DNA from: Akkermansia muciniphila
GTDB lineage: Bacteria; Verrucomicrobiota; Verrucomicrobiia; Verrucomicrobiales; Akkermansiaceae
Length of the DNA stretch: 64,000 nt
Reading direction: 5' to 3'
Assembly: GCA_945890645.1 (NCBI GenBank)
Contig: CAMDCV010000010.1
Coordinates: 1-64,000 of the forward strand
Shown here: piece after piece, positions 1-64,000 of the stretch
How positions within the stretch are numbered: position 1 is the stretch's first letter
Layout: each line of letters begins with the position of its first letter
Notes under the pieces: generated by a model
What the model saw: only the letters and a program-made list of their open reading frames with translations
Told to the model about the DNA's origin: nothing
The model's database searches: none
Position numbers and translations under genes: made by a program

Positions 1-89
1 GTCTCTTGAGCTAAAGCTTCCCAGTTGTTGGGAAAAAACGACTTCAAAATGACCCAGTCTTCTTCGAACCCATGATTGCTATTGTTCAT
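1..89 (-). CDS. Partial transposase N-terminus, possibly IS4-type (runs off the window)
   Basis: An ATG at 87-89 on the minus strand opens a frame that stays open to the window edge, giving 29 complete codons. The peptide starts MNNSNHGFEEDWVILKS and continues with FFPNNWEALAQET. The pattern 'two hydrophobic or aromatic residues, P, x, x, W, x, x, hydrophobic, A, x, E, T' resembles the N-terminus of many IS4-family transposases. This is recognised by eye only. No terminal inverted repeat could be fixed, so the family and even the coding status remain provisional. Confidence 0.4.
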   Translation of the reverse strand, partial: MNNSNHGFEEDWVILKSFFPNNWEALAQE

Positions 90-184
90 GCACTAGGAAG
101 ATAGCCGTAACGCGTCGAATGTCAAGAAACAAGTTAGCGCTTATGGGCCATCGGCCTAGGGAAAAGTGCCGTATTGATTTCCGA

Positions 185-261
185 GGGCTGAAAGTCCGAA
201 ACTCAGGCGACCTACCACCGTCAACCAGAAATGTGGCGGACTTTCAGCCCGCTGTTTTTTT
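185..261 (+). terminator. Long-loop inverted repeat followed by a T run
   Basis: A perfect 14-bp inverted repeat lies at 185-198 (gggctgaaagtccg) and 237-250, with a 38-nt loop. A run of seven T follows at 255-261. On the + strand it could act as an intrinsic terminator or be a REP-like palindrome. It lies beyond the 3' end of the leftward operon that stops at 355. Confidence 0.45.
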
Positions 262-273
262 ATGAACCGATGA

Positions 274-292
274 CCCAGCCCGATGGGCTGGG
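274..292 (-). terminator. Strong hairpin downstream of the moxR operon
   Basis: CCCAGCCC (274-281), a GAT loop and GGGCTGGG (285-292) form an 8-bp GC hairpin about 65 nt beyond the stop of the last gene of the leftward operon. No clean T run follows it in the leftward direction, so it may instead be a processing or stability hairpin. Confidence 0.35.
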
Positions 293-354
293 CTGGTATG
301 TTGCCGGACTTTTGGTCCTAGGGAGTTTCGGATTTTATGAGCTCTCCCGTAAAA

Positions 355-2937
355 TCACTTCTCTTCTTTTTTCGGAGCGCGGAGTTTTAGGAGTTGATCG
401 CGGAATTGTTCGGCTTCTTCTAGGTCCTGGGTGCGGAGGCTCATGCCGCCATCGGTGCCGAGTTGCATAGAAACGACTTCTTCAATATCAGCGAGGGCTT
501 TGTCGTACTCTTTGAGAGCCAGATAAACGCGAGCGCGGGCGCGGAGGTGCGTCAGGCTGGGTGGAATGGGCTTAACGTTTTTCTTTTTTGGATCGGTCGA
601 GACAGGAGGGGCTGTCGGCGCGCGGAGGAAGGCGATGCGTTTGGCTTCCTCGATATTGCCAGCGGCGAGGGCATCGATGACGGCTTTTTCGTCGTGCCAT
701 TCGATGATGTTGGTGATTGTTTCGTTGTGTCGGTTTAGAGAAGAAAGGGAGGCGGCGATGGTGCCATCGGGGCGGACGAGAACAGTATTACTATTGCCTG
801 GCTCGTTGAGGAGGCCGAGTCGGGTGACGAGGGGATTGTTCATGCCACCGGGCATCATGAGCACGGGGCTGGTGACGGGTGCGGGTAGATAATTTGTGGT
901 GACGCGGGTGGCATCGTCGTCGAGAATCACGGTAATGATTTGCAGGTCATCGGTGCCGCGTTTGGTGGTGAGGTAGCGTTTTTGCTCGTCGAGTTGGCCG
1001 GTGACGATTTTGGGCAGAGGCGTTTTTTCGCCGGGCTCGGTCGAGGGGAACAGCAGGATGAGCCATTTACCGGCGTAGTCTTGGGGAAGGGAAACGGTTT
1101 TGCCATCGAGCGCTGTGAGTTCGGCGTTGAATTTGCGCTGGGCATCTTCGGGTTGGCCGTGGGTTTGGAAGTATTTTTCACGGCGACCATAGGACCAACC
1201 GGCGGAGAAGGGGACTTGGTGGAGCCAGTAGCGATGGTAGCGATCGAGTAAGAGGGCGACGACGGGATAGATGCTGGGGTCTTCGGCGTAGCGTGCGAGG
1301 ATTTGTGTGCGGTATTGTTCGTGGAGTTCGCGGTCGGCCGTTTCGAGCGCCAAGAGGGAAGCGGCGGCGAGGGCAGTGGCGGGGGCTTTGTCGCCGCCGA
1401 GGGTGGTGAGGAATTGGGCGATGACTTCGCGGGGCTTGGCATCGGGCTGACGCAGGGCTTCGCGGGTGAGACAGAGCTGCGGTACGACTTGGGCGGCAGT
1501 GGGTGGATTCGCGGCGAGGGCGGCTTTGGATTCTTCTAGGGCGCGGTCGAGGTGGTCGCTGTCGTTGGTGAGTTTCCACAGGCAGTTGAGGGAGGTGATG
1601 CGGTAGTTGCGCAGCAGCCAGAGATCGGGCGATGAGGCGTTTGCGGCGATGGCTTTCGCGGTGAGGGATTCGGCGTTTTGGTAGAGGGTGATGAGTTCCG
1701 CGTTCGGCGCGTGAGTGCGACGTATGGGGGGGAGGAAGCACTCTTGGATGGCGCTGAGTGTTTCCTTTGGCAGGGCGGAGGATTTCTGATCATGGACGAG
1801 GAATTCGCCGCTGAAGAGGGAGCTCATCTGGCTCATGTAGGTCGCCTCTGTCCAACTGCGACTCAGCGAACTGGTGAGCCAACGGGAGTAATCGATATCG
1901 GCAGTGATTTCGACGTTTCTGCCGCTATTGTTTTTGGTGGAGCCTTCCAATACGAGTGCTGCATAGCCGGCGGGGCTGATGCTGATGGCGGCGGGAGATT
2001 TTCTGGCAAAGGTTTTGAAATACGGGTTCTCAGTGCCGCCGGGGAGCTTGAGGGCCGGCCAATCGACGCCGACTTCCTTGAGGATGCTTTGTCCGGCATC
2101 GGGTAGGTTATCGAGATTGAAACTGACGAATTGCATGCGGCCTAACAGTTCTGCTTGGTGTTGTTTCGATGCCGCGGCAAATCCTTCGAGGGTTTTTCTG
2201 CCATTATCGTCCTTGGACCAGAAGATGACGATGGTGGTCTTACCCATGGCATCCATGGGGAAGCGAGTCCACTTGCCATCGGCGCGTTCAAAGGTTCCGG
2301 CAATGGGAGCGCCGATCACTTGTCCACCGAAGTGCTGGCGCTGGAAGGCGATCATATCGATGTCGGCAGCGAAGCGTTCTTCTATGCGGATGCGAAGTTT
2401 TTCGGCGAATTGGGTATCGCCTAGTTCCATGGCGATGACGACGGCGACTTTGATAGCCTTCGCTTCCGCCGTGGTTCCGCGGTAGCGATCGACGAGTTGC
2501 TGCAAGGCTTTGATTCGGCCACCTTCCTCAGCACCTACTCGGACGCTCTCGCTCTGCGAAAGAAGCAGCTCTGCATCGAAGCGCTGCATGGCAAATTCAT
2601 CGGGTGCGGCCGCGAGGAGTTTGCAGGTATCGAGCAGAGCGGTGCGGTTCTCCGGATCATTGTCGAGTTTGACTAATTCTTGACGCGCGCGGAAAATTAC
2701 TTCGAGCAAGACGAAGCGGTTGGCGGCCGTGGCGTGTTCCTTGAGCAATTCCTCCGCATCGCGGACGGCGCGTTTCACCGAGAGTCGCTTGCGTGCGGCG
2801 GAGGCTTCGTCCTTGCTGGCGGTGAGCGCTTGTTCGAGCGCGGTGATTTTTTCTGCGGGGACTTCTGCGTGCAAAGGCAACAAGCAGGCACAAGTAATAA
2901 GCCCGAGCAGACGAAAGATGCGGGTAGGAGATTTCAT
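355..2937 (-). CDS. Secreted protein with two thioredoxin-like domains and TPR tail
   Basis: This 860-residue protein has an N-terminal signal peptide (LLGLITCACLLPLHA). A helical region covers about residues 25-210. A thioredoxin/AhpC-like fold follows at about 210-330 (core TTIVIFWSKDDNGRKTL). A helical repeat region and a second thioredoxin-like segment come next, with LDGKTVSLPQDYAGKWLILL and VLVRPDGTIAA. A TPR-like helical pair near the C-terminus contains RARVYLALKEYDKALADIEE. Neither thioredoxin domain shows a CxxC redox motif, so a structural or binding role is likelier than disulfide exchange. It is the last gene of the moxR operon, 24 nt after the transglutaminase-like gene. The ATG directly precedes the signal peptide. 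The specific function is unknown. Confidence 0.8.
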   Translation of the reverse strand: MKSPTRIFRLLGLITCACLLPLHAEVPAEKITALEQALTASKDEASAARKRLSVKRAVRDAEELLKEHATAANRFVLLEVIFRARQELVKLDNDPENRTALLDTCKLLAAAPDEFAMQRFDAELLLSQSESVRVGAEEGGRIKALQQLVDRYRGTTAEAKAIKVAVVIAMELGDTQFAEKLRIRIEERFAADIDMIAFQRQHFGGQVIGAPIAGTFERADGKWTRFPMDAMGKTTIVIFWSKDDNGRKTLEGFAAASKQHQAELLGRMQFVSFNLDNLPDAGQSILKEVGVDWPALKLPGGTENPYFKTFARKSPAAISISPAGYAALVLEGSTKNNSGRNVEITADIDYSRWLTSSLSRSWTEATYMSQMSSLFSGEFLVHDQKSSALPKETLSAIQECFLPPIRRTHAPNAELITLYQNAESLTAKAIAANASSPDLWLLRNYRITSLNCLWKLTNDSDHLDRALEESKAALAANPPTAAQVVPQLCLTREALRQPDAKPREVIAQFLTTLGGDKAPATALAAASLLALETADRELHEQYRTQILARYAEDPSIYPVVALLLDRYHRYWLHQVPFSAGWSYGRREKYFQTHGQPEDAQRKFNAELTALDGKTVSLPQDYAGKWLILLFPSTEPGEKTPLPKIVTGQLDEQKRYLTTKRGTDDLQIITVILDDDATRVTTNYLPAPVTSPVLMMPGGMNNPLVTRLGLLNEPGNSNTVLVRPDGTIAASLSSLNRHNETITNIIEWHDEKAVIDALAAGNIEEAKRIAFLRAPTAPPVSTDPKKKNVKPIPPSLTHLRARARVYLALKEYDKALADIEEVVSMQLGTDGGMSLRTQDLEEAEQFRDQLLKLRAPKKEEK

Positions 2938-2961
2938 GGAACAGTGAAGGGACGAGTAGAA

Positions 2962-4887
2962 TTATTTCACTGGCTTCAGCTCGAAGTGCTTGAAGCTGAT
3001 GCCGCGATTTGGTGTGCGGGCGGTGATGCTGATCATGTTGGTGCCTTCCTCGAGTTTTACTTTGAGTGGGGCACTCTTCATCCAAGTACCTTTGGTGTAG
3101 GGGATGTCGTAGGTGACGGGTTCTTCGCGGTTGATGCGCACGACCATGTTTTGTTTGATGGAGACGGTGGCAAGAAGGGCAGAAAGTTCGTATTCACCAG
3201 CGGTGGGGACCTCGATGCGATACTTCACCAGCTCAGGGCGTGCGCCGATGCGAGTGTAGTGCATCTGCATGCCTTTGTCGTGACTCTTCATGAGTAAGAC
3301 GCGATCGGAAGGTCCGCGCGGTGAGTAGCAGGCAACGGCGGGGATGGTGAGGGTGCCATCAGTGGCGGTAGTGATCGTTTTATCTGCCTCGGGGATTTCT
3401 ATTTCGGAACCAACTTCATCGCCGATCAATTCATCGGATTCCCCGAGCTTCATGCCACCCGTGAGTTCGAGTGCTTTGATTTCCGCATCCTTGACCAGTG
3501 CCATTTTTTTATAAAACGCCAACCCGTCCCAAAAGCCACCGCCTACGCCATATTTCCGCAGGTCCACGTCCTCTTCGCCAAGGGCATTGCCGATCCATTG
3601 TGCACGCATGACTTTCACATATTCATCGGTGAACTCACGTGCCTGTGAGTCTAACAGAAAATCCATGCCGCCTTGAGGACCGCACCATGCCACGGACCAC
3701 CAAGCTCCGAAGCAGATCGTCCAGCCATCGGGCGTCCAATGGCTTAGAGCGGCGTGCCCCGTCTGTGTCGAGGCGCGAGTTGGAATACCAAACGCACGTA
3801 AACTTAAGCGACCGATGAAAGCGCGGCGTCCGCAAATGCCGCCGAGCGCGATTTGTTCCTGCGCTTGTGTACCGATGGTGGGATCGTGCGTGGTGCTGCA
3901 ATACGGCATGTCATCTTTCACGAAACGAATGTAGCGCCACTTGTAGTCAGGATTAATGATTTGATCGGGGCGGTAGGTGCGGATGGTTTGACGTATCCAA
4001 GTGAGCTCTTCGTTGCTGTAAGGATCATCGGTAACGAAGCGGCATTCCCACGTATTCAAATCCTTGAAGGCGGGGTCTAGCTCGCCATCGAGATAGGCTT
4101 TTTCATAGTGCATGTAGCGCTCGACTTGGTCGGTATCGAGATCGGTACGCTGGACGGGCGCATACACGCCAATCCTTTGCTTGCCAGGAAACCACGGCGT
4201 TTGCAAGCTGGTGCCAAGCGCGAGACGTTGAAAAATACTGCCAGTTTCGCGCGAGCGTTCGCTGGCTTTTTGGATCGCGGCATAGACTTGCATGCTTTGA
4301 CCATAAGAGCCGCCGTTGGCACCGCCTGCTTCAAGCATCTGGCGCATGAGTGGGGCATCCGCGAGGAGACTATCGATGATTTTTTCTTCTGCTGCACCGA
4401 GTTGAGAAAACTCCGCCAAGCCACGCGGTGTAGCCTGGGTGATGATGGCGATTTTCATCAATGTGGCATCGAGCTTATCACTCGCGAGGGTGGCATCGAG
4501 ATCCGTGAGCAACACGCGGGCCGCAGCGAGGGCTTTGGCTTCTGTCGCTACGACAGCATCGTCGTAGGCTTTGCGCATTTCAGCGCTGTCATCTTCTTTC
4601 GGTGCCTTGAGTGCGTTCCATTCGGTGCGGGCGGAGAGGAAAGCGGTCTTTTTCGCATCGTCCACGGCGGGCAATGCGGATTTGATTTCGGCCTTTAATT
4701 CATCGAGTAACTTCGTGTATTTCGCCATCAACGTTTCACCACGAGCGGTGAGCGAAATTTTTGTAGAAGCCGCTACGGGGGCCTCATCAGGAATATCGTC
4801 GGCGGCCTCTTTAGGCGCGGCTTGGACACTAACCATGCTGAAAAGTGCCGAGCAGAAAATGAGTGCGGTATGTTTTAGAGAGATCAT
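2962..4887 (-). CDS. Secreted transglutaminase-like protein with C-terminal carbohydrate-binding-type domain
   Basis: I place the start at the ATG at 4885-4887, because the residues after it form a signal peptide (MISLKHTALIFCSALFSMVS) and the longer frame upstream overlaps the preceding gene. This gives 641 aa. After an Ala/Lys-rich helical region, a transglutaminase-like core is visible: a Cys in GGICGRRAF (about residue 351), followed by a His in TGHAALSHW (about 377) and DGWTICFGAWW. The C-terminal 110 residues form a beta-rich module (VPTAGEYELSALLATV, then GTNMISITARTP) of the CBM6/35-like kind. Known relatives are cysteine proteases, amidases or cross-linkers. The substrate cannot be read from sequence. 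It lies 55 nt after the toroid gene in the moxR operon. Confidence 0.75.
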   Translation of the reverse strand: MISLKHTALIFCSALFSMVSVQAAPKEAADDIPDEAPVAASTKISLTARGETLMAKYTKLLDELKAEIKSALPAVDDAKKTAFLSARTEWNALKAPKEDDSAEMRKAYDDAVVATEAKALAAARVLLTDLDATLASDKLDATLMKIAIITQATPRGLAEFSQLGAAEEKIIDSLLADAPLMRQMLEAGGANGGSYGQSMQVYAAIQKASERSRETGSIFQRLALGTSLQTPWFPGKQRIGVYAPVQRTDLDTDQVERYMHYEKAYLDGELDPAFKDLNTWECRFVTDDPYSNEELTWIRQTIRTYRPDQIINPDYKWRYIRFVKDDMPYCSTTHDPTIGTQAQEQIALGGICGRRAFIGRLSLRAFGIPTRASTQTGHAALSHWTPDGWTICFGAWWSVAWCGPQGGMDFLLDSQAREFTDEYVKVMRAQWIGNALGEEDVDLRKYGVGGGFWDGLAFYKKMALVKDAEIKALELTGGMKLGESDELIGDEVGSEIEIPEADKTITTATDGTLTIPAVACYSPRGPSDRVLLMKSHDKGMQMHYTRIGARPELVKYRIEVPTAGEYELSALLATVSIKQNMVVRINREEPVTYDIPYTKGTWMKSAPLKVKLEEGTNMISITARTPNRGISFKHFELKPVK

Positions 4888-4942
4888 GGGGTAGGAGTAG
4901 TGAATACGTTTCAAAGATGCCGGAAATTTCTCCGAAGATGAA

Positions 4943-5971
4943 TCAGCGCTGATAAATGGGAATGTAGCAATGCGGAGTGCCGAGGATGATAATGGCCATC
5001 GGGGTATTGCTCGGGTAGTCGCCTTCTTTTTCTTTCCAAGAGCCGTCGGGTTTCTGTAACTGGATAAGAGAGTCGCGGATTTTTGGATACCACTCCGCGT
5101 ATTGTTTGTCGCCAGCCTGAACCATAGCCGACATGGCGTAGTAGTGAGCGTAGTAATAATAGCCAATCTCCGCGCGTGTGAAGGCTTTGGGGGAATTTTC
5201 GAGATAGCGGATGGAGGCGGCGACCCATTCGGTGTCGCGCTGGCCGCAAAGCTGTGCGATGTATGCGCCACCGGCGGTGCAGGCAATGGTGGTGCCAGTT
5301 TTGCCTTGGTAACCGAAGCCGCCGGTTTGTTCGTTCCAGACCTGATCGCGGAGGTAGCCGACGACGCGATCAATGGTCTCGGTGGGCACGAGGATGCCGG
5401 CTTGTTGGGAAGAGGCGAGTGATACAAAGACGGTCGCGGTAACGGAGGTGTCTTGGCCGCCATCGGGTCGGGCGGAGTAGCGCCAACCACCGAGTGGACT
5501 TTGCGCGCGGAGAATGATTTGCACGGCTCTTTCCAGAGCGGTTTGAATTTTTTTGTTGTCTTCTACATCGGCGGTCATGCCCCAGAGTTCCGACATCGCG
5601 AGAGTGAAAAGACCATGTTCATACATGCCCGACATGACGCCGCTTGTAGAAGCTTCCGCTTTTTGGAGAAGGTAATTTTTGGCGCGATTCAGCGGCTCGC
5701 CGTAGCGACCGAAGCCAGGGAAATGCCCTTTCACCATAAACGCCATCAAGCCGAGCGAAGTGCCCCCGATGTCGTATGTGCCGGTTTCCGTCGCCCAGGA
5801 ACCATCGGGTCTTTGGGTCGCGATCAGCCATTCAAAGCCACGCTCGATGGCGCGGTCGGCGGCTTCGGTAAGTTCGGGCGCTTCGGCGGTTTCTTCCTGC
5901 GCGCGAGCTGCGGTGTGCAAGAAAGAAAATACTACGCACGCGGCGAGGATTTTTTGTGTTAGATATTTCAT
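4943..5971 (-). CDS. Secreted alpha-alpha toroid protein (prenyltransferase/squalene-cyclase-like fold)
   Basis: This is a 342-aa protein with a signal peptide (ILAACVVFSFLHTAARA). The mature part carries repeats ending in a QxxxGxW-like motif: RPDGSWATE, SPLGGWRYS, QTGGFGYQG and KPDGSWKEKEG. That pattern marks the alpha/alpha toroid of terpene cyclases, prenyltransferase beta subunits and complement-like proteins. The DxDD motif of squalene-hopene cyclases is not visible, so it is probably not a cyclase. Export and its place in the moxR/VWA operon suggest a protein-binding or scaffold role. Its ATG overlaps the stop of the upstream esterase gene by 4 nt, suggesting translational coupling. 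Confidence 0.8.
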   Translation of the reverse strand: MKYLTQKILAACVVFSFLHTAARAQEETAEAPELTEAADRAIERGFEWLIATQRPDGSWATETGTYDIGGTSLGLMAFMVKGHFPGFGRYGEPLNRAKNYLLQKAEASTSGVMSGMYEHGLFTLAMSELWGMTADVEDNKKIQTALERAVQIILRAQSPLGGWRYSARPDGGQDTSVTATVFVSLASSQQAGILVPTETIDRVVGYLRDQVWNEQTGGFGYQGKTGTTIACTAGGAYIAQLCGQRDTEWVAASIRYLENSPKAFTRAEIGYYYYAHYYAMSAMVQAGDKQYAEWYPKIRDSLIQLQKPDGSWKEKEGDYPSNTPMAIIILGTPHCYIPIYQR

Positions 5972-6738
5972 TGGGGTGGTTGGTTAGATTGGTGAGAGGT
6001 ATTGATCATCTCGATGGCTTTTGCAGCGAAGCGTTCGCCGAGTGTGACGGACTCTTCTTTGCCATAGTGTAAAGTATCTGCCCCGGGCTTGGCCTGCGCG
6101 ATGTCATTGAGATCATCGGTGTTGATCCACGCACCGTCGGACTGGCTCTCCGCCAATTTGACCTGCACTTCTCGCATTTTCGTCCAGTCAGGAAACTTCT
6201 CATTTTTCATGTCATGGTCACTGATGCGACCGATCACAAATGGCATGCGCTCGCGCTTCAGGTCGGTCTTCAGTCGGTTCAAAAGTTTGAGAAAATTTTC
6301 TGCATAGACATCTGCTCGGCTTTTGCCTGCATCGGATTCGCCCTGCATCCAGATGAACGTGACGGTATCGAAAGATTTGTCGCCCGCCGCTGTTTTGACA
6401 GCGTCGATTAGCGCTTGGTAGAGACTTCCATTGTCGGTTTTCTCTTGATCGCTTGGTTGATGATCATCAGAATAACGATAATCCGAACACCAATAACGGA
6501 GGCCTCTGCCGCTTTTCATGCTCATGGCAATGGTGACATTCTCTTTGCCATAAGCTTCCTCCACGGTCGCGGTGAAGCCTTTTACGAGATTGCCCGTCAT
6601 GTTTGATTGGCCGGAGAGAATGAACAAATGGCGCGCGGGTTTCTCCTCAGCCACCACTGGCAATGTACACAGAAAAACGATGCACAAGCACAGGGCTTTG
6701 ATGCGATCGGTTACACTATTAGGTAGGGCCTTATTCAT
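5968..6738 (-). CDS. Sialate O-acetylesterase-family (SASA) SGNH esterase
   Basis: This is a 256-aa protein with an N-terminal signal sequence. The SGNH block I is HLFILSGQSNMTGN, with the nucleophile Ser in GQSNM. A later block reads FIWMQGESDAG, typical of SASA/DUF303 carbohydrate esterases. The C-terminal TLHYG probably supplies the catalytic His. The family removes O-acetyl groups from sugars, including sialic acids and xylan. It overlaps the neighbours on both sides by 4 nt, so it is a true member of the moxR operon. A second, only distantly similar SASA gene lies at 21705-22442. The substrate is unknown. Confidence 0.85.
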   Translation of the reverse strand: MNKALPNSVTDRIKALCLCIVFLCTLPVVAEEKPARHLFILSGQSNMTGNLVKGFTATVEEAYGKENVTIAMSMKSGRGLRYWCSDYRYSDDHQPSDQEKTDNGSLYQALIDAVKTAAGDKSFDTVTFIWMQGESDAGKSRADVYAENFLKLLNRLKTDLKRERMPFVIGRISDHDMKNEKFPDWTKMREVQVKLAESQSDGAWINTDDLNDIAQAKPGADTLHYGKEESVTLGERFAAKAIEMINTSHQSNQPPQ

Positions 6739-9700
6739 TTGGCGACTTTTTCGTAGTAATCTTTGAGCATGCCGCGGTATTCAAGAGGAAGCTCGCGGGC
6801 GAAATTTTGATTGAGGGCAGCGCGATTGCGAGTTCCGAGGGTTTCCCACTCGCTGCGTTTGTCCTTCGGTGCTTCGCCACTGACGAAGTCGGAGACCAAG
6901 CTGGCGGCTTCAGAGATGGAAAGGTCGGATGATTCTGCTTCGGTTAGAACAGGATCCGAGGAAGCAGCAGCGGGGACGGCTACAGTATTGAGCAATACGG
7001 ACTGCGCGATGATGAAGTGACGCATCGATTCATCATTGGCACTCAGGTTAACGAGTGCCTGATCACGTGAGGTAGCAAGTGCGACTTGAGAGGCTTGCTG
7101 TTGGGCGCTGACGATCAGTGGATAAGGGGTTTCCTTCTGCGTGTATTTCGCGTAGCGGGCTTCGAGTTTTTGCTGGCGTGGCACGATCTTTTGCAGGTCA
7201 TCGTTATTGCCGAAACGCAGAGTGCGATAAATGTTTTTCTGGTCACTGGCGAGGCCGTGGATCTCAATCAACTCCGGCAGTTCTGGCGGCGAGGTGGTGA
7301 GCACTTCGATTTTGGAAAGACCGTGCAGCACGCTCATGACGAGGACGAGTTGTTCGCCATTCGCGCGCAGGGCGGCCTCGGATTGATTCATGGAATCGAT
7401 GGCAGCGGTGGCGTCGTTTGCTTTGATCAAACGAGTGGCATCCGCCATGAGCGGGGCGGCTTTATTAAAATCGGCCATGCCGGTGGTTTTTACGAGTCCG
7501 CTTGCGAAGGACTCGGCAGTCTTGAGCAAGTCTTCCTGGCGTTGCGAAATTTCCGCAGGGATGTTGGCGGGTGCGGCTTCGATGGCGAGGCGGATTTGTT
7601 GCTGGCCAGATTCCATTAGAGCGACATCGGCGAGCGACTCGTGGCAGAACTGCATGATTTCGGCAAGGTAGCCATTCTGCTCGCTGACGGATTGGATGAG
7701 CGTTTGTACTTTCGCGAGGGATTGAGCAGCGACTTCTTGGGCATCGAGGCTGTCCTCCCGATCACCATCTTCTGTGGCGGCGATGGCATCTTCGATGTCA
7801 GAACCGGCAAAGAGCAAAGCGGAACCGACATCCAAGCGCGATGCCACCAGATCAAACAAGGGCGCCACATCGGTGATGCACTGGACCAAATTGTTCATGG
7901 TCGGCAGTAGTTTTTTCAGAGCTTCCTCGTCGGCATCTTTGGTTGCTTGAATCAACTCGTTTTGTGTATTGACCAGATCGAGCATGGTGAGGCTGGCGTT
8001 GCTGACGTCGCGCTGAAAGCCGTAGATTTCTTGCAGCAAGGAAAGGCGTGTGGATTGAGATTGAATCATTTCCGTGAGGAGCGCAATAGCGTCTGAGGCG
8101 CTTTCCTGCAGGGCAAGCGCGTCTTCGCCTTTGTCGGCAGTGAGTGCTGCCGTGGCATTGGCCATGATTTTTCCGATGGCATCGATGCGGGTAACAATCG
8201 GCTGTGTGTCTTTATCGGGATTGGCCTTGTTTTCTTCTAACAGGTCTTTTTTGAAAAGCAGCAGTTCTTCCGCGAGACGTTGTTGCGCTTCTGCGAGTGG
8301 CTTGGTGGGTTTTTCATCGAGGGCGGCTTCTTCGCATTGTTCAAGAAGTTGGATTTGCAGGGTTTCCAAGTCTTTGATGCGTGAGAGGCGCTTGACGGAC
8401 GTGGATACCAAGGTGGTCAGGCCGACGGTGCGCGTGGATAGATCGATAGACCAAGTGGCGACGTGATCGGTGAGGGCGGCGAGCGCGGTCTCGGCGGTGC
8501 GTAGGCTGGCGATGGCATCCTGACGCTTGCCGGCTTTCATGAGGACGAGTGCATCGCCCATGGCATTTTCGGTGGTTGCGCGGAGGGCATCGACGGGGGG
8601 GACTTGCGGCATGACTTCATCATACAGGCGCGTGCGCGGCGCGGGGATCGCGGGGATGAGCATCTGCAAGAGAGTGCTGCGAAGGGCGAGTTGGCGTTTT
8701 GTAAGATCATCGGTGATGGCATCGGAGGTCAGGGCTTCGCACTCGGTGCGGAGTTTGCTTTGCTCCGCTAACAATGTCGTGAGTGTGTCGCGAGCGAAGG
8801 TAATCGCCGTGTATTCGGCTCCGGTGCGGACGCTGTATTCGGCCTTGAGTAGCGCTTTCATGGAAGCCACCTGCACTTCTGCGGCTGTCGCAAACTCACG
8901 CTTGCGGATCATTTCTGCCGCTTGTTTCATCTGTGCCTCCGTTTCGTTCTGGCGGAGTTCGGTCATGCGACGGGTGAGGTGCAGCACGCCGAGTGGGCGC
9001 TTGTCGTAGCGCATGGTGGATTGCAGTTTCTCTAACAATTCCGCGGTCCATGCGGCGAGCTCGGCCTGGTGCTTGGCCAAGCGTTCGAGTGCTTCATCAT
9101 CAGGCGCGATGGCGAGTGCTGAGCCACGCGAACGCAGCGCGGCTTGTTCGCTGGAAAGCATCTGAGTTTCCAACGCGAAGACCTCGCGTGCGGCATCGAT
9201 GCCGCGCTGCATCACGAGTGCGGCAAGCTCGCGTGCGGCTTGGTTCACGGTGACATCGGCAGCAATGAGATCGGCGGCATTGCTTTTGCCCACGCCTGCC
9301 TGAGCGCGCAGGAGGGCGGCGGCTTTGGCGATGGATTTTTCGGCGATGGCTTCCATGCCATCGGCTAGTTGCAGAAGCGATGCATTATTCGCGGCATCGG
9401 TGATGTTGTTGGCGGCGAGGTCGGCCAGCAGCAAGCGAGTCTCGGCAGAAGTTTGCTTTAGTTGTTCGCGCAGCATCTCTTGGCGTATCGCTTCGAGTTG
9501 GCAGGTTTGCGAGAAACTTTCTTGTGTGGCATCAAGACTCCGCACCAGCAAATGCGCGGCGCGTTCTTGACGATAGATGGCGCGCACACGAGTCAACAAG
9601 CGATCCATCTTTGCCTCGATCTGCGCGAGGTAATCTTCGCGTGACAGGAAGGTGATGCGACGCGCATCGGTGCGGACGCGGTGCGGGCCTTGTGGGGCGG

Positions 9701-11135
9701 GATAGCTGTCGGCGATCTCGATGATGAAGGAAACTGTGTCACCTACTTGCAGGTCGGTGATTTCCTTGCGATAGTCCCAATCGAGTTTCTGCTCGCCTTC
9801 GCCATTGCGCAGGGGAGTGGCGAGGGTCACAGTTTTTTCCGGTCGGAGATTGACGCGATACGTGATGGTGGTGCTGCCGATGCCATGGTCGTCCTGAGCG
9901 CGAACAGTGAAATCGAGTTGGCGTCCGAGCATGGCGAACAGGTTTGCGGCAGGGGCGATAAATTCGATGCGCGGTGCTTCATCCGAACTCACCTGCATGT
10001 GATAGCGCGGGCTGTTGAATTCGAATCCGTGATTTTTTTCCACCCAGGAAAAATAGTAGCCTCGTGATGCTGTGACGCGCTCCTCGACGAGCAGTGAACG
10101 TCCATCACCGCTGACTTCGAGAGGCAGCGGTTCTTCGCCATCGCGATGAAGCACGGCCTTTTGAATTGGTTGATCGAGGCTGAGTTGCCATTTCACCTGG
10201 GTGCCCTCGGGCACGGTGAGGGTCAGGGCTTCCACGGTTTCGGTGGGGCGTTGTTGGTATTCGGGATACTGCAACTGCACCTTCGCTTCAGCAATGCGAG
10301 GTGCAGGGATAACCTTTACCTCGTGCCAATCGCTGCGCGCGTCACCCGCCTTGATGCGGTAGCGGAAATCGCGCGAGGCAGAGGCGATGGCGTAGGTGGC
10401 AACTCCATCTTTCACGTCCATGACGATGTCTTTCGGACGGCCTTGGCCAGTGACGAGTTCAAACTTCGCGGTCTTCGGCACATCGCCGAGCAACTCCACA
10501 TGGATCTTGGCCGCATCGCCTTCTTTCAGAACGAGCATGCGATCACCGGACTGGATGCGGGTTTTCGTGGGATACGAAACCATGGACCACGGCGTGAAAA
10601 TCCGCGCGAGACCAGCGGCGAGAAAGGGTCCGTTGAAAACAGCGAGCGCGCCAATGAGAAGCAGCAGCACGAAAGCAATGCGCATTGGCCGTTTCAATGC
10701 CGCGAAGTTTACGATGTCCGAAGCGCTCAGTGATTTGACCGACTCGTTTGCTTTTTGAAGAGAAGCTTCCCATAACGAGGTGGATGTACCGGGGCTGGCT
10801 CCCTTATCGCGGAACTGAATGGCAGTTGTTAGCAAGCTATCGAGCTCGCCGCGTTGGCCTTCGATTTGCAAGGCACACTGCATCGGATCAAAGCCGCGCA
10901 GATGGCGCCAACCGCGTTGCCATGCGTGATACAGCGAAAAGCCGAGTATCACTAACAAAATCACCACCCTGCCGATTGGCGGGAGATAGGCGATACGGTC
11001 CACGAAAATCCCTAACAGAAATAGAGGAATAGCCCAGCTCGCGAGAGCAAGAAAGCCCGCGTAGAGATGCTTTTTCTGCGTGCGCTTCCAGACGCTTTGC
11101 AAACTGTCATTGAGGGCTGAAGAATGTGTTTCCAT
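6735..11135 (-). CDS. DUF4175-like giant membrane protein with long helical region
   Basis: At 1466 aa this is the longest gene in the window. Two membrane segments occur near residues 25-70 (FLALASWAIPLFLLGIF and VVILLVILGFSLYHAW). A third lies near 150-172 (IAFVLLLLIGALAVFNG). Beta-rich Ig-like stretches follow to about residue 500, with VPEGTQVKWQLSLDQP and SSDEAPRIEFIAPAANL. The remaining ~950 residues are almost purely helical and rich in Ala, Glu, Gln and Leu, as in coiled-coil or alpha-solenoid proteins. This layout matches the DUF4175-type proteins found with MoxR/VWA genes. It starts 2 nt after the VWA gene and overlaps the esterase gene by 4 nt. It probably spans the envelope. No catalytic motif was seen. 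Confidence 0.75.
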   Translation of the reverse strand: METHSSALNDSLQSVWKRTQKKHLYAGFLALASWAIPLFLLGIFVDRIAYLPPIGRVVILLVILGFSLYHAWQRGWRHLRGFDPMQCALQIEGQRGELDSLLTTAIQFRDKGASPGTSTSLWEASLQKANESVKSLSASDIVNFAALKRPMRIAFVLLLLIGALAVFNGPFLAAGLARIFTPWSMVSYPTKTRIQSGDRMLVLKEGDAAKIHVELLGDVPKTAKFELVTGQGRPKDIVMDVKDGVATYAIASASRDFRYRIKAGDARSDWHEVKVIPAPRIAEAKVQLQYPEYQQRPTETVEALTLTVPEGTQVKWQLSLDQPIQKAVLHRDGEEPLPLEVSGDGRSLLVEERVTASRGYYFSWVEKNHGFEFNSPRYHMQVSSDEAPRIEFIAPAANLFAMLGRQLDFTVRAQDDHGIGSTTITYRVNLRPEKTVTLATPLRNGEGEQKLDWDYRKEITDLQVGDTVSFIIEIADSYPAPQGPHRVRTDARRITFLSREDYLAQIEAKMDRLLTRVRAIYRQERAAHLLVRSLDATQESFSQTCQLEAIRQEMLREQLKQTSAETRLLLADLAANNITDAANNASLLQLADGMEAIAEKSIAKAAALLRAQAGVGKSNAADLIAADVTVNQAARELAALVMQRGIDAAREVFALETQMLSSEQAALRSRGSALAIAPDDEALERLAKHQAELAAWTAELLEKLQSTMRYDKRPLGVLHLTRRMTELRQNETEAQMKQAAEMIRKREFATAAEVQVASMKALLKAEYSVRTGAEYTAITFARDTLTTLLAEQSKLRTECEALTSDAITDDLTKRQLALRSTLLQMLIPAIPAPRTRLYDEVMPQVPPVDALRATTENAMGDALVLMKAGKRQDAIASLRTAETALAALTDHVATWSIDLSTRTVGLTTLVSTSVKRLSRIKDLETLQIQLLEQCEEAALDEKPTKPLAEAQQRLAEELLLFKKDLLEENKANPDKDTQPIVTRIDAIGKIMANATAALTADKGEDALALQESASDAIALLTEMIQSQSTRLSLLQEIYGFQRDVSNASLTMLDLVNTQNELIQATKDADEEALKKLLPTMNNLVQCITDVAPLFDLVASRLDVGSALLFAGSDIEDAIAATEDGDREDSLDAQEVAAQSLAKVQTLIQSVSEQNGYLAEIMQFCHESLADVALMESGQQQIRLAIEAAPANIPAEISQRQEDLLKTAESFASGLVKTTGMADFNKAAPLMADATRLIKANDATAAIDSMNQSEAALRANGEQLVLVMSVLHGLSKIEVLTTSPPELPELIEIHGLASDQKNIYRTLRFGNNDDLQKIVPRQQKLEARYAKYTQKETPYPLIVSAQQQASQVALATSRDQALVNLSANDESMRHFIIAQSVLLNTVAVPAAASSDPVLTEAESSDLSISEAASLVSDFVSGEAPKDKRSEWETLGTRNRAALNQNFARELPLEYRGMLKDYYEKVAK

Positions 11136-11137
11136 GG

Positions 11138-13522
11138 TCAGGTCAGGTCGTTTTTACGGCGTAGGAACCACTCCGCGCCGAGCAGGCCGACGAGTAAGAG
11201 GGCGATGTAGCCATTGTCCCACAGCGAGCGTTCCGAGCGCACGGTGGTGGTGATAGGTTCGCGATTGACGAGGGTATTAAGCTGCGACAATTGGCCCAGC
11301 GAAAGGCAAGCACCGCCGGTGCGTTCAGCGATGTGCTGCAACTGCGAGCGGCGAATGGCGGTATCGAGCAACTCTGTTTTCGCATCAACCACTTGGAACT
11401 CGGTCGTGTTCGATACCGGTTGGTCGTTTTCGTTAGACTCTAAACGATAGCGCCCCGCAGTGGGTGGAGAAAAGAATCCTTCATACAGACCCGGCTGCGT
11501 GCGGTCGGGGCGCAAGCTAACGCGCTCCTTGCGATCGGTGCCATCCAGTGCGGTGACTTCGACCTCAAATCCTGTCTGCACAATGGCCTCGAATTGCTCA
11601 TCGAGCACATGAGCATAGAGACGCGTTTGCGCATTGAGCGGATAGACGGAGCGATCCGTTTCCAAGCGGATGCGTTTGTGTTCACCCATCAAGCGCGAGA
11701 GCGTGAGGAACTGAATGCTCTGCGACCAAATGCGCCAGTGGTATTTATCGCCGGTATTGAATCGCAAACGCCACAAGCGGTCGGTGGCCAGTGACAAAAC
11801 TTTGCCCGTGCCATAACGCTGCCACGCGACCAAGGGATAGCGCTGCGTGCCCGAACTCGCATCGGAGAGCGATGCCAACACTGTGGCACCCGGCTTCGCG
11901 CCGAGCAAAGGCGGCAAGTGATCGAGCGGGGCGACGCGACTCCAGATGCGATCATTGTCCTCGGTCTTCTCTTCCATCGTCATCACCATGCTACTGCGCC
12001 CTTCAGACGTGAGCACGGGATAGACTGACTCGGAAACTTTCTCCCACTTGCCATCCGGATCAAAACGCACCGGCAGCATGTCTTCAACCGGCGTGCCCGC
12101 ATACGACAGCGGCGAGTGCATCGGCCCACAAAGCATCAGCAACGAAGCACCGCGATCGCGCACGAGTTCTTCTAACAAGCCCAATTCTTCCTCCGTAAAA
12201 AACTTTGCATCGGTATCGCCGAGAATCACGAGGTCATACTGAAATGCCTCCTCGCGTTTGCTGGGGAAACGCTCCAAGTGATCGGGAGAATTCCGCGCAA
12301 TTTCGGGACCGACGCTGGAAGCGATGAAGGTCACGTCGATGCGAGGATCGCGTTTCAAGATCGCAGAAAGATAGCGGAACTCCCATCGGGCATTGCCTTC
12401 GATGTAGAGGACTTTGACCTTTTCGTTGACCACGCGGATGCTGCGTTCGATGCGATTATTCGCGGCGGAAATTTCGTCGTTGAAGGGCTCTACAACCACT
12501 GCGATGCGAGCGGCACCTTTTTCATACAGATCAATGCGGAAATCGATATCCTCAAACTGCATGCCCCCTTCGAGACGGATTTCTTTTTGCGAAACACTGC
12601 GGTCATTCAGCAACACCGAGAGACGCACCATGCGTTTCTCGTAACCATTCGATTGGATTTGCACCCGCACTGGCACGCGGTCGCCGGAGAAGGCAACTTC
12701 TTGCATCACGATGTTGCGCAGCGAGACGTCATCAGGATCGGCGAGGCCCACAGGCACGGTGAACACCGGAATGCCACGCGAGCCAAGATCGCGCAGGATC
12801 GCTTCCGAACGCAGGGAGGAAACTTGATCAATGCCATCGGAAAACAACACGATGCCTGCTGGTGTGATGCCGCTGGCATTGGCAACGACATCGAGCGATT
12901 CGGTGATCGAGGTGGCCGGTTGATCGGCGGCTAGATTGGCGACATCGGCGGCCTGCAGCGTGGATGAATCGCGGATCATGCGCGGAGATTTTCCGAAAGC
13001 ATGATAGGAGAGATCGAGGTCATTGCCGAGCGATTGGAACAGCGCATGCGATGATTTCGTGAGAGAGGATTTGGTGAGATCGAGACGCGACGAGTCCGCG
13101 ATGGTTTGACGTTGTGCGGCATCGAGAGCGATCACGGCGCGATCCGCTTCGACCTTTTCATCGGCGGCCACGAAGCCCAGAGCGGTCGCGGCTTCCATGA
13201 GATCTTCTGGACGTTTGCGCTGGTCTTTCATCGCCATGCTTTCGGAAACATCCAGCATCACGGGCAAGGCACGTTGGCGCGTTTGCGTCTCGCGCACGAC
13301 GGCCGTTGGCTCTAACAATGCCGCAACGATCAAGGCCAGTGCCACGATCCGCGTCACCGCGAGAAAGATGCGCAACGGTGGTCGCAGCCCCCAGGAACGA
13401 CGATAGAGAAACACGCTCAAGGCGACGATGCCGACGAGCACCGCAAGCAGAGCGGCCACGCCGATGGGGCGTGCGAAAAAGATGTCTTCAATCCCGGTGA
13501 AGTTGGATAGTCCCTCAAGCAT
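11138..13522 (-). CDS. Membrane-anchored VWA domain protein with glutamine-amidotransferase-like domain
   Basis: This is a 794-aa protein. Two membrane helices occur at the N-terminus (VAALLAVLVGIVALSVFLY and AVTRIVALALIVAALLE) and one at the C-terminus (YIALLLVGLLGAEWFL). A von Willebrand A domain starts with a DxSxS metal site (LDVSESMAM, about residue 90) and includes ITPAGIVLFSDGIDQ. The middle contains a class-I amidotransferase-like segment (DLVILGDTDAKFFTEEEL and GASLLMLCGPMHS). This architecture is common in PVC bacteria next to BatA-like genes. It overlaps the BatA-like gene by 8 nt. Its partner proteins are probably the other VWA proteins and the MoxR ATPase. Function is inferred from the family only. 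Confidence 0.85.
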   Translation of the reverse strand: MLEGLSNFTGIEDIFFARPIGVAALLAVLVGIVALSVFLYRRSWGLRPPLRIFLAVTRIVALALIVAALLEPTAVVRETQTRQRALPVMLDVSESMAMKDQRKRPEDLMEAATALGFVAADEKVEADRAVIALDAAQRQTIADSSRLDLTKSSLTKSSHALFQSLGNDLDLSYHAFGKSPRMIRDSSTLQAADVANLAADQPATSITESLDVVANASGITPAGIVLFSDGIDQVSSLRSEAILRDLGSRGIPVFTVPVGLADPDDVSLRNIVMQEVAFSGDRVPVRVQIQSNGYEKRMVRLSVLLNDRSVSQKEIRLEGGMQFEDIDFRIDLYEKGAARIAVVVEPFNDEISAANNRIERSIRVVNEKVKVLYIEGNARWEFRYLSAILKRDPRIDVTFIASSVGPEIARNSPDHLERFPSKREEAFQYDLVILGDTDAKFFTEEELGLLEELVRDRGASLLMLCGPMHSPLSYAGTPVEDMLPVRFDPDGKWEKVSESVYPVLTSEGRSSMVMTMEEKTEDNDRIWSRVAPLDHLPPLLGAKPGATVLASLSDASSGTQRYPLVAWQRYGTGKVLSLATDRLWRLRFNTGDKYHWRIWSQSIQFLTLSRLMGEHKRIRLETDRSVYPLNAQTRLYAHVLDEQFEAIVQTGFEVEVTALDGTDRKERVSLRPDRTQPGLYEGFFSPPTAGRYRLESNENDQPVSNTTEFQVVDAKTELLDTAIRRSQLQHIAERTGGACLSLGQLSQLNTLVNREPITTTVRSERSLWDNGYIALLLVGLLGAEWFLRRKNDLT

Positions 13523-15695
13523 TTTGTTTTCCTAAATCGCCCGCAGGCATGGTTTCTTGGTTGTGATCGGTGGACTGCTGACGGCGCATCAGTCGATCGG
13601 CGAAAAGACATTCGATGATCAAAAACGCCAGTGCCGCATACAGGAAAAAGCGCCACGAACTGCGACCCGTGCGGGTGGTATCGATGGCGGCAGCCAGCGA
13701 TGCTTCATCAACTGCAATGATCGCACCGCTTTCCTTGAATTGCTCGGCAAGTTCCGATGTCGGCACGCAGGCCACATCCGATTCGCGGGTGTCCACATTC
13801 ACGGCAACGGGCATGGCGGCAGACTGCACGCTGACACGCGCGAGGTAGAATCCTGCTTCATCGGCATTTTCGATAAACGCCACGTATTGATTGCGATACT
13901 CGCGGACAGGAACGGTGAGAGTTTTTCCAGAGGGAGAATCAAACACCGCATCGCTGGCATCCGGCTGCTCGACGAAGGAGAGCGTGAGGGTATCGCCGAC
14001 GGTTTGCGGACGTTCGAACTCGCGCCCCGCCAGGTAGGTGATCATTTGCTGCATGAGCATCGGGAACACCGGCGTCAGCGCCATATTGTTCCACGTCGTT
14101 TGCGCGCTGGTGGCAAACATAAAGACTTGCCCACGACCCAGAGATTTTTCTAACAGAATCGGCGAGTCACTTCCCGCCAATCGCAGCACGGAAAAACTCG
14201 AAGTCGAGGGTTTCAGTTCGACGCATTTCAGGAAACGCGTCTCGCTCAATAAATCTTCCGCCAAGGATTTCAACGGCAAACACACCGTGTGATCCGGCAT
14301 ATTCGGATCGAGCGGTTTGCCCGCGCCGACGGCATCACTGGTGTTGATGATATTGCCGATCACACCGGGCAACAAGGCGTTGTCGCCCTGCGCGGCGCGT
14401 TCGTTCCATGAGGCGGCCTTTACATCATCGCCCGCGAACCAAACGAGGCCATTGCCTTCGCGCACGAAACGGGAAAGTTGTGTCTCTTGATCTTCCGTGA
14501 TCTCGGGAACATCGGCGAGTATGATCACATCGGCTTTCGATAAATCTTCGGCAGGAAATGCCAACCATGGAATCGAACGGACGGTGTAGTCTTCCATATT
14601 CGCGGCATCGCCCCGTGCCAGCAATGCCGCGCTGATGAGACGTCCGGCATCGCCTCCGGATCCATCGACACACAACACCGAAACACGGTCACGTACCACG
14701 GCCACCGTGCGGCGGACGTTATCAGAAGCTAACAGATCACCCGAAATTTCCGCCGTGATGCGCGTGGCACCGGCATTGTAAAAAGGCACAAACAACGACA
14801 CCGTCTCCGATGCTCCCGCAGCGATGAGTGGGATTTTTTTGCTATCGATTTGTGTATCCTCTACGCGGCAACGGACTTCCACGTTCGATACCGGCTCGGT
14901 GCCACAATTTTTCACCGTGGCTTGGTAGCGAGCGATGTTGCCCTTGCGCAAGGCACCGGAAACCAACTCAAGATCAGTAACGGCAAGGTTCGCAGATTCA
15001 CCGGGCACGGGCACAAGGAACACCTGTGCGGCGGTATTGAGATTTTTGATTGCATCGTGAAATTCCGACGAGCGGTTTTTCCAGTTGCGTTCTTGCGTGT
15101 CCGTGATGAGGTAAATTTCTTTCTCCGCGGCATCCATTCCCTCGGCTAGTTCCATCAGGCGCTTGGGCACGCCGTCCCATTCGAGGGCGGCGGGAGTGGC
15201 GGCAACCTCTTGCAACAACGCATCCCAGCGCTCGCGATCGAAGGCCATGTTGTGCGCAATCAGTTGATCTTTTCCGCCGAGCAACAGCAAGGTCACGGGG
15301 TCGCCGGCTTGGATTTTATCGCTGATGACGGACACTTGTTTAAGGGCTCGTTGGAAACGAGAATTGCCTTCGTCGCCGTGCTGCATGCTGAACGAGGCAT
15401 CGAGCGCGATGATTACGCCGGCACGTTTTTCTCCCGGAATCCACGCGGCGACATCACCACGCCAGGCAGGTCGTGCGAGCGAAAAGGCTAAGAACAAGAG
15501 CGCGAGACAGCGCAGGATCAGCAGCAGCAAATCGCGCAGCTTGAGTTGGCGCGATCGCACGCGCACGTTGCGATCTAGGAAGCGCATCGCCGCCCAGTCG
15601 GTGCGCTGGACTTGGAAACGATTGAGCAAGTGCGCGAGGATCGGCACACTGATGCCGAGCGCTGCGAGTAGGAGCCAAGGATTGAGAAAACTCAT
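13515..15695 (-). CDS. BatA-like membrane protein with VWA domain
   Basis: This is a 726-aa protein. The N-terminus MSFLNPWLLLAALGISVPI, followed by AHLLNR, is the classic BatA/aerotolerance N-terminal signature. A second membrane segment follows (LLLLILRCLALLFLAFSLA). A VWA domain with the metal site ALDASFSMQ starts near residue 95. The C-terminal half is beta-rich with a final membrane helix (FFLYAALAFLIIECLF). It overlaps the DUF58 gene by 4 nt and the next VWA gene by 8 nt, which indicates tight translational coupling. Related operons are described as Bat operons in Bacteroides. Here it probably forms a periplasmic-face complex with the two neighbouring VWA-type proteins. Confidence 0.88.
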   Translation of the reverse strand: MSFLNPWLLLAALGISVPILAHLLNRFQVQRTDWAAMRFLDRNVRVRSRQLKLRDLLLLILRCLALLFLAFSLARPAWRGDVAAWIPGEKRAGVIIALDASFSMQHGDEGNSRFQRALKQVSVISDKIQAGDPVTLLLLGGKDQLIAHNMAFDRERWDALLQEVAATPAALEWDGVPKRLMELAEGMDAAEKEIYLITDTQERNWKNRSSEFHDAIKNLNTAAQVFLVPVPGESANLAVTDLELVSGALRKGNIARYQATVKNCGTEPVSNVEVRCRVEDTQIDSKKIPLIAAGASETVSLFVPFYNAGATRITAEISGDLLASDNVRRTVAVVRDRVSVLCVDGSGGDAGRLISAALLARGDAANMEDYTVRSIPWLAFPAEDLSKADVIILADVPEITEDQETQLSRFVREGNGLVWFAGDDVKAASWNERAAQGDNALLPGVIGNIINTSDAVGAGKPLDPNMPDHTVCLPLKSLAEDLLSETRFLKCVELKPSTSSFSVLRLAGSDSPILLEKSLGRGQVFMFATSAQTTWNNMALTPVFPMLMQQMITYLAGREFERPQTVGDTLTLSFVEQPDASDAVFDSPSGKTLTVPVREYRNQYVAFIENADEAGFYLARVSVQSAAMPVAVNVDTRESDVACVPTSELAEQFKESGAIIAVDEASLAAAIDTTRTGRSSWRFFLYAALAFLIIECLFADRLMRRQQSTDHNQETMPAGDLGKQNA

Positions 15696-16618
15696 GAGCG
15701 GGATGGAGCGGATTGGCCGCCGGGGGTTTCACGTTTAAGAATGATTTCGCTGAGCAGCTCATCGAGCGCGCGTTTGGTATTCGTCATGGTGTAATCGATG
15801 TGACTGCCCATGCAACGACTGCTGAGTTCGTCGAGAAATTTATTGAGACCAGTGAGATACGATTCTTTCAAACGCTCGGCCTCGGTGGTCAGTGGCTCCT
15901 CGCCTTCCAAACCTTCAAAGCGCCATGTTCCTTTGAAAGGAAACTCCAGCTCATAGGCATCGAGCGGTTGGATGACGACGACATTGTGACCATCGAATTT
16001 CAAGTGATCAAGACCAGCCATGACATCATCGACATCGGCAAAAAGATCAGAGATCAACACCACGAACGAACGCCGCCGCAACTGCATCGCGCAATCGTGG
16101 AGCTGCTTCGCAATCGCGGTTTTCGGGCGCGGCTCGGCGATGCGCAGCATGCGGTCGATCTCGAGAATGACATTCATCGAAGAACGCGGTGGCATCGAGT
16201 CGCGTAACTCAGAGTCGAACACCGAGACGCCCACTGAGTCGCGCTGTTTCAAGACCATGTAGGCGATGGATGCGGCGAGAAACTTGGCGTATTCGAGCTT
16301 CGAAACTTTTCCCGAGGAGTAGGCCATCGAGGAACTGGCATCGATCAAGATATGGCAATCGAAGTTGGTTTCCGCCTCGTAGAGTTTCGTGAAATATTTT
16401 TCCGTGCGACCAAACACGCGCCAGTCGATCGAGCGAATCGGATCGCCGGGGGAGTATTGACGATGATGCGCGAACTCCGTGCTGAAGCCACGCAGGTTAC
16501 TGCGATGACTACCCGCTCGTAAGCCCTGCACGACCTCGCGAGCGATGAGCTCTAAGTCGCCGATTTTTTGCAGCACCTCAGGATCGAGATACTGCGTTTC
16601 TGGCAAGTGAATAGACAT
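15692..16618 (-). CDS. DUF58 domain protein
   Basis: This 308-aa protein carries the DUF58 signature, with HHRQYSPGDPIRSIDWRVFG and TKLYEAETN near residues 50-85. It then shows a VWA-like metal site (ILIDASSSMAYSS). DUF58 proteins nearly always sit directly after a moxR gene, as here with an 8-nt gap. They are thought to be VWA partners of the MoxR ATPase. There is no membrane helix, so it is cytoplasmic. The start ATG lies just upstream of a SIHLPETQYLDPEVL segment typical for the family. Confidence 0.92.
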   Translation of the reverse strand: MSIHLPETQYLDPEVLQKIGDLELIAREVVQGLRAGSHRSNLRGFSTEFAHHRQYSPGDPIRSIDWRVFGRTEKYFTKLYEAETNFDCHILIDASSSMAYSSGKVSKLEYAKFLAASIAYMVLKQRDSVGVSVFDSELRDSMPPRSSMNVILEIDRMLRIAEPRPKTAIAKQLHDCAMQLRRRSFVVLISDLFADVDDVMAGLDHLKFDGHNVVVIQPLDAYELEFPFKGTWRFEGLEGEEPLTTEAERLKESYLTGLNKFLDELSSRCMGSHIDYTMTNTKRALDELLSEIILKRETPGGQSAPSRS

Positions 16619-16626
16619 GGCTGAGG

Positions 16627-17631
16627 TTACTTGCCGCTAGCTGGTATCGTTTCTAACAACTTAGCCACCAGCGTATCGGAGTTCATTCCTTCGGAGCGCG
16701 CGGCAAAGTTGGGAATGATACGGTGACGGAGAATCGGCAGGCAAACCTCGCGGACATCCTCAATGGATACATGGCAACGACCGCGCAGGGCGGCTCTGGC
16801 TTTTCCTGCGACGATAAGATTGAGCGAGGCACGTGGACCCGCGCCCCATGACATGAGCTTGTTTACGAAATCAGGAGTGCCCGGTTGACCGGGACGTGTT
16901 GCACGCACCAAGGCCGCTGCGTATTCGAAGACGTTATCGGCCACGGGAATGCGACGCACCAAATGTTGAAACTCAAGAATCGTCGGGCCATCCACCACTT
17001 GATTGGTCACAGGCTCCTCATCGGTCGTCACGCTGCGCATGATTTCGATCTCCTCCGCATGGCTCGGGTATTTCACCATGATGTTGAAAAGGAAACGGTC
17101 GAGCTGGGCTTCGGGCAAGGGATAGGTTCCCTCTTGCTCAATTGGATTCTGTGTCGCTAATACGAAGAACGGTGCATCGAGCTTGTAGTCTTCGCCACCG
17201 GAAGAAACGCGTTTTTCCTGCATCGCTTCGAGCAACGCAGCTTGAGTTTTCGGCGGTGTCCGGTTGATCTCATCAGCGAGCAGCAGGTTCGTGAAAACGG
17301 GACCTTTCTGGAACTTGAAACTGCGACGATGCGTCTCTGGATCTTCCTGCAACAACTCGGTGCCCGTGATGTCCGATGGCATCAGGTCGGGCGTAAATTG
17401 AATGCGCTTGAAGCCCAATGACATCGTCTTCGCGAGCGAACTGACAAGAAGAGTCTTTGCAAGGCCAGGAACTCCGACCAGCAAACAGTGCCCTCTAGCG
17501 AAAATGGCGATCATCAACTCATCAATGACATCCTCCATGCCCATGATGGTTTTGCGCAGTTCTTTTACGATCTGGTCTCTCGTTTCGCCGAGCTTTTCCA
17601 CGGCTTGAATGTCATCAGTTTGTTTTGTCAT
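16627..17631 (-). CDS. MoxR-family AAA+ ATPase
   Basis: This is a 334-aa protein. Walker A is GVPGLAKT (residues 53-60). Walker B and the following loop read LLADEINRTPPKTQAALLEA. The sensor 1 region is FVLATQNPIEQEGTYPLPEA, followed by the arginine-rich segment QLDRFLF. The C-terminal lid domain is complete. MoxR ATPases act as chaperone-like remodellers that work with VWA proteins, which matches the four genes downstream. It is the first gene of the leftward operon. About 300 nt without a gene separates it from the next operon, so the operon promoter probably lies at 17632-17932. Confidence 0.93.
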   Translation of the reverse strand: MTKQTDDIQAVEKLGETRDQIVKELRKTIMGMEDVIDELMIAIFARGHCLLVGVPGLAKTLLVSSLAKTMSLGFKRIQFTPDLMPSDITGTELLQEDPETHRRSFKFQKGPVFTNLLLADEINRTPPKTQAALLEAMQEKRVSSGGEDYKLDAPFFVLATQNPIEQEGTYPLPEAQLDRFLFNIMVKYPSHAEEIEIMRSVTTDEEPVTNQVVDGPTILEFQHLVRRIPVADNVFEYAAALVRATRPGQPGTPDFVNKLMSWGAGPRASLNLIVAGKARAALRGRCHVSIEDVREVCLPILRHRIIPNFAARSEGMNSDTLVAKLLETIPASGK

Positions 17632-17932
17632 AGGAATCTAAAGCGGATATTTCTAGTATTAAGTGTGCGGCAATTACACCCTTTGAGAACGGGTTCTTTC
17701 ATTACACAAATAAAAATCATGGCTTCGATGTGGTTTTGGGCTTATCACGCGAGTGTCATTATCATACTCAATGATATGACTTATTCGCATCTCGGCTGCT
17801 GTAGGATGAAATTGAAACACACCATTTCGACAAGCTTGTCGCAAATGGCTCACACGATGCTCGGTTTGTTCTATTGGCCGTTATTGTCCGACACGCGTCA
17901 CGTCACTCACGACGAAGTGAAAATCCATTTTT
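17632..17932. other. Intergenic region upstream of the moxR operon
   Basis: No convincing gene was found in this 301-nt gap. It must contain the moxR promoter (leftward) and the 3' end of the neighbouring leftward operon. An imperfect AT-rich dyad lies at 17755-17780 (GTCAT ... ATGAC with nested TCATT ... AATGA). A short dyad AGAAC-GG-GTTCT lies near 17686-17697. Neither can be tied to a known regulator. Confidence 0.5.
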
Positions 17933-18421
17933 TCAAGGCATGCGTTTGGCATCCATGCTATGAATTTTCCAGCCTTTGTCCGTTTTGCGCCAGTGCAGGG
18001 TAAGTTGGTAGCGTCCGTTCGGGCCATCGAGCCAGCGGTTGATGGCAATGTTGATATCGGCTTCGCATTGTTGTGTTGCGTGGTCGCCTTCGATTTCCGT
18101 TAGAAGTGAGGGGTCGCGTTTTATGCTAATCTCGCTGGCGTTTTCGCTGAGGTAGGCGTAGGCGCTGCGAATGTCTTCGGGCGAGAAATTACCATTCGCT
18201 TGATCGAGTGGGGAAGTGAGTTCGACTTGAGTATCGAAAAAATTGTCGAGTGAAGAACCTTTCACGACGCGACCCGTACGAGTGGTGGAGGAATCGAATG
18301 CCACTGTTTCGAAGAGCTTATCGAGCTTGCGCTCCAGCACGCGTTCAGGTTGGTAATACCACCAAGCGAAGAGGCTCAGTGAGAGGACGGCGACGGTAAG
18401 GAAGGAGAGGCGTTTTTTCAT
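17933..18421 (-). CDS. Small membrane-anchored protein, unknown function
   Basis: This is a 162-aa protein with an uncleaved-looking N-terminal anchor (LSFLTVAVLSLSLFAWWYY). The rest is a compact alpha+beta domain. It contains SLDNFFDTQVELTSPLDQ, a helical segment FSPEDIRSAYAYLSENA and C-terminal strands (YQLTLHWRKTDKGWKIHS). The pattern resembles SnoaL/NTF2-like or DUF4440-like small domains, but I cannot assign a family. The start overlaps the stop of the NlpC/P60 gene by 4 nt, so the two are co-translated. Confidence 0.75.
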   Translation of the reverse strand: MKKRLSFLTVAVLSLSLFAWWYYQPERVLERKLDKLFETVAFDSSTTRTGRVVKGSSLDNFFDTQVELTSPLDQANGNFSPEDIRSAYAYLSENASEISIKRDPSLLTEIEGDHATQQCEADINIAINRWLDGPNGRYQLTLHWRKTDKGWKIHSMDAKRMP

Positions 18422-19131
18422 GGCGGATCCGTGATGATATGGTGGTAGCGACGTGGCTGATAGCCGTCAGCGAAGAGGCGTTCCGTGGGGATGGCATTGG
18501 CAGAAACTTTCCATTGGGGAAAAGGGCCAGCCTCGTAGGCGAGAACAACGGAGCCCGGTTTGTTCCAACCGGCGAATAGTAGCACGTGGCGGTCGTTTAA
18601 TAAGATGTCACCGGGGAGAAGTTGGCCCCAGCTTATGGGATCCGTGATGCTGGGTAACTGCGCGGTAGAGTAGGGACGGGGCAGACGCCAGCAGCGTGAT
18701 ACAAAGCCCGAGCAATCAATGCCAGTGGCTGTTTCGCTAACGACGGCATCTCCGCCTGCACGTTTAGCGGCGGTGGAAATATCGCCTGCCGCGTAATCGC
18801 GTTTGATTTTTTGTTGGAAGGTCTGGGGGGTATCAAAGCCGCCCCATTGGTAGGGCATGCCGGTCTGACTCTGGCCAGGCGACCACCAACCGTTGCTAAA
18901 TCCGTGAGCGGAAAGATGTTTGTCGGGTGTATGGACTAAGATCCCGCGCGGATCAGTTCCGTGCTTGATGTTACTTTCTTGTGGAGTCCAGGACACGCTG
19001 GTGTAGGCATAGGCAATCGCGATCGAGTCACTGCGTTTTACCTTGGCAGAGGGTCCGGGAATCTGGCCTATGTCCGACTTGTTGGCACAGGCTGCGATAA
19101 AAAACACACTAGCGAGAAGGAGAAATTTCAC
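18418..19131 (-). CDS. NlpC/P60-type lipoprotein peptidase
   Basis: This is a 237-aa protein starting at a GTG codon. The signal peptide ends in a lipobox (SVFFIAAC), so it is a lipoprotein. The NlpC/P60 cysteine is in TGIDCSGFVSRCW and the catalytic His is probably in LLNDRHVLLFAGW. The GTG overlaps the TGA of the phosphatase gene upstream. Family members cut peptidoglycan stem peptides or related amide bonds. Between them the mature N-terminal half has an unusual insert containing GWWSPGQSQTGMPYQWGGFD. A cell-wall role is inferred, and the substrate is not shown. Confidence 0.85.
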   Translation of the reverse strand: MKFLLLASVFFIAACANKSDIGQIPGPSAKVKRSDSIAIAYAYTSVSWTPQESNIKHGTDPRGILVHTPDKHLSAHGFSNGWWSPGQSQTGMPYQWGGFDTPQTFQQKIKRDYAAGDISTAAKRAGGDAVVSETATGIDCSGFVSRCWRLPRPYSTAQLPSITDPISWGQLLPGDILLNDRHVLLFAGWNKPGSVVLAYEAGPFPQWKVSANAIPTERLFADGYQPRRYHHIITDPP

Positions 19132-19676
19132 GAGCGGGGAGGGGAAATGGATTGCAATAGTCCCATACAGGCATCTTCGATGAGATCAATCACATCCGCG
19201 AATCCTTGTTCGCCGCCGTAATAGGGATCCGGCACTTCATGGGTTTTGTGATGCTGGCAGAATTCGGTGAGACGGCGGATTTTTTTGCCGTGAAGATGGA
19301 GGCGATCCATGGCGCGGACTTCGCGTTCGTTGTCGGCATCCATGACGAGGATGTGATCGAAAAGTTCAAGATCATCCGGTTGAATTTTGCGGGAGCAGCC
19401 GAAAATTTCGTATCCTCGTTTTTGCAGGAGATGGCGCATCCGATGGTCGGGCGGATTCCCCTGATGGAGGCCGATGGTGCCCGCGGAGTCGATGAGAAAT
19501 TGCTTGTCCAGGCGGGCTTCCTTTACTTTTTGGTGGAAAATCATTTCCGCTGCTGGAGAGCGGCAAATGTTACCCATGCAGACAAACAAAACGCGTATGA
19601 GATTCGGTGGCACGGGGTCAATGTGGGAAAGATCTGTAAAATCACAAGCAACTTTTCCGTTGGGCGGTGTTACCAT
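19128..19676 (-). CDS. Low-molecular-weight protein tyrosine phosphatase
   Basis: The active-site loop VLFVCMGNICRSPAAE matches the CxxxxxRS signature of the low-molecular-weight phosphatases. The acid residue is in VPDPYYGGEQGF near the C-terminus. The annotated 182 aa begin at ATG 19676, leaving about 27 residues before the catalytic strand, where most relatives start directly. A GTG at 19613 (VPPNLIRVLFVC) is an alternative start that would leave room for a divergent promoter. With the ATG start only 20 nt separate it from the divergent gene at 19697. It dephosphorylates phosphotyrosine or arginine residues. Its operon partners suggest an envelope-linked role. Confidence 0.88.
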   Translation of the reverse strand: MVTPPNGKVACDFTDLSHIDPVPPNLIRVLFVCMGNICRSPAAEMIFHQKVKEARLDKQFLIDSAGTIGLHQGNPPDHRMRHLLQKRGYEIFGCSRKIQPDDLELFDHILVMDADNEREVRAMDRLHLHGKKIRRLTEFCQHHKTHEVPDPYYGGEQGFADVIDLIEDACMGLLQSISPPRS

Positions 19677-19696
19677 GATGAACTACTCTCTTTTTT

Positions 19697-21109
19697 ATGA
19701 ATCAGAAGCTTTTGTATCCTGTTGTAACCTTACTCCTCGGAGCCACCGGCGGCTTCCTCATCGGCAAAGGCAATAAATCCGCAGACTCTGGCGCGACAGA
19801 AGCCGCGGAAATGTTGTCCCGTTCGAGTCGTGCCGGCTCAATCAACGATTCTTCGACGGGTCGCAGTGCTGGGACGACGCGTGCTCGCAACACTGATGAA
19901 ATCAATCAGATGCCTGGACAGTTGCAGCGTATGCAGTCCTTGCTGGATTTTTATGCCGGACTCAGTCCTGAGCAACTCGAGGAAGAGGCGCGGAAATTAG
20001 AGAATATTCCCATGCCGGAGCGCATGATGGCTTCTTATGTGCTGTTTGCGAAATGGGCGGAAACCGATCCCATGAGCGCGATGGCATTTTCTGACAAAAT
20101 GGGATTTACTGGCATGTTTGTGAAGCCCACCATTATGCAAAGCTGGGCGAGTGTGGACCCTGTGAACGCCTCGAAATACTATTCCGATAACCCGGGGCAG
20201 TTTGCGATGATGGGCATGTTCGGCGGACGAGGCGGTGGCGGTGGCCCCATGGGCAACGGCGCGGCATCCATCATTGCGGGCGAGTGGGCCCGACAAAATC
20301 CTGACGATGCGATGGCATGGGCCAAAACTTTGAATGGGTCGGAGAAGGGCAATGCTGTGAGCTCCATCGTGGGACAAGTCGCTTCGAGCGATCCACAAAA
20401 AGCCATGGCAATGGCGGCAACTCTGACGGGAGACGATCAATCGCGCGCCAATCGTCAAATCGCCGAAGCACTCGGGAGCAAAAATTGGGATGAAGCGCAG
20501 CAGTTTATCGCTGGGCTGCCCACCGATCAACAAGACGATGCTCGCCGTCGTGCCTTCGAAGGACTTGCCAGCAAGGACCCTAGCGAAGCCGCGAAACAGC
20601 TGGCCTCTTTCACCGATGAAGAACAGCGCAGTCGCGCCACCGCGACCGTGGCCGAGCAGATGTCGCGCGAAGACCCTGCAGGAGCCTTCAATCTTGTCAT
20701 TTCCTCGGGCACATCAGAGCAAGAGGATGCTATGCGCAACGTGATGATGAATTACGCGCGTCAGGATAGCGCGGGTGCCATGCAAGCGATTAGTAAGATT
20801 CCTCAAGGAGATGCACGCGACACCGCGATCGGCACTTTTGTTTTTGCGAGCAATAGCACCAATTACTCGGAAACCTTTGCACTCGCTGAAACCATCACCG
20901 ACGAGCGCGACCGCTCGCGGGCCATTGGTGTCAGCGCCGCGAAATGGATGACTACAGACCCGGAAGCGGCGAAAGCTGCGATCCAGCAATCGACAACCTT
21001 AAGTGATGAAGTGAAAACGCGCATCATCGATGGCGGTGGCATGATGCGCGACTGGGGTGGTCGTGGAAGCCGTGGTGGTGAGGGCGGAAACGCCGCAGGA
21101 GGTCAGTGA
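19697..21109 (+). CDS. Exported or anchored helical-repeat protein with Gly-rich tail
   Basis: This is a 470-aa protein with an N-terminal hydrophobic segment (LLYPVVTLLLGATGGFLIG). From about residue 100 it consists of ~30-residue helical repeats with the recurring pattern W/A..DP..A/AMAWA (AKWAETDPMSAMAF, EWARQNPDDAMAWAKTL, QVASSDPQKAMAMA, GLASKDPSEAAKQLA). This is a solenoid like TPR or HEAT. Two Gly-rich stretches occur, MMGMFGGRGGGGGPMGNG in the middle and WGGRGSRGGEGGNAAGG at the end. Such proteins are frequent in Verrucomicrobiota and probably scaffold other proteins. It is transcribed divergently from the phosphatase operon. Confidence 0.8.
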   Translation: MNQKLLYPVVTLLLGATGGFLIGKGNKSADSGATEAAEMLSRSSRAGSINDSSTGRSAGTTRARNTDEINQMPGQLQRMQSLLDFYAGLSPEQLEEEARKLENIPMPERMMASYVLFAKWAETDPMSAMAFSDKMGFTGMFVKPTIMQSWASVDPVNASKYYSDNPGQFAMMGMFGGRGGGGGPMGNGAASIIAGEWARQNPDDAMAWAKTLNGSEKGNAVSSIVGQVASSDPQKAMAMAATLTGDDQSRANRQIAEALGSKNWDEAQQFIAGLPTDQQDDARRRAFEGLASKDPSEAAKQLASFTDEEQRSRATATVAEQMSREDPAGAFNLVISSGTSEQEDAMRNVMMNYARQDSAGAMQAISKIPQGDARDTAIGTFVFASNSTNYSETFALAETITDERDRSRAIGVSAAKWMTTDPEAAKAAIQQSTTLSDEVKTRIIDGGGMMRDWGGRGSRGGEGGNAAGGQ

Positions 21110-21167
21110 TCGCAGCAAGGACTCCGTTGACAAGTCAGGGCACCCGTAAGAAGGTGTCTTTGATTTT

Positions 21168-21602
21168 ATGAAGCCATCGCCTCGGGAAAATTATGGCATT
21201 GCCCGCATCGAACTGGTCGCTGTGGGGACCTATGGTTGGCAGGTGCGGATGCAAAGGCGCGGCGAGAAAGTCTCGCGTTTTTTTTCCGACCGCAGTTGTG
21301 GTGGAGTAAATGAGTCACTAATTGCCGCACAGCGCTGGCGCGATGAACAAGTGAAACTTTGGCAGCAAAGCGAACGACCGCGCGTCTGCGAGCCCTCAGT
21401 GCGCAATGCCTCGGGAGTCGTCGGAGTCTCGCGCGTGATCGTGCGCGCCAGCAACGGCACGACATATGCTTTCTGGCAAGCCAGTTGGTGCCCTGCACCC
21501 GGACAACGGCAATCCGTGAAGTTTTCGATCCGAAAGCACGGCGATGAACTCGCTTACCAACTCGCGATTGAGGCCAGAAAGATCGGGGTGGAGGGTCACT
21601 AA
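21168..21602 (+). CDS. Small protein with two tandem AP2/ERF-like domains
   Basis: This 144-aa protein shows an AP2-like pattern twice. The first copy (about residues 10-60) reads YGWQVRMQRRGEKVSRFF, then GGVNESLIAAQRWRDE. The second (about 80-140) reads GVVGVSRVIV, then FWQASWCPAPGQ and FSIRKHGDELAYQLAIEAR. The order aromatic-strand, K.FS, hG...A...A...R is the AP2/ERF signature seen in plant factors and bacterial homing endonucleases. No nuclease motif is present, so a stand-alone DNA-binding protein is likely. It lies alone between the helical-repeat gene and the SASA gene. Targets are unknown. Confidence 0.7.
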   Translation: MKPSPRENYGIARIELVAVGTYGWQVRMQRRGEKVSRFFSDRSCGGVNESLIAAQRWRDEQVKLWQQSERPRVCEPSVRNASGVVGVSRVIVRASNGTTYAFWQASWCPAPGQRQSVKFSIRKHGDELAYQLAIEARKIGVEGH

Positions 21603-21704
21603 TCGGTAAACTAGCCAACGCTGCTCACTCGGCAAAATCTGATCTTGCCAGAGCAATTGAATCATTTAACCGAAAGAAAATTGTTTCATAGCAGTAAGCT
21701 CTGA

Positions 21705-22442
21705 ATGACACGACGCCTCATTCTCTCTGCGATCACCTTGCTTTTTTCTTCCTCATCCAGCTTCGCAGATCCGGCACCGAAGGATATGAAGCTATTTCTT
21801 TTAATCGGTCAGTCGAACATGGCAGGTCGTGGTAAAGTCGAACCTAAGGATCAAGAGGTAAATCCGCAGATCTTCATGTTGACCAAAGATCTTCAGTGGG
21901 TGCCAGCAAAGGACCCGCTCCACTTTGATAAGCCAGCGGCCGGTGTGGGACTTGGTTCAGAGTTTGCGCGCGAAGTGTCCAAAGCTGATCCCAAGATGAC
22001 CATTGGTTTGATCCCATGCGCGGTAGGCGGCACGACTCTCGACCAATGGAAAGACGGCAGCCCACTTTATAAAACGGCAGTGGAACGTGCCACGGAAGCG
22101 ATGAAACAAGGCACCTTGGCGGGCATTCTTTGGCACCAAGGTGAATCCGACAGCTCCCCCGCCCTCGCTGCGACTTACGAAGATCGTTTGACAAAGATGA
22201 TGCGGTCGCTTCGCAAAGACTTAAAGGCCGAGAAAGTGCCCGTGATTTTAGGTGAGCTCAGTCGGGGTTTTAAGAACAACGATGCCGTTAACGAGCAATT
22301 GGCAAAATCCGCGAAAAAAATACCACTCTGCGGATTGGCAACCACGGAAGGTTTGGAAGTCGCTCTTCACTTCAATTCAGCATCCTATCGAAAACTGGGC
22401 GCGCGTTATGCGGCTGAATATTTGAAATTGGCGAAGCCGTAA
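21705..22442 (+). CDS. Second SASA-family SGNH esterase
   Basis: This is a 245-aa secreted protein with signal sequence ILSAITLLFSSSSSFA. The catalytic Ser lies in LFLLIGQSNMAGRG, followed by IPCAVGGTTLDQW (oxyanion region) and ILWHQGESDSS. The C-terminal ALHFNSASYRKLGARYA probably provides the catalytic His. It is a shorter relative of the SASA gene at 5968-6738. Its last codons (RYAAEYLKLAKP) recur as a remnant 6.8 kb away at 29230-29271, which marks the left border of an inserted island. Confidence 0.87.
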   Translation: MTRRLILSAITLLFSSSSSFADPAPKDMKLFLLIGQSNMAGRGKVEPKDQEVNPQIFMLTKDLQWVPAKDPLHFDKPAAGVGLGSEFAREVSKADPKMTIGLIPCAVGGTTLDQWKDGSPLYKTAVERATEAMKQGTLAGILWHQGESDSSPALAATYEDRLTKMMRSLRKDLKAEKVPVILGELSRGFKNNDAVNEQLAKSAKKIPLCGLATTEGLEVALHFNSASYRKLGARYAAEYLKLAKP

Positions 22443-22526
22443 TCTTTCCCAATGCCATCATTCGACGCACCAGCATTGTCCTACAGCACCTGCGGCAAAA
22501 CTTTCGCCATCAATACCAGCTTGAGA
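22405..22526. repeat. Left copy of a diverged junction repeat flanking the island
   Basis: This segment carries the last codons of the SASA gene, its stop and about 80 nt beyond. It matches 29229-29350 at roughly 85-88% by eye. The shared core includes ttgaaattggcgaagccgt and, further on, ggcaaaac. Read leftward, its distal part encodes the C-terminus of the MBL hydrolase located at 29287-30237. The two copies bracket 6.7 kb of accessory DNA. Confidence 0.85.
22458..22526 (-). pseudogene. 3' remnant of an MBL-hydrolase gene
   Basis: Read on the minus strand, this encodes YSQAGIDGESFAAGAVGQCW and then CVE and a stop. The intact hydrolase at 29287 ends in DAGIDNDRFAAGAVGQCW followed by CVD and a stop. 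Only about 20 codons are left and no start is present. It shows that an SASA gene and an MBL-hydrolase gene once converged here. Confidence 0.85.
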
Positions 22527-22913
22527 GTATTGAGCTTGTGAGACAAGCTCTGCAAAAAGCCTCAGACATGAGTGTTTGTTTATGTCATTGAAATAAGGGC
22601 TTGGTATGGGTTAGCATGTGCATCTCTGCCAATGGGACGCGCCAACTTATCGATAAGCCCATGCGCATAGCTTGCGCAACGCGAGAGTTAAAGTGAAGCA
22701 ATCTGTATCTCCCGCTTTTTGCGCCGCGGAGTCTCCGGCACAGACATGCCAAGTCATAAAATGTGACAGAGGAGCATTGGCAGGTGTTCGCGAGTTATCT
22801 GCTCCAGTGGTGTAAGTAATTTACATGCGGTCACCCCCCGTGAAGTAATTTTTTTTTACTGTAGGGCACCTCTGGATGAGGGGTGATTTATTTGTGAATG
22901 CTTTAAAGTTGGC

Positions 22914-22927
22914 TGAACACGTGTTCA
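22914..22927. promoter_or_regulatory. Perfect 14-bp palindrome
   Basis: TGAACACGTGTTCA is a perfect palindrome in otherwise unstructured intergenic DNA beyond the transposase 3' end. It could be an operator left from the gene that once lay here. No regulator can be named. Confidence 0.3.
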
Positions 22928-23040
22928 AGCTACTCGCGAAGGTGGTCGACGTTGTTGGGGGGAGTGTTTTTTCTCCATTTTTTTGCCTTTGAAACTCATT
23001 TTTCTCTCAATTCCGTGCCCTGGCGGCTGCTTCGGCGCGC

Positions 23041-23946
23041 TCAACGCACCAAGCAGGCGTGGCGATCCATGTTGTAAACCATGTTGGCGATGTGATTATG
23101 ACTGCTCGCTCGTTTCAATCCGATGCTTCGACAGACGTGGTTGCCCATCTGCGACATGCGCCCAAAGACGTGTTCTACTCTCACTCGCATGCGGCTGATG
23201 GTTTTGTTGGTTTTGATTTCTCGTTCGTTGAGCGGATGGTTGCGGGTTGCTTTGCGCATCAGAAATTCTTGCGCATTTATGCTGACCAATAGATCTTCGT
23301 GCGCCTCACTGTAGTAGGCACTATCGGCCAGCACTGCGCGGTCTTGCTCGTCGATGAGTTCAAGAAATACTTGGCTGTCGTGGACATTCGCGGATGTGGT
23401 CACGGACTTGATTATGAGTTTGCTCTTCAGGTCCACTTTGGCGTGATTTTTATAGCCGTAATGGGTTTCGTTGTTTTTCTTTGCCCAGCGTCCTTCGCAA
23501 TCTTTCTGTCTGCCCACGGATGGATTAGCGTCGAATTCTTCGGGGCGTTTGCCTTCTTTGATCTGTTGGTTTTGTTCGCGGGTGTCGCGTTGGCGTGGCG
23601 CATTCGTGAAACTGGTATCGACGATGCTGCCCTCACGGGCGATGAGACCTTTGCGCTCTAATGTGTGAGTGAATGCCTCGAACAGGCGGACTGATCCGTT
23701 GCGGCCTTCGGATTCAATTCTCTGCTTGAAGTCCCAGATGGTTTTGGCATCGGGAATCTCATCGCCCAGTCGAAGTCCGAGGAAGTTCTGAAAACTAAAG
23801 CGATCAAAGATTTGTTCTTCGGTAGCATCGTCACTGAGGTTGAAATACTTTTGAAGAACCAAGACTTTAAGCATGAAGACGGGATCGAAGGGAAGCTTGC
23901 CTTCTTTGCTCCAATCGCGCGTTGCATAGCCACTGATGTCTTCCAT
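23041..23946 (-). CDS. IS5-family DDE transposase, probably 5'-truncated
   Basis: From the ATG at 23946 the product is 301 aa. It contains the IS5-type core: ATEEQIFDRFSFQNFLGLRL, then IPDAKTIWDFKQRIE, a first Asp in GSIVDTSF, a second in AVLADSAYYS and the Glu in RVEHVFGRM. The frame is open far upstream of this ATG. It encodes HQKALALKSTGILKLRDI and then IDWDSFRPLMEDI, which fits a normal IS5 N-terminus, but no in-frame ATG precedes it. The frame then enters sequence shared with the kinase gene tail (from about 24030). The element has therefore probably lost its left end and start codon. Whether the internal ATG gives an active protein is doubtful. Confidence 0.85.
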   Translation of the reverse strand: MEDISGYATRDWSKEGKLPFDPVFMLKVLVLQKYFNLSDDATEEQIFDRFSFQNFLGLRLGDEIPDAKTIWDFKQRIESEGRNGSVRLFEAFTHTLERKGLIAREGSIVDTSFTNAPRQRDTREQNQQIKEGKRPEEFDANPSVGRQKDCEGRWAKKNNETHYGYKNHAKVDLKSKLIIKSVTTSANVHDSQVFLELIDEQDRAVLADSAYYSEAHEDLLVSINAQEFLMRKATRNHPLNEREIKTNKTISRMRVRVEHVFGRMSQMGNHVCRSIGLKRASSHNHIANMVYNMDRHACLVR

Positions 23947-24029
23947 GAGCGGACGGAAGGAATCCCAATCAATAATATCGCGTAGTTTGAGAATGCCTGT
24001 TGATTTGAGGGCTAGAGCTTTTTGATGAT

Positions 24030-24172
24030 CAATGGCCCAAAACCCAGAGTGGCCATCGAGGGCGAGCGCCAGGAAATCGAAGAGGCCGCTCTGCAGGTGA
24101 AGTGAAAAAATTCATTTTTTTTCGCAATCGCCGAAACGCCCCTAGAAAAAGGGCGAGTTAGTAGATGTAGCC
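24030..24172. repeat. Copy of the kinase 3' end plus downstream DNA
   Basis: This ~143-nt segment matches 42014-42156 at about 90% by eye. It covers the last 24 kinase codons, the stop, an A/T-rich stretch and a conserved small hairpin (CGCCC ... GGGCG). Identity begins abruptly at the transposase end and fades after gtagcc. Confidence 0.88.
24031..24105 (+). pseudogene. 3' remnant of a receptor-kinase gene
   Basis: It encodes NGPKPRVAIEGERQE and then IEEAALQVK and a stop. This is nearly identical to the C-terminus of the kinase at 39566-42088. The rest of the gene has been lost, and a transposase abuts it. It implies that an ECF/kinase pair once stood upstream of the phosphodiesterase-sulfotransferase gene. 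Confidence 0.88.
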
Positions 24173-24255
24173 TCTAGTATATATACTGCTAAATTAAGGT
24201 TGAATTTTATGTATATGTAATAACTCACAACGCATGATGATTTCCTGAATTCTAA

Positions 24256-27162
24256 ATGAGTCTTACCAACAAAATCCTCCTCATCGGCTGGGATGCCGCG
24301 GATTGGAAAGTCATCAACCCCTTGCTCGACGCGGGCAAGATGCCCAACCTCGCGCGGTTTTTGGAAAAGGGCGTGATGGGAAACATCGCCACGCTCCAGC
24401 CCGCGCTCAGTCCCACCCTCTGGACCTCCATCGCCACCGGCAAGCGTCCCTACAAGCACGGCATCCTCGGTTTTTCCGAGCCGGACCCCGTCACCGGCGG
24501 CATCCGCCCCATCACCAATCTCTCGCGCAAGACCAAGGCGATCTGGAACATCCTCAACCAGGAGGGGAAAAACACCATCACCGTCGGCTGGTGGCCGTCC
24601 AATCCCGCCGAGCCGCTCAGCCACGGCGTGATGGTCTCTAATGATTACCAGCATGCCCATGGCAGCACCTACGACCCGGAAAAATGGCCGCTCAAGCCGG
24701 AAACCATCCACCCCGAGCGCCTCGTCCGCCATCTCAAGGATCTGCGATTCCACCCCGCCGAGCTGACCGAGGATGACCTGCGCCCCTTTCTCCCCGGCCT
24801 AGATGGCATGGCCCGCGTGGATCTCGACAAGGCAGGGAAAGATCCCCGCGTCCAGTCGCTTGCCAAGATCATCGCGGACTGCACCAGCGTTCACTCCGCC
24901 GCCACCGCGCTGATCCAGAACGAGCCGTGGGATCTCATGTGCGTCTATTACGATGCCATCGACCACTTCGGCCACGCTTTCATGAAATACCACCCGCCGC
25001 AGCGGCCGCAGGTGGACGATTGGGATTTCCGCGTCTTCAACCACTGCGTGGAAATGGGCTACATTTACCACGATGCCATGCTCGGCACCCTGCTCGATCT
25101 CGCCGGGGAGGATGTCACCGTCATCCTCATGTCCGACCACGGCTTCCATCCAGACGACCTGCGCCTCAGCAATATCCCGCGCGAACCCGCCGGCCCCGCT
25201 GCAGAGCACCGCCAATTCGGCATCTTCGCCGCCAAGGGCCCCGGCATCCGCCAAGACGAGCGCGTTTATGGAGCCTGTCTAATAGACATTTGCCCCACTT
25301 TGCTCCACCTCTTCGGCCTGCCCGTGGGTGAGGACATGGATGGCAAGGTGCTTATCGATATTTACGAGAACCCCCCTGCGGAAATCCAGCGCATCCCCAG
25401 TTGGGACGCCGTGCCCGGTGACCACGGTATGCACCCGCCGGACAAGCAAATCTCGGCTGCCGACTCCAAGGCCGCTCTCCAGCAGCTTGTGGCCCTGGGC
25501 TACATCGCGGAGCCAGATGCGGATCAAGCCGTAGCCTTGGAGCAAACCGTGCGTGAGCTGGATTACAATCTGGCCCAGGCATGGATCGATGGCGGCTACT
25601 ACGCCGAGGCGGTAGTCATCCTGGAGCGGCTCTACCAGACTTGGCCGATGGAGCACCGCTTCGGCTTCAAGCTGGCCACTTGCTACCAGCTCCAAGACCG
25701 CCCGCGAGACCTGCGTGCCGTGGTCACCACCGTGAGCGAGCGGCGCATGCAGGAAGCCAGCGAGGCCATGGCCGCCGTGGAAGGGCTCAAGCTCCACCAA
25801 GAAGAGACCCGGCTGGCGGAGAAGGAACGCATCGAGGCCATGAGCGATAAGGAGAAGGGAAAATTTGTCCGTGAGCGCGGTGAGTTGCTTGCCAAGGCGA
25901 GTCCTAACCTTTTTTCACTGCGCTACCTGGAAACGTGCGCGGATGTGGGGGAGAAGCTCTACGAGGAAGCTCTGATCAAGCTGGAGGATCTTGATGGCAA
26001 CTTCGGCGCGCGGCGCAATGCACTCACACTGCGCGGCGAGGTGCTGCAGAAGCTGCAGCGCTGGGACGAATCATGCACCGCGTTCGAGGAGGCTCTCGCC
26101 ATCGATGCAGAAGCACCCGGACCGCTGCTCGGCATCGCCCGTGCGGCGCTGGCTCGCTGCGACTTCCAGCAGGTCATCCACTATTCCCGCAAAGCGCTTG
26201 GGTTGCTCTACTTCCAGCCGAAGGGGCATTACATGCTCGGCCTTGCGCACTACCGGCTCGGCGAGCTGGCAGAAGCCAAGCAGGCCTTCCAGACGTCCGT
26301 CACCCAAGCACCGTTGTTTGCCGCCGGATTCCGCATGCTTGGGCAGATCGCCCGTCTGGAGCACGATGCCATCGGCCAAAGCCGCGCCGCACTGCAACTG
26401 CGCCAGTCCCGTGCGCAGCTTGCGGCTCTGCAAGACTTCAAACACGGGGAACTCCAGTCGCTCCACGGTGGCGAAGCACAGGACACCCGCCCAATGCCCG
26501 AGTTGGAGCTGCACCCGGAGGCCCTTGCTGCGGTGGGTCGGGAGGAAATCATCACGATCGTGTCTGGCCTGCCTCGCTCCGGCACCTCGCTGATGATGCA
26601 AGTGCTGGAAGCCGCCGGCATACCCGCCTTTACCGATGGCAGGCGCTCGGCGGATGCCTCGAATCAAAAGGGCTACTACGAGCATGACCGGGTGGCCTCC
26701 CTGCTCACCACTCCGGAAAAATCCTGGCTGGCCGACGCGCGCGGACACTCACTCAAGGTGGTGGCACCGCTGCTCGCGGCGCTACCGCTCAAAGTCAAGG
26801 ATTCAACATCCAAAATCCAGAAGCTCCGCTACCGCGTGCTTTTCATGGAGCGCGAGATGGGGGAAATCCTTGAGAGCCAAGAAACCATGCTTAGCCGCTT
26901 GGGCAAGCGTACCCAGCCCGGAGCGGACATCGCAAAGGCCTACCGCCAGCAAGTCCGCCACGCCAAAACCTGGCTTACCGGTCAAGGCATCCCTGCCATG
27001 AGCGTTTCTTATGAAAATCTCGTCCACCACCCGGATCAAATCCTGCCATTAGTCGCTGCCCTCCTTGGCGTGCCGGACAAGCTCGACGCGATGCATGCGG
27101 CCATCGATCCGAGTCAGCACCGCGCCCGCATCCAAGCTGTCCCAACATCTTCACCCGGCTAA
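24256..27162 (+). CDS. Type I phosphodiesterase (alkaline phosphatase superfamily)-TPR-sulfotransferase fusion
   Basis: This 968-aa protein has three parts. Residues 1-400 are an alkaline-phosphatase-superfamily domain: metal Asp in LIGWDAADW, nucleophile Thr in LSPTLWTSIATG, then YDAIDHFGHAF and VILMSDHGFHPDD. Residues about 420-740 are helical, with a charged coiled segment followed by TPRs (LQRWDESCTAFEEALAIDAE and YRLGELAEAKQAFQTSV). Residues about 755-960 are a sulfotransferase-type domain with the PAPS 5'-phosphosulfate loop SGLPRSGTSL (about 769-778). No signal peptide is present. It follows a kinase-gene remnant and precedes a PEP-CTERM gene. Codons end in C far more often than in neighbouring genes, which suggests transfer. 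Role in modifying surface polymers or glycans is inferred. Confidence 0.85.
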   Translation: MSLTNKILLIGWDAADWKVINPLLDAGKMPNLARFLEKGVMGNIATLQPALSPTLWTSIATGKRPYKHGILGFSEPDPVTGGIRPITNLSRKTKAIWNILNQEGKNTITVGWWPSNPAEPLSHGVMVSNDYQHAHGSTYDPEKWPLKPETIHPERLVRHLKDLRFHPAELTEDDLRPFLPGLDGMARVDLDKAGKDPRVQSLAKIIADCTSVHSAATALIQNEPWDLMCVYYDAIDHFGHAFMKYHPPQRPQVDDWDFRVFNHCVEMGYIYHDAMLGTLLDLAGEDVTVILMSDHGFHPDDLRLSNIPREPAGPAAEHRQFGIFAAKGPGIRQDERVYGACLIDICPTLLHLFGLPVGEDMDGKVLIDIYENPPAEIQRIPSWDAVPGDHGMHPPDKQISAADSKAALQQLVALGYIAEPDADQAVALEQTVRELDYNLAQAWIDGGYYAEAVVILERLYQTWPMEHRFGFKLATCYQLQDRPRDLRAVVTTVSERRMQEASEAMAAVEGLKLHQEETRLAEKERIEAMSDKEKGKFVRERGELLAKASPNLFSLRYLETCADVGEKLYEEALIKLEDLDGNFGARRNALTLRGEVLQKLQRWDESCTAFEEALAIDAEAPGPLLGIARAALARCDFQQVIHYSRKALGLLYFQPKGHYMLGLAHYRLGELAEAKQAFQTSVTQAPLFAAGFRMLGQIARLEHDAIGQSRAALQLRQSRAQLAALQDFKHGELQSLHGGEAQDTRPMPELELHPEALAAVGREEIITIVSGLPRSGTSLMMQVLEAAGIPAFTDGRRSADASNQKGYYEHDRVASLLTTPEKSWLADARGHSLKVVAPLLAALPLKVKDSTSKIQKLRYRVLFMEREMGEILESQETMLSRLGKRTQPGADIAKAYRQQVRHAKTWLTGQGIPAMSVSYENLVHHPDQILPLVAALLGVPDKLDAMHAAIDPSQHRARIQAVPTSSPG

Positions 27163-27260
27163 CACGATGATCACCTTTTCTGCGGCTCACCCCCGTAAAC
27201 CTCTCTTACTTCCGGCGATAAGCGCAGGAAGGAGCAAAACAAAACAAAAAAATATATAAA

Positions 27261-27887
27261 ATGAAATCGAAGATAAACATAACACGCGGTGCCAAATTGA
27301 TCCCGGGAGTGTTGGTGGCAGCTGCTGCCACCACCGCCACTCAAGCAGCTCTCGTCCAGATCACTTTCACGAATAACTTCGTGAAAAATACCGCCGCAGG
27401 TGGAGCGACGAATCTCCTGCTGGATTTAACGGGGGACGGCATTAACGACGTCGGCGGAGCTGTTCAACCTCAACTAGCGGGAATCAGATCCGTTTATAGC
27501 TCTAACCTAAGAGCTGTTGCACATTTTGTGCCCGCATCCTATTCCAACCGAGTGCGTGTTGGCGTGAATAACTCGATTCATCAGTTTGGTTACTCCAACC
27601 TTACATTGAACGGTTTGACTCCATTCTTTTTCCAAGACGCCACTATCAATGGCGGCGCGAAAACAGAAGGATTTGCCGAGTTCACATCGACCACTGTTGG
27701 AGACGAATACACCGTTACGCTGCATCGGTTGATTTTTGACAATGCCAACCCGATTGCCGCCACCCCAGATATTGGGACGACCTATCCGACATTTGGCGCT
27801 ATCCCAGAGCCATCGAGCCTCGGACTGCTTGCGCTGGGTGCCGGTGGCTTGCTGGCCCGCCGCCGCCGCGTCCAGGCTGCTGCGTGA
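27261..27887 (+). CDS. PEP-CTERM sorting-domain secreted protein
   Basis: This is a 208-aa protein. The signal peptide (KLIPGVLVAAAATTATQA) is followed by a beta-rich, Asn/Thr-rich mature part. The C-terminus is a textbook PEP-CTERM signal: IPEPSSLGLLALGAGG, then LLARRRR. The family is processed by an exosortase at the PEP motif and sent to the cell surface or matrix. No exosortase gene lies in this window. The function of the mature part is unknown. It lies about 100 nt after the sulfotransferase fusion, and a GC-rich hairpin follows it. Confidence 0.9.
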   Translation: MKSKINITRGAKLIPGVLVAAAATTATQAALVQITFTNNFVKNTAAGGATNLLLDLTGDGINDVGGAVQPQLAGIRSVYSSNLRAVAHFVPASYSNRVRVGVNNSIHQFGYSNLTLNGLTPFFFQDATINGGAKTEGFAEFTSTTVGDEYTVTLHRLIFDNANPIAATPDIGTTYPTFGAIPEPSSLGLLALGAGGLLARRRRVQAAA

Positions 27888-27903
27888 AAAACCTCTTGCG
27901 GGG

Positions 27904-27934
27904 GCGTGGCGGCGGAGAGCTTCCGCCGCCACGC
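27904..27934 (+). terminator. GC-rich hairpin after the PEP-CTERM gene
   Basis: GCGTGGCGGCGGA (27904-27916), loop gagct and the perfect complement at 27922-27934 give a 13-bp stem directly after the stop at 27887. No T run follows, so it may end transcription with help or protect the mRNA. Confidence 0.55.
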
Positions 27935-28123
27935 TCGGCACCGCAACCGACCCGCATCGTGATTCATAGACGGGCAACTAAACATCGGCGTAAGCGGCTG
28001 CCGCTTTGGGGTCACGCAGCCTGCTGCGACCCCGACAACCCCAGCCCCCAGAGCCGCCGCGATTTTTCTTCCTCACCTCTCCGCCACTTCCTTGATCGGA
28101 ATATGATAAAATAAGCACATCCC

Positions 28124-29035
28124 ATGAATCCTGAAGAAAACACACCGAAAATGAGTCGGCCTGACCGCAGCAATGCATCATGGAACCTTACTGAAAATGT
28201 ATTGGTTGGATCGGGGCCCAAAAAAGAAAAATGTAACTGGGATGAACCAGATGAGATCGTGAGCACGCAAGCTCAGGGAGGGTCATCGTTTTTGGTATGG
28301 TGGATCCTCGGCTTCATCATTCTTCTGGCGGGAGCTTCTTTCTATTTGCTTAATGGAAAGCCCAAGCAACCGATAGCGGCAAAAATCACCGCGCTGCAAA
28401 TAGGCGAGGAGAAATGGGTAGGACTGCTGCCTGAGGCGGTTGCTCAGCGTTTTATCGATGCCACTACCATCGAAGAGCGTCTTGTGTGGGTGCGTGACCC
28501 AGACGAAACAGAGCCATTACTGCGTGAGTTTTTCGAAAATGGTGCAGGTGCTCAGGAAAAAATAATCGCACTTACTCACCTAGGAGGGGGTAAGAATGAA
28601 CAGTCATTTTTCCACCGCTTCAAAGTGAGCCTCGAAGATGGAGGGAAGCGCCTCTTATGTGTGTCTGTGATCGAAAATCGTGCATTCGTCGATTTCAAAT
28701 GCTACGCTCGATACGGTTCTGCAACGTGGCAAGAATTGCTCAGTGGGCAAAAAAGCGAAGCGCAGGAAGTCCGGGTATTTGTAGAGCTTGATTCTTTCTA
28801 CATGGGTGCATTCTCCGATGAAAGTCGATGGCTGAGTTTAACTACGACGACACCTGATTGCGAAGATGCCTTGTATTTTTATGTCGACCGGAACTCAGTA
28901 ATGGGAAATAAGATCGCGCAACTTTCTGAAGGAGAGCAGCAACGGATGACGCTGGGCATACGCTCTGTAAACAATAGTCACGAGAAAAAACAATTTGAAG
29001 TGATCCATTTGCACGCCTTCGGCTGGAGCTATTGA
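28124..29035 (+). CDS. Unknown single-pass membrane protein
   Basis: This is a 303-aa protein. About 55 hydrophilic residues are followed by one membrane helix (FLVWWILGFIILLAGASFYLL). A soluble domain of ~220 residues comes next, starting with a helical segment (AQRFIDATTIEERLVWVRDP) and continuing as alternating strands (FHRFKVSLEDGGKRLLCVS). I do not recognise the family. The short N-terminal tail is likely cytoplasmic and the C-terminal domain outside. It is the last gene of the island, after the PEP-CTERM gene, and a long-loop terminator follows it. Confidence 0.75.
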   Translation: MNPEENTPKMSRPDRSNASWNLTENVLVGSGPKKEKCNWDEPDEIVSTQAQGGSSFLVWWILGFIILLAGASFYLLNGKPKQPIAAKITALQIGEEKWVGLLPEAVAQRFIDATTIEERLVWVRDPDETEPLLREFFENGAGAQEKIIALTHLGGGKNEQSFFHRFKVSLEDGGKRLLCVSVIENRAFVDFKCYARYGSATWQELLSGQKSEAQEVRVFVELDSFYMGAFSDESRWLSLTTTTPDCEDALYFYVDRNSVMGNKIAQLSEGEQQRMTLGIRSVNNSHEKKQFEVIHLHAFGWSY

Positions 29036-29058
29036 TGACTACAGCGGTATTGGACCCT

Positions 29059-29119
29059 GTCGTCTAACATCTTTGGCGGTTGTTGCTCGCATGGTAACAT
29101 TTTGTCTAGACGACTTTTT
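29059..29119 (+). terminator. Inverted repeat with T run after the membrane-protein gene
   Basis: GTCGTCTA (29059-29066) and TAGACGAC (29107-29114) are perfect complements separated by 40 nt. Five T follow directly. This fits an intrinsic terminator for the gene ending at 29035. Confidence 0.5.
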
Positions 29120-29228
29120 CGAGTTTTCTACCTTCCGGCATGGCTCGAGGTGATGGTGGAAAGAAATTGTGTCTCACGGCTGCGGATCATCTGTTGTTTC
29201 TCGATTGGCCCCCTAGGCTTCCCTTGGG

Positions 29229-29350
29229 GGTACGTTATGCAACAGAATATTTGAAATTGGCGAAGCCGTGATCTTAAGCAATGCCATCAATCGACGCACC
29301 AGCATTGTCCTACAGCACCTGCGGCAAAACGGTCATTATCAATACCAGCA
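29229..29350. repeat. Right copy of the diverged junction repeat
   Basis: This is the counterpart of 22405-22526. It begins with the remnant SASA codons and runs into the 3' end of the intact MBL hydrolase gene. Differences are scattered over the ~120 nt (about 15 by eye), so the copies are not a fresh duplication. Confidence 0.85.
29230..29271 (+). pseudogene. 3' remnant of a SASA esterase gene
   Basis: It encodes VRYATEYLKLAKP and a stop. The intact SASA gene at 21705-22442 ends in ARYAAEYLKLAKP. Nothing upstream of these 13 codons resembles the esterase. Confidence 0.85.
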
Positions 29351-30237
29351 TCCAGCAAGGCTTTTTCTAACAAGAGGGGTGGCTCACCAAGAGGTTCATC
29401 CGTGAGCGTGAACGTGCCCCAGTGCATAGCTATGGCTTGCTTTGTTTGCGTGTCTTGAAAAACTTGCACGGCCTCTTGGGGATTCATGTGCATCGGCTGC
29501 ATGAACCAGCGCGGGGCATAGGCCCCGATGGGGATCATGCTGAGATCAAATGGGCCGAGGCGTTCACCAATTTCACGGAATACCTCACAGTAGCCGCTAT
29601 CTCCCGCGTGCCACAAACGCTTGCCGCCGCCTTCAATACTCCAGCCGCACCAGTGCGCATGATTCCGATCTAACAACGATCGCGCCGTGAAATGCTGGGC
29701 AGGTGTAGAGGTGATGTCAACTTCGCCCATTCGAAAATTTTCCCACCATGGTAGTTCTCGAACATTGGTGAAACCTTTCCCCTCCAGCCAAGCGCGATGA
29801 CCTTCTGCTACGATGATTGTAGTATTTCGTGGAAAATGTCGTAGCGTCGGCAGATCACAATGATCGTAGTGATGGTGCGTTAACAAAATGACATCGATGA
29901 CTGGCAAGTCACTCAATGACAAAGGCGGTGGCACATGGCGTTTCAAACGGGAAAAGTGAAAGGGAAACGGCGCACAGAAATCCGAAAAAATCGGATCAAT
30001 GAGAATGCGCATGCCAGCTCCACAAAGGAGAAACGACGCATGACCGAGCCAATGCACGCGCCATCCGGTGGAGGGAATCGTCTGCAAATCAGCAGGATCA
30101 ATCGCCCTCCACGGTGCGGCGGAAGTGGCGTCAGGATATGCGTTTTCTTCCTTCGGTCCGAGGCCGAGTTTCCATCGTAGCACTTCTCGAAAGCCGTGCT
30201 GATCGTGAGGCCAAGGATTGCGGAAGATGTCACTCAT
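29287..30237 (-). CDS. MBL-fold metal-dependent hydrolase (NAPE-PLD/UlaG-like)
   Basis: This is a 316-aa protein. The metallo-beta-lactamase motif is LTHHHYDHCDLPTL, preceded by WLGHASFLL and followed by TPAQHF, LWHAGDSGY and MHWGTF. These motifs match the NAPE-hydrolysing phospholipase D-like and UlaG-like branch, with Zn ligands H-x-H-x-D-H, H, D and H. No signal peptide is present, so it is cytoplasmic. The substrate is unknown. Its 3' end lies inside the island's right border repeat, and a remnant of a sister gene lies at 22458-22526. Confidence 0.87.
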   Translation of the reverse strand: MSDIFRNPWPHDQHGFREVLRWKLGLGPKEENAYPDATSAAPWRAIDPADLQTIPSTGWRVHWLGHASFLLCGAGMRILIDPIFSDFCAPFPFHFSRLKRHVPPPLSLSDLPVIDVILLTHHHYDHCDLPTLRHFPRNTTIIVAEGHRAWLEGKGFTNVRELPWWENFRMGEVDITSTPAQHFTARSLLDRNHAHWCGWSIEGGGKRLWHAGDSGYCEVFREIGERLGPFDLSMIPIGAYAPRWFMQPMHMNPQEAVQVFQDTQTKQAIAMHWGTFTLTDEPLGEPPLLLEKALLDAGIDNDRFAAGAVGQCWCVD

Positions 30238-30266
30238 CGGTTTTTATACAATGAGCGACTACTATT

Positions 30267-30746
30267 TTACTTTAGCAACTCCACCACGCTCTCGCTTGCA
30301 GGATCCCAGTAGCGAATGGCTTTTACTACGCCGCCAGATACGCTCAGCACGGTGACTTTGTTGGCTTGTTGCGGATACGAAGTCAGCAAGTTGGCCTCAT
30401 CGGCGAGGATAATGCGGTGGGGATACTTGCGCATCTTTGGCAGCGCAAACATGCGTCCTACTCCCGGCATGCCGAAAATGTTCGCGACATAGACGGCTTT
30501 TTTGTTCGTCAAAAAATCAGCTCCTTGCGCAGAGAGCGCGGCATTGGCTTTTTTGCCTGTTTCCATGTCGAAGCTCACTAACAGATATTTAGTTTTCGCC
30601 GCTTCAAATTCGTAAGCATTACCGTGCTGGTCATTGGCTTTGAAAGCCGCGACTTTACTGCCGTTTTTATAAACATCGGCCATCGCCATCGAAGTGGAGA
30701 GAGCGAGAATCAAGACGCTATTGAGAATGGTTTGCAATAATTTCAT
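30267..30746 (-). CDS. Exported thioredoxin-fold-like protein without CxxC
   Basis: This is a 159-aa protein with a signal peptide (SVLILALSTSMAMA). The mature part starts VYKNGSKVAAFKANDQHGN, as in AhpC/TlpA-like domains. It continues with a strand YLLVSFDM and a cis-Pro-like region (RKYPHRIILADEANLL). The place where redox Cys residues would sit (FDMETGKKANAAL) has none, so disulfide chemistry is unlikely. It is transcribed divergently from the gene at 30824, and the two may share the regulatory region. Confidence 0.75.
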   Translation of the reverse strand: MKLLQTILNSVLILALSTSMAMADVYKNGSKVAAFKANDQHGNAYEFEAAKTKYLLVSFDMETGKKANAALSAQGADFLTNKKAVYVANIFGMPGVGRMFALPKMRKYPHRIILADEANLLTSYPQQANKVTVLSVSGGVVKAIRYWDPASESVVELLK

Positions 30747-30749
30747 AAG

Positions 30750-30777
30750 TTGACAGGGCTGTTACAGCTGATATCAT
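30750..30777 (+). promoter_or_regulatory. Sigma-70-like promoter
   Basis: TTGACA (30750-30755), a 16-nt spacer and TATCAT (30772-30777) give a near-consensus housekeeping promoter. It points rightward, and the ATG follows 47 nt later at 30824. Confidence 0.5.
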
Positions 30778-30794
30778 ACCAATCTATTTATTGA

Positions 30795-30810
30795 TTGCAA
30801 ACATTTGCAA
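30795..30810. promoter_or_regulatory. Candidate operator palindrome
   Basis: TTGCAAA-CA-TTTGCAA is a perfect 7-bp dyad placed between the predicted transcription start and the ATG at 30824. A repressor bound there would block transcription. No candidate regulator is encoded nearby. Confidence 0.45.
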
Positions 30811-30823
30811 CGATACGCTTGTC

Positions 30824-31321
30824 ATGCATCATAACCCGCACAAAAACCTAGCTAGTAGGAAGTCATCGCGACTTCGCTCCGCGATGGGTTTATTGTTGTT
30901 GACCGTGTATGCACTCGGGCAATTTGTTTTCGCTTCGTCGGCCCTTTCTCAGATCGCTGCACTCACGGGACAGCATCAAGTGCTGATCTCCGGTGATTGC
31001 GTTGTGTTGCATCACGCGAATGGGGAAGCATCTCCTCATCAAGGATTTACCAAATTTCTCGTGGCACTCAGTCGCACAAATGCGGCAGGGGATCATATCC
31101 TGCCCAGTGTCCCGGCAGATCTTTGCGAAGAACCTCGTCAAAGTGAGGACGTGGAAAATGATCTGACCACGGCATTCGTGGATGAGCAAGGCGGTATATT
31201 TGAACATCATAGTTTGCTAGGAATCACCGATAGACATGAGGGAGCCGCTGCAGTGCCGCGAAATGCGTTTATCACGCAGTTGACGCTCTCACATTGGCGC
31301 ACGGTCAAGCGCGTGGTCTGA
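30824..31321 (+). CDS. Small exported or anchored protein, unknown
   Basis: I use the ATG at 30824, giving 165 aa. An upstream TTG would place the start inside the operator palindrome region. A basic N-terminus is followed by one hydrophobic segment (MGLLLLTVYALGQFVFASS). The rest is hydrophilic with several His and Cys (GDCVVLHHANGEASPHQG and FEHHSLLG), which might bind metal or haem. I do not recognise a family. It precedes the YceI and respiratory-type genes by 120 nt, so it may belong with them, but a gap with its own possible signals lies between. Confidence 0.65.
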   Translation: MHHNPHKNLASRKSSRLRSAMGLLLLTVYALGQFVFASSALSQIAALTGQHQVLISGDCVVLHHANGEASPHQGFTKFLVALSRTNAAGDHILPSVPADLCEEPRQSEDVENDLTTAFVDEQGGIFEHHSLLGITDRHEGAAAVPRNAFITQLTLSHWRTVKRVV

Positions 31322-31442
31322 TTGAAATTGTGCTCGGATTATTTTTGTGTTCCCAGATCTGAGGATCGCGAGCAGGAGCAAAAATAGTGAAGAGCGATTC
31401 TGCCTTCTCTAACAATTTCTCAACATTAGACTCTATACTATT

Positions 31443-31976
31443 ATGAAAACACTACTCTCTCTCATCGCCATGACGACCATGGCCTCCGCCGGCACGATGA
31501 AAATCGATGCTTCCAAAAGCTGGTTGAAAATCGACTGTAAGGCCACCGGCCACAGTTGGTCCGCTCAACTGAAAAAATTCTCCGCTTCGGTATCGGGCGA
31601 TGACTCCACTCTCACGCCGAAAGCGGCACAGATGTCGTGGAATTTTTCGGATCTCGATTCTAACGAAGCCGATCGCGATAAAAAAATGCTGGATTGGCTC
31701 AATTCTACGAAAACCCCCGGCGGTTCGTGGAAGATGACAGGCCAATGGAAAGACGGCACGGGGCAGCAATATGTCAAAGGACCATTGACGATCGCGGGCG
31801 TGTCGAAGGAAATCACCATTCCTGTCACGGCCAAAAAAGATGGGAAGAACGTGAGTCTTGATGGCGAAGTGTGGATCGATACGACGGATCACGGACTGCC
31901 GATTATCAAAATGCTCGTCATGACCGTGAATCCTAAAGTGAAAATCAAATTTCATCTGGAGGGGCCATCGAACTGA
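31443..31976 (+). CDS. YceI-family periplasmic protein
   Basis: This is a 177-aa protein with a short signal peptide (LLSLIAMTTMASA). The lipocalin-like YceI barrel follows: IDASKSWLKIDCKATGHSW near the start, GPLTIAGVSKEITIPVTA in the middle and VWIDTTDHGLPI towards the end. YceI proteins are known to bind long polyisoprenoid chains in a hydrophobic channel. The next gene, 18 nt downstream, is a prenyl diphosphate synthase. That pairing supports an isoprenoid or quinone connection for the whole cluster. Confidence 0.88.
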   Translation: MKTLLSLIAMTTMASAGTMKIDASKSWLKIDCKATGHSWSAQLKKFSASVSGDDSTLTPKAAQMSWNFSDLDSNEADRDKKMLDWLNSTKTPGGSWKMTGQWKDGTGQQYVKGPLTIAGVSKEITIPVTAKKDGKNVSLDGEVWIDTTDHGLPIIKMLVMTVNPKVKIKFHLEGPSN

Positions 31977-31994
31977 TTCCTAACGACAGAACGT

Positions 31995-32921
31995 ATGAAT
32001 GCTAATGATCGGCTGGCACGCCGTTGTGCCTGTACGCGCAGCATCGTCGCCACTGCGTATCAACAGGGCATGGGGCAACTGCGAGGGGTCGAAAATCGGC
32101 TCGCTGCGGCGCTGCGCGATGTCCTTGCGAAACCTGGCTCACTCACACGGGCCTTGATTGCCTATCTGATGGGTATGGAAATGGGACTCGCTGAGGAAAC
32201 TTCACGTGGTCTCGCGTGTGGCATCGAGTATCTCCATACGGCATCATTGATTTTCGATGACTTGCCAGCGATGGATGACGCACGCTTGCGCCGTGGTATG
32301 CCCTGTTTGCACGTGGCCCATGGAGAGGCGGTGGCAATTTTGGCAGCCTTAGCGCTGATCAATCGTGGCTACTCTCTCGTCTGGCAAGCGGTTGGCAAAG
32401 CCCGCACAGCGCAGCGGCGTCAACAAGCATCGGCACTCGTTGAAGAGTGCCTGGGAACCGCGGGTCTCGTCGGGGGACAAGCCTATGATTTGTGTGGGTG
32501 GCGCGATGGACAAACGGCGGGGGATGTGATGGAAGTGGCGCGTCGTAAGACTGCCACGTTGTTGCGCCTGCCCCTGGTATTGCCCGCGATCATCGGCAAT
32601 GGCACCCAGCGGGAAATCCAGATGCTTGAGAGACTCGGTCTGATGCGCGGACTCAGCTATCAAGCTGTCGATGACCTGAAGGATGTCATGCTTTCGGAAG
32701 AGAGCAGCGGCAAGTCAGCAGGGCGCGATGAATTGATGGGACGCCCGAACTTGGTCGCTGCGGAGGGTTTCCAAGCAGCCTTGCAACGCCTGCGTAAAAT
32801 GATGCGAATCGGCGACGCCGTGCAAGAGCGACTGCCAGGAAATCCCGAGCGTTGGGGCATGCTTCAAATGCTTCGCGTGACCTTGCCGATGACGGCAAAA
32901 CTCGTCACTGGTGTCGGTTAG
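31995..32921 (+). CDS. Polyprenyl (geranylgeranyl/farnesyl) diphosphate synthase
   Basis: This is a 308-aa protein. The first aspartate-rich motif is FDDLPAMDDARLRRG, and the second is YQAVDDLKDVM. Both are typical of short-chain trans-prenyl synthases of the IspA/CrtE type. The motif DDxxxxD plus RRG identifies the allylic and isopentenyl diphosphate sites. Product chain length cannot be fixed by eye. It sits between a polyisoprenoid-binding YceI gene and ABC-transporter genes, suggesting a dedicated rather than general role. The next gene starts 16 nt after the stop. Confidence 0.87.
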   Translation: MNANDRLARRCACTRSIVATAYQQGMGQLRGVENRLAAALRDVLAKPGSLTRALIAYLMGMEMGLAEETSRGLACGIEYLHTASLIFDDLPAMDDARLRRGMPCLHVAHGEAVAILAALALINRGYSLVWQAVGKARTAQRRQQASALVEECLGTAGLVGGQAYDLCGWRDGQTAGDVMEVARRKTATLLRLPLVLPAIIGNGTQREIQMLERLGLMRGLSYQAVDDLKDVMLSEESSGKSAGRDELMGRPNLVAAEGFQAALQRLRKMMRIGDAVQERLPGNPERWGMLQMLRVTLPMTAKLVTGVG

Positions 32922-32937
32922 AACATTCAAACAATCT

Positions 32938-34053
32938 ATGAAACATCTCTTACGAATGATCCTTACCAATCTGCGTCGCCATCGCGTGCGCACGCTGATT
33001 GGCGCGACGGGAATCGCCCTTGGCGTGGCGACGATGCTCAGCGTCGTCGGCTTGTTAGGCGGCGCGGTGAAAATGTTCGAACGGATCCTGCGCAGTGATG
33101 CTGAGATGGTGGTGTTCGAGAAAAATGTTAGCGATTTGTTTTTCAGCAATGTCCAGGTCGAGATCGCCGATGAATTGGCGCGACAGGACTTTGTGAAAAG
33201 CGTGCAGCCGGTGCTCTTCGCGATTGTCGCTACACCGGATCGGCCGGTGGTGACCTGCTTCGGCATTCGCGCGGAGGACGGTCGCTTGCAAAAAGGCGAG
33301 TGGCTGCAAGGCGCGGTGGAAAATTTCCGCAGCGATCGCGATGGCATTGTGCTGGGGGAACGCGCGGCGGATTTCCTCAAGGTCAAGCTCGGTGAAAGTG
33401 TCGAACTCGGTCAGCAAAGTTATCCAGTGGTCGGCGTGGTGCGCATGGAAAATGGTTTTGAAAACGGTGGCGTGTTCATGCCACTGAAAGCATGCCAGGA
33501 TGCCTTTCACAAAGAAGGCGTGGCGAGTATTTTGGCGGTAGCCTTGGCTCCCAATCATGAACCAGGCGAAGTGAAGCGTTGGGTCGCGGATCGCTATCCG
33601 AAACTGACCGCTTTGGAAAACGATGAGTTCAGCAAATCGTACTCGCAGTTCAAGATACTCAAAACCACGGCCTGGGTGGTCGGCGGCTGTGCGTTTTTGT
33701 TAGGTGGATTGAGCGTGACCAATACGATGATTTTATCGGTGTTTAGTCGCATTAAAGAACTAGCGGTAACGCGGGTCTGCGGGTTTTCTCGCTCACAAGT
33801 GGTCGGCATGATTTTTGGCGAGTCGTTGATTGTTTCGCTGATCGGAGTTTTGTTAGGTTGGGGTTTGAGTACAGGTGGCTTGTGGTTGCTGCGCGAGGTA
33901 CCAGCGTTGCAAGGTTACATCGAGCCACGCGTCGGTTGGCAGGAAGTGTTAGGCGCGACTTTGCTAGCGGCACTGACGGCATTGTTTGGGGCAATTTATC
34001 CGGCTTGGTATGCGGCGCGATTGAAGCCAGCGAGTGCGCTTCGTTTTGAGTGA
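32938..34053 (+). CDS. MacB/LolC-type ABC transporter permease
   Basis: I take the ATG at 32938, giving 371 aa. A GTG at 32911 would overlap the synthase gene. The layout is one N-terminal membrane helix (TLIGATGIALGVATMLSVVG), a ~200-residue periplasmic domain, then three helices at the C-terminus (TTAWVVGGCAFLLGGLSV, then MIFGESLIVSLIGVLLGWG, then LGATLLAALTALFGAIYPAW). FtsX-type features include the LRPASALR-like end (LKPASALRFE). Such permeases extract or export lipoproteins, peptides or hydrophobic molecules using periplasmic mechanotransmission. The ATPase is the next gene. Confidence 0.9.
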   Translation: MKHLLRMILTNLRRHRVRTLIGATGIALGVATMLSVVGLLGGAVKMFERILRSDAEMVVFEKNVSDLFFSNVQVEIADELARQDFVKSVQPVLFAIVATPDRPVVTCFGIRAEDGRLQKGEWLQGAVENFRSDRDGIVLGERAADFLKVKLGESVELGQQSYPVVGVVRMENGFENGGVFMPLKACQDAFHKEGVASILAVALAPNHEPGEVKRWVADRYPKLTALENDEFSKSYSQFKILKTTAWVVGGCAFLLGGLSVTNTMILSVFSRIKELAVTRVCGFSRSQVVGMIFGESLIVSLIGVLLGWGLSTGGLWLLREVPALQGYIEPRVGWQEVLGATLLAALTALFGAIYPAWYAARLKPASALRFE

Positions 34054-34064
34054 AAGGAAATACA

Positions 34065-34718
34065 ATGATTGAGATCGATGATGTTTGGAAAAGTTTCGAC
34101 GATGGTAAAATCGCCGTTCTCAAGGGCGTGAGCTTGCAAGTAAAATCGGGCGAATTACTGGCGCTGTGTGGCACCTCGGGTTGTGGCAAATCGACTCTGC
34201 TGAGTTTGATTGCGGGGCTGGAGGATTGCGACCGCGGCGTGGTGCGGATCGATGGGCGCGTGTGGCAAAGCGAGCGAGAAAAGGTCTCTCTGCTGCGACG
34301 CGAAGTCGGCTTTGTGTTCCAATTGCACCATCTGATGCCGGATTTAACGCTCGAAGAAAACTGCCTCGTGCCGGTGATTGCGGTGGGTGGCTCGATGTCT
34401 GCGGCCAAAATTCGTATGCGCGAGTTGGCAGACATGACGGGCGTCGGGCATCGACTCGATCGCTCGGTGCGCGAGCTTTCGGGTGGCGAGCGCCAACGCG
34501 GGGCCTTGGTGCGTGCCTTGATGAATGATCCCCGAATTTTGTTAGCCGATGAGCCGACGGGTGCGCTGGATGAAGAGAACCGCGAGATCGTTTTCCAGCT
34601 TCTGTTAGATCTGGTGCGCAAGGGTGGCAAGACTCTCGTCATGGCGACGCACGACAAGGAAATGGCGCAGCGCTGTGACCGGGTCTTGCAGATGCGCGAT
34701 GGAAGAATCGTGAGCTAA
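34065..34718 (+). CDS. ABC transporter ATP-binding protein (MacB/LolD type)
   Basis: From the ATG at 34065, preceded by an aaaggaaat ribosome-binding site, the product is 217 aa. Walker A is GTSGCGKST, the Q-loop is VFQLHHLMPDLT, the signature is LSGGERQRGALVRAL and Walker B is ILLADEPTG, followed by the switch His in MATHDKEMA. It pairs with the permease directly upstream. Its stop overlaps the ATG of the following membrane-protein gene (TAATG), which ties the transporter to the haem-copper-like protein. Confidence 0.93.
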   Translation: MIEIDDVWKSFDDGKIAVLKGVSLQVKSGELLALCGTSGCGKSTLLSLIAGLEDCDRGVVRIDGRVWQSEREKVSLLRREVGFVFQLHHLMPDLTLEENCLVPVIAVGGSMSAAKIRMRELADMTGVGHRLDRSVRELSGGERQRGALVRALMNDPRILLADEPTGALDEENREIVFQLLLDLVRKGGKTLVMATHDKEMAQRCDRVLQMRDGRIVS

Positions 34719-35971
34719 TGAAGGATAGGCCGGCCATTTCCTGTGCGATTCGACACGCCTTCGGGTGGTTGTTTTTCGCGAACCTCATCGGCGTGGTGAT
34801 GGCCTTGTTGTTAGTATTTCCTCAGGCAGGAAATTTTTTGGGTGGATTCACCTACGGCCGCTGGGTGCCGCTGCATTTGAATTGGCAACTGTATGGCTGG
34901 ACTAGCCTGCCGCTGATTGCGTGGTTATTTTCGATTTACGAAGTGGATCGCTATAGCAAGACGAGTGCGTGGGCGAAAGTGGCAGTGGCAGGGTGGTCGC
35001 TGGCGTTGGCTTGCGGTGGTTTGTCGTGGTTGATGGGGCATTCGTCGGGAAAAATTTTCCTCGATTGGAAAGGCGCTGCCCTGTGGGTGTTTCTCGCCGC
35101 GCAGGTGGGGTTGTGGATTTCTTTAGCACGAGCCTTGCGGAAAAACACAGGCGAGTGGACTTCGTGGGCACGATTGTTGCGCGGCTTGGCACTTGCTTTT
35201 CTGGCGATGGTGCCATTTTCGCTGTGGCTGACCACATCGCCGCAAACCTATCCGCCGATCAATCCCAGCACGGGTGGCCCGACGGGGGCGAGTCTGTTAG
35301 GTAGTACGCTGACGGTGGTAGCGTTGTTGTTGTTGTTGCCGCGCACCTTGCGCCTAACGGGCACGCCGCGCAGTGGTCGATGGTATGTGGCCTTGTGGGT
35401 TTTTGAGTTTGTGGCATTCATCTTGTTAGAGTGGCGCGGCGGCACGCACCGTCAGATCGAACAGATTCTCGGTCTGGCCTTATTGATTCCTTGGGTGTGG
35501 TTGATCCCGCGCTGTTTGTTGGATTTCACGTGGCCTAAGGAAACCGTTTTCTGGCGTCGGTCCGCCTTGTTGTGGTGGGGCGCGCTGGTGTTGTTAGGCT
35601 GGGCGGAATTTTTGCCGGGGATTTTGGATCGGATGAAATTCACGAACGGACTGGTGGCGCATTCGCACCTAGCCATGGCAGGGTTTACCAGTTCGTATGT
35701 GCTGCTCTTGAGCGTGGCGCTGGGTGGTAGAAAAATGGGTGAGCTGTTGCGTCGGGGATCGATGCTTTGGCAAGGCTCGGTGATCGTGTATGTGATGGCG
35801 ATGATTGCTTGCGGGTGGCTGGAAGGCGCGGAGTATTCGTGGATGAGTGAAATGCCGCTCTGGCGCACGGCGCTATATGTTGTTAGACTGTTGTGTGGCT
35901 TGGTGATGCTGGGAGTTTCTTGGCAGTGGTGGTGGGGAAATATCTACGGAAGGAAACTGGATGAAGCGTAA
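34718..35971 (+). CDS. Haem-copper oxidase subunit I-like membrane protein lacking the CuB His pair
   Basis: This 417-aa protein has about 11-12 membrane helices. It resembles CcoN/NorB-type subunit I. A His in helix II lies in PLHLNWQLYGW (H53), and the HxH of helix X is in GLVAHSHLAMAGF (H315, H317), the sites that bind the low-spin and high-spin haems. A lone His in WRGGTHRQIEQ (H243) may match the first CuB ligand. The HH pair of the next helix is absent, where the sequence reads LLGWAEFLPG. The protein is shorter than usual oxidase subunits. It may carry haem but probably does not reduce O2. It is coupled to the ABC ATPase gene and overlaps the next gene. Confidence 0.65.
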   Translation: MKDRPAISCAIRHAFGWLFFANLIGVVMALLLVFPQAGNFLGGFTYGRWVPLHLNWQLYGWTSLPLIAWLFSIYEVDRYSKTSAWAKVAVAGWSLALACGGLSWLMGHSSGKIFLDWKGAALWVFLAAQVGLWISLARALRKNTGEWTSWARLLRGLALAFLAMVPFSLWLTTSPQTYPPINPSTGGPTGASLLGSTLTVVALLLLLPRTLRLTGTPRSGRWYVALWVFEFVAFILLEWRGGTHRQIEQILGLALLIPWVWLIPRCLLDFTWPKETVFWRRSALLWWGALVLLGWAEFLPGILDRMKFTNGLVAHSHLAMAGFTSSYVLLLSVALGGRKMGELLRRGSMLWQGSVIVYVMAMIACGWLEGAEYSWMSEMPLWRTALYVVRLLCGLVMLGVSWQWWWGNIYGRKLDEA

Positions 35972-36350
35972 ATTATTTTGGTGGAATGCGGGTGTGGGCG
36001 CGATGGATGCCTGCACGGGATTGTTGTTGCTGTTTGCACCGACATTGACCTTGCGCTTGATGGGCTTGCAAGCGATCGGAGCCGAAGCGCAGATCTTTTT
36101 ATCGTGGATGGGGGCGTTTGTGTTTGGTGTGGGCGCGAGTTATTTTTTGGCACTGCGCGTGCGCTCGTCTGAAGAGGGAGAAATGATTTGGAAAATGACG
36201 GCGCTGGTGCGTGCGGTGATCGCAATTTTTGTCATCGCACAAGTATCACGCGGAACGCTGGAGCCGTTATGGCTCTCGGTGGCGGCAACGGATGCGTTGG
36301 TGGCGCTGGTGCAACTTGTGGGACTAAAACGATCATGGTGGCATCAATGA
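35961..36350 (+). CDS. Small four-helix membrane protein
   Basis: This is a 129-aa protein with four hydrophobic stretches, among them ACTGLLLLFAPTLTLRLMGL and LSWMGAFVFGVGASYFLAL. A clear ribosome-binding site (aaggaaac) precedes the ATG, which lies 11 nt inside the previous gene. Its stop overlaps the ATG of the cytochrome fusion gene (ATGA). The coupling on both sides argues for a common complex. I do not recognise the family. It could be an accessory subunit or assembly factor. Confidence 0.75.
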   Translation: MKRKLFWWNAGVGAMDACTGLLLLFAPTLTLRLMGLQAIGAEAQIFLSWMGAFVFGVGASYFLALRVRSSEEGEMIWKMTALVRAVIAIFVIAQVSRGTLEPLWLSVAATDALVALVQLVGLKRSWWHQ

Positions 36351-38179
36351 CAAGCTCGACCCGACGCACGGGGATCGCTGCCGCGGTGTTAGTCGCGGGA
36401 GTGTATGCGTATTTTTTGTTGTTCTCGCAATTTGCGTTTTTGGAAATCGTGCAGAGCGCGGGATTGGGAGAAATGCGGATCAAGGCAGTGCTGGGGATGA
36501 TGGCAGTGGGTGGCATCGTAGGGGCTTATGTGGCTCAGCGGGATAAAGGGATGCGCCTCTTACGCCTCGGTTTGTTAGGGTGCATGAGTGCGGCTATTCT
36601 ATCGATGGTGGTCCATGATCTGTGGTCGTTGGGTTTGTTGTCTTTGTTGATGGGTTTGTCGTTAGGCTCCGTCACGGTGTGTTTGGCGGCATTGCTCCCG
36701 CAATGGTTGCCGCGTGAACAAGGTTGTTGGTATGTGGGAATAGGCACGGGGCTGGGTTATGCGCTTTGCAATGTGCCCATTGTGTTTCTTGCCACACCGC
36801 ATCAGCAGTTTAGAATCGCTGCGATTTTTGCGATCGTTGCGTTTGCGGCAGTGTGGTTCGTGCGAGATGCGACAGTGTCCGATGTGAGTGAACAGAAGGT
36901 CTCATTGAAGATTTCCGTTGTTGCGGCGGTGCTGGTGTTCTTGGCATTTGTGTGGATGGACTCGGGCGCTTTTTATGTGATTCAACATGCGCCGGATTTG
37001 AAAAAAGCGACGTGGGGCGCCGAAAAGTTGTGGATCAATGCCGGGCTGCATTTTTTCGCGGCGTTGCTGGCGGGATGGATGCTGGCGCGTGGTCATTTTC
37101 GATTATTGCTGTGCGCGGCGGCCGTGATTCTCGGTGCGGCAGCCTTGTGGGTGAATGATGTTTCGACACGTGTGGAGGCGGGTTACTTTTATCCGGTCGC
37201 GGTTTCGTTTTATTCGACGGCCTTGGTGTGCTGGCCAGCTTTGCTTTCAGGAAAAACTCAGGCATGGCAACGGGCCGCGTGGGTCTTTGCGATTGCAGGG
37301 TGGATTGGTTCGGGAATGGGTATTGGCATGGTGGAGAACTTGCATCGCGTGCCGGTGTGGTTTGTGATCGTGGCCTGTGGCGTGATTTTACTCGGCTTGT
37401 TCGGTGGCGTGAAAAAAGGGGCTTGGGTGATGATTTTGGCACTGGTTGGGTTTTTTCTGTTAGAAAATGGTTCGCCGCCAGCTACAACGACCTCAGCGGT
37501 GGAACGCGGGCGACAAGTCTATGTGGCGGAGGGCTGCATTCATTGTCATTCGCAATATTTGCGCCCCGAGAGCATGGATGAATCGCTGTGGGGCGAGGCG
37601 AAAAAACCAAGCGATGCATTGCAACAGCGACCGGTATTGATCGGCAATCGCCGTCAGGGTCCTGACCTCACGCATGTCGCGGGACGTCGATCCGCGACGT
37701 GGCTGCGTTTGCATTTTCTCGCGCCGCGTGATCTGGTGCCCGATAGTGTGATGCCGTCGTATGCGCATTTGTTTGAGGATCAGCGCGGCGCAGATTTGAT
37801 CGCGTATCTTACGCGCGACATCGGCGATGACATCACCGCTGTGCAACAATTAACTCAAGCCTGGCGACCTGCCTCGGTGCAGCAAGGTGATATGGCATTA
37901 GGGAAACAATTGTTTTCGCAGCACTGCGCAGTCTGCCATGGCGATGATGGTCGCTGGCAAGGAATGTTAGCAGCGCAGTTGGCAAAAGCCCCCGCCAATT
38001 TGGCCGAAGGTCCGTGGATGTGGTCGGCGAAGCGCGACGGCGAAAGCGGAGCCGTGAGTATCGCCCGCGTCGTGCGCTTCGGCATTCCCGGCACCGACAT
38101 GCCAGGTCATGAAACATGGACACCCGAGCAATGGCAGGCGGTGACTAGTTATCTGTTGCAATGTCGGGAGCAGAAGTGA
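36347..38179 (+). CDS. MFS-like membrane domain fused to two cytochrome c domains
   Basis: The start is the ATG at 36347, which overlaps the stop of the upstream gene, and the product is 610 aa. Residues 1-370 form about 12 membrane helices with an MFS look (FLLFSQFAFLEIVQSAGLG, then LLSLLMGLSLGSVTV, then CWYVGIGTGLGYALCNVP). Residues about 380-490 form a CcoO-like cytochrome c domain with CIHCHSQYLRPES and PDLTHVAGRRS. A second, CcoP-like domain has CAVCHGDDGRWQG and GTDMPGH (Met ligand). Two haem c groups are therefore expected outside the membrane. Normal cbb3 oxidases carry these domains on separate single-helix subunits. The fusion to a 12-helix domain is unusual. It could pass electrons to the coupled haem-copper-like protein. 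Confidence 0.82.
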   Translation: MTSSTRRTGIAAAVLVAGVYAYFLLFSQFAFLEIVQSAGLGEMRIKAVLGMMAVGGIVGAYVAQRDKGMRLLRLGLLGCMSAAILSMVVHDLWSLGLLSLLMGLSLGSVTVCLAALLPQWLPREQGCWYVGIGTGLGYALCNVPIVFLATPHQQFRIAAIFAIVAFAAVWFVRDATVSDVSEQKVSLKISVVAAVLVFLAFVWMDSGAFYVIQHAPDLKKATWGAEKLWINAGLHFFAALLAGWMLARGHFRLLLCAAAVILGAAALWVNDVSTRVEAGYFYPVAVSFYSTALVCWPALLSGKTQAWQRAAWVFAIAGWIGSGMGIGMVENLHRVPVWFVIVACGVILLGLFGGVKKGAWVMILALVGFFLLENGSPPATTTSAVERGRQVYVAEGCIHCHSQYLRPESMDESLWGEAKKPSDALQQRPVLIGNRRQGPDLTHVAGRRSATWLRLHFLAPRDLVPDSVMPSYAHLFEDQRGADLIAYLTRDIGDDITAVQQLTQAWRPASVQQGDMALGKQLFSQHCAVCHGDDGRWQGMLAAQLAKAPANLAEGPWMWSAKRDGESGAVSIARVVRFGIPGTDMPGHETWTPEQWQAVTSYLLQCREQK

Positions 38180-38769
38180 GCGAATCACATATGGATCGCT
38201 GCGCCCTGCGATCCGGGGCGGCGAAGTTTTTTGGGGTGTGTTGTGATACCCAGGTAGCCCTGATCGGGCAATCCCACAATGCGGGACTGTCATACGCAAC
38301 GCGCTGTCCTCTTTTTGTAAAACTAGATGGGATGCTTGAAATCATGCTGGCAAATCGAAAGTTGCGCTTTTAAAATACAAGGTTGATTCAGCGGGCGATT
38401 CAGAAAACTTTGGAAAAGGCTCCGGTTCTCGCAGTCATCTGACAAGAAGGAAGCCTATCCGCAAAAAAGAAAAATCCGCGGCCTAGCAAAAAAGCGAAGC
38501 AAAAAAATCTTGTCAGAGAGGTCGGGTGAGCTATAAAAAACTCGTATCATTGCGATTTCTCTAACTCGCAACGGTGCCTGCTACACGGCTGTTTCTTCAC
38601 TGCTCACTCGGCACTTTTCACTCTTCTATCACCACTTTCCCCCTATCTCCGAATCTCGTATTTTCTTTCCTGTCCCCATCAATCCTAAAAGAAAATTCCT
38701 AGCAATTACATTCCAGTCCTTGGTTTGCTTTGTGTTAGCATAGTATTCAAAGAGATAACATGGTCCAAC
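38180..38769. other. Intergenic region upstream of the ECF sigma gene
   Basis: Nothing coding is convincing in these 590 nt. It contains the hairpin above, a 15-nt word at 38288-38302 that recurs at 44399-44413 on the other side of the sigma/kinase module, and an A/T-rich 200-nt stretch before the sigma gene. The promoter of the sigma gene should lie near 38700-38750, but I could not pick it confidently. Confidence 0.5.
38193..38230 (+). terminator. Possible terminator of the respiratory-type operon
   Basis: GGATCGC (38193-38199) and GCGATCC (38208-38214) form a perfect 7-bp stem 14 nt beyond the stop. A run of six T follows about 12 nt later. The spacing is longer than in a standard intrinsic terminator. 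Confidence 0.4.
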
Positions 38770-39498
38770 ATGACAACGAATCCACCCACAAGAGACCAGT
38801 CATCGCAATTGTTTCCGAACACCTCGTGGTCGCTGATTCGGCAATCGCAGGATATCGCTAATCCAGCGGCGGTGCAGGCTCTGGATCAATTGGCCCGCTC
38901 TTATTGGCGGCCCTTGTATGCTTGTGTGCGCTCCATGGGTCATTCGCATCAGGATGCGGAGGATGCGGTGCAGCGGATGTTTGAGCAGTTGGTGTCGAGG
39001 GATTCGCTACGGGCGGTGCTGCCGGGGGAGACGCGGTTCCGAACTTTTCTGATCACGTGTCTTAGAAATTCCATGGCCTCAGAACATCGGGCGCGGACGT
39101 GCCAGAAGCGTGGAGGAGGGGAGGAAATGACATCCTTGGGCCCAGAGGAACTGGATGAGTTTGGGGAGGAAAATCCTCTGCTGCCTGAGGCGACTCTGGA
39201 CCGGGAGTGGGCGCTGGAGATTTTTAGCAGAGCGCTGTCACGGTTGGAGGTGGACACGGTGCAGCGGGGGCGGCAAGCCGTGTTTGATGAAGCGCTGCCG
39301 GTGTTGCGGGGCGAACAACCGGAGGGCGGCTACGCGGGATTGGCAGTTAGACTGCATATGACGGAGGGCGGAGCGCGGAAAACGGTGTTTGACCTGCGGG
39401 CGCGTTTGGGGGTGCTGCTCAGACAGGAGGTCGCGGCTACCGTGGTGGATCCAGCGGAAGCGGATCATGAAATGCGCTACCTCCTCTCGCTATTGTGA
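38770..39498 (+). CDS. ECF-type RNA polymerase sigma factor
   Basis: I choose the ATG at 38770, giving 242 aa. A TTG 45 nt upstream is possible but less likely. Region 2 is visible as a helical block with YWRPLYACVRSMGHSHQDAE, DAVQRMFEQLV and RFRTFLITCLRNSMASEHRA. Region 4 is GGYAGLAVRLHMTEGGARKT, followed by VFDLRARLGVLLRQEV. It belongs to the long ECF-type factors that PVC bacteria pair with Ser/Thr kinases. The kinase gene follows 67 nt later. No separate anti-sigma gene is present, so the kinase is the likely controller. Confidence 0.87.
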   Translation: MTTNPPTRDQSSQLFPNTSWSLIRQSQDIANPAAVQALDQLARSYWRPLYACVRSMGHSHQDAEDAVQRMFEQLVSRDSLRAVLPGETRFRTFLITCLRNSMASEHRARTCQKRGGGEEMTSLGPEELDEFGEENPLLPEATLDREWALEIFSRALSRLEVDTVQRGRQAVFDEALPVLRGEQPEGGYAGLAVRLHMTEGGARKTVFDLRARLGVLLRQEVAATVVDPAEADHEMRYLLSLL

Positions 39499-39565
39499 AA
39501 GGACTATTTTTCATAAAAATGGTCGTGCACGGAAACGCGGTCTTCTTTTTGGCGAATGAATCTAT

Positions 39566-42088
39566 ATGACCGACGTCCCAGCCGCTTCCTCTCCCGAAAC
39601 CTGTCCTGACTGCGGGCGCGATCTACCACAGAGTAAGGGCTGCCTACATTGTGCCGTGGAACTAGCTCTGGCCGCAGCCACAGAGTGTCCGGAAGCCGAG
39701 GCGGATTTATTGGATTCTTCCCATTTGTTGGCAAAACAGGGTGGATTTGCCGCTTTTTCGGATCCGGTTCTTCCCATGCAGGTAGGGCGTTTTCGATTGT
39801 TGCGGAGGTTGGGGATCGGCGGCATGGGGGCCGTGTATGAAGCTGTCGATGGTGCGCTGGACCGCATCGTGGCGCTGAAAATGATCCGCGGTTTCCATTT
39901 TTCCACGGCAGATGAAATGAGCCGCTTCCAACGGGAAGCGCAGGCGGCGGCTCGGTTGGACCATTCGAATATTGTGCCGGTCTATGAGATTGGGGAAGTG
40001 GATGGGTGCCCATTTCTTTCCATGAAAATGATCCGGGGTGGGACTCTAGCAGAGCGCCTTAAGACAGGGCGGATGGCTGCTGAGGAATCAGCCGCCATCA
40101 TGGCAAAGGTGGCTGCGGCTGTCGGCTACGCCCATGAGAGGGGCATTCTGCATCGGGACCTTAAACCCTCCAATATCCTGCTGGACGAGGAGGGCGAACC
40201 ATGGCTGACGGATTTTGGCATGGCGCGGCTTTCCGGAACGGAGGTGGCTCTGACCGTGACGGGAGCGCAGATTGGCACTCCCCATTATATGTCACCAGAG
40301 CAGGCGGCAGGATTGGTGCGGGCATTGACGCCCGCGAGTGATGTGTGGGGGCTCGGGGCCATTTTTTACCAGATGTTGAGCGGCCAACTCCCTTATGAAG
40401 GTGAGTCGAATGTGGCGATCATGCATCAGGTGTTGTCGGCGGATCCTCCCCAATTGCAGGCAAAGTCGCGCCGTGAAATGGAGCTCGCGGTGCTCATCGA
40501 GCGCTGTTTGCAGAAAGAACCAAGCATGCGCATGCAAAGTGCCACAATGCTTGCGGAGGAGCTGGAACGATGGTTGAAGCAGCGGCCGATTCTCTCCCGG
40601 CCAGTGTCGTGGTGGGAGAAATCCCTGCGTTGGTCGAAGCAGCGTCGTTGGTCATTGGTCTCGGGGTCTGTTGCTCTCATGGGCGTGGCACTTGCCATCA
40701 GTAGATTCTGGCCGATCGCTGAAAACCGACCGACTGGTGCGGTTGCGGAAATCATCATTTCGAGAGAAGGGAGCCGCTTGGTGCTGCGCGATGTAGCGGG
40801 TGGGGATCAATTGCTTTATATTGGCGAGAAGGAGCCTGGCACCATTCATTTCCGCGAGGAGGGACGCCATTTCCAAATGCCGGATGGATCCATGATTCTG
40901 GGTGCTACCGCGGGAATCGCTTTGGACGGGATTACCCAGATCTTGGTGGACGGTGGGGCAGGGCAGGACAACATAAACTTCGTTGGCATTGGAACTCCGT
41001 TGCCGAACCTTCAGATCAATGGGGGTGAGGGAGACGATTTGATTCAGTTTTGGAAACCGATTTCGTTTAAGGCAAACGCCGGGCTTGATGTGGACTTGCA
41101 GGATGATGCCGCTGCGCCCGGCGTAGATGGCGTGCGGTTTCAAGAAGGAGCCGTTGTGAAAACCTCCGGCACAGGGAAGATCACTGTGCGCTGTAGTTCT
41201 GGTCTTTTTGTCGGGAAAGCTGAATTGCGCACGGTTGATGGTGGAATTACACTGGAAGCGAATCAGCAAGCAATCCCGACTGTTGCCGAATTCAAGGGCA
41301 TCGAACTCAATCGGGCGCATGTCATCAGTGATGGCATAGGCCCCATCAACATGAGTGCGCGCGGTGGCACGAGAGGGATCTTTCAGTTTGGTATTTCGTT
41401 GACGAATCAAGTGCTCATTCAGGGAGGGACCAAGGGCGCTGTCACCCTGCGTGGCCAGGGGGGAGCTGGCAACGGACAAAACGATAGTAGCGGCATCAAT
41501 ATGGTAGAGGAGCGCTGCATGATCACCAGCAAAGGTGCTGATATCCTGCTCGAAGGTCGGGGCGTGGGCTCTCCAGAAACGGGCAGCAACAACGGCATCG
41601 CCATCGTGGCAGGCACGATTCAAGGAAATGGGAAAGTCACCCTGGATGGAAAAGGCGGTGAAACCAAGGGCGGCGCGAATCATGGCATCCTGCTGCGGGG
41701 GCCTTTGGTAGCCATTCGTTCCAGTGGCGGAGACATTTTCCTCAAGGGACAAGGTGGAGGCACGAGCAACTCCCATGTGACCAACAATGGTGGAGTTGTC
41801 GTGAGATACAATGCTTCCGTGCAGGCGGATGGATCTGACAATATCATTATGGAAGGTCGTGGCGGGATGGGCGGAGGCAGTGATCAGGTAGGTGTCGTGA
41901 TTTTTGAAGGAGCTAAAATCGATGCCGCCGCAGGCAGTATCAAGATCACCGGACATTCCGGCAATGATAGCTCGCTTAGCGTCCAAGTTGCTAGCCCCGG
42001 ACGCGTGCGCACCAATGGCCCAAAGCCCAGAGTGGTCATCGAGGGCGAGCGCCAGGAAATCGAAGAGGCCGCTCTGCAGGTGAAGTGA
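39566..42088 (+). CDS. Transmembrane Ser/Thr kinase with glycine-rich beta-solenoid-like ectodomain
   Basis: This is an 840-aa protein. A zinc-ribbon-like N-terminus has Cys pairs (CPDCGRDLPQSKGCLHC). The kinase domain (about 75-345) is complete: LGIGGMGAVYEAVD, the Lys in IVALKMIRG, HRDLKPSNILL and TDFGMARL. One membrane helix follows (about 362-382, LVSGSVALMGVALAI). The ~450-residue outside part is rich in Gly, Asn and Asp. Its repeated strands (VTLRGQGGAGNGQN, ILLEGRGVGSPETG, VTLDGKGGETKGGAN, IFLKGQGGGTSNS, IIMEGRGGMGGGSD) resemble filamentous-haemagglutinin or autotransporter beta-helices. Part of this ectodomain reads like a calcium-binding repeat (GGAGQDNINF, NGGEGDDLIQF). The kinase may sense surface events and act on the upstream sigma factor. 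The C-terminal 24 codons recur at 24031-24105. Confidence 0.88.
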   Translation: MTDVPAASSPETCPDCGRDLPQSKGCLHCAVELALAAATECPEAEADLLDSSHLLAKQGGFAAFSDPVLPMQVGRFRLLRRLGIGGMGAVYEAVDGALDRIVALKMIRGFHFSTADEMSRFQREAQAAARLDHSNIVPVYEIGEVDGCPFLSMKMIRGGTLAERLKTGRMAAEESAAIMAKVAAAVGYAHERGILHRDLKPSNILLDEEGEPWLTDFGMARLSGTEVALTVTGAQIGTPHYMSPEQAAGLVRALTPASDVWGLGAIFYQMLSGQLPYEGESNVAIMHQVLSADPPQLQAKSRREMELAVLIERCLQKEPSMRMQSATMLAEELERWLKQRPILSRPVSWWEKSLRWSKQRRWSLVSGSVALMGVALAISRFWPIAENRPTGAVAEIIISREGSRLVLRDVAGGDQLLYIGEKEPGTIHFREEGRHFQMPDGSMILGATAGIALDGITQILVDGGAGQDNINFVGIGTPLPNLQINGGEGDDLIQFWKPISFKANAGLDVDLQDDAAAPGVDGVRFQEGAVVKTSGTGKITVRCSSGLFVGKAELRTVDGGITLEANQQAIPTVAEFKGIELNRAHVISDGIGPINMSARGGTRGIFQFGISLTNQVLIQGGTKGAVTLRGQGGAGNGQNDSSGINMVEERCMITSKGADILLEGRGVGSPETGSNNGIAIVAGTIQGNGKVTLDGKGGETKGGANHGILLRGPLVAIRSSGGDIFLKGQGGGTSNSHVTNNGGVVVRYNASVQADGSDNIIMEGRGGMGGGSDQVGVVIFEGAKIDAAAGSIKITGHSGNDSSLSVQVASPGRVRTNGPKPRVVIEGERQEIEEAALQVK

Positions 42089-42156
42089 AAAAAAACATTT
42101 TTTTTCGCAATCGCCGAAACGCCCCCAGAAAAAGGGCGAGTCCATTAGGTGTAGCC
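42014..42156. repeat. Kinase gene tail and downstream segment, duplicated at 24 kb
   Basis: This is the counterpart of 24030-24172. Conservation extends beyond the stop through an A/T-rich patch and a small CGCCC/GGGCG hairpin. The non-coding part is therefore conserved too and may have a regulatory job between kinase and cargo gene. Confidence 0.88.
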
Positions 42157-42229
42157 ACTGTCCTGCCAGCGCTGGGCGTGGCCCAATCTCTTTAAGCACC
42201 CTTTGTTTCCCACTCATCCCGCAAAAATT

Positions 42230-44086
42230 ATGACAACCACCCTTCTCACCCGCCCGTTCTTCCGTTTCCGGCATCTCCTGCCGATCCTCCTTGCCTCAGT
42301 CTTACCGGGCATGGCGCAGAATGCCATCCAACCCACATCCGTCATCTCCACCTCCATGTGGGACACTGCCGGACTCGGTGGTCACAAGGACAAGATGATC
42401 GATGGAAGCGGCCTCTCGGGCCCCGGCTCCGTCCTCACTCAGGAGCATGACAACAACTCCAACGTCAATTCCTGGCACGTCGGACACTTTCCCGGTGGCA
42501 TTGCCGGCGGCGTGACGGGCACTCCACCCTATGGTGCACCACCCGCAGTGAACACTTAGGCCGTGGAGTTCGACCTCGGCGCGAACTACGACCTCACCGC
42601 GGCCCATATTTGGAACTTCAATGCGGCAGGCTTCACCGGACGTGGCGTCAAAGACGTAAAAATCCTCGTTTCTAGCAGCACCAGCGGAGTATTCACTTAT
42701 CTGACCGATAAGGTGTTCACCCAAGCCACCGGAGCCGCCGATCTGCCCGCCCAAGTCGTCCCGCTCATCGGAGCCACCAACGTCCGCCGCGTCCGCTTCG
42801 AAATCTTGACCGCCTGGAGCGGCCAGCTTAATGAATACGTGGGTCTGAGCGAAGTGAGATTCCAAGGCTCAGCACCCGCAATCACTGTGGCAGGCACCAA
42901 TCTCGGCCCTATTCCCGACAGCGACCCCGGTGGACGCGACATTCACTTCAACGTCAACGCAGCCCCCGGCGTGGCAGTGAAGTCAGTGAGTGTGCAGTTT
43001 ACTCTCAATCCGTCACATTCCATATCCTCTGACCTCAAGATCATATTATACTCCCCGGATGGCGCGTCCGCTTGGATTTACGGAGATAACTACGGGGGAT
43101 ACACTGCGTTGGCGGGCCCCTATACTTTTAACGATTCGGGCGCAGCAACATTGGATCAGGTTGCGAGCGGGTATCCCAACGGCACGGTCGTGCCCTCCGG
43201 ATCCTACAAAGCGGGTGAAAGCCTGACACCGGGTTCAAGATCTGTGTCCCTAGACCTCACCTTCGGGGGCAAAGCAGCAAACGGCATATGGAAGTTGCAG
43301 TTTATAGACCAAGTCGCCTACGGTTTTCCGAATACCGTAGGCACCGTAAGTGATGCCCGACTATCTATTACCACGAATGAAGTCATTGTGGCAGGCACCA
43401 ATCTCGGCCCTATCCCCGACAGCGACCCCGCCGGCCGCGAGATCCTCTTCAACGTCACTGGAGCGCCCGGCGTGGTGAAGACCGTGAGCACGCAGTTCAC
43501 CTTCAATCCGGCCCACGCATGGATGTCCGACCTACGGATCCAGCTCATCTCGCCTAACGGCACCAGCGCGTGGATTTACCTGCCAAGTGCAGGTCTGAGT
43601 AGTGATCTGCTCGGCCCCTACACCATCGCCGATACCGGCACAGCCAGCCTCCAGACCGCCTCCACCGGCCTCGGCGATGGCGCTACGCTCGCCTCCGGCA
43701 CCTACCGCGCGGCCAACGGAGCCACCCTCGTCTCTCTGAACCTCAGCTTTGCCGGCGACTCCCCCAACGGCATCTGGAAACTCAGGTTCGCAGATGTAGT
43801 CGCCCCGGACACCACCAGCGTCAGCCAAGCCAGCCTCACGCTCACCACCGCCAGCCCGGGCAAGCCCACCATTGCCTACCAGACCAACGGCTCAAAGGTT
43901 TTCAACCTCACCGCCGCCGACTCCAGCGCCAGTTACCTCCTCCAAGGCAGCGACAACCTCAGCACCTGGATTCCTCTGCAAACTTTCACCACCAGCGGCA
44001 CTGGAGCTGCCTCCATTACCGATAGCACCGCCCGCGGCCCGCGCTACTTCTACCGTGCCGTGCCTGTTGTGACGCCCGGGCTGTGA
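42230..44086 (+). pseudogene. Secreted discoidin-like and double P-domain protein, interrupted by in-frame TAG
   Basis: The frame from ATG 42230 to the stop at 44086 is open except for one TAG at 42557-42559. Upstream lies a signal peptide (LLPILLASVLPGMAQ) and the start of an F5/8C-like domain (SVISTSMWDTAGLGGHKDKM). The domain continues directly after the TAG (AVEFDLGANYDLTAAHIWNF, then VRRVRFEILTAWSG). Two proprotein-convertase P-domains follow, each opening with AGTNLGPIPDSDP, with NGIWKLQFIDQV in the first and NGIWKLRFADVV in the second. A short C-terminal module ends the protein. CAG to TAG would be a single change (NTQAVEF), so this is a recent nonsense mutation, a sequencing error or readthrough. 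It follows the kinase gene and is probably its cargo. Confidence 0.8.
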
Positions 44087-44459
44087 CCATGAGGCGCTAA
44101 ATTTTGAGCAAACCAGCATCGATTCATCACGAAAAACAAAAACATATGAGTATACGGGAGGAGGGACTTCACTGTCCCTCCTTCTTCGTTTCAGTCAGAC
44201 ATTGCTATTTTGGGCGATTTTCCTGGTAAATCGGATCAGGCCTTAGAAAGGCGTTTTTTTATTTTCTATTAGGCTGACCTATGTTTCGGATTCGCATAAT
44301 TTTTTGTGCTTTTTCTCGATATTGTCTTCTGGACCGCCATGCCCCGCGCCGTCGCGTAAAAGACTCTCGTCTCACGCGATCCACGCGAAAAACTTTTTTG
44401 TCATACGCAACGCCGCTGGCGTAGAAAGAGGTAGGTAACGCGGCAAGTTCGTGGGAGGA
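44087..44459. other. Intergenic region between converging genes
   Basis: These 373 nt hold the terminator at 44159-44192 and a copy of the 15-nt word tgtcatacgcaacgc (44399-44413) also found at 38288-38302. No gene was seen. The cytochrome/WD40 gene enters from the other side. Confidence 0.5.
44159..44192 (+). terminator. Terminator of the sigma/kinase/P-domain module
   Basis: AGGAGGGAC (44159-44167), loop ttcact and GTCCCTCCT (44174-44182) form a 9-bp stem. A T-rich tail (tcttcgttt) follows. It lies 73 nt beyond the stop at 44086. Confidence 0.7.
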
Positions 44460-46808
44460 TCATTCGATTTTTTCCGCGAGTTGGCGGTGATATTCGGCTT
44501 GTAGGGATTGGTGGCGGAATTGGGACTCGGTGCGCTTGGGGGATTGTTGTTCGATTTGTTGGCGCAGGGTGATGAGTTGGGTTTCTGCTTGTTGCAAGGT
44601 TTTGAGCGATGCTTCTGTGGGCTCTTTCACATGAGCAGCAGCGAGGGTTTCGAGTTGTTTGGCAGCTTGGGCAAAGGCGGCTGTTTGTTCATCAAAGATC
44701 GCATTTTCCGCTTCGGCGGCTTTGTGGGCTTGGAGAGCTAGGGCGTTGGTTTGTGCAGCGATCCAGCGCTGGCGCGACTGACGCAATTGCTGGGGCACTG
44801 CGGCGAGATCGAGTTGTACTTTTTTTGCCTCGGCGAGGGATTTTTCGAGGGCGGGGAGGGCTTCGCGGAGGGGCTTGATGGCGGCTTCGGCGGTGGGGAC
44901 TTTGGCTTGGGCAGTGACGATCTCTTTTTCCGCGGTGGGGAGTTCGCTTTGCAAAGTTTGCTCTTCTTTAGCCAGAGTTCCTATAGTGGCATCAAGCTTT
45001 TCCAAGGCGGTGCTGTGCTTGCTGAGCTGGGCTTCTGCGTCGCGGGTGGCGTTTTGCGCTTGTTCGATCGCGGGGCCTTGGCCAGCGGTTTGCGCGGTGG
45101 TCAGCGCGGTGCGACTTTGTTCTAACACGTTTTTTGCAGTGGCAAATTGAGCGCGCTGTGCCTCCGCTTCCGTTTTTTTGGTGCTGAGGTTTTTGCCAGT
45201 GGCTTGGATTTTTCCTTTGAGTGCTTGGAGCTTTTGCTGTGCTTGGGCTACGGCTTGTTTGGCTTGTTGTAGGTTCGTGGTGGCGGTGGTGATCGATTTT
45301 TGCTGTTCGTCAAACTTGGCCTGCGACTCATTGATTTTTTGCTGCACTTTCTCTAACAGATCGGGGAATGCAGTCAGTTGTTGATCGATGACTTGGATGC
45401 GGTCGGCGAGGGATGGCGGGTTGTTGGCGAGAACTTTGATAAGCTTGCCGTCGCTGGCATTGATGACATGGATGTGGCCCTCGGCATCGCCGACGAAGAC
45501 GCGTTTCCCTTCCGCATCGATGGCGACTGCGGTGGGGAGTGCGGGGATTTTTTCAAGGTCGCGCAGCAGATTGAAATCCGCTTTCCAGAGGCGGGCTTTT
45601 TTATCGCGTCCGATGCTGGCGAAGCTGCCATCGCGGGCCCAATCGAAACCCGTGACGCCGCCGGGGTGAGCGTCGATTTTTTTGACTTCGGTGCCGCCGT
45701 TCATTTCCCACATGCGGATGGTGCCGTCCTCGGAGGAAGTGCCTAACAGATTCGAGTCGTGGCGGAAAATGGCGCGTGTGATGGCGGCTTGGTGCGCACG
45801 AAGCGTATGAAACTCGCCACCGCTATCGGCTTCCCAGACCATCACGCCGCCATTGCGATCGCCGGTGGCTAAGAGAATGCCGTCGGAGGAGATATCGAGT
45901 GAAGTGATCCAGTCGGTGTGTTTCTTGATCGACTTCACCAACGAGTTTTCTGGGGCGTTCCAGAGTTTTACCAAGCGCGAGGGTGAACCAGTGGCGATGA
46001 TGTCGAAGCCCGGTCGGATATCGCAGCACAAGATGCTATCGAATTCTTTCGCTGCGGTGAGAATGCGCGAGCCATTGGTGACATCGAAGGTGATGGTGGT
46101 GCCCGATTTCCCCGCGATGCCGCCACCGACGATGAGGTAGCGGGAGTCGGGGGTGAACGCCAGCGAGACGGGTTCTCCTTCGGGAAAAGGGAGAATGCCG
46201 ACGAGTTCTAAGGATTCACTGTGGATCAGGAGCACTTGTCGCAGAGAGCTGACGGCGATGAGTGGGGCCCACGGTGAGGCGGCGATGGCGCGGATGGAAG
46301 AGCCACGTGGTGCGGTAACACTAGGCTCTAACAGAACGTGCTCGGGCAGCGGTGGTGGGCCTTCTGGTTTTTTTCCGGCGCTGGAGGACGGAGTGGCATT
46401 GAAACTGGGTTTCTTCGGCGGACGAGCGGTGGCGTTTTTATTTTCGAGAAGTCCGCCCTCGATCCAAGCTTTGAGTGCCGCGATTTTCGCCGGGCTAATG
46501 GCATCGCCTTCTGGGGGCATTTTGTTTTCGCCCGTGCCCATGACGGCCTTCAGCAGCGGAGATGCCGTATCACCGGCTTCGACAATTTTTCCGCCGGAGC
46601 CGCCTTTGAGAGTGTTCGTATAAGAGGAAAGATCGAGGCCTCCTTTGGTTTTGTCGGGATTGTGACAGTTTAAGCACGATTGCTCAAAGATCGGGAAAAC
46701 GTGATCGTCGTATGTGATTTTTTCTGCAGCACAGATCGTCCGTGTGCCAAAGAGCAGACAGGCAGCGATCGCGATACTATACGAAAGATGAAGTTTCAAA
46801 TCCATCAT
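44460..46808 (-). CDS. Planctomycete-type cytochrome c with WD40 propeller and coiled coil
   Basis: I place the start at the double ATG at 46803-46808 (MMDLKLHLSYSI), after a ggcgtagg site, and the product is about 782 aa. A signal peptide (SIAIAACLLFGTRTICAA) is followed by a planctomycete-type cytochrome c domain with CLNCHNPDKTKGGLDL and GENKMPPEGD. A WD40 region covers about residues 160-480 (HTDWITSLDISSDGILLATG and DGTIRMWEMNGG). The last ~300 residues are a long Gln/Ala/Lys-rich coiled coil (QQKINESQAKFDEQQKSI, ATTNLQQAKQAVAQAQQKLQ). The haem and propeller suggest an electron-transfer or binding protein outside the cell membrane. A terminator precedes it, so it probably has its own promoter. 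Confidence 0.88.
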   Translation of the reverse strand: MMDLKLHLSYSIAIAACLLFGTRTICAAEKITYDDHVFPIFEQSCLNCHNPDKTKGGLDLSSYTNTLKGGSGGKIVEAGDTASPLLKAVMGTGENKMPPEGDAISPAKIAALKAWIEGGLLENKNATARPPKKPSFNATPSSSAGKKPEGPPPLPEHVLLEPSVTAPRGSSIRAIAASPWAPLIAVSSLRQVLLIHSESLELVGILPFPEGEPVSLAFTPDSRYLIVGGGIAGKSGTTITFDVTNGSRILTAAKEFDSILCCDIRPGFDIIATGSPSRLVKLWNAPENSLVKSIKKHTDWITSLDISSDGILLATGDRNGGVMVWEADSGGEFHTLRAHQAAITRAIFRHDSNLLGTSSEDGTIRMWEMNGGTEVKKIDAHPGGVTGFDWARDGSFASIGRDKKARLWKADFNLLRDLEKIPALPTAVAIDAEGKRVFVGDAEGHIHVINASDGKLIKVLANNPPSLADRIQVIDQQLTAFPDLLEKVQQKINESQAKFDEQQKSITTATTNLQQAKQAVAQAQQKLQALKGKIQATGKNLSTKKTEAEAQRAQFATAKNVLEQSRTALTTAQTAGQGPAIEQAQNATRDAEAQLSKHSTALEKLDATIGTLAKEEQTLQSELPTAEKEIVTAQAKVPTAEAAIKPLREALPALEKSLAEAKKVQLDLAAVPQQLRQSRQRWIAAQTNALALQAHKAAEAENAIFDEQTAAFAQAAKQLETLAAAHVKEPTEASLKTLQQAETQLITLRQQIEQQSPKRTESQFRHQSLQAEYHRQLAEKIE

Positions 46809-46848
46809 CCTACGCCCTGGTGTGCTGTGATCTTTCCGGCATAGAAAG

Positions 46849-46880
46849 AAAAAACCCCGCAGCGAAAAATCGTGCAGGGT
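46849..46880 (-). terminator. Intrinsic terminator of the pseudopilin gene
   Basis: On the minus strand, ACCCTGC and GCGGGGT pair (one G-U) around a 13-nt loop, followed by six T. It lies 24 nt after the stop of the pseudopilin gene. Confidence 0.75.
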
Positions 46881-46903
46881 TCTTATGCGAAGTCGCAAAA
46901 CTC

Positions 46904-47488
46904 TTAGAAGCTTTTCACGTCGTCTTTGGTGTTTTTCTTACGATCGGCACCCTTGGAATAAACGATGGCTTTCGCGCCGCGAATGATGGCAGGTTCTGTG
47001 GTAGAGAAGCGGATCGGGTTAGGGATCTCGTCGTTGTAATCGTCATCGAATACAACATAAAATGGCTCGCCCCAAGCATCGTAGAGGCCGTTGACAGTGC
47101 TGCCGGAAGTGCCGTAGTCCAGCCCTGCTTTTTTGCCCTTGGCAGCCTTGATGTCGAGATAACGGATGCTCTTGGTATTGATCGCAGAGGTGCCGCTTCC
47201 TTCTTGGCCGAGTAGCACGCGAAGTAAAGTGACACCCTCGCCGCTGTTGGTATCGATTTCTGAAGCGGTCGCGTTCGTTGATGGCAACGAGCCGTATTCG
47301 TCGTAGAAGTTTTGAATGCCTTGGGCAACATTGGTGGCAATGTTCAGTGATTGGACGGTTTTGGCGCGTTTCATGGCGGTCTGGACGCCGGCAAAGCCGA
47401 GCGAGGCGAGTACCATGATGATGGCAATGACGATTAAAAGCTCGACTAGAGTGAAACCGCGGTGCTGACGAAGGGATTGGATTTTCAT
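46904..47488 (-). CDS. Type II secretion/type IV pilin-like pseudopilin
   Basis: This is a 194-aa protein. The prepilin signal is RGFTLVELLIVIAIIMVLA, with cleavage after the Gly and a Glu at position +5. The C-terminal domain contains GIQNFYDEYGSLPS, a GspG-like segment, and ends with IVYSKGADRKKNTKDD, typical of the verrucomicrobial pseudopilins. It stands alone, without other secretion genes nearby, as is common for this group. It is probably processed by a prepilin peptidase encoded elsewhere. Its role could be in secretion or a surface fibre. Confidence 0.9.
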   Translation of the reverse strand: MKIQSLRQHRGFTLVELLIVIAIIMVLASLGFAGVQTAMKRAKTVQSLNIATNVAQGIQNFYDEYGSLPSTNATASEIDTNSGEGVTLLRVLLGQEGSGTSAINTKSIRYLDIKAAKGKKAGLDYGTSGSTVNGLYDAWGEPFYVVFDDDYNDEIPNPIRFSTTEPAIIRGAKAIVYSKGADRKKNTKDDVKSF

Positions 47489-47656
47489 AGGGAATCAGTG
47501 GTTGGTGGATTCAAGCGGCTACTCGAAGTTCTGGCAATCCAGAAATTTTTCGCAGTCACATGGTAAATACTAAGCTTCACCCGGACGTTTGGCAACCAAA
47601 ATTTGCGAGCGATGATTTTGTTTGCCTGCGATCACCTGTCGATGCTTGTCTGCGGT

Positions 47657-48328
47657 ATGGAAATTCAGCCTCTCGCGATCATGCGAACTTGTTTTGGAGA
47701 AAAGTTCGCCACGCCGCGACAACCGGGATTGTGTCCCAGTGCGTGGGGGCGTTTGGAATTTTTCGATGGTTATCGAGGAGATGATTTTTTGCGGGGAATC
47801 GAGGGGTTTTCGCATGTCTGGGTGATTTTTAGATTTCATGAAACCTGTGATCAAGACTGGTCCCCCACGGTGCGACCACCGCGTTTGGGGGGCAACCAGC
47901 GGGTGGGTGTGTTTGCGAGTCGGAGCACCTATCGACCAAATGGTTTGGGCCTTTCCTTATGCCGAGTGGAAGGGGTTGAGAGCGCATTGGATGGACCGGT
48001 GTTGCTATTGGGCGGGGTCGATTTGATCGACGGCACGCCTGTGTATGATGTGAAGCCTTATCTGGCCTATGCGGAAGCGGTGCCCGATGCCCGCTGTGGT
48101 TATGCGGCCGAGGCGCCGGTATTGTTGCCGGTGGAAATCGAGTCAACGGCGATGGAGGCCTTTGCGGCGCTGCCAGCGCGCGATCAAGCCATCGTGCGCG
48201 AAGCTTTGTCGCAGGACCCACGCCCGGCAGCGCACGATGATCCAGAACGTGTTTACGGTGCTAATCTTTGCGGGGTCAATGTGCGGTTTCGTGTGAATGA
48301 TCGCGTGCGGATTGTGCAAATTGATTGA
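47657..48328 (+). CDS. TrmO-type tRNA (m6t6A37) methyltransferase
   Basis: The true start is the ATG at 47657 (MEIQPLAIMRTCFGEKF, then ATPRQPG), which matches the family N-terminus, and the product is 223 aa. Further motifs are GIEGFSHVWVIFRFH, VGVFASRSTYRPNGLG and DVKPYLAYAEA. TrmO/TsaA-like enzymes methylate N6 of t6A37 in some tRNAs using S-adenosylmethionine. The length is slightly under the E. coli enzyme. The gene is divergent from the pseudopilin gene. Confidence 0.87.
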   Translation: MEIQPLAIMRTCFGEKFATPRQPGLCPSAWGRLEFFDGYRGDDFLRGIEGFSHVWVIFRFHETCDQDWSPTVRPPRLGGNQRVGVFASRSTYRPNGLGLSLCRVEGVESALDGPVLLLGGVDLIDGTPVYDVKPYLAYAEAVPDARCGYAAEAPVLLPVEIESTAMEAFAALPARDQAIVREALSQDPRPAAHDDPERVYGANLCGVNVRFRVNDRVRIVQID

Positions 48329-48408
48329 ATTCGGACTCTTGAATCTTTTGTTCGATTGCTGAATTTGCATTGCCAAATGGCCTGCTTTGTGCTGGATTCC
48401 TCTCCGCT

Positions 48409-48726
48409 ATGGCAAATCCTACCAACGTTCTCGCACAAGGCATCGAAATCATCGGCTCGGTCCGTTTTTCTAACGATATGATCATCGATGGCAAAATCGA
48501 AGGACAGATCATGTCTGACAAAGGTCGCGTGACGATTGGAGAAAACGCTACCATCAAGGGCGACATCACGGCGGGTGAGGTCAAGGTTTTTGGCAAGGTC
48601 GAAGGGAAAATCACTTCGGATCGTTGCGAATTAAAAGCGAAATCGCGCTTGGACGGTGATATCAAAGCGAAGATGTTTGCGATGGAAGAAGGCGCGCAGT
48701 TGGCGGGTCGCACGGAGATCGGCTAA
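48409..48726 (+). CDS. Bactofilin
   Basis: From the ATG at 48409 the product is 105 aa. The core is a bactofilin (DUF583) beta-helix of ~17-residue turns: QGIEIIGSVRFSNDMIIDG, then KIEGQIMSDKGRVTIGE, then NATIKGDITAGEVKVFG, then KVEGKITSDRCELKAKS. Bactofilins polymerise into cytoskeletal filaments without nucleotide and often hold wall enzymes in place. The termini are short, so it is close to the minimal filament-forming core. It starts 80 nt after the TrmO-like gene. Confidence 0.92.
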   Translation: MANPTNVLAQGIEIIGSVRFSNDMIIDGKIEGQIMSDKGRVTIGENATIKGDITAGEVKVFGKVEGKITSDRCELKAKSRLDGDIKAKMFAMEEGAQLAGRTEIG

Positions 48727-48747
48727 CTCGGGGTTTCTTATTGTCAC

Positions 48748-49350
48748 TCACCGCAGCCACACCATCGTGGCCAGTAGCAACAACAGGAATGCGAAGCTGC
48801 GGTTGATCCACAAACGTCCTCGTTCGTAGCCTTGCCGTATGGATTTCGCTTGCAGCAAATAAGCCCACAAGATCCATAGCACTGCGCCTTGACCGACGAT
48901 GATGGCACCCAGCGCATAAGGACGACTTGCACTCGTGGCACCTTGCAAAAACGGCGCGCAGATGCTGGTGAGCACAAGAGCTGCTTTGGGATTCAGCAAA
49001 TTGCACATCAGGCCGCGCCAATAGTGGTGATGCACGGCGGGAGAATTTTCGGGCGTAGTTGCCAGATCACTGCGAAAGACTTGCCATGCCAAGTAGAGGA
49101 GATAAGCGGATGCCGCGATCTTGGCATACGGCAATAAAGGCGAATCATGCGTAAAAATATAACCACCGCCGCCCAGTGCGATGGCGGCATGGACCGCAAG
49201 ACCACTGGCAATGCCGCAGGCCATGATCGCACCGGCACGACCACCATCACGCAGGGAAGTGCGGGTGAGAAGAATCATATCCGGCCCGGGGCTAAACTGT
49301 GCCACTGCCATGATGCCGGCGAATAGGAGCAGTTCGAGAACCTCGTTCAC
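48748..49350 (-). CDS. LysE/RhtB-family exporter
   Basis: This 200-aa protein begins at a GTG that overlaps the TGA of the upstream cytochrome gene. The first helix region carries the family signature (MAVAQFSPGPDMILLTR). Six hydrophobic segments follow, including GIASGLAVHAAIALGG and GLMCNLLNPKAALV. The family exports amino acids or related small molecules. The substrate cannot be predicted. The translational coupling to a lipoprotein cytochrome gene is odd for an exporter. Confidence 0.9.
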   Translation of the reverse strand: MNEVLELLLFAGIMAVAQFSPGPDMILLTRTSLRDGGRAGAIMACGIASGLAVHAAIALGGGGYIFTHDSPLLPYAKIAASAYLLYLAWQVFRSDLATTPENSPAVHHHYWRGLMCNLLNPKAALVLTSICAPFLQGATSASRPYALGAIIVGQGAVLWILWAYLLQAKSIRQGYERGRLWINRSFAFLLLLLATMVWLR

Positions 49351-49661
49351 TTTTTCGATTGGGCGGCAATGACGTATTGATGCACGGCGTGTTCATCCTG
49401 CTTGCTGAGTCCTGCATTCCACGCCATGCCTGGTACGACGACGTGCCAATCGGCATCGCTCACGGTATCGGGCAATTGGTATTCGTGACAACGTCCGCAG
49501 TGGGCGATGTACAGCGCACGACCTTGTTGCAAGATTCCCTCTGTGCTGCTGCTGCGTGCCACCATCGCAGGCGTGACGGCGGGCGCTTGTTTTTCCAAAC
49601 TCGAAGCGCAGCCAAAAATGGCCAAAATGGATAAAGTGAAAATCCAAGGGCATAATTTCAT
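49347..49661 (-). CDS. Lipoprotein monohaem cytochrome c (third of three)
   Basis: This is a 104-aa protein. A lipobox (LAIFGC) directs lipid anchoring. After a ~25-residue linker comes the helical haem domain: GRALYIAHCGRCHEYQLPD with the CxxCH site, and VVPGMAWNAGLSKQD with a likely Met axial ligand. It is a close paralogue of the next two genes upstream. It lies 10 nt after the second cytochrome gene and overlaps the LysE gene. Confidence 0.88.
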   Translation of the reverse strand: MKLCPWIFTLSILAIFGCASSLEKQAPAVTPAMVARSSSTEGILQQGRALYIAHCGRCHEYQLPDTVSDADWHVVVPGMAWNAGLSKQDEHAVHQYVIAAQSKK

Positions 49662-49671
49662 AGCGAGTGGA

Positions 49672-50022
49672 TTACAATTTTTTTACCGCAAGAATATAGG
49701 CGAGCACAGCAGAACCTTCTTCGCTTTCCAAACCCGCATGCTTTACCATTTTTGGCACGGTTTCGGTAAACTCCGCATCGTCCAAGTCTTCTGGCAATGG
49801 GTAGGCGTGGCACTGCGCACAATTCAACATGTAGACCGCATGGCCACGCTGGAGCTTATCCATCGAAGTGCCACTTTTTTTTGCCATTTCCGGTGAAGGA
49901 TTGGGCACTTCCGAAATGCCGCCCACTTCTACTTCTCCACTGGCTGCAATATCACCGGAGGGCGAACTGGCGCAACTGGCAAGGAGAAAGCAAAGAGTGG
50001 CAACTGAGATGATGGATTTCAT
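49672..50022 (-). CDS. Lipoprotein monohaem cytochrome c (second of three)
   Basis: This is a 116-aa protein. The lipobox is LLASC. A Gly/Ser/Glu-rich linker is followed by RGHAVYMLNCAQCHAYPLPE (CxxCH) and VPKMVKHAGLESEEG, with a Met that can be the sixth ligand. It shares its layout with the neighbours on both sides, which points to local duplication. The gap to the first cytochrome gene is 14 nt. Confidence 0.88.
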   Translation of the reverse strand: MKSIISVATLCFLLASCASSPSGDIAASGEVEVGGISEVPNPSPEMAKKSGTSMDKLQRGHAVYMLNCAQCHAYPLPEDLDDAEFTETVPKMVKHAGLESEEGSAVLAYILAVKKL

Positions 50023-50036
50023 GCAAATGGGTTGGG

Positions 50037-50369
50037 TTATTGTTGAAGATTGAGTTGGTAGACGGTGCCGTGCGCGGCGATGAGATAGGTTTGCAGATCT
50101 TGCAATTGAGCGCTGTTGAGTTTGGCGTTTTGGCTCATGTGAGGCAGGATTTCACGCCAATATTCAGGATCGATTTTAGCGGGTTTCACGCGCTCATGAC
50201 ATTGATTGCAATGGGCCATGTAAAGATCACGACCGCGTTGGAGTTGGGCTTTTTCGACTCCCATTTCAGTCGCCATGGAATCACTCACTTGGGGAATTGC
50301 CTCGATGTCTGGCCCGCAACTCGCCAACCCGATGAGGGTGATTAAGGCGGCGATGCGTGGCATTTGCAT
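50037..50369 (-). CDS. Lipoprotein monohaem cytochrome c (first of three)
   Basis: This is a 110-aa protein. The lipobox is IGLASC. The haem site lies in RGRDLYMAHCNQCHERVKP, and the likely Met ligand is in LPHMSQNAKLNSAQ. An alternative start exists two codons downstream (ATG at 50363). It is the first gene of a leftward row of three paralogous cytochromes, and a small acidic protein gene lies just upstream. Confidence 0.88.
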   Translation of the reverse strand: MQMPRIAALITLIGLASCGPDIEAIPQVSDSMATEMGVEKAQLQRGRDLYMAHCNQCHERVKPAKIDPEYWREILPHMSQNAKLNSAQLQDLQTYLIAAHGTVYQLNLQQ

Positions 50370-50387
50370 GAAGCAAAAAAAACAGTT

Positions 50388-50609
50388 TTACTGGCGATTG
50401 TCGATGACAATCAATTCTGCTTCGTCGGTATTCTTCCGGCAATCATCGCGACCTGCGAAGTCTTCGCCAAGGTAATATTGATCTTGCCATTGAGACTGGT
50501 GCTCAGCGAGTGAGTGCACGGCAACATCATCGATAAACGTTTCACCGCGAATCTCTCTAACGATGCGAGGATCGGCAGGCAGGCAGGGAAGTTCGGTCAG
50601 GTGATACAT
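50388..50609 (-). CDS. Small acidic hypothetical protein
   Basis: This is a 73-aa protein beginning MYHLTELPCLPADPRIVREI. It has no signal peptide or membrane helix and is rich in Asp and Glu, with a C-terminal ELIVIDNRQ. It lies 18 nt upstream of the first cytochrome gene, in the same direction. No clear ribosome-binding site was found. It could be a genuine first gene of the operon or a chance frame. Confidence 0.5.
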   Translation of the reverse strand: MYHLTELPCLPADPRIVREIRGETFIDDVAVHSLAEHQSQWQDQYYLGEDFAGRDDCRKNTDEAELIVIDNRQ

Positions 50610-50737
50610 GGCAGTTACAGGTGCTTGGATTCTGCTTGATAGTCAAAATTTATCAATATCTAATTCTTGCTAATTTTATGAAAAAATTACAAAAAAAACC
50701 GTGACCATTGAGGCGAGGTTCTGTCATCTTCGGCCTG

Positions 50738-51244
50738 ATGAAACAGACATTAATCATGACAATTTTGGGAGCGGATCGCACGGGCTTGGTGCGTTCGATT
50801 GCAGGAATTGTCGCGGCGCATCAGGCCAACTGGCAGGAGAGCCGCATGGCACGGTTGGCTGGGCAATTTGCCGGGATTTTGCGGGTGGACTGTCCGGCGG
50901 AGCAAGTGGCAGCGCTTTCTCAAGCCTTGCAGCAGCTTGCGAGCGAAGGAATCCAAATTCAGATCATTCAAGAGAGTGTGGCGGAGGTCGAGGATCGTCG
51001 ACTATGGCACATCGACGTGGTGGGCAATGATCGTCCTGGGATCGTTCATCAACTCACACAAGCCATCGCTCAGTGTGGCGGCAACGTCGAAGAATTGGTG
51101 ACGGGTTTGGAAAGTGCTGCCATGTCAGGACATCCCTTGTTCCGAGCTTCCGGCAAAGTGAGCTTGCGAAGTTCAAGTGACGAAGAGCCGTTGCGTGCGG
51201 CGATTGAAAAGCTGAGTGATGATCTTTCGGTGGAAATTCACTGA
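50738..51244 (+). CDS. Double-ACT regulatory protein (GcvR-like)
   Basis: From the ATG at 50738 the product is 168 aa. Two ACT-like halves are visible. The first begins TLIMTILGADRTGLVRSIAG and the second begins LWHIDVVGNDRPGIVHQLTQ. The D/R-x-G-[LI]-V pattern is typical of GcvR-like proteins that bind amino acids or partner proteins. E. coli GcvR represses the glycine-cleavage operon through GcvA. No glycine-cleavage genes are nearby, so the target is open. An A/T-rich region upstream probably holds its promoter. Confidence 0.85.
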   Translation: MKQTLIMTILGADRTGLVRSIAGIVAAHQANWQESRMARLAGQFAGILRVDCPAEQVAALSQALQQLASEGIQIQIIQESVAEVEDRRLWHIDVVGNDRPGIVHQLTQAIAQCGGNVEELVTGLESAAMSGHPLFRASGKVSLRSSSDEEPLRAAIEKLSDDLSVEIH

Positions 51245-51291
51245 TTCACTCCTTGTCAATTGTGACAATTCGATCTACTTCTGCCGTAGAC

Positions 51292-51924
51292 ATGTCAAAA
51301 ATATTCGAAACCAAACGTCCCGCGATCATTCTATTGGGAGCGCCCGGGGCGGGCAAGGGCACGCAAGGCAAAATCCTCGGTACAATCCCCCGTTTTTTCC
51401 ATTGTGAATGTGGCAATGTGTTTCGCTCTTTGGATACCCGTACCTCCTTGGGCCAGAAATTTGTCGAGTATTCCAGTCGTGGGGAATTGGTGCCAGATGA
51501 ACTGACGGTCGAGCTATGGAAAACCCAGGTGGTGAACTGGAGTGATATGCATGTTTACAAGCCGGACATCGATTACTTGGTACTTGATGGCATTCCTCGC
51601 AATGTTGCACAGGCACGCTTCATGGCGGATTTCATTCAAGTCGAGCAGGTCTTTCATTTGTCTTGTCCGAATCGTGCGGAGTTGGCACGGCGCATGCGCA
51701 AACGGGCGCTGAAAGACAATCGCATGGATGACGCCAATGAGATCGTGATTCAGCGACGCATTGCAACGTATGAAGAAGAGACAAAGCCCATCTTGGATTA
51801 TTTCCCCAATGAAATTATCTGTGAAATTGATGCGACGAAACCGCCGGTGCAGGTGATCAATCAAATCACTTCCGTCATTCTACAACTTCCCAGCTACAAG
51901 GAGTCAGAAGGAAAAATCATCTAA
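51292..51924 (+). CDS. Adenylate-kinase-like nucleoside monophosphate kinase
   Basis: From the ATG at 51292 the product is 210 aa. The P-loop is LLGAPGAGKGTQG. The NMP-binding region reads HCECGNVFRSLDTRTSLG, where usual adenylate kinases have a Thr-Gly-Asp motif. The next block is LVLDGIPRNVAQA, where a Phe and a Thr of the canonical DGFPRT are replaced. The lid is the short type (ALKDNRMDDANE), without zinc Cys. The changes at the nucleotide-monophosphate site make a different or relaxed substrate possible. It is followed 2 nt later by fmt. Confidence 0.82.
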   Translation: MSKIFETKRPAIILLGAPGAGKGTQGKILGTIPRFFHCECGNVFRSLDTRTSLGQKFVEYSSRGELVPDELTVELWKTQVVNWSDMHVYKPDIDYLVLDGIPRNVAQARFMADFIQVEQVFHLSCPNRAELARRMRKRALKDNRMDDANEIVIQRRIATYEEETKPILDYFPNEIICEIDATKPPVQVINQITSVILQLPSYKESEGKII

Positions 51925-51926
51925 TT

Positions 51927-52850
51927 ATGAGAGTCGTCTTTGTCGCCACGGGAGACATCGCCTTGCCCGCTTGGGAGTGGCTCGTGAATTCCGGGGCGGA
52001 AGTGCTGGCACTCATTACGCAACCGGACAAACCCGCGGGAAGGCGCATGGAAATGACGCCACCTGCGATCAAGCTGCGCGCCTTAGCGGCGGGGATTCCC
52101 GTGATGCAACCCGAGAGTTTGCGAAAAAAATCGGCCATCGATGCGGTTGCCGCGCTGAAGCCTGATCTGATTGTGGTCATGGCCTATGGGCAAATCCTTA
52201 CCGAGCGATTTCTCGCGATACCACCCTTAGGCTGCATTAACTTGCATGCGTCATTGTTGCCCAAGTATCGCGGTGCTTCGTGCATCCAAGCGGCGATCGA
52301 TCAGGGCGATGAGCATAGCGGCATCACTGTGATGCACATGGTGCGACAGCTGGATGCGGGTGATGTGATTTTACAAAAAACAGTGCCAATTCGTGCAGAA
52401 GAGACTGGTGCTACGCTGCATGATATTCTTGCAGAGCTAGCGCCGCTCGCACTGGCTGAGGCAGTTGTGGTGCTTAGTTCCGACAGTCCGCCGCGCTTGT
52501 CACAAGATCCGCAGCGCGTGAGTTACGTCGGAAAATTATTGCGCGAAGATGGTCGCTTGGATTGGCAACAATCCGCGATTTGTTTAGAGCGCAGAATTCG
52601 TGCGTATGACCCATGGCCAGGTACTTTTTCGCTACTCGCAAATGGTTCACGAGTGAAGATTTTCCCTCCTACTAGGGTGATAGTAGATACCCCTCTAGAA
52701 GCGGGGCTAGGTCGCATCGACGGCTGCGATTTCCTCATTGGCTGCGGGGTAGGGGCTCTTGCCATTTCACAAATTCAAGCGGAGGGAGGCAAACGCATCA
52801 ATGCGCTGGATTTCGCTCGTGGGCAACGGGGTGAGATTCGTTTTCTTTGA
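51927..52850 (+). CDS. fmt: Methionyl-tRNA formyltransferase
   Basis: This is a 307-aa protein. The N-terminal Rossmann-like domain starts RVVFVATGDIALPAWEW and has the family motifs TQPDKPAGRRMEMTPP and INLHASLLPKYRGASCIQ. The N-x-H...D catalytic set is complete (NLHAS, then QLDAGDVI). The C-terminal OB domain is present (RIRAYDPWPGTF). It formylates Met-tRNA using 10-formyl-tetrahydrofolate. A good agaagga site precedes the ATG, and the gene follows the kinase by 2 nt. Confidence 0.95.
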   Translation: MRVVFVATGDIALPAWEWLVNSGAEVLALITQPDKPAGRRMEMTPPAIKLRALAAGIPVMQPESLRKKSAIDAVAALKPDLIVVMAYGQILTERFLAIPPLGCINLHASLLPKYRGASCIQAAIDQGDEHSGITVMHMVRQLDAGDVILQKTVPIRAEETGATLHDILAELAPLALAEAVVVLSSDSPPRLSQDPQRVSYVGKLLREDGRLDWQQSAICLERRIRAYDPWPGTFSLLANGSRVKIFPPTRVIVDTPLEAGLGRIDGCDFLIGCGVGALAISQIQAEGGKRINALDFARGQRGEIRFL

Positions 52851-52875
52851 GAGCGCCCGTTGCAAGCGCGCGCGC

Positions 52876-53532
52876 TCACAAGTGCAAAATTGACGGTGGG
52901 ACAAAATGCTCCACTGCGCAGTGAGGAATCATCAGTGCAAGGCGTTTGTCCACGGACTTGCCGGGTGCCTCCGGTAGAGATCGGGACTTTGCATGAGGAA
53001 GATCGAGGCTCAGGTGTGCGCCTTGGGTTTGCAGCGCAGCCATGGCTAGTTCATGCTCGCGGTCAAAGTAGGATGTGAAAATCAGCGCTCCTGCCGGATT
53101 CAAACGCGCTAAGGCATGGCGAAAAATCTGATCCCACACCGCGGGGGCATCCCAATAATTTTGATGGCGGATGAAAATAAAATCAAACGAGGTTTTCGCG
53201 GGCCAATGATGCGCTAGCGAGGCATCTGCAACACGGAATTCGATCGCATCGAGTGCGTGCATGCTCGGCCGCCATCTTCGGGTCGCTTCGTCTATCTCTG
53301 CGGTGCGCAAATCGAGGCCGAGGTATTGCCCTCCTCCTGTGCCGGAGCGGAGCACTTCGAGCAGCACACCGGTCTCGTCGGCGCGCCCGCAGGCCAAATT
53401 GAGGATGCTGGGTGCGGCCGGAGGAGCTACTTTCAAAAGTCGCAGAGCGTCGCGCAGCAGATCCCTTAGCCTTACGACATCCCCGGCGATTCCGGGAAAG
53501 CTGAAGTCGATAGCTGGTAGCACGTGGCGCAT
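52876..53532 (-). CDS. SAM-dependent methyltransferase (class I)
   Basis: This is a 218-aa protein. Motif I is SILNLACGRADETGVLLE. The acidic loop is YLGLDLRTAEIDEATRR. The post-I region (FRVADASLAHHW) and motif II (FDFIFIRHQNYWD) are also present. No substrate-specific insert is recognisable. It converges on fmt, with 25 nt between the stops, and is transcribed away from dnaN. The target is unknown. Confidence 0.8.
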   Translation of the reverse strand: MRHVLPAIDFSFPGIAGDVVRLRDLLRDALRLLKVAPPAAPSILNLACGRADETGVLLEVLRSGTGGGQYLGLDLRTAEIDEATRRWRPSMHALDAIEFRVADASLAHHWPAKTSFDFIFIRHQNYWDAPAVWDQIFRHALARLNPAGALIFTSYFDREHELAMAALQTQGAHLSLDLPHAKSRSLPEAPGKSVDKRLALMIPHCAVEHFVPPSILHL

Positions 53533-53675
53533 GCCCGAAAATAAAAAGTTTCCCGTTAGGGGAAAGAAAAATGGCGCAAGTTGTTAAGAAATTGTGAATT
53601 TCTCAATTGCGTGCTTGTCAATTCTCAGGGAAGTGAGAAAACTCACTCCGTCCAAAACATCCGCTCTACCGAACC

Positions 53676-54773
<1,098 letters not shown>

Positions 54774-54780
54774 TTTTTGC

Positions 54781-56934
54781 TTACTTTAAGAGCCTGATCA
54801 AAAAGTTCGACTCAAACAGTTCGGCACGGCTCCACCCATCGCTACCGTTACTTCGATCTGAGTAAGAAACGTAGCCATGGTTAGCATTCTCCGCTGGCGG
54901 AGATTTCGCTGTTTCTTTTGGAAAGGGGAGCAGTTTCAGGGGCGAAGGTGGGATTGTTTCCGCATCTCGCCATGCCTGTGCGAGATCGGTGCGCTTGGCA
55001 TAGGCTTCGTCAAGTTTGCTGTAGGGCGCAGCGACTGTGAGTGCACGCAATGCATCACGGTATTCCCTGTATTTTTCTGGTGAATTCGCCACCGAGTTAA
55101 ACCACCCTTTTGCCGCATTGTAATAGGTGGGATCGATTTCCACCGCTCTACGATAGGCCTGAGCTGCTTCGGCAGGTCGGCTTGCGGAGTTAAGCACTAA
55201 GCCGAGCAGGTATGGAGCGCGCGGATTTTCGGGATGACGCGTGCTGAATTCGGTGAGAACGCGCATTGCGATGGGCACGATTCTTGTGTCAGAAAATAGT
55301 CCCTCACAACCAAAGCAGTGACTTTCTCTCGGACCGAAACTGACCGGCATTAACTCAAAAGCTTTTTCAAAATGAGGCACCGCTTCTTCAAAACGACCCT
55401 CTTGTGCCAAGGTCAATGCCAACCGTGATTGGAGACAGTAGGCATCATTAAAGCGTCCGAGTGCCGCTTGATACCGCTTCACCGCTTCTTGGATCATTCC
55501 TGCATAACGGAATTCATCCGCCTTTTCGCCCTCGCGGATTGCCAATACGACCTCTTGAAAAAATTTCGCTTTTTCTGTGTCGCCCAGCGCCGTCAGCACT
55601 CGCGCAAGAACTTCATACGCGAGCATACGCGACCCTGCACTCTGGTCGCCATCCGCGGGATCAAGAGCGATGGCCTGGTCGATCAATGCTTTTGCCTTCG
55701 TCGCGTCGCCCGCATCAAGAGCCATTTGCGCCTGCCATATCAGAGGACGCTCTTCATGAGGATCGAAGGTATGGAGGCGTTGTAAAAATTCTGCATAAAC
55801 CGAGGCATCGAGCGCGCGGAGTTGACGATGCAAATCATCATTGCGTGGATTTTTAGCGAGTAAATGCTGCGCAACCGTGATGGCATCGTCGCGCCTTCCC
55901 AATGAAACGAGTGCCTCAATATGGATGGCGTCCAATTTGATGTCGTGGAAGGATGACTGTAAAAAATAGGGTGTCTGCAGTAGTTGTTTGCCCTGCGTTT
56001 TCTGCGCATAAGCTTCGATATAGGCTTCGGCACCATCCAAGTGATAGCTCACGGCAAGATCACGCTCCTCTTGACCCCACGAGTAACCATTTTGTTTTGT
56101 TGAATTCCGCTTGGTTATGTCGCGGATTTCCTGCCAGCGTCCTTGTCTTGCGAGTTCATTCATCCAGTAAGACGTATCTGGGGATGTAGGGTAACGCTCC
56201 GCTAAAACTTTGAGCGCGGTGAGTGCTCGTTGTTCTAGATCCGTGTCATCGAGGGCACGAGCTACCTTCAAAATTCGGTCCGCAGCACTGGCATCGCCCG
56301 CATCAACTTTTTTCCAGAGCAGTTCCAACGCCGTCTCCATCTCTCCTTTTGCCAATTGCTCTTCCCAGTCCTCGCGTGCTTCACGAGAAGTGGATGTGCG
56401 AGCTTCGTTGGCAGCATTCGGATCCCATCCATTTGCCTTCAGCCAACGTAAGCCCTCTTCCGGGTCTTTTTGCAACGAGAGAAATTCATTCATACCCGAT
56501 TCATTACCAAAATTCTGCCAATCAGAATTCTTCATCATTTCACGCGATAAGTCTTGAATGGCATCTTGATCTTCGCTCAGTACTGCGTGGAAAAAACGAA
56601 GCTTGCGATTCATTTTTGCTATGCTTCGGGGCGATCCCTGTTGGTCTTCTTGATCTTCGCGCTCGATCTGCTCTTTCACTCTCGCCAAAAGTGCGGACCA
56701 TTCCGATTCGGGCGGTAATTCGGCAAACAAAAAATGGAGGATAGATCCATACTCAGGTCCCTTTTTCTCCCAACGCGTAAGCCATTCGTCAGCCGTCTTG
56801 CATGGCTCCATCGCCTCGCGCATCTGCCACGCAGGGAAAGGGCGGTGATTTTCCCTGCGATCACTACGATTCATTTTCCAAACAAAAAGAAGCACCACCG
56901 CAATCCCCAGAAATGCCAAATATCGATTTTTCAT
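54781..56934 (-). CDS. Membrane-anchored TPR-rich protein
   Basis: This is a 717-aa protein. One N-terminal membrane helix (YLAFLGIAVVLLFVWKM) anchors it. The rest consists of helical repeats of the TPR type, clearest at SRLALTLAQEGRFEEAVPHF, then EKAFELMPVSFG, and RPAEAAQAYRRAVEIDPTYY. Another stretch is AQMALDAGDATKAKALIDQA. No catalytic domain is visible. It converges on dnaN, with only 7 nt between the two stops. It is probably a scaffold. Confidence 0.82.
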   Translation of the reverse strand: MKNRYLAFLGIAVVLLFVWKMNRSDRRENHRPFPAWQMREAMEPCKTADEWLTRWEKKGPEYGSILHFLFAELPPESEWSALLARVKEQIEREDQEDQQGSPRSIAKMNRKLRFFHAVLSEDQDAIQDLSREMMKNSDWQNFGNESGMNEFLSLQKDPEEGLRWLKANGWDPNAANEARTSTSREAREDWEEQLAKGEMETALELLWKKVDAGDASAADRILKVARALDDTDLEQRALTALKVLAERYPTSPDTSYWMNELARQGRWQEIRDITKRNSTKQNGYSWGQEERDLAVSYHLDGAEAYIEAYAQKTQGKQLLQTPYFLQSSFHDIKLDAIHIEALVSLGRRDDAITVAQHLLAKNPRNDDLHRQLRALDASVYAEFLQRLHTFDPHEERPLIWQAQMALDAGDATKAKALIDQAIALDPADGDQSAGSRMLAYEVLARVLTALGDTEKAKFFQEVVLAIREGEKADEFRYAGMIQEAVKRYQAALGRFNDAYCLQSRLALTLAQEGRFEEAVPHFEKAFELMPVSFGPRESHCFGCEGLFSDTRIVPIAMRVLTEFSTRHPENPRAPYLLGLVLNSASRPAEAAQAYRRAVEIDPTYYNAAKGWFNSVANSPEKYREYRDALRALTVAAPYSKLDEAYAKRTDLAQAWRDAETIPPSPLKLLPFPKETAKSPPAENANHGYVSYSDRSNGSDGWSRAELFESNFLIRLLK

Positions 56935-57124
56935 GCGATTACGTTAGAATAACCCCTGCGTGTGTCCATCAAGAAAATCAATGCTTTCCGATGAAATCGT
57001 CACACATCCATGATGATTTGAAGTAGCCCACTACCAAGGCATGGGAAAAATGACGGGCCGCTTTCCTGAGATTAGCCGAAAATAATCATTGCGTCGCATG
57101 GCAACGCGGTGTTTGCTTTCGCCG

Positions 57125-57221
57125 CTGTCAGGGGCTGTGGAGGTTCGGCAGGCGAAACCCGCCAGGTCTTAATCGAAGCAACGGTAGTTTGTCCGGGTTT
57201 GCCACGGATTCCCTGACAGCA
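57125..57221 (+). ncRNA. ffs: Signal recognition particle RNA, small bacterial type (4.5S)
   Basis: These 97 nt close with a perfect 10-bp terminal stem (gctgtcaggg ... ccctgacagc). Inside is the conserved SRP domain: aacccgccaggtc on one side and gaagcaacggtag on the other, in the order expected for the Ffh-binding helix. The apical loop reads ttaatc where E. coli has cGGAAg, so the GNRA-type loop is altered. The RNA lies between the TPR-protein gene and folA and does not overlap either. Confidence 0.88.
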
Positions 57222-57227
57222 CTAATT

Positions 57228-57698
57228 TCAGCGTGAATGACGCACGACGGTAAAAGCCGCGTGTTCGAGCACTACCTCCGTCTGAGGAAACTCCGATTCG
57301 AAAGCAGGAAAATAGGTGTCGCCCAGATAATCTTCTTTGACATGCGTGACCAACAACGCGTCCGTTTGCGGCAGAAACGCTTGATAAATTTCCGCGCCGC
57401 CAATGATGTAAACGGTGCCGGGCATTTCGAGGGCTGCAGATAATTCCTGCGGTTCGTGAATGACCGTCACCCCTTCATGGCTCCATGTGCGATCGCGTGT
57501 GAGAACGATATTCTGCCGCTTGGGCAATGGGCGACCAATCGAGTCAAAGGTTTTGCGGCCCATGACAATCGCATGACCGCTTGTGGTCTTTTTGAAAAAT
57601 GCCAGATCATCCGGCAAATGCCACGGGAGTGTGCCGCCTCTGCCGATCAGGCGTTTCTCGGTCATGGCGACGATGCCGATGAGGGTATGCTCGTTCAT
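57228..57698 (-). CDS. folA: Dihydrofolate reductase
   Basis: From the ATG at 57698 the product is 156 aa, the normal length. Motifs are TLPWHLPDDLAFF (Trp and Asp of the folate site), VMGRKTFDSIGRPLP and YIIGGAEIYQAFL. It reduces dihydrofolate to tetrahydrofolate, restoring the cofactor used up by ThyA. It follows thyA with only 4 nt between, so both are co-transcribed. A longer frame with an earlier ATG would overlap thyA and is less likely. Confidence 0.95.
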   Translation of the reverse strand: MNEHTLIGIVAMTEKRLIGRGGTLPWHLPDDLAFFKKTTSGHAIVMGRKTFDSIGRPLPKRQNIVLTRDRTWSHEGVTVIHEPQELSAALEMPGTVYIIGGAEIYQAFLPQTDALLVTHVKEDYLGDTYFPAFESEFPQTEVVLEHAAFTVVRHSR

Positions 57699-57702
57699 GA
57701 CC

Positions 57703-58515
57703 TTAGACGGAAATGGGTGCCTTGATGGCGGGATGCGGTTGGTAGTCATCGAGACGGAAATGCTCGAAGCGGAAATCGTGGATATTGGTCACCGTGGGAT
57801 CGATCCACATCTGCGGCAACGCACGCGGCTCGCGGCTCAGTTGCAGTTTGGTTTGTTCGAGGTGGTTTTGATAGAGATGAAGATCGCCGAAGGTGTGGAC
57901 GAAGTCGCGCGCTTCATAGCCGCACACTTGTGCAACCATCATCGTTAGCAAGGCATACGAGGCAATGTTGAAAGGCACACCGAGAAAAAGATCCGCACTG
58001 CGTTGGTAGAGCTGGCACGAGAGGCCGCGTTTTCCTTCCGCATTCGGCTCGTGCACAAAAAATTGGAATAAGCAGTGGCAGGGAGGAAGTGCCATTTGAT
58101 CGACATCGGCGACGTTCCAGGCCGAGACGATGTGACGTCGTGAGGCTGGCTTGTTTTTTAGGTTGTCGATGAGTTGTTCGATCTGATCCACCACGCGTCC
58201 ATCGGGGCATCGCCACGAACGCCACTGCCTACCATACACAGGACCGAGTTCACCCTTTTCATCGGCCCATTCATCCCAAATACTGACGCCATTTTCTTGA
58301 AGATAAGCGATGTTAGTGCTGCCTTGGAGAAACCACAGCAACTCATGGATGATCGAGCGGAGGTGAAGTTTTTTCGTCGTCAGACAGGGAAATCCTTTGC
58401 GCAAATCATAGCGGACTTGGCGACCAAACACTGCAATTGTGCCGGTGCCAGTGCGGTCAGGGCGCGACTCGCCGTTTTCGAGAACATCGCGCAACAAATC
58501 CAAGTAGGTCTGCAT
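57703..58515 (-). CDS. thyA: Thymidylate synthase
   Basis: I take the ATG at 58515 ([15 protein letters not shown]), which matches the family N-terminus, and the product is 270 aa. Catalytic Cys is in [13 protein letters not shown]. Other conserved blocks are [40 protein letters not shown] and [11 protein letters not shown]. It methylates dUMP with methylene-tetrahydrofolate. The product cofactor is recycled by the adjacent folA. Confidence 0.97.
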
Positions 58516-58589
58516 GGCAAAAAGTTTGCGATGAAACGCGCGGCGGTGCAAGACAAGATACGACACACCAAGGGTTCGCGCTATCGAAT

Positions 58590-59036
58590 CTAACTCTCGA
58601 AACTCTCTTCCGACTGCTGTTCCATCCACGTGCTGAGAATCTCTACTGCGGCGGCTTGATCGATGAGGGCCTTTTGACGTTTGGCGTTTTTCCCCGCCTC
58701 ATGGAGCTTTGCCGCAGCGGTGACAGTAGTGTATGCTTCATCGATGAGATGGATGGGGATCTGAGGATGTTGCTCTTGGAGTTGCTTGACGAAGCGTCGA
58801 ACTTTTTGCGCCGACTCACCTTCGCGGCCGTCGAGGTGGCAGGGCAATCCGACGACTAAGGTTTTGATGCCGCGTTGTGAGATAAGAGCGGCGATGCGAG
58901 TGAAGGCATCATCTTTATGAAGGTGAATGGTTTCCACCGGATGTGCCATGATGCCCACCGGATCCGATGCTGCAATGCCGATGCGGGCGTCGCCGTAATC
59001 GATGCCAAGCGCCGGATGTGGTGTGGCGTAATTCAC
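58590..59036 (-). CDS. ruvX: RuvX/YqgF-type Holliday junction resolvase-like pre-16S rRNA nuclease
   Basis: This 148-aa protein starts at a GTG. Motifs are [17 protein letters not shown], then [17 protein letters not shown] and [12 protein letters not shown]. The RNase H-like Asp residues (D in GIDYGD, E in DEAYTT, D in [11 protein letters not shown]) are in place. The family matures the 16S rRNA 5' end and was once thought to be a Holliday resolvase. It follows the sugar nucleotidyltransferase gene by 5 nt. Confidence 0.92.
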
Positions 59037-59041
59037 TTCTG

Positions 59042-60130
59042 TTAGAGAAGATTCTTGGGCAGGAGGGCAGAGAGATTTTTGATCGCATCGGCCTGGTGGC
59101 GATTGGCGATCAGCAGTGCGTCCTCCGTCTGCACGACGATCAAATCATCGACGCCTAACAACGCGATGTGAGAATCCTTGCGGGCGTTAAAGACGATATT
59201 ATTTTCCGAATCGATTTCCGAGATGGTGACATTTGTGGAATTTTGATCGCCTTGGGTGGGCAGATATTTCGCGATAGAAATCCAAGAGCCGACGTCGTCC
59301 CAGTCGAAGGTGGCTTCGAGATTGAGAACGCGTTTGGCTTTTTCCATCAGCGCGTAGTCGATAGAAATGGGAGTGAGGTGAGGAAACTGTGTGGCCATGG
59401 TGGCGGCCACATCGCTCGAATTGCGGAGTTCCGAAACGAAATGCGCGAGTTGTGGCACTTGGCGAGTGAGTTCACCAATCACGGCAGGGATGGACCATAC
59501 GAACATGCCTGCGTTCCAACTGAAGCTGCCTTGAGCGAGAAATTGTTCCGCGAGATCAGTGCTGGGTTTTTCACGGAAGCGCTTGACTTCGTAGGGGAGA
59601 TTTTCGCAATCGAGGCCGACGATGCTGGCGCGTTCGCCGCGTTCGATGTAGCCGTACGAAGGACAGGGCCAAGTCGGTTTGATGCCGATTGTCACCAATC
59701 CATCGCATTTGCTCGCGATGGTGACGGCGTCACGCATGACGCACTGATAGGCCTCGGTATTGGTGATCAATTGATCGGACGGCAACACCATCATGATCGC
59801 CTCAGGATCGCGGGCGGCGATCAGGCCCACGCCAAGGGCAACGGCAGGAGCGGTGTCGCGCTTGGCGGGCTCGGCGATGATGTTGGCTAGAGGAAGTTGC
59901 GGGGCGACTTCGCGAACCGCGGCGACTTGTTTTTCATTGGTCAAGATCAGGATGTTTTCCAATGGCACGAGTCCCTCAAGGCGTGCAATCGTTTGCGCGA
60001 GGAGGGTGCCGGTATCGAAAAGATCGAGTAATTGTTTCGGCTTGTGATCGCGGCTGAGTGGCCAGAAGCGAGTGCCGGAGCCACCGGCGAGGATCAGAGC
60101 GTAAGTATGAGATGAATCGGACACGGGCAA
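59042..60130 (-). CDS. Mannose-1-phosphate guanylyltransferase
   Basis: The frame begins at a TTG (60130) or, more plausibly, a GTG two codons later (60124), because a stop lies just upstream. The length is about 360 aa. The nucleotidyltransferase motif is ALILAGGSGTRFWPLSR with KPKQLLDL. Further blocks are VLPSDQLITN, VTIGIKPTWPCPSYGYIER and FSWNAGMFVW. It makes GDP-mannose for surface glycans. It lacks the extra isomerase domain of bifunctional ManC/AlgA enzymes. Confidence 0.92.
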   Translation of the reverse strand: MPVSDSSHTYALILAGGSGTRFWPLSRDHKPKQLLDLFDTGTLLAQTIARLEGLVPLENILILTNEKQVAAVREVAPQLPLANIIAEPAKRDTAPAVALGVGLIAARDPEAIMMVLPSDQLITNTEAYQCVMRDAVTIASKCDGLVTIGIKPTWPCPSYGYIERGERASIVGLDCENLPYEVKRFREKPSTDLAEQFLAQGSFSWNAGMFVWSIPAVIGELTRQVPQLAHFVSELRNSSDVAATMATQFPHLTPISIDYALMEKAKRVLNLEATFDWDDVGSWISIAKYLPTQGDQNSTNVTISEIDSENNIVFNARKDSHIALLGVDDLIVVQTEDALLIANRHQADAIKNLSALLPKNLL

Positions 60131-60206
60131 ATGCTAGAAAAAAGCCGCCATAGAAGAAAGAGAAAATTCGTGGCAAAATGGTGATCATCGCCTGTACCGA
60201 ACCACC

Positions 60207-60265
60207 GATAAGATAAACTCCACGATAGCCGCCGGGGTCGGTGGGGCAGTGCGGGTGATATTTGA
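60207..60265 (-). pseudogene. 3' remnant of a second SGNH/alpha-beta hydrolase gene
   Basis: About 59 nt match 62149-62206 at near 78% by eye, with a 1-nt shift. The translated trace reads VAIKYHPHCPTDPGGYRG against GVKHHPHSLTDPAPIVEF in the intact gene. No further part of the gene is left. The two copies flank the DUF1080/SMP-30 gene. Confidence 0.7.
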
Positions 60266-60332
60266 TCGCAACTTGACTTTCCGTGATAGGAAATCTAGGA
60301 TCGATCATCCGCATTCCACATCCACAATACCC

Positions 60333-62036
60333 ATGCGCTCTCCATTCCTGTCCATTTGCCTAACAATCGTAGTCAGTAGCGCAGCACACGCGGCGGACGA
60401 CTGGCAACCGCTCTGGAACGGCCGCGATTTAAGCGACTGGTCCACATGGTTGCAAAAACCTGAGCCAAGCTCGGAGGTGCCTGGTTTAGCACGCGGGGCC
60501 GACGGAAAATACTCGGAGGCAATTGGCGTAAATCGCGACCCGCTCAAAGTTTTCACAGTGGTGAAAGAGGATGGACAACCCGCTATCTGCATTTCGGGCG
60601 AGGTCTTCGGCGAACTACGCTCGCGCTCATCGTTAGAAAATTACCGCCTGCGCCTGCAGTTCAAATGGGGAAAGGCGAAATGGCCGCCCCGCGACGAAGC
60701 GGAGACACCCCGTGATAGCGGACTTCTCTATCACGTCCACGCCGAGCCAGGGGAGGAAGGTCGCACATGGTCGCGCTCGATCGAACTGCAAATCCAAGAA
60801 CGCGATTGCGGCGACCTCTATGCGATTGGTTCGGAGATTTCTGTCCGCTCAACTCGGCGTGCCGGCGATGTCCGTGAGATGTTTGACTATCATCCAAGTG
60901 GCGAATTCAGGGTGTTTTCCCAAGTTCCCGGCAAGCAGGGACGCTGCATCAAGCAGCCCGACACCGAGAAACCAAACGGCGAATGGAACACGGTCGAACT
61001 TGTCTGTTTTGGCGAAGACTGCATCCACATCGTCAACGGCAGTGTGGTGATGCGCTTGCGCGAGCCACGGCGGATCGATGGAGCGAAGCCCCTTCCTGTG
61101 ACTTCTGGTCCCATTATCCTCCAGTCAGAAGGGGCGGAACTTTTTTATCGGAACATTGAAACCATGCCGATCACTGCCATACCGCCGGAGTTCGCTGAGC
61201 CAACTTTCCGCACCGTCGCAGTGGGCGCGACCCCAGAAAGCGTCGTCAAGGGGTTTGACGGCAAACTCTATGTGACCCTGATGGGAGCCCAAAAGAATAA
61301 GGGGGATGGCGACGGTGGAATTGTTAGAATCGATGGTGATACGGTCACACCCTTTGTCACAGGTCTCCACGATCCGAAGGGGATTGTGTTTGTTGAGGGG
61401 AAACTCATCACCACCGATCACGACACGGTGTGGGCAGTCGATGCCGAGGGAAACAAAGCCGCTCTCGCAGCGCCGACCGCGTTTCCCAAGCCGCCCGTTT
61501 TTCTCAATGATGTCGTCGTCGAGCCTAGCGGCAAGTCTCTCCTCGTGACAGACATGGGTGATCTCAAGGCGATGTTCGCTCCTGACGGTTCGTTCTGGCC
61601 GCTCGATAGCACCGAGGCGAAGAACCTGCCGCCGCAGGGCCGTCTCTATCGGATCACCCTCGATGGAAAAGTTTCCGTTGCGATCGATCATGCGCCGGAA
61701 TTCCCGAACCCCAACGGCGTCGATGTAATGGGCGATGGCACCATCCTCATCGCGGAGTTCTTCCGCGGTACGTTGCTCGAATGGAAATCCGGCAAATGGC
61801 GGCAAATCAGCACGGATCACCGCAGCGGTGACGGCATCGTCAACGACGGCAAGGGCAATCTCTATCTAACGGAAGTTCGCACGGGTCGTGTCTGGCACAT
61901 CAAGTCCGCCACGGGTGAGAGGAAATTACTTGCGACGCTCCAGTCAGCCGCCGACCTGATCCTCGATGAGGAGAACCGTCAGTTGATTGTTCCTGATTCC
62001 AAAGCCGGTCTTTTGGTCTTCATCCCCTTGCCCTAA
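60333..62036 (+). CDS. Secreted DUF1080 (3-keto-disaccharide hydrolase-like) plus SMP-30-type propeller protein
   Basis: I place the start at ATG 60333, directly before a signal peptide (SICLTIVVSSAAHA). The product is 567 aa. Residues about 25-270 are a DUF1080 lectin-like jelly roll: DDWQPLWNGRDLSDW at the start, then PRDSGLLYHVHAEPGEE and NTVELVCFGEDCIHIVNG. Residues about 280-560 are a six-bladed propeller of the SMP-30/gluconolactonase kind (VVKGFDGKLYVTLMG, VFLNDVVVEPSGKSLLVTD, NPNGVDVMGDGTILIAEF). The pair suggests sugar binding or cleavage outside the cell. A strong terminator follows. The gene sits between two diverged repeats. Confidence 0.88.
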   Translation: MRSPFLSICLTIVVSSAAHAADDWQPLWNGRDLSDWSTWLQKPEPSSEVPGLARGADGKYSEAIGVNRDPLKVFTVVKEDGQPAICISGEVFGELRSRSSLENYRLRLQFKWGKAKWPPRDEAETPRDSGLLYHVHAEPGEEGRTWSRSIELQIQERDCGDLYAIGSEISVRSTRRAGDVREMFDYHPSGEFRVFSQVPGKQGRCIKQPDTEKPNGEWNTVELVCFGEDCIHIVNGSVVMRLREPRRIDGAKPLPVTSGPIILQSEGAELFYRNIETMPITAIPPEFAEPTFRTVAVGATPESVVKGFDGKLYVTLMGAQKNKGDGDGGIVRIDGDTVTPFVTGLHDPKGIVFVEGKLITTDHDTVWAVDAEGNKAALAAPTAFPKPPVFLNDVVVEPSGKSLLVTDMGDLKAMFAPDGSFWPLDSTEAKNLPPQGRLYRITLDGKVSVAIDHAPEFPNPNGVDVMGDGTILIAEFFRGTLLEWKSGKWRQISTDHRSGDGIVNDGKGNLYLTEVRTGRVWHIKSATGERKLLATLQSAADLILDEENRQLIVPDSKAGLLVFIPLP

Positions 62037-62047
62037 TAAATACGGAG

Positions 62048-62070
62048 AAGGGGTTTGCAACCCCTTTTTT
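62048..62070 (+). terminator. Intrinsic terminator of the DUF1080/SMP-30 gene
   Basis: AAGGGGTT (62048-62055), loop tgc, AACCCCTT and a T run ending at 62070 give a textbook intrinsic terminator 12 nt after the stop. Confidence 0.9.
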
Positions 62071-62105
62071 CACAACTCTAGTGCCATTTCCCCTTTAACG
62101 GAACT

Positions 62106-63740
62106 TTACTTGGAAGAATGCGGACTGAAGTCCGCGCTCCGTAGGCAGGATAACACAAACTCCACAATAGGCGCTGGATCAGTGAGGCTGTGCGGGTGAT
62201 GTTTGACGCCGGGCTTGCGGATGACGGTGATTTTTCCCCCGAGAGCGAGGTAGCGTTTTTCCACCACATCGATATTTTCTTCCACGGGCACGACATCATC
62301 AGCGGAGCCCACGACTGCCAAGATCGGGATTTCCGCTTTGACCATGGGCTCTAACACATCGATGGGGTTTTTCTTGTAAGCCAGCGCTTGCTCTTCGGTG
62401 AGGCCATAGACTTCCAGCAAACGCTTCCAATCGCCCTTCGATCCTGAACCTTTGCCCTTGCCGCCGGGCCAGCTCTTAAAATCGCAGACAGGCGCATCGA
62501 CATACAGACCCGCCACCTGATCGGGTCGTAGGGCCGCCCAGTTGAAGGCGAACAAGCCACCACGACTGAAGCCCTCGAGCACGCAGCGTTTCGACAAGCC
62601 GAATTCCGCTGTCACTTTCGCGTAGTAGTCATCCATCGCTTTCATCGCAATCGGTGCGCCATAAAGGTTTTGCACATTGATGTAGGCGACATGAAATCCT
62701 TTTTCTAACAAAGCGATGTCCGCCTGCGGTTCGTGGCCAAAAAATTCTGTGCGCCAAATCCAGGGGCTGCCCGCCGCGACTTGCTTCGGCTTCACGAGCC
62801 AGGCGGCACGGTCGGAAACCGTGAAGTCGATTCGCTCATAACCTTGCCATTGAGATACCTTTGAGTCCGTTGCTGCGCGGTATTCTTTTAAGAGGATCGC
62901 GGCTTGGGCATTCGCTTGATCGAGCGGCAAACCGGCAGGCACACCGGGGCGAAGATGTCGCGTATCACTCAGCCACGCGTGCTTTAGCAATGCATTGCGC
63001 TTGCTGAGAATCTCCAAGGCATGGCCCGTGGCGAGTTGTGGTTTTCCGGGCAATTGCCACAGTGTCCATAATTGCCGCACGACGGAGGCCGCAATAAAAT
63101 CATGGCCTTCCGCATTCGGGTGAATTTTATCACCAGCATAGACGAATGCCGGGTTCTTCTTTTTCGCATCCGCCACTGCAGCGCGAAGATCAGCGCGGAT
63201 GTCGATGACTTGCCAATCTTTCTGTTTCACTAACCACGCCGCTTGCGCATCGAGCACAGCGTCGTAGCGCTGAGCATCTTGCGAAGGATGATCGCCATCG
63301 TGCAGCGGTGCGGAGATCGCGACAAATTTCGCGCCACGTTTTTCCACGGCGTCTTTGAGACGCTGCATGCCATCCTGAAACGCTTTTTGCCGTGTATCAT
63401 CGAGCGGCTGATAGATGCCGTCATTCATGCCATAACAGGCCAGCACATGCGTCGGTTCATAGGCCTCAAGGATGCGCGCCAATCGCTCATGCAAATCGGG
63501 GCGGGGAAACTTGCCACCCGCATGGCCATTTTCTGATAGGCCGGATACCGTTTCACTTGCTAATCCGAAATTCACGATCTCCGCATCGGCAAACGCTGGA
63601 GTCGCTCGCAGTGCCGATTCCACCAAGGTCGGCCAACGTCCGCCATACGTAATGCTGTCCCCCAAAATCGCCACACGAGGCGCGGCTTGCAGCAAGACCT
63701 GTGAGAAAACTGTGAGAATCAGAGCGAAGAACGTTTTCAC
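62106..63740 (-). CDS. Fusion of SGNH hydrolase and alpha/beta-hydrolase
   Basis: This 544-aa protein starts at a GTG. Signal sequence: FALILTVFSQVLLQA. Residues about 20-230 are an SGNH/GDSL esterase: VAILGDSITYGGRW (Ser), ACYGMNDGIYQ and GDKIHPNAEGHDF (Asp/His). Residues about 300-535 are an alpha/beta-hydrolase: nucleophile elbow VLEGFSRGGLFAFNW, the Asp region VVGSADDVVPVEEN and the His in GVKHHPHSL. Two esterase-type active sites on one secreted chain suggest deacylation of a complex glycan or ester. The last ~12 residues come from a repeat-like palindrome. It lies 7 nt downstream of the glutaredoxin gene. Confidence 0.88.
   Translation of the reverse strand: MKTFFALILTVFSQVLLQAAPRVAILGDSITYGGRWPTLVESALRATPAFADAEIVNFGLASETVSGLSENGHAGGKFPRPDLHERLARILEAYEPTHVLACYGMNDGIYQPLDDTRQKAFQDGMQRLKDAVEKRGAKFVAISAPLHDGDHPSQDAQRYDAVLDAQAAWLVKQKDWQVIDIRADLRAAVADAKKKNPAFVYAGDKIHPNAEGHDFIAASVVRQLWTLWQLPGKPQLATGHALEILSKRNALLKHAWLSDTRHLRPGVPAGLPLDQANAQAAILLKEYRAATDSKVSQWQGYERIDFTVSDRAAWLVKPKQVAAGSPWIWRTEFFGHEPQADIALLEKGFHVAYINVQNLYGAPIAMKAMDDYYAKVTAEFGLSKRCVLEGFSRGGLFAFNWAALRPDQVAGLYVDAPVCDFKSWPGGKGKGSGSKGDWKRLLEVYGLTEEQALAYKKNPIDVLEPMVKAEIPILAVVGSADDVVPVEENIDVVEKRYLALGGKITVIRKPGVKHHPHSLTDPAPIVEFVLSCLRSADFSPHSSK
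62120..62135. repeat. REP-like palindrome at the gene 3' end
   Basis: GCGGAC-tgaa-GTCCGC is a perfect 6-bp hairpin followed by gctccg. It lies inside the last codons of the SGNH/alpha-beta-hydrolase gene. It is similar in style to the inverted repeat at 185-250 (gcggact...). The repeat family was not confirmed. Confidence 0.4.
62149..62206. repeat. Intact-gene copy of the diverged 3'-end repeat
   Basis: This is the counterpart of 60207-60265. It contains the codons for GVKHHPHSLTDPAPIVEF in the intact SGNH/alpha-beta-hydrolase gene. Homology stops at 62149, where the palindrome-derived C-terminal tail begins. Confidence 0.7.
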
Positions 63741-63747
63741 AATACGA

Positions 63748-63993
63748 TTAGTTGGGTTTTACCTTCTGAAGAAATGGCACCAACTCATCGACCCCGAAAT
63801 CTGCCAGCACCTTGCCATGCCAGTCGAGCGTCGGCGCTTTGCTTTGTCCCGAGAGCGCGACCATTTCCGCCATCGCCTCGCGATTGCCGCTGACGACAAT
63901 GGTTTCGTAATCGATGCGCTGACGGTCGAGATAAGCGATCACTTCATCGCACCAAGGGCAACCGACTTTGATATAGAGAATGGGTAAGGACAT
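63748..63993 (-). CDS. Glutaredoxin-like protein
   Basis: This is an 81-aa protein. The dithiol active site is VGCPWCDEV. The cis-Pro region is SKAPTLDW and the GSH-binding end is VLADFGVDELVPFL. It would reduce disulfides or mixed glutathione disulfides in the cytoplasm. The gene lies 7 nt upstream of the hydrolase gene, with which it may share a transcript. The ATG at 63993 is close to the window end, so its promoter is outside. Confidence 0.92.
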   Translation of the reverse strand: MSLPILYIKVGCPWCDEVIAYLDRQRIDYETIVVSGNREAMAEMVALSGQSKAPTLDWHGKVLADFGVDELVPFLQKVKPN

Positions 63994-64000
63994 ATTTTTT

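Follow-up and report, generated by a model that had tools for sequence, protein, structure and literature searches.

Homology-facilitated illegitimate recombination is known in Acinetobacter, pneumococcus and P. stutzeri, where its classic product carries a deletion of recipient DNA. One-sided recombination of this type has also been proposed for the T6SS modules of Vibrio cholerae, as a route of additive module gain that leaves stranded gene remnants behind (PMC5361080). In Escherichia coli, linear DNA can be trimmed, recircularised and integrated by a single crossover, resulting in duplications of 109-950 bp (PMC3240628), while RecA-dependent exchange requires 25-35 bp of identity and tolerates up to about 15% divergence (PMC6382021).

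Here we describe a locus that can be compared with these systems. It resides in a 64-kb window (the whole stretch of DNA analysed), which lies at the very start of a 106.7-kb contig in a draft genome of 3.82 Mb (66 contigs, 97.6% complete, 0.5% contamination). DNA has been added at the convergent junction of two genes (SASA and MBL), and this junction has thereby been duplicated, since each of its two copies keeps one gene whole together with an in-frame remnant of the other. The related records used for comparison (Verrucomicrobiae, Akkermansiaceae and similar) are mostly metagenome-assembled.

Results

The repeated gene-end junction

Positions 22396-22520 and 29225-29349 form a direct repeat (offset 6829), whose copies align without gaps over 125 nt with 87.2% identity. 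The runner-up among all ungapped placements of this 125-mer in the window reaches 56/125, and the 3.82-Mb genome contains these two copies and no third. An earlier note on this DNA had described two related junction copies about 87% alike, which agrees with our alignment; the intervals it gave do capture the repeat but are 5 nt out of register, the homology stopping at 22520 and 29349 rather than at 22526 and 29350.

The left copy comprises the 3' end of an intact gene of the sialic-acid-specific acetylesterase (SASA) family (21705-22442, plus strand; Pfam PF03629, E 2e-65), which ends in LGARYAAEYLKLAKP and a stop codon, the stop-to-stop gap, and the last 20 codons of a minus-strand MBL gene, in frame with their stop (AGIDGESFAAGAVGQCWCVE). 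The right copy consists of the last ~15 SASA codons, present as a remnant (LGVRYATEYLKLAKP, then stop), the gap, and the 3' end (AGIDNDRFAAGAVGQCWCVD, then stop) of an intact gene encoding an MBL-fold hydrolase of 316 aa (29287-30237, minus strand; Pfam PF12706, 7e-51, together with orthologs and their neighbours). The translations therefore uphold the claim that the left side holds a whole SASA gene with a hydrolase remnant and the right side a whole hydrolase gene with a SASA remnant, and these reciprocal remnants support the further claim that the two genes once converged in this lineage. There is no protein-level similarity past the edges of the repeat, and the flanked cargo is non-homologous. 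The repeat alone does not name a mechanism, because any duplicative insertion yields reciprocal remnants.

The copies have diverged by ~11-13%; their differences are clustered (P 0.0015), and the repeat includes an identical tract of 40 nt (P 0.02-0.04). The differences in the SASA part are mostly synonymous (5/7 by hand count), and all 4 changed codons of the MBL part are nonsynonymous, three of them within one 7-nt cluster. Given these two patterns, the locus alone cannot date the divergence before or after the duplication. A variable-column test of the MBL remnant gave P 0.03, a weak result since three of the four altered codons are neighbours, and polarisation of the MBL differences by hand, with the relatives G009 and G007, had an ambiguous outcome. 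The split of the repeat into a diverged and an identical half is not significant at this locus (P 0.12).

The block between the copies

The block enclosed by the two copies is 6704 nt long (22521-29224). Its left part begins with some 340 nt that contain no long gene, and 11 nt inside the left breakpoint there is a hairpin with a perfect 8-bp stem (GAGCTTGT-GAG-ACAAGCTC; 22532-22550). A dispersed REP-like element was rejected as an explanation of this hairpin, which is unique in the genome. Next to this region lies an IS5-family insertion sequence (22859-24166, minus strand, ends approximate, with a putative TTA target duplication; NF033581, E 3e-72), whose transposase ORF occupies positions 23041-23946 of the minus strand. 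This element is 89% identical to a sequence of another relative (G003:C192) and represents a secondary insertion into the block.

The main cargo gene (24256-27162, plus strand) encodes a phosphodiesterase/nucleotide pyrophosphatase-TPR-sulfotransferase protein of 968 aa (Pfam PF01663, 1e-27, with TPR and a weak sulfotransferase match). Full-length or partial matches to it occur in 41 of the 57 relatives; comparison with plasmids gave partial matches only, with less than 60% identity, and comparison with phages gave none. A paralog, again followed by a similar PEP-CTERM end, is present at G000:C34 with 82% DNA identity. The possibility that the cargo is a recent copy of this paralog was rejected, as 82% over coding DNA is a greater divergence than that of the junction copies. 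Two further plus-strand cargo genes encode a PEP-CTERM protein (27261-27887; Pfam PF07589, TIGR02595) and a 303-aa protein of unassigned family with a likely membrane segment (28124-29035). Homologs of the latter lie on the same contig as the phosphodiesterase family in G005, G008 and G049, and directly adjacent to it in G005, so that the genes for the 968-aa and 303-aa proteins resemble a module.

At its right end the block contains a truncated RAYT (REP-associated tyrosine transposase; 29051-29209, plus strand; NF047646), consisting of the upstream region and ~23 codons (MARGDGGKKLCLTAADHLLFLDW) and cut at the right breakpoint, with 79-85% DNA identity to the RAYT loci of G007. The missing RAYT half, whose position would show where a circle had been opened, was looked for at the block's left end and not found there. 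An imperfect hairpin (CCCCCTAGG/CCTTGGGGG; 29209-29231; z -2.6) is situated at the right breakpoint.

No integrase family, tyrosine or serine, was found among the block proteins and nearest neighbours scanned, and there is no tRNA in the 64-kb window. The pattern of a composite transposon is also missing, as the block has one IS5-type copy, in its left part only, and no bracketing IS pair. The Ku family was not detected in the genome, which makes capture by end joining less likely.

Relatives of the locus

Several genomes of the genus and family possess an ortholog of the MBL gene, with a varying 3' neighbour: polA converges on the ortholog in the closest relative, G009, the neighbour is dprA in G007 and G003 (these names being read from translations), and other genes take this place elsewhere. 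The right side of our locus, from the MBL gene onward, has the same gene order as G009:C31, and the left-side genes match G009:C35, a different contig. Nothing closely related to the SASA protein was found in the named genome collection, and a SASA gene beside MBL was seen in none of the 57 relatives, 260 family genomes or 49 further MBL loci. The junction DNA, compared with the 260 family genomes, gave nothing above chance-length matches. Because the two flanks match separate contigs of G009 and SASA never stands beside the MBL gene of relatives, the neighbourhood is specific to the source lineage among the compared genomes. The search for a convergent SASA/MBL pair in related genomes, which the earlier note had suggested, was carried out and found none; nor was an empty site, representing the state before insertion, found in the relatives.

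Similar scars elsewhere

A search for scars of this type covered 0.9 Mb of the genome and took in direct repeats of 60-400 nt with a spacing of 1.5-20 kb, provided that similarity at the protein level stopped at the repeat. This revealed 6 clean direct pairs versus 1 inverted pair; one pair (C4:31862) is self-palindromic and was counted in both lists, and without it the result is 5 versus 0, comprising the SASA/MBL scar and four further clean direct-repeat scars. The controls gave 2 direct versus 0 inverted pairs in 0.84 Mb of G009, 0 versus 0 in 0.4 Mb of G027, 1 versus 0 in 0.56 Mb of assorted family loci, and 2 versus 0 in 0.4 Mb of E. coli K-12, where one pair is prophage e14 at icd (216 bp, 87%) and the other resembles an intergenic repeat. 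The idea that scars are peculiar to the source genome is weakened by the two clean pairs of E. coli K-12. Since the controls, including e14/icd, display the same signature, the scar type is general and is no proof of an integrase-free route. In seven scars of two genomes the identical tract is above chance, each with P 0.003 to 0.1 in tests chosen post hoc. The sites of the other scars, a gene 5' end and intergenic DNA among them, do not represent one site type.

The pepP scar (G000:C9:85004-85162 and 88887-89045) contains an orphan 159-bp gene end, which differs from the intact end in 13 codons, 10 of them synonymously. With G009 as the reference for manual polarisation, the branch of the remnant received 6 synonymous changes and 1-2 nonsynonymous ones. 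As the remnant's own changes are mainly synonymous, it diverged within a working gene, its divergence preceding the duplication, which is the pattern predicted for recombination with the DNA of a relative and is contrary to in-situ decay.

The EVE/ABC scar (G000:C10:71795-71894 and 73980-74078) encloses a block (71895-73979) whose cargo includes an OmpH-like gene; the DNA of this gene has matches in all 8 genus relatives searched, located away from the EVE/ABC junction. Its empty site is seen in G001, G003 and G007, where the two genes are adjacent. Of the differences between the two repeats, 16 fall in the coding half and 1 in the near-identical intergenic half (P 0.005), a split that is better explained by one-sided recombination crossing over where the halves meet than by a plain single crossover. 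The EVE remnant is frameshifted and has an in-frame stop; this stop and the near-unchanged intergenic half fit a one-sided event, or later decay, over a plain single crossover. The corresponding split between repeat halves is clear at C9:51696 (27 vs 5) and weaker at pepP (12 vs 3).

Discussion

The explanation that we favour, with a probability of about 0.5, is one additive insertion via short homology with the DNA of a close relative, in which ~120 bp of the convergent junction was duplicated. The incoming DNA would have been a fragment or circle bearing, besides the cargo, a short and diverged stretch of the same gene-end region. It would have paired with the chromosome through this short homology, with the participation of RecA and a crossover inside the 40-nt identical tract, and the joining would have been completed either as a circle, by a single crossover, or by an illegitimate join at the other end of the fragment. 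We infer the donor, RecA's involvement and the form in which the DNA arrived, and the evidence does not separate a single crossover from one-sided recombination. The 40-nt tract is longer than the 25-35 bp minimum for RecA, and a divergence of ~11-13% is below the exchange limit of ~15% (PMC6382021). We favour short-homology entry because empty EVE/ABC sites exist in relatives and the pepP alleles had diverged beforehand.

The general reading of the earlier note, homology-based entry at a gene-end junction, is plausible and gains support from the sister scars in the same genome. The lack of an integrase, a tRNA and paired ISs, the 40-nt tract and the pepP alleles all speak for homology-driven entry, and the insertion did duplicate the junction, as proposed in the more specific claim of a single crossover with a related junction; on the other side, the donor SASA/MBL junction is absent from the 57 and 260 genomes and the 49 loci. 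Several further observations count against short-homology entry. No empty SASA/MBL site was found either, the all-nonsynonymous pattern of the MBL part, unlike that of orthologs, corresponds to neutral decay or one local multi-base event, and the detector scores the integrase-made e14/icd scar (87%) alike. The donor would, moreover, have had to bring in no more than ~120 bp of the junction.

A donor junction becomes unnecessary if the duplication arose in situ, when a replication template switch or a filled-in long staggered break copied or captured an ectopic segment and restarted ~120 bp upstream, the functionless halves decaying later. The hairpins at both breakpoints, the clustering of the differences, the exclusively nonsynonymous MBL changes and the frameshifted EVE remnant agree with such an origin, which we nevertheless regard as rather unlikely, considering that no Ku was detected, that the SASA differences are mostly synonymous and that neutral decay clearly does not account for the pepP remnant. 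It is quite unlikely that the repeats are attL and attR of an integrase island which entered a gene end, as e14 did at icd, and then lost its integrase: their length and divergence resemble those of e14/icd and a gene end is a usual att position, but 6.7 kb of DNA contain no integrase, the repeat covers the ends of two convergent genes, and the other scars of the genome share no single type of site.

Reciprocal remnants in direct orientation would likewise result from a tandem SASA-MBL duplication whose inner MBL and SASA genes were replaced by other DNA, with only their ends left. This is very unlikely, as at least two events are required, no tandem SASA-MBL pair was seen in the compared genomes, and the homology ends cleanly at both breakpoints. 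That the contig is a chimera of two related genomes is likewise very unlikely: the assembly is indeed a draft, but its completeness is high and its contamination low, and with copies 13% apart, each with its own truncation, a chimera would require an independent deletion in each of its parent genomes.

Short-homology entry could also be extended to the lineage as a whole, which would then repeatedly gain, beside its resident genes, kilobase blocks of sister-species chromosomal genes by way of identical anchors of 30-50 bp within diverged gene ends. The genome would thereby collect datable direct-repeat scars throughout, without mobile-element machinery; this is possible but doubtful. A short, diverged direct repeat that strands the end of a gene can be read as a record of additive gene transfer. 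If short-homology entry is true, each scar yields the divergence of the donor, the position of the crossover and the illegitimate join, and the integrase-free share of additive transfer becomes measurable in uncultured freshwater bacteria.

Comparison with known systems

The SASA/MBL scar is a fresh example, in freshwater Verrucomicrobia, of a process that is itself of known kind. Campbell-type integration in E. coli (PMC3240628) similarly flanks the insert with a direct duplication of 109-950 bp, using short homology and no integrase; its homology was engineered and identical, whereas here the copies are 13% diverged and the donor and circle are presumed. For the replacement flexible genomic islands of aquatic prokaryotes (PMC4033161), the exchange of island content between related aquatic bacteria has been linked to homologous recombination. 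There the variable block is replaced, while the SASA/MBL block adds DNA and duplicates the junction. Prophage e14 of E. coli K-12, recognised by the same detector, shares a diverged direct repeat (216 bp, 87%) at the 3' end of a gene, with the orphan icdC on the far side, but e14 encodes an integrase and phage genes, and the SASA/MBL block has neither. Homology-facilitated illegitimate recombination resembles our case in that one homologous anchor and one non-homologous join add cargo and strand remnants; the difference is that the anchor region is duplicated at SASA/MBL, whereas recipient DNA is deleted in the classic product.

Short direct repeats around inserted genes elsewhere in the genome

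The genome under study (G000) carries two further scars, i.e. short diverged direct repeats enclosing non-homologous cargo. On contig C9, a 159-bp segment of pepP occurs twice with 91% identity (85004-85162 and 88887-89045; locus L241), most differences between the copies being synonymous. One copy is an orphan pepP 3' end and the other belongs to the intact pepP gene; the 3.7-kb block that separates them contains HTH, IrrE-type peptidase and DUF5131 genes. On contig C10, a 100-bp repeat (86% identity; 71795-71894 and 73980-74078; locus L075), with an EVE-domain gene on one side and an ABC gene on the other, encloses a 2.1-kb insert carrying ECF sigma and OmpH-like genes; this site is empty in three relatives (G001, G003 and G007). 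Two other pairs are of the same general type (C9, 51696-51897 and 54260-54461; C3, 19415-19489 and 23806-23880), and in one of them divergence is strongly split (27 versus 5 differences).

Relatives of the island genes and mobile-element remnants

A paralog of the island's phosphodiesterase-sulfotransferase gene, together with a PEP-CTERM end, lies on contig C34 (39030-43246; locus L114) and shares 80-82% DNA identity with the island genes. Within the window, 42013-42159 is an end fragment of the island's IS5-type element (93% identity to 24030-24175). The broken RAYT element (29051-29209) has its nearest copies in G007, and the genome contains eight Y1_Tnp matches outside it.

Comparison with relatives

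At 29287-31976 of the window, the MBL-fold hydrolase gene is inverted relative to its neighbours, as it is in the sister species G009; in several relatives (e.g. loci L155 and L197) it instead converges with the 159-aa gene. G009 also has, on its contig C1, a scar resembling those of G000 (71315-71399 and 73482-73565; locus L249), in which the duplicated 3' end of an 851-aa gene encloses a single 646-aa gene.

Follow-up and report, generated by a model that had tools for sequence, protein, structure and literature searches.

What could a bacterium do with seven tightly packed genes that seem to handle isoprenoid lipids at one end and electrons at the other? The question is raised by positions 31443-38179 of the window, by which we mean the whole stretch of 64,000 nucleotides that was analysed (Table 1). 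The original prediction described these genes as coupled in one direction, with gaps of under 20 nucleotides and with overlaps at most junctions from the ATPase onward, and our reading of the open reading frame calls agrees. The gap between the YceI and prenyl synthase genes is 18 nucleotides. The permease is called from a GTG at 32911, although the family alignment makes the ATG at 32938 the likelier start, and that would leave a gap of 16 nucleotides. The ATPase starts with GTG and overlaps the permease by 4 nucleotides, and the next three junctions overlap by 1, 11, and 4. For the MFS-cytochrome gene, we prefer a start at 36347 to the TTG listed at 36188, which is an unlikely one. The proposed gene identities also held up in Pfam, NCBIfam, and structure predictions. 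A scan for promoters and terminators stayed near the shuffled expectation (7 versus 4.1, s.d. 2.2, and 15 versus 10.4, s.d. 3.2); one candidate site, at 31417-31444, reaches as far as the start of YceI, and we set it aside.

Table 1. The seven genes and two recurrent neighbours, with positions in the window
Feature	Coordinates	Strand	Evidence
YceI-family lipocalin with signal peptide (by eye)	31443..31976	+	Pfam YceI, E 1.1e-17
Trans-prenyl diphosphate synthase	31995..32921	+	Pfam polyprenyl_synt, E 1.2e-37
MacB/LolE-type ABC permease	32911..34053	+	Pfam FtsX and MacB_PCD
LolD/FtsE/MacB-type ABC ATPase	34050..34718	+	NCBIfam LolD, E 7e-62, below cut-off
P0005, CcoN-like 12-helix putative haem protein without CuB histidines	34718..35971	+	Predicted fold, profile, histidine census
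P0006, four-helix membrane protein	35961..36350	+	No Pfam family; in 73/80 related loci
P0007, MFS with CcoO/FixO-like and CcoP-like c-haem domains	36347..38179	+	Pfam, profiles, MFS fold
Thioredoxin-like secreted protein without cysteines (fold by eye)	30267..30746	-	Homologue in 24/80 loci; no Pfam match
NAPE-PLD-like metallo-beta-lactamase-fold lipid hydrolase	29287..30237	-	phmmer to 4qn9, E 3e-64; in 27/80 loci

The gene set is conserved across two phyla

The original prediction named two things that would count against it: scattering of the genes in relatives, and a chance arrangement in one strain. When we examined related loci, all seven genes were together in 49 of 80, and many of the others end at contig edges; among the 49 loci with long enough flanks on both sides, 36 have the full set. 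The loci that carry it are mostly from Verrucomicrobiota, and it recurs in Acidobacteriota. Because the order and the packing are seen again in such distant relatives, chance does not explain them. The operon is found in the cultured bacteria Terriglobus roseus and Edaphobacter modestus and in many freshwater Verrucomicrobiota. Of 297 genomes of Acidobacteriota, 37 matched, only 5 of them at full length (G387, G562, G621, G622, and G536); the remaining partial matches are probably mostly ordinary CcoN.

The CcoN-like protein and the MFS-cytochrome together make up the most constant part, and the prenyl synthase is present in most loci. There are natural variants in which the ABC genes, YceI, or the four-helix gene are locally missing. 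Four relatives (G038, G169, G181, and G390) lack the ABC genes but keep the redox core and the synthase, and YceI or the synthase is absent from some loci. These losses imply that the core does not depend on export. In Acidobacteriota the set is kept and YceI has mostly shifted to the opposite end. Six loci have YceI at the 3' end (L074, L080, L081, L089, and L098, with an acidobacterial label, and L110, with no label), so its linkage survives rearrangement.

Could the genes have unrelated jobs and simply be inherited together by descent? The local losses would fit. But the set, its order, and its overlaps are shared over two phyla, and YceI relocates and yet stays adjacent, so we consider this highly improbable.

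We also came across an apparent fusion of the CcoN-like protein to the MFS-cytochrome, in the form of a joined open reading frame of about 1,130 amino acids (L070, L072, L075, and L084, truncated in L073, and also L025-L027). We discount it: the four-helix gene lies there in another frame, and the joined frame reads as charged off-frame sequence. When the four-helix genes of L070, L072, L073, L075, and L084 were codon-shuffled, the joined frame was free of stops in 806-1471 of 2000 trials. Since this happens so often by chance, we dropped the fusion as evidence of contact between the two proteins.

The thioredoxin-like and hydrolase genes lie just upstream of the module in the window and were not among the seven genes of the original prediction. 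The structure that the hydrolase matches, 4qn9, is an N-acyl-phosphatidylethanolamine phospholipase D. In L082, L088, and L114, the hydrolase gene is directly 3' of the module and on the same strand.

The oxidase-like protein lacks the three-histidine copper site

Neither P0005 nor P0006 has a match in Pfam. The AlphaFold (AF2) model of P0005 has a pLDDT of 94.8 and a pTM of 0.93, and it aligns to CcoN (3mk7) over 399 residues with a VIA-align Z of 29.4 and an rmsd of 4.2. The comparison with cNOR gave a Z of 28.2, and there is a profile match to 9g6b (E 7.8e-7). As modelled, then, P0005 is a 12-helix protein of the haem-copper oxidase superfamily fold and is CcoN-like over its full length. 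NnrS or another fold is disfavoured, as haem-copper oxidases and NO reductases account for all of the top structural matches.

P0005 has just six histidines, at positions 13, 53, 108, 244, 315, and 317. H53 (conserved in 77/77 family members) and H317 (66/77, and present in the window protein) would be the low-spin haem pair on TM2 and TM10. H317 is lost in the acidobacterial members, so a low-spin haem may not be universal. H315 (77/77) aligns with the first histidine of the HVH of CcoN in TM10, which makes it the putative proximal ligand of a high-spin haem. By homology, H53/H317 and H315 are thus predicted to be haem b ligands. The three-histidine CuB/FeB site (a histidine in TM6 and HH in TM7) is absent: the TM6 position is Ala, Pro, or a gap in the aligned families. 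In the window protein, H244 is the sole spare histidine near the CuB region. Judging from these residues, P0005 cannot form a three-histidine CuB site. There is also no invariant or near-invariant tyrosine in the family between residues 220 and 240, which we take to be the place of the active-site tyrosine of CcoN TM7.

Might the protein nevertheless be a terminal reductase, with a modified site where a high-spin haem and H244 would reduce O2, NO, or peroxides? Its fold and the invariant H315 are consistent with this, as is H244, which is kept in 74/77 members and is followed by a second histidine in 38/77. On the other hand, this site would have to work without the TM6 histidine and, in the window protein, with one spare histidine, and two alignments disagree on where H244 belongs. 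We think that a terminal reductase is distinctly unlikely. The original prediction of a haem-copper-oxidase-like protein is therefore right about fold and ancestry but not about chemistry.

A cytochrome on a transporter fold

P0007 combines an MFS domain (residues 1-356), a CcoO/FixO-like c-haem domain (386-484), and a CcoP-like c-haem domain (517-605). The cytochrome domains are clear from Pfam (FixO, E 1.6e-27, over the cut-off; cytochrome c, E 1.5e-14) and from profiles (CcoO, E 7.9e-32; CcoP, E 9e-9), and their CxxCH and Met ligands are kept in 67-68 of 68 family members. The MFS half has a sequence match at E 0.019 only, and its assignment comes from structure prediction of P0007 folded alone, in which it has an MFS fold with a Z of about 31. 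The top VIA rows for this half (MelB, SV2A, VAChT, sialin, and others) score so closely that no substrate can be deduced. The CcoA/CalT copper importers are defined by HxxxM and MxxxM motifs (PMC6362234). P0007 is not a good candidate for this activity: the position four residues after the family's conserved histidine, H235, is A or G in 68/68 members, so HxxxM is absent.

Together, P0005 and P0007 are homologous to CcoN-CcoO-CcoP, with a CcoN-like subunit and an MFS-bound CcoO/CcoP-like dihaem cytochrome c as the redox parts. With the CcoN fold and haem histidines kept and CuB missing, the pair looks like a derivative of a cbb3 oxidase without the oxygen-reducing centre, placed on a transporter fold.

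One use for such a derivative would be respiratory, as a quinol oxidoreductase with cytochrome c or another acceptor. Haem b would oxidise menaquinol, the dihaem c would pass electrons to soluble cytochromes or oxidases, the MFS domain would be an anchor or an ion path, and the lipid genes would merely tune the supply of quinone. The cbb3-like haem chain, the constancy of the P0005-P0007 pair, the invariant Asp205, Gln213, and His235 in the MFS half, and the presence of cbb3 and aa3-type oxidases in the genome to act downstream all suit this idea. But it leaves unexplained the near-constant linkage to the prenyl synthase and YceI, as well as the lipid hydrolase next door. We regard it as somewhat unlikely.

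The lipid genes

The nearest solved relative of the YceI family by profile is 5ixh (E 2e-15), which is the lipocalin BcnA of Burkholderia cenocepacia, and the barrels of YceI proteins are mostly occupied by isoprenoids or ubiquinone-8 (both PMC9113575). So the operon's YceI, which is the only one in the genome, is a putative periplasmic binder of isoprenoids or quinones.

The prenyl synthase is the third of its kind in the genome. Both of its Asp-rich motifs are intact (D88, D89, M93, and D94, and D226, D227, and D230, are invariant in 64 sequences), and there is an Ala at -5 of the first. The IPP-site motif GGKRxR is found in 0 of 66 synthases of the family; the commonest replacement is PGSxxR, nine have PGKxxR, and the window synthase has PGSLTR in place of GGKRxRP. 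Because most of these synthases lack the IPP-binding lysine, the reaction of the enzyme may differ. The idea that the synthase is catalytically dead is weakened by the 9 of 66 that keep the lysine.

The permease has profile matches to MacB, LolF, and LolE. It is 48-96% identical to the rest of its family; YceI and the synthase are less well conserved. There is a single permease, which scores 69.6 bits against the NCBIfam lolCE cut-off of 362, the ATPase and permease are separate open reading frames, and there is no MacA adaptor among the seven genes.

These genes might constitute a LolCDE-like system for exporting a prenyl-lipid: the synthase would make a pigment, quinone, or signalling lipid, the ABC pair would extract it, YceI would carry it to the outer membrane or outside, and the redox proteins would modify the cargo, for example by reduction or oxidation. 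The conservation of the permease, its membership in the MacB/LolE family, and the isoprenoids held by YceI proteins all argue for this. Against it, the operon contains no acceptor-modifying enzyme, and the four relatives without the ABC pair keep the redox core and synthase. (In G215, the ABC pair and the redox core are on separate contigs, which fits either reading.) Overall, export as the main function seems quite unlikely. The original prediction had a prenylated compound or quinone being made, bound, exported, and linked to electron flow. The tie between isoprenoid handling and electron flow stands, whereas making and exporting we can only infer, and the synthase has an altered IPP-site motif.

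A candidate lipid-redox system of the cell envelope

The explanation that we tentatively prefer, without being confident of it, is that the operon encodes a lipid-redox system of the cell envelope that was built from a disarmed cbb3 oxidase. It would resemble BcnA-LcoA, with a cbb3-like relay in place of cytochrome b561. P0005 and P0007 would form one complex, in which electrons would travel between a cytochrome c of the periplasm, or else the quinone pool, both c haems, and the haem b groups. The electrons would reduce an isoprenoid redox lipid or would be drawn from it; this lipid, residing in the membrane or in YceI, would most likely be a quinone or another prenylated compound. The prenyl synthase would provide it with a chain longer than farnesyl, and the ABC pair, as a single-permease LolCDE/MacB-type system, would take it out of the inner membrane and deliver it to YceI. 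The likeliest role, by analogy with what has been proposed for Burkholderia BcnA-LcoA, would be to keep envelope lipids reduced by quenching lipid radicals or peroxides. This reading is consistent with the linkage of all seven genes and the persistence of YceI after its relocation, with a CcoN fold that has no three-histidine CuB site, with c-haem domains that keep their ligands, with BcnA as the nearest solved YceI, and with the recurrence of the NAPE-PLD-like hydrolase beside the module. Neither the direction of electron flow nor a protective role follows from gene linkage alone.

A bolder version is that this descendant of a haem-copper oxidase has abandoned oxygen chemistry and belongs to a new class of membrane machine, an electron-driven lipid transporter or reductase. 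Its CcoN-like haem core would supply or remove electrons by way of the CcoO/CcoP-like haems on the flippase-like MFS domain, and a prenylated lipid, as its redox state changes, would be flipped and then loaded onto YceI by the ABC pair. We think this unlikely.

How does the lipid-redox system that we prefer compare to known ones? In Burkholderia, the loss of BcnA or LcoA leads to more lipid peroxidation, and it is proposed that the membrane cytochrome reduces the quinone bound by YceI (PMC9113575). Both systems would pair a YceI lipocalin with a haem b membrane protein, the haem b being predicted from homology in our case. Unlike BcnA-LcoA, the operon has a CcoN-fold protein and an MFS-dihaem cytochrome rather than b561, and it includes a prenyl synthase and an ABC exporter of its own. 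The genome has no match to cytochrome b561 (PF01292), so the operon fails as a member of the BcnA-LcoA family. With one YceI and no b561-family gene, the operon is also the only visible pairing of YceI with redox proteins in this genome.

The resemblance to cbb3-type oxidases extends to the CcoN fold, the haem ligands, and the CcoO- and CcoP-like domains, but the operon lacks CuB, joins the c-haem parts to an MFS domain, and is set among lipid genes. With LolCDE and MacAB-TolC it shares the permease and ATPase family and presumably the extraction of lipids or amphiphiles from the inner membrane; it differs in having one permease, a separate ATPase, and no MacA, and its carrier would be YceI rather than LolA. 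The locus for flavin-based extracellular electron transfer also has a dedicated prenyl synthase, DmkB, beside redox genes; we know of no redox components there that are homologous to the operon's. Finally, Cbp2D of Cellvibrio japonicus joins a YceI-like X158 domain to two c-type cytochrome domains (PMC8981238). It is similar in that a YceI-like quinone-binding domain and two c haems serve as an electron-transfer unit. But Cbp2D is a single secreted protein that serves in the oxidation of polysaccharides; it carries a carbohydrate-binding module and lacks CcoN, MFS, ABC, and prenyl synthase components.

A literature search, mostly outside subscription journals, turned up no paper on the seven-gene set. 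That distant bacteria have kept this set suggests that it encodes a machine, not described so far, for passing electrons to or from the lipids of the membrane. Little is known about how double-membrane bacteria maintain the redox state of envelope lipids and quinones beyond the inner membrane, and in the literature that we surveyed, the YceI-b561 pair alone has been tied to it. The operon would offer a second and richer solution. And a relative of the haem-copper oxidases that seemingly lacks the copper site would be informative about the evolution of this superfamily.

The seven-gene module and its conservation

The original prediction had described seven tightly packed genes on the plus strand, and these exist, with the order and packing that it gave: YceI, a prenyl diphosphate synthase, a permease, a LolD-type ATPase, P0005 (a CcoN-like oxidase-like protein with 12 helices), P0006 (a four-helix protein), and P0007 (an MFS-cytochrome). 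Pfam and NCBIfam assign names to five of the seven, while P0005 and P0006 have no Pfam family. Within the limits of the open-access literature, we found no description of this set.

Coordinates of the module, its neighbours, and genes discussed from elsewhere
Feature	Sequence	Coordinates	Strand	Remarks
NAPE-PLD-like lipid hydrolase	window	29287-30237	-	E 3e-64 to 4qn9; homologues in 27/80 loci
Thioredoxin-like secreted protein	window	30267-30746	-	cysteine-free; adjoins hydrolase; homologues in 24/80 loci
Seven-gene module	window	31443-38179	+	
ECF-type sigma factor gene, then large Ser/Thr kinase	window	38746-42088	+	kinase C-terminal part repetitive
Third COX1-family gene	G000:C23 (window's genome)	14990-16225		weak match, 139 bits
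MFS-cytochrome gene	L104 (Verrucomicrobiota)	19205-21034		about 7.6 kb downstream of four-helix gene
MFS-cytochrome gene	L113 (Verrucomicrobiota)	19253-21085		about 7.6 kb downstream of four-helix gene
Joined CcoN-like/MFS-cytochrome frame	L072	9995-13384		

With P0005 as the query against 387 genomes of the phylum, 20 had matches, including the window's own genome. We retrieved the other 19 for neighbourhood inspection, and the CcoN-like and MFS-cytochrome genes lie together in every one. Strong matches to the permease, the ATPase, and the synthase were present in 15 each, YceI in 16, and the four-helix gene in 13. When 84,980 species genomes were scanned with a profile, 115 relatives came up, and we kept 80 of them as loci; these are not independent of the 19 genomes, as some genomes are common to both sets. 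All seven genes occur together in 49 of the 80 loci. Among the loci whose contigs extend about 5.5 kb or more on the upstream side and 2.6 kb or more on the downstream side, which also number 49, our first queries found all seven in 36, and acidobacterial YceI queries found YceI in three more (L082, L083, and L098). Overlaps, which are approximate counts because a script picked the gene starts, were seen at the CcoN-like/four-helix (63/73), four-helix/MFS-cytochrome (61/69), and ATPase/CcoN-like (53/76) junctions.

Most of the relatives in the profile scan are Verrucomicrobiota MAGs. Acidobacterial carriers include Terriglobus roseus, Edaphobacter modestus, Acidipila rosea, and a Thermoanaerobaculia MAG, and the full-length oxidase-like protein is present in only five of 297 sampled genomes of that phylum. 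Occurrence is uneven: within the window's own genus, two genomes have no match to P0005. Also, locus L095 lies on a contig titled Rhodanobacteraceae, a gammaproteobacterial genome title, and its CcoN-like protein has acidobacterial traits (H317 is absent), so mis-binning or transfer is possible.

Variation in gene order

The redox pair (the CcoN-like and MFS-cytochrome genes) is the core of the module, the synthase and YceI are close companions, and the ABC pair (permease and ATPase) is common but dispensable. This follows from G215, in which the redox trio and the ABC pair are on separate contigs, and from four genomes (G038, G169, G181, and G390) that keep the redox core and the synthase with no close permease. 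In Acidobacteriota, YceI mostly lies directly 3' of the MFS-cytochrome gene (L074, L080, L081, L089, L098, and the unlabelled L110); elsewhere it is upstream, on the opposite strand at L082 and L083 and on the same strand at L114. YceI thus moved yet remained with the module. Even with the acidobacterial queries, YceI was not found at L088 or L095.

At L072, L070, L075, and L084, and also at L025-L027, the CcoN-like and MFS-cytochrome frames form one uninterrupted frame of about 1,130 codons; the four-helix gene lies within it in a different frame, and the CcoN-like gene lacks its own stop at that place. Stop-free passage through the joined frame occurred in 40-74% of codon shuffles.

The hydrolase and thioredoxin-like genes are divergent from the module, and both recur beside relatives' modules. 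By loose clustering, histidine kinases recur as well, in 28 loci, as do response regulators, in 19. No sigma-factor homologue adjoins the module in the 80 loci.

The oxidase-like protein and the MFS-cytochrome

A profile of 17 P0005 relatives matched cbb3 CcoN in the PDB (9g6b, E 7.8e-7). The AlphaFold model, built with 77 sequences, has pLDDT 94.8 and pTM 0.93, and CcoN is at the top of both lists of structure matches (3mk7, Z 29.4, 399 aligned, rmsd 4.2), followed by NO reductase (Z 28.2). H53 and H315 are conserved in 77/77 members, H244 in 74/77, and H317 in 66/77, with H317 lost in acidobacterial members. Ligand roles for these histidines are presumed by homology to the CcoN family. In two alignments, the TM6 histidine of CcoN is not kept (Ala/Pro or a gap), and of the six histidines in the window's P0005 only H244 is near the TM7 region, so the three-histidine CuB site cannot form. 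One alignment pairs H244 with the first of the two TM7 histidines; the other puts it about six residues away.

P0007 has an MFS domain, then a CcoO/FixO domain, then a CcoP-like domain (overall model pLDDT 88.2, pTM 0.70; linkers weak). MFS structure matches (VIA) cover residues 1-356, with Z of about 31 and 11% identity. The CxxCH motifs and Met469/Met585 are conserved in 67-68 of 68 members. In the MFS half, Asp205, Gln213, and His235 are invariant or almost so, which suggests a functioning transporter rather than a mere anchor.

Lipid genes and proposed role

The permease belongs to the MacB/LolE family by profile matches. The synthase has both Asp-rich motifs intact and PGSLTR at the site of the usual GGKRxRP. 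In prenyl synthases, the residue five before the first Asp pair bears on product length; the module's enzyme has Ala there, versus Tyr in the genome's own farnesyl-type enzyme, suggesting that its product is longer than C15. The genome encodes three such synthases, three UbiA-family prenyltransferases, three other COX1-type oxidase genes (one a CcoN-CcoO fusion), and a single YceI.

The solved structure nearest to this YceI is 5ixh, which is BcnA of Burkholderia cenocepacia (PMC9113575). According to that paper, BcnA, a YceI lipocalin, is genetically linked to a haem b protein, the cytochrome b561 LcoA; mutants of either have raised lipid peroxidation; and the authors propose that YceI-bound ubiquinone is reduced by the cytochrome (PMC9113575). 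BcnA-LcoA is the nearest well-studied model for the module, which has the same elements, the place of the haem b unit being taken by a disarmed cbb3 core. We looked for a b561 partner and found none with the module or elsewhere in the window's genome, which places the module outside the BcnA-LcoA family. Past gene content and folds, we infer every step of the mechanism: the disarmed cbb3 core would act as the haem b unit of a YceI-quinone redox system. Given the shared elements, the module may work like such a system, which we rate at somewhat below an even chance.
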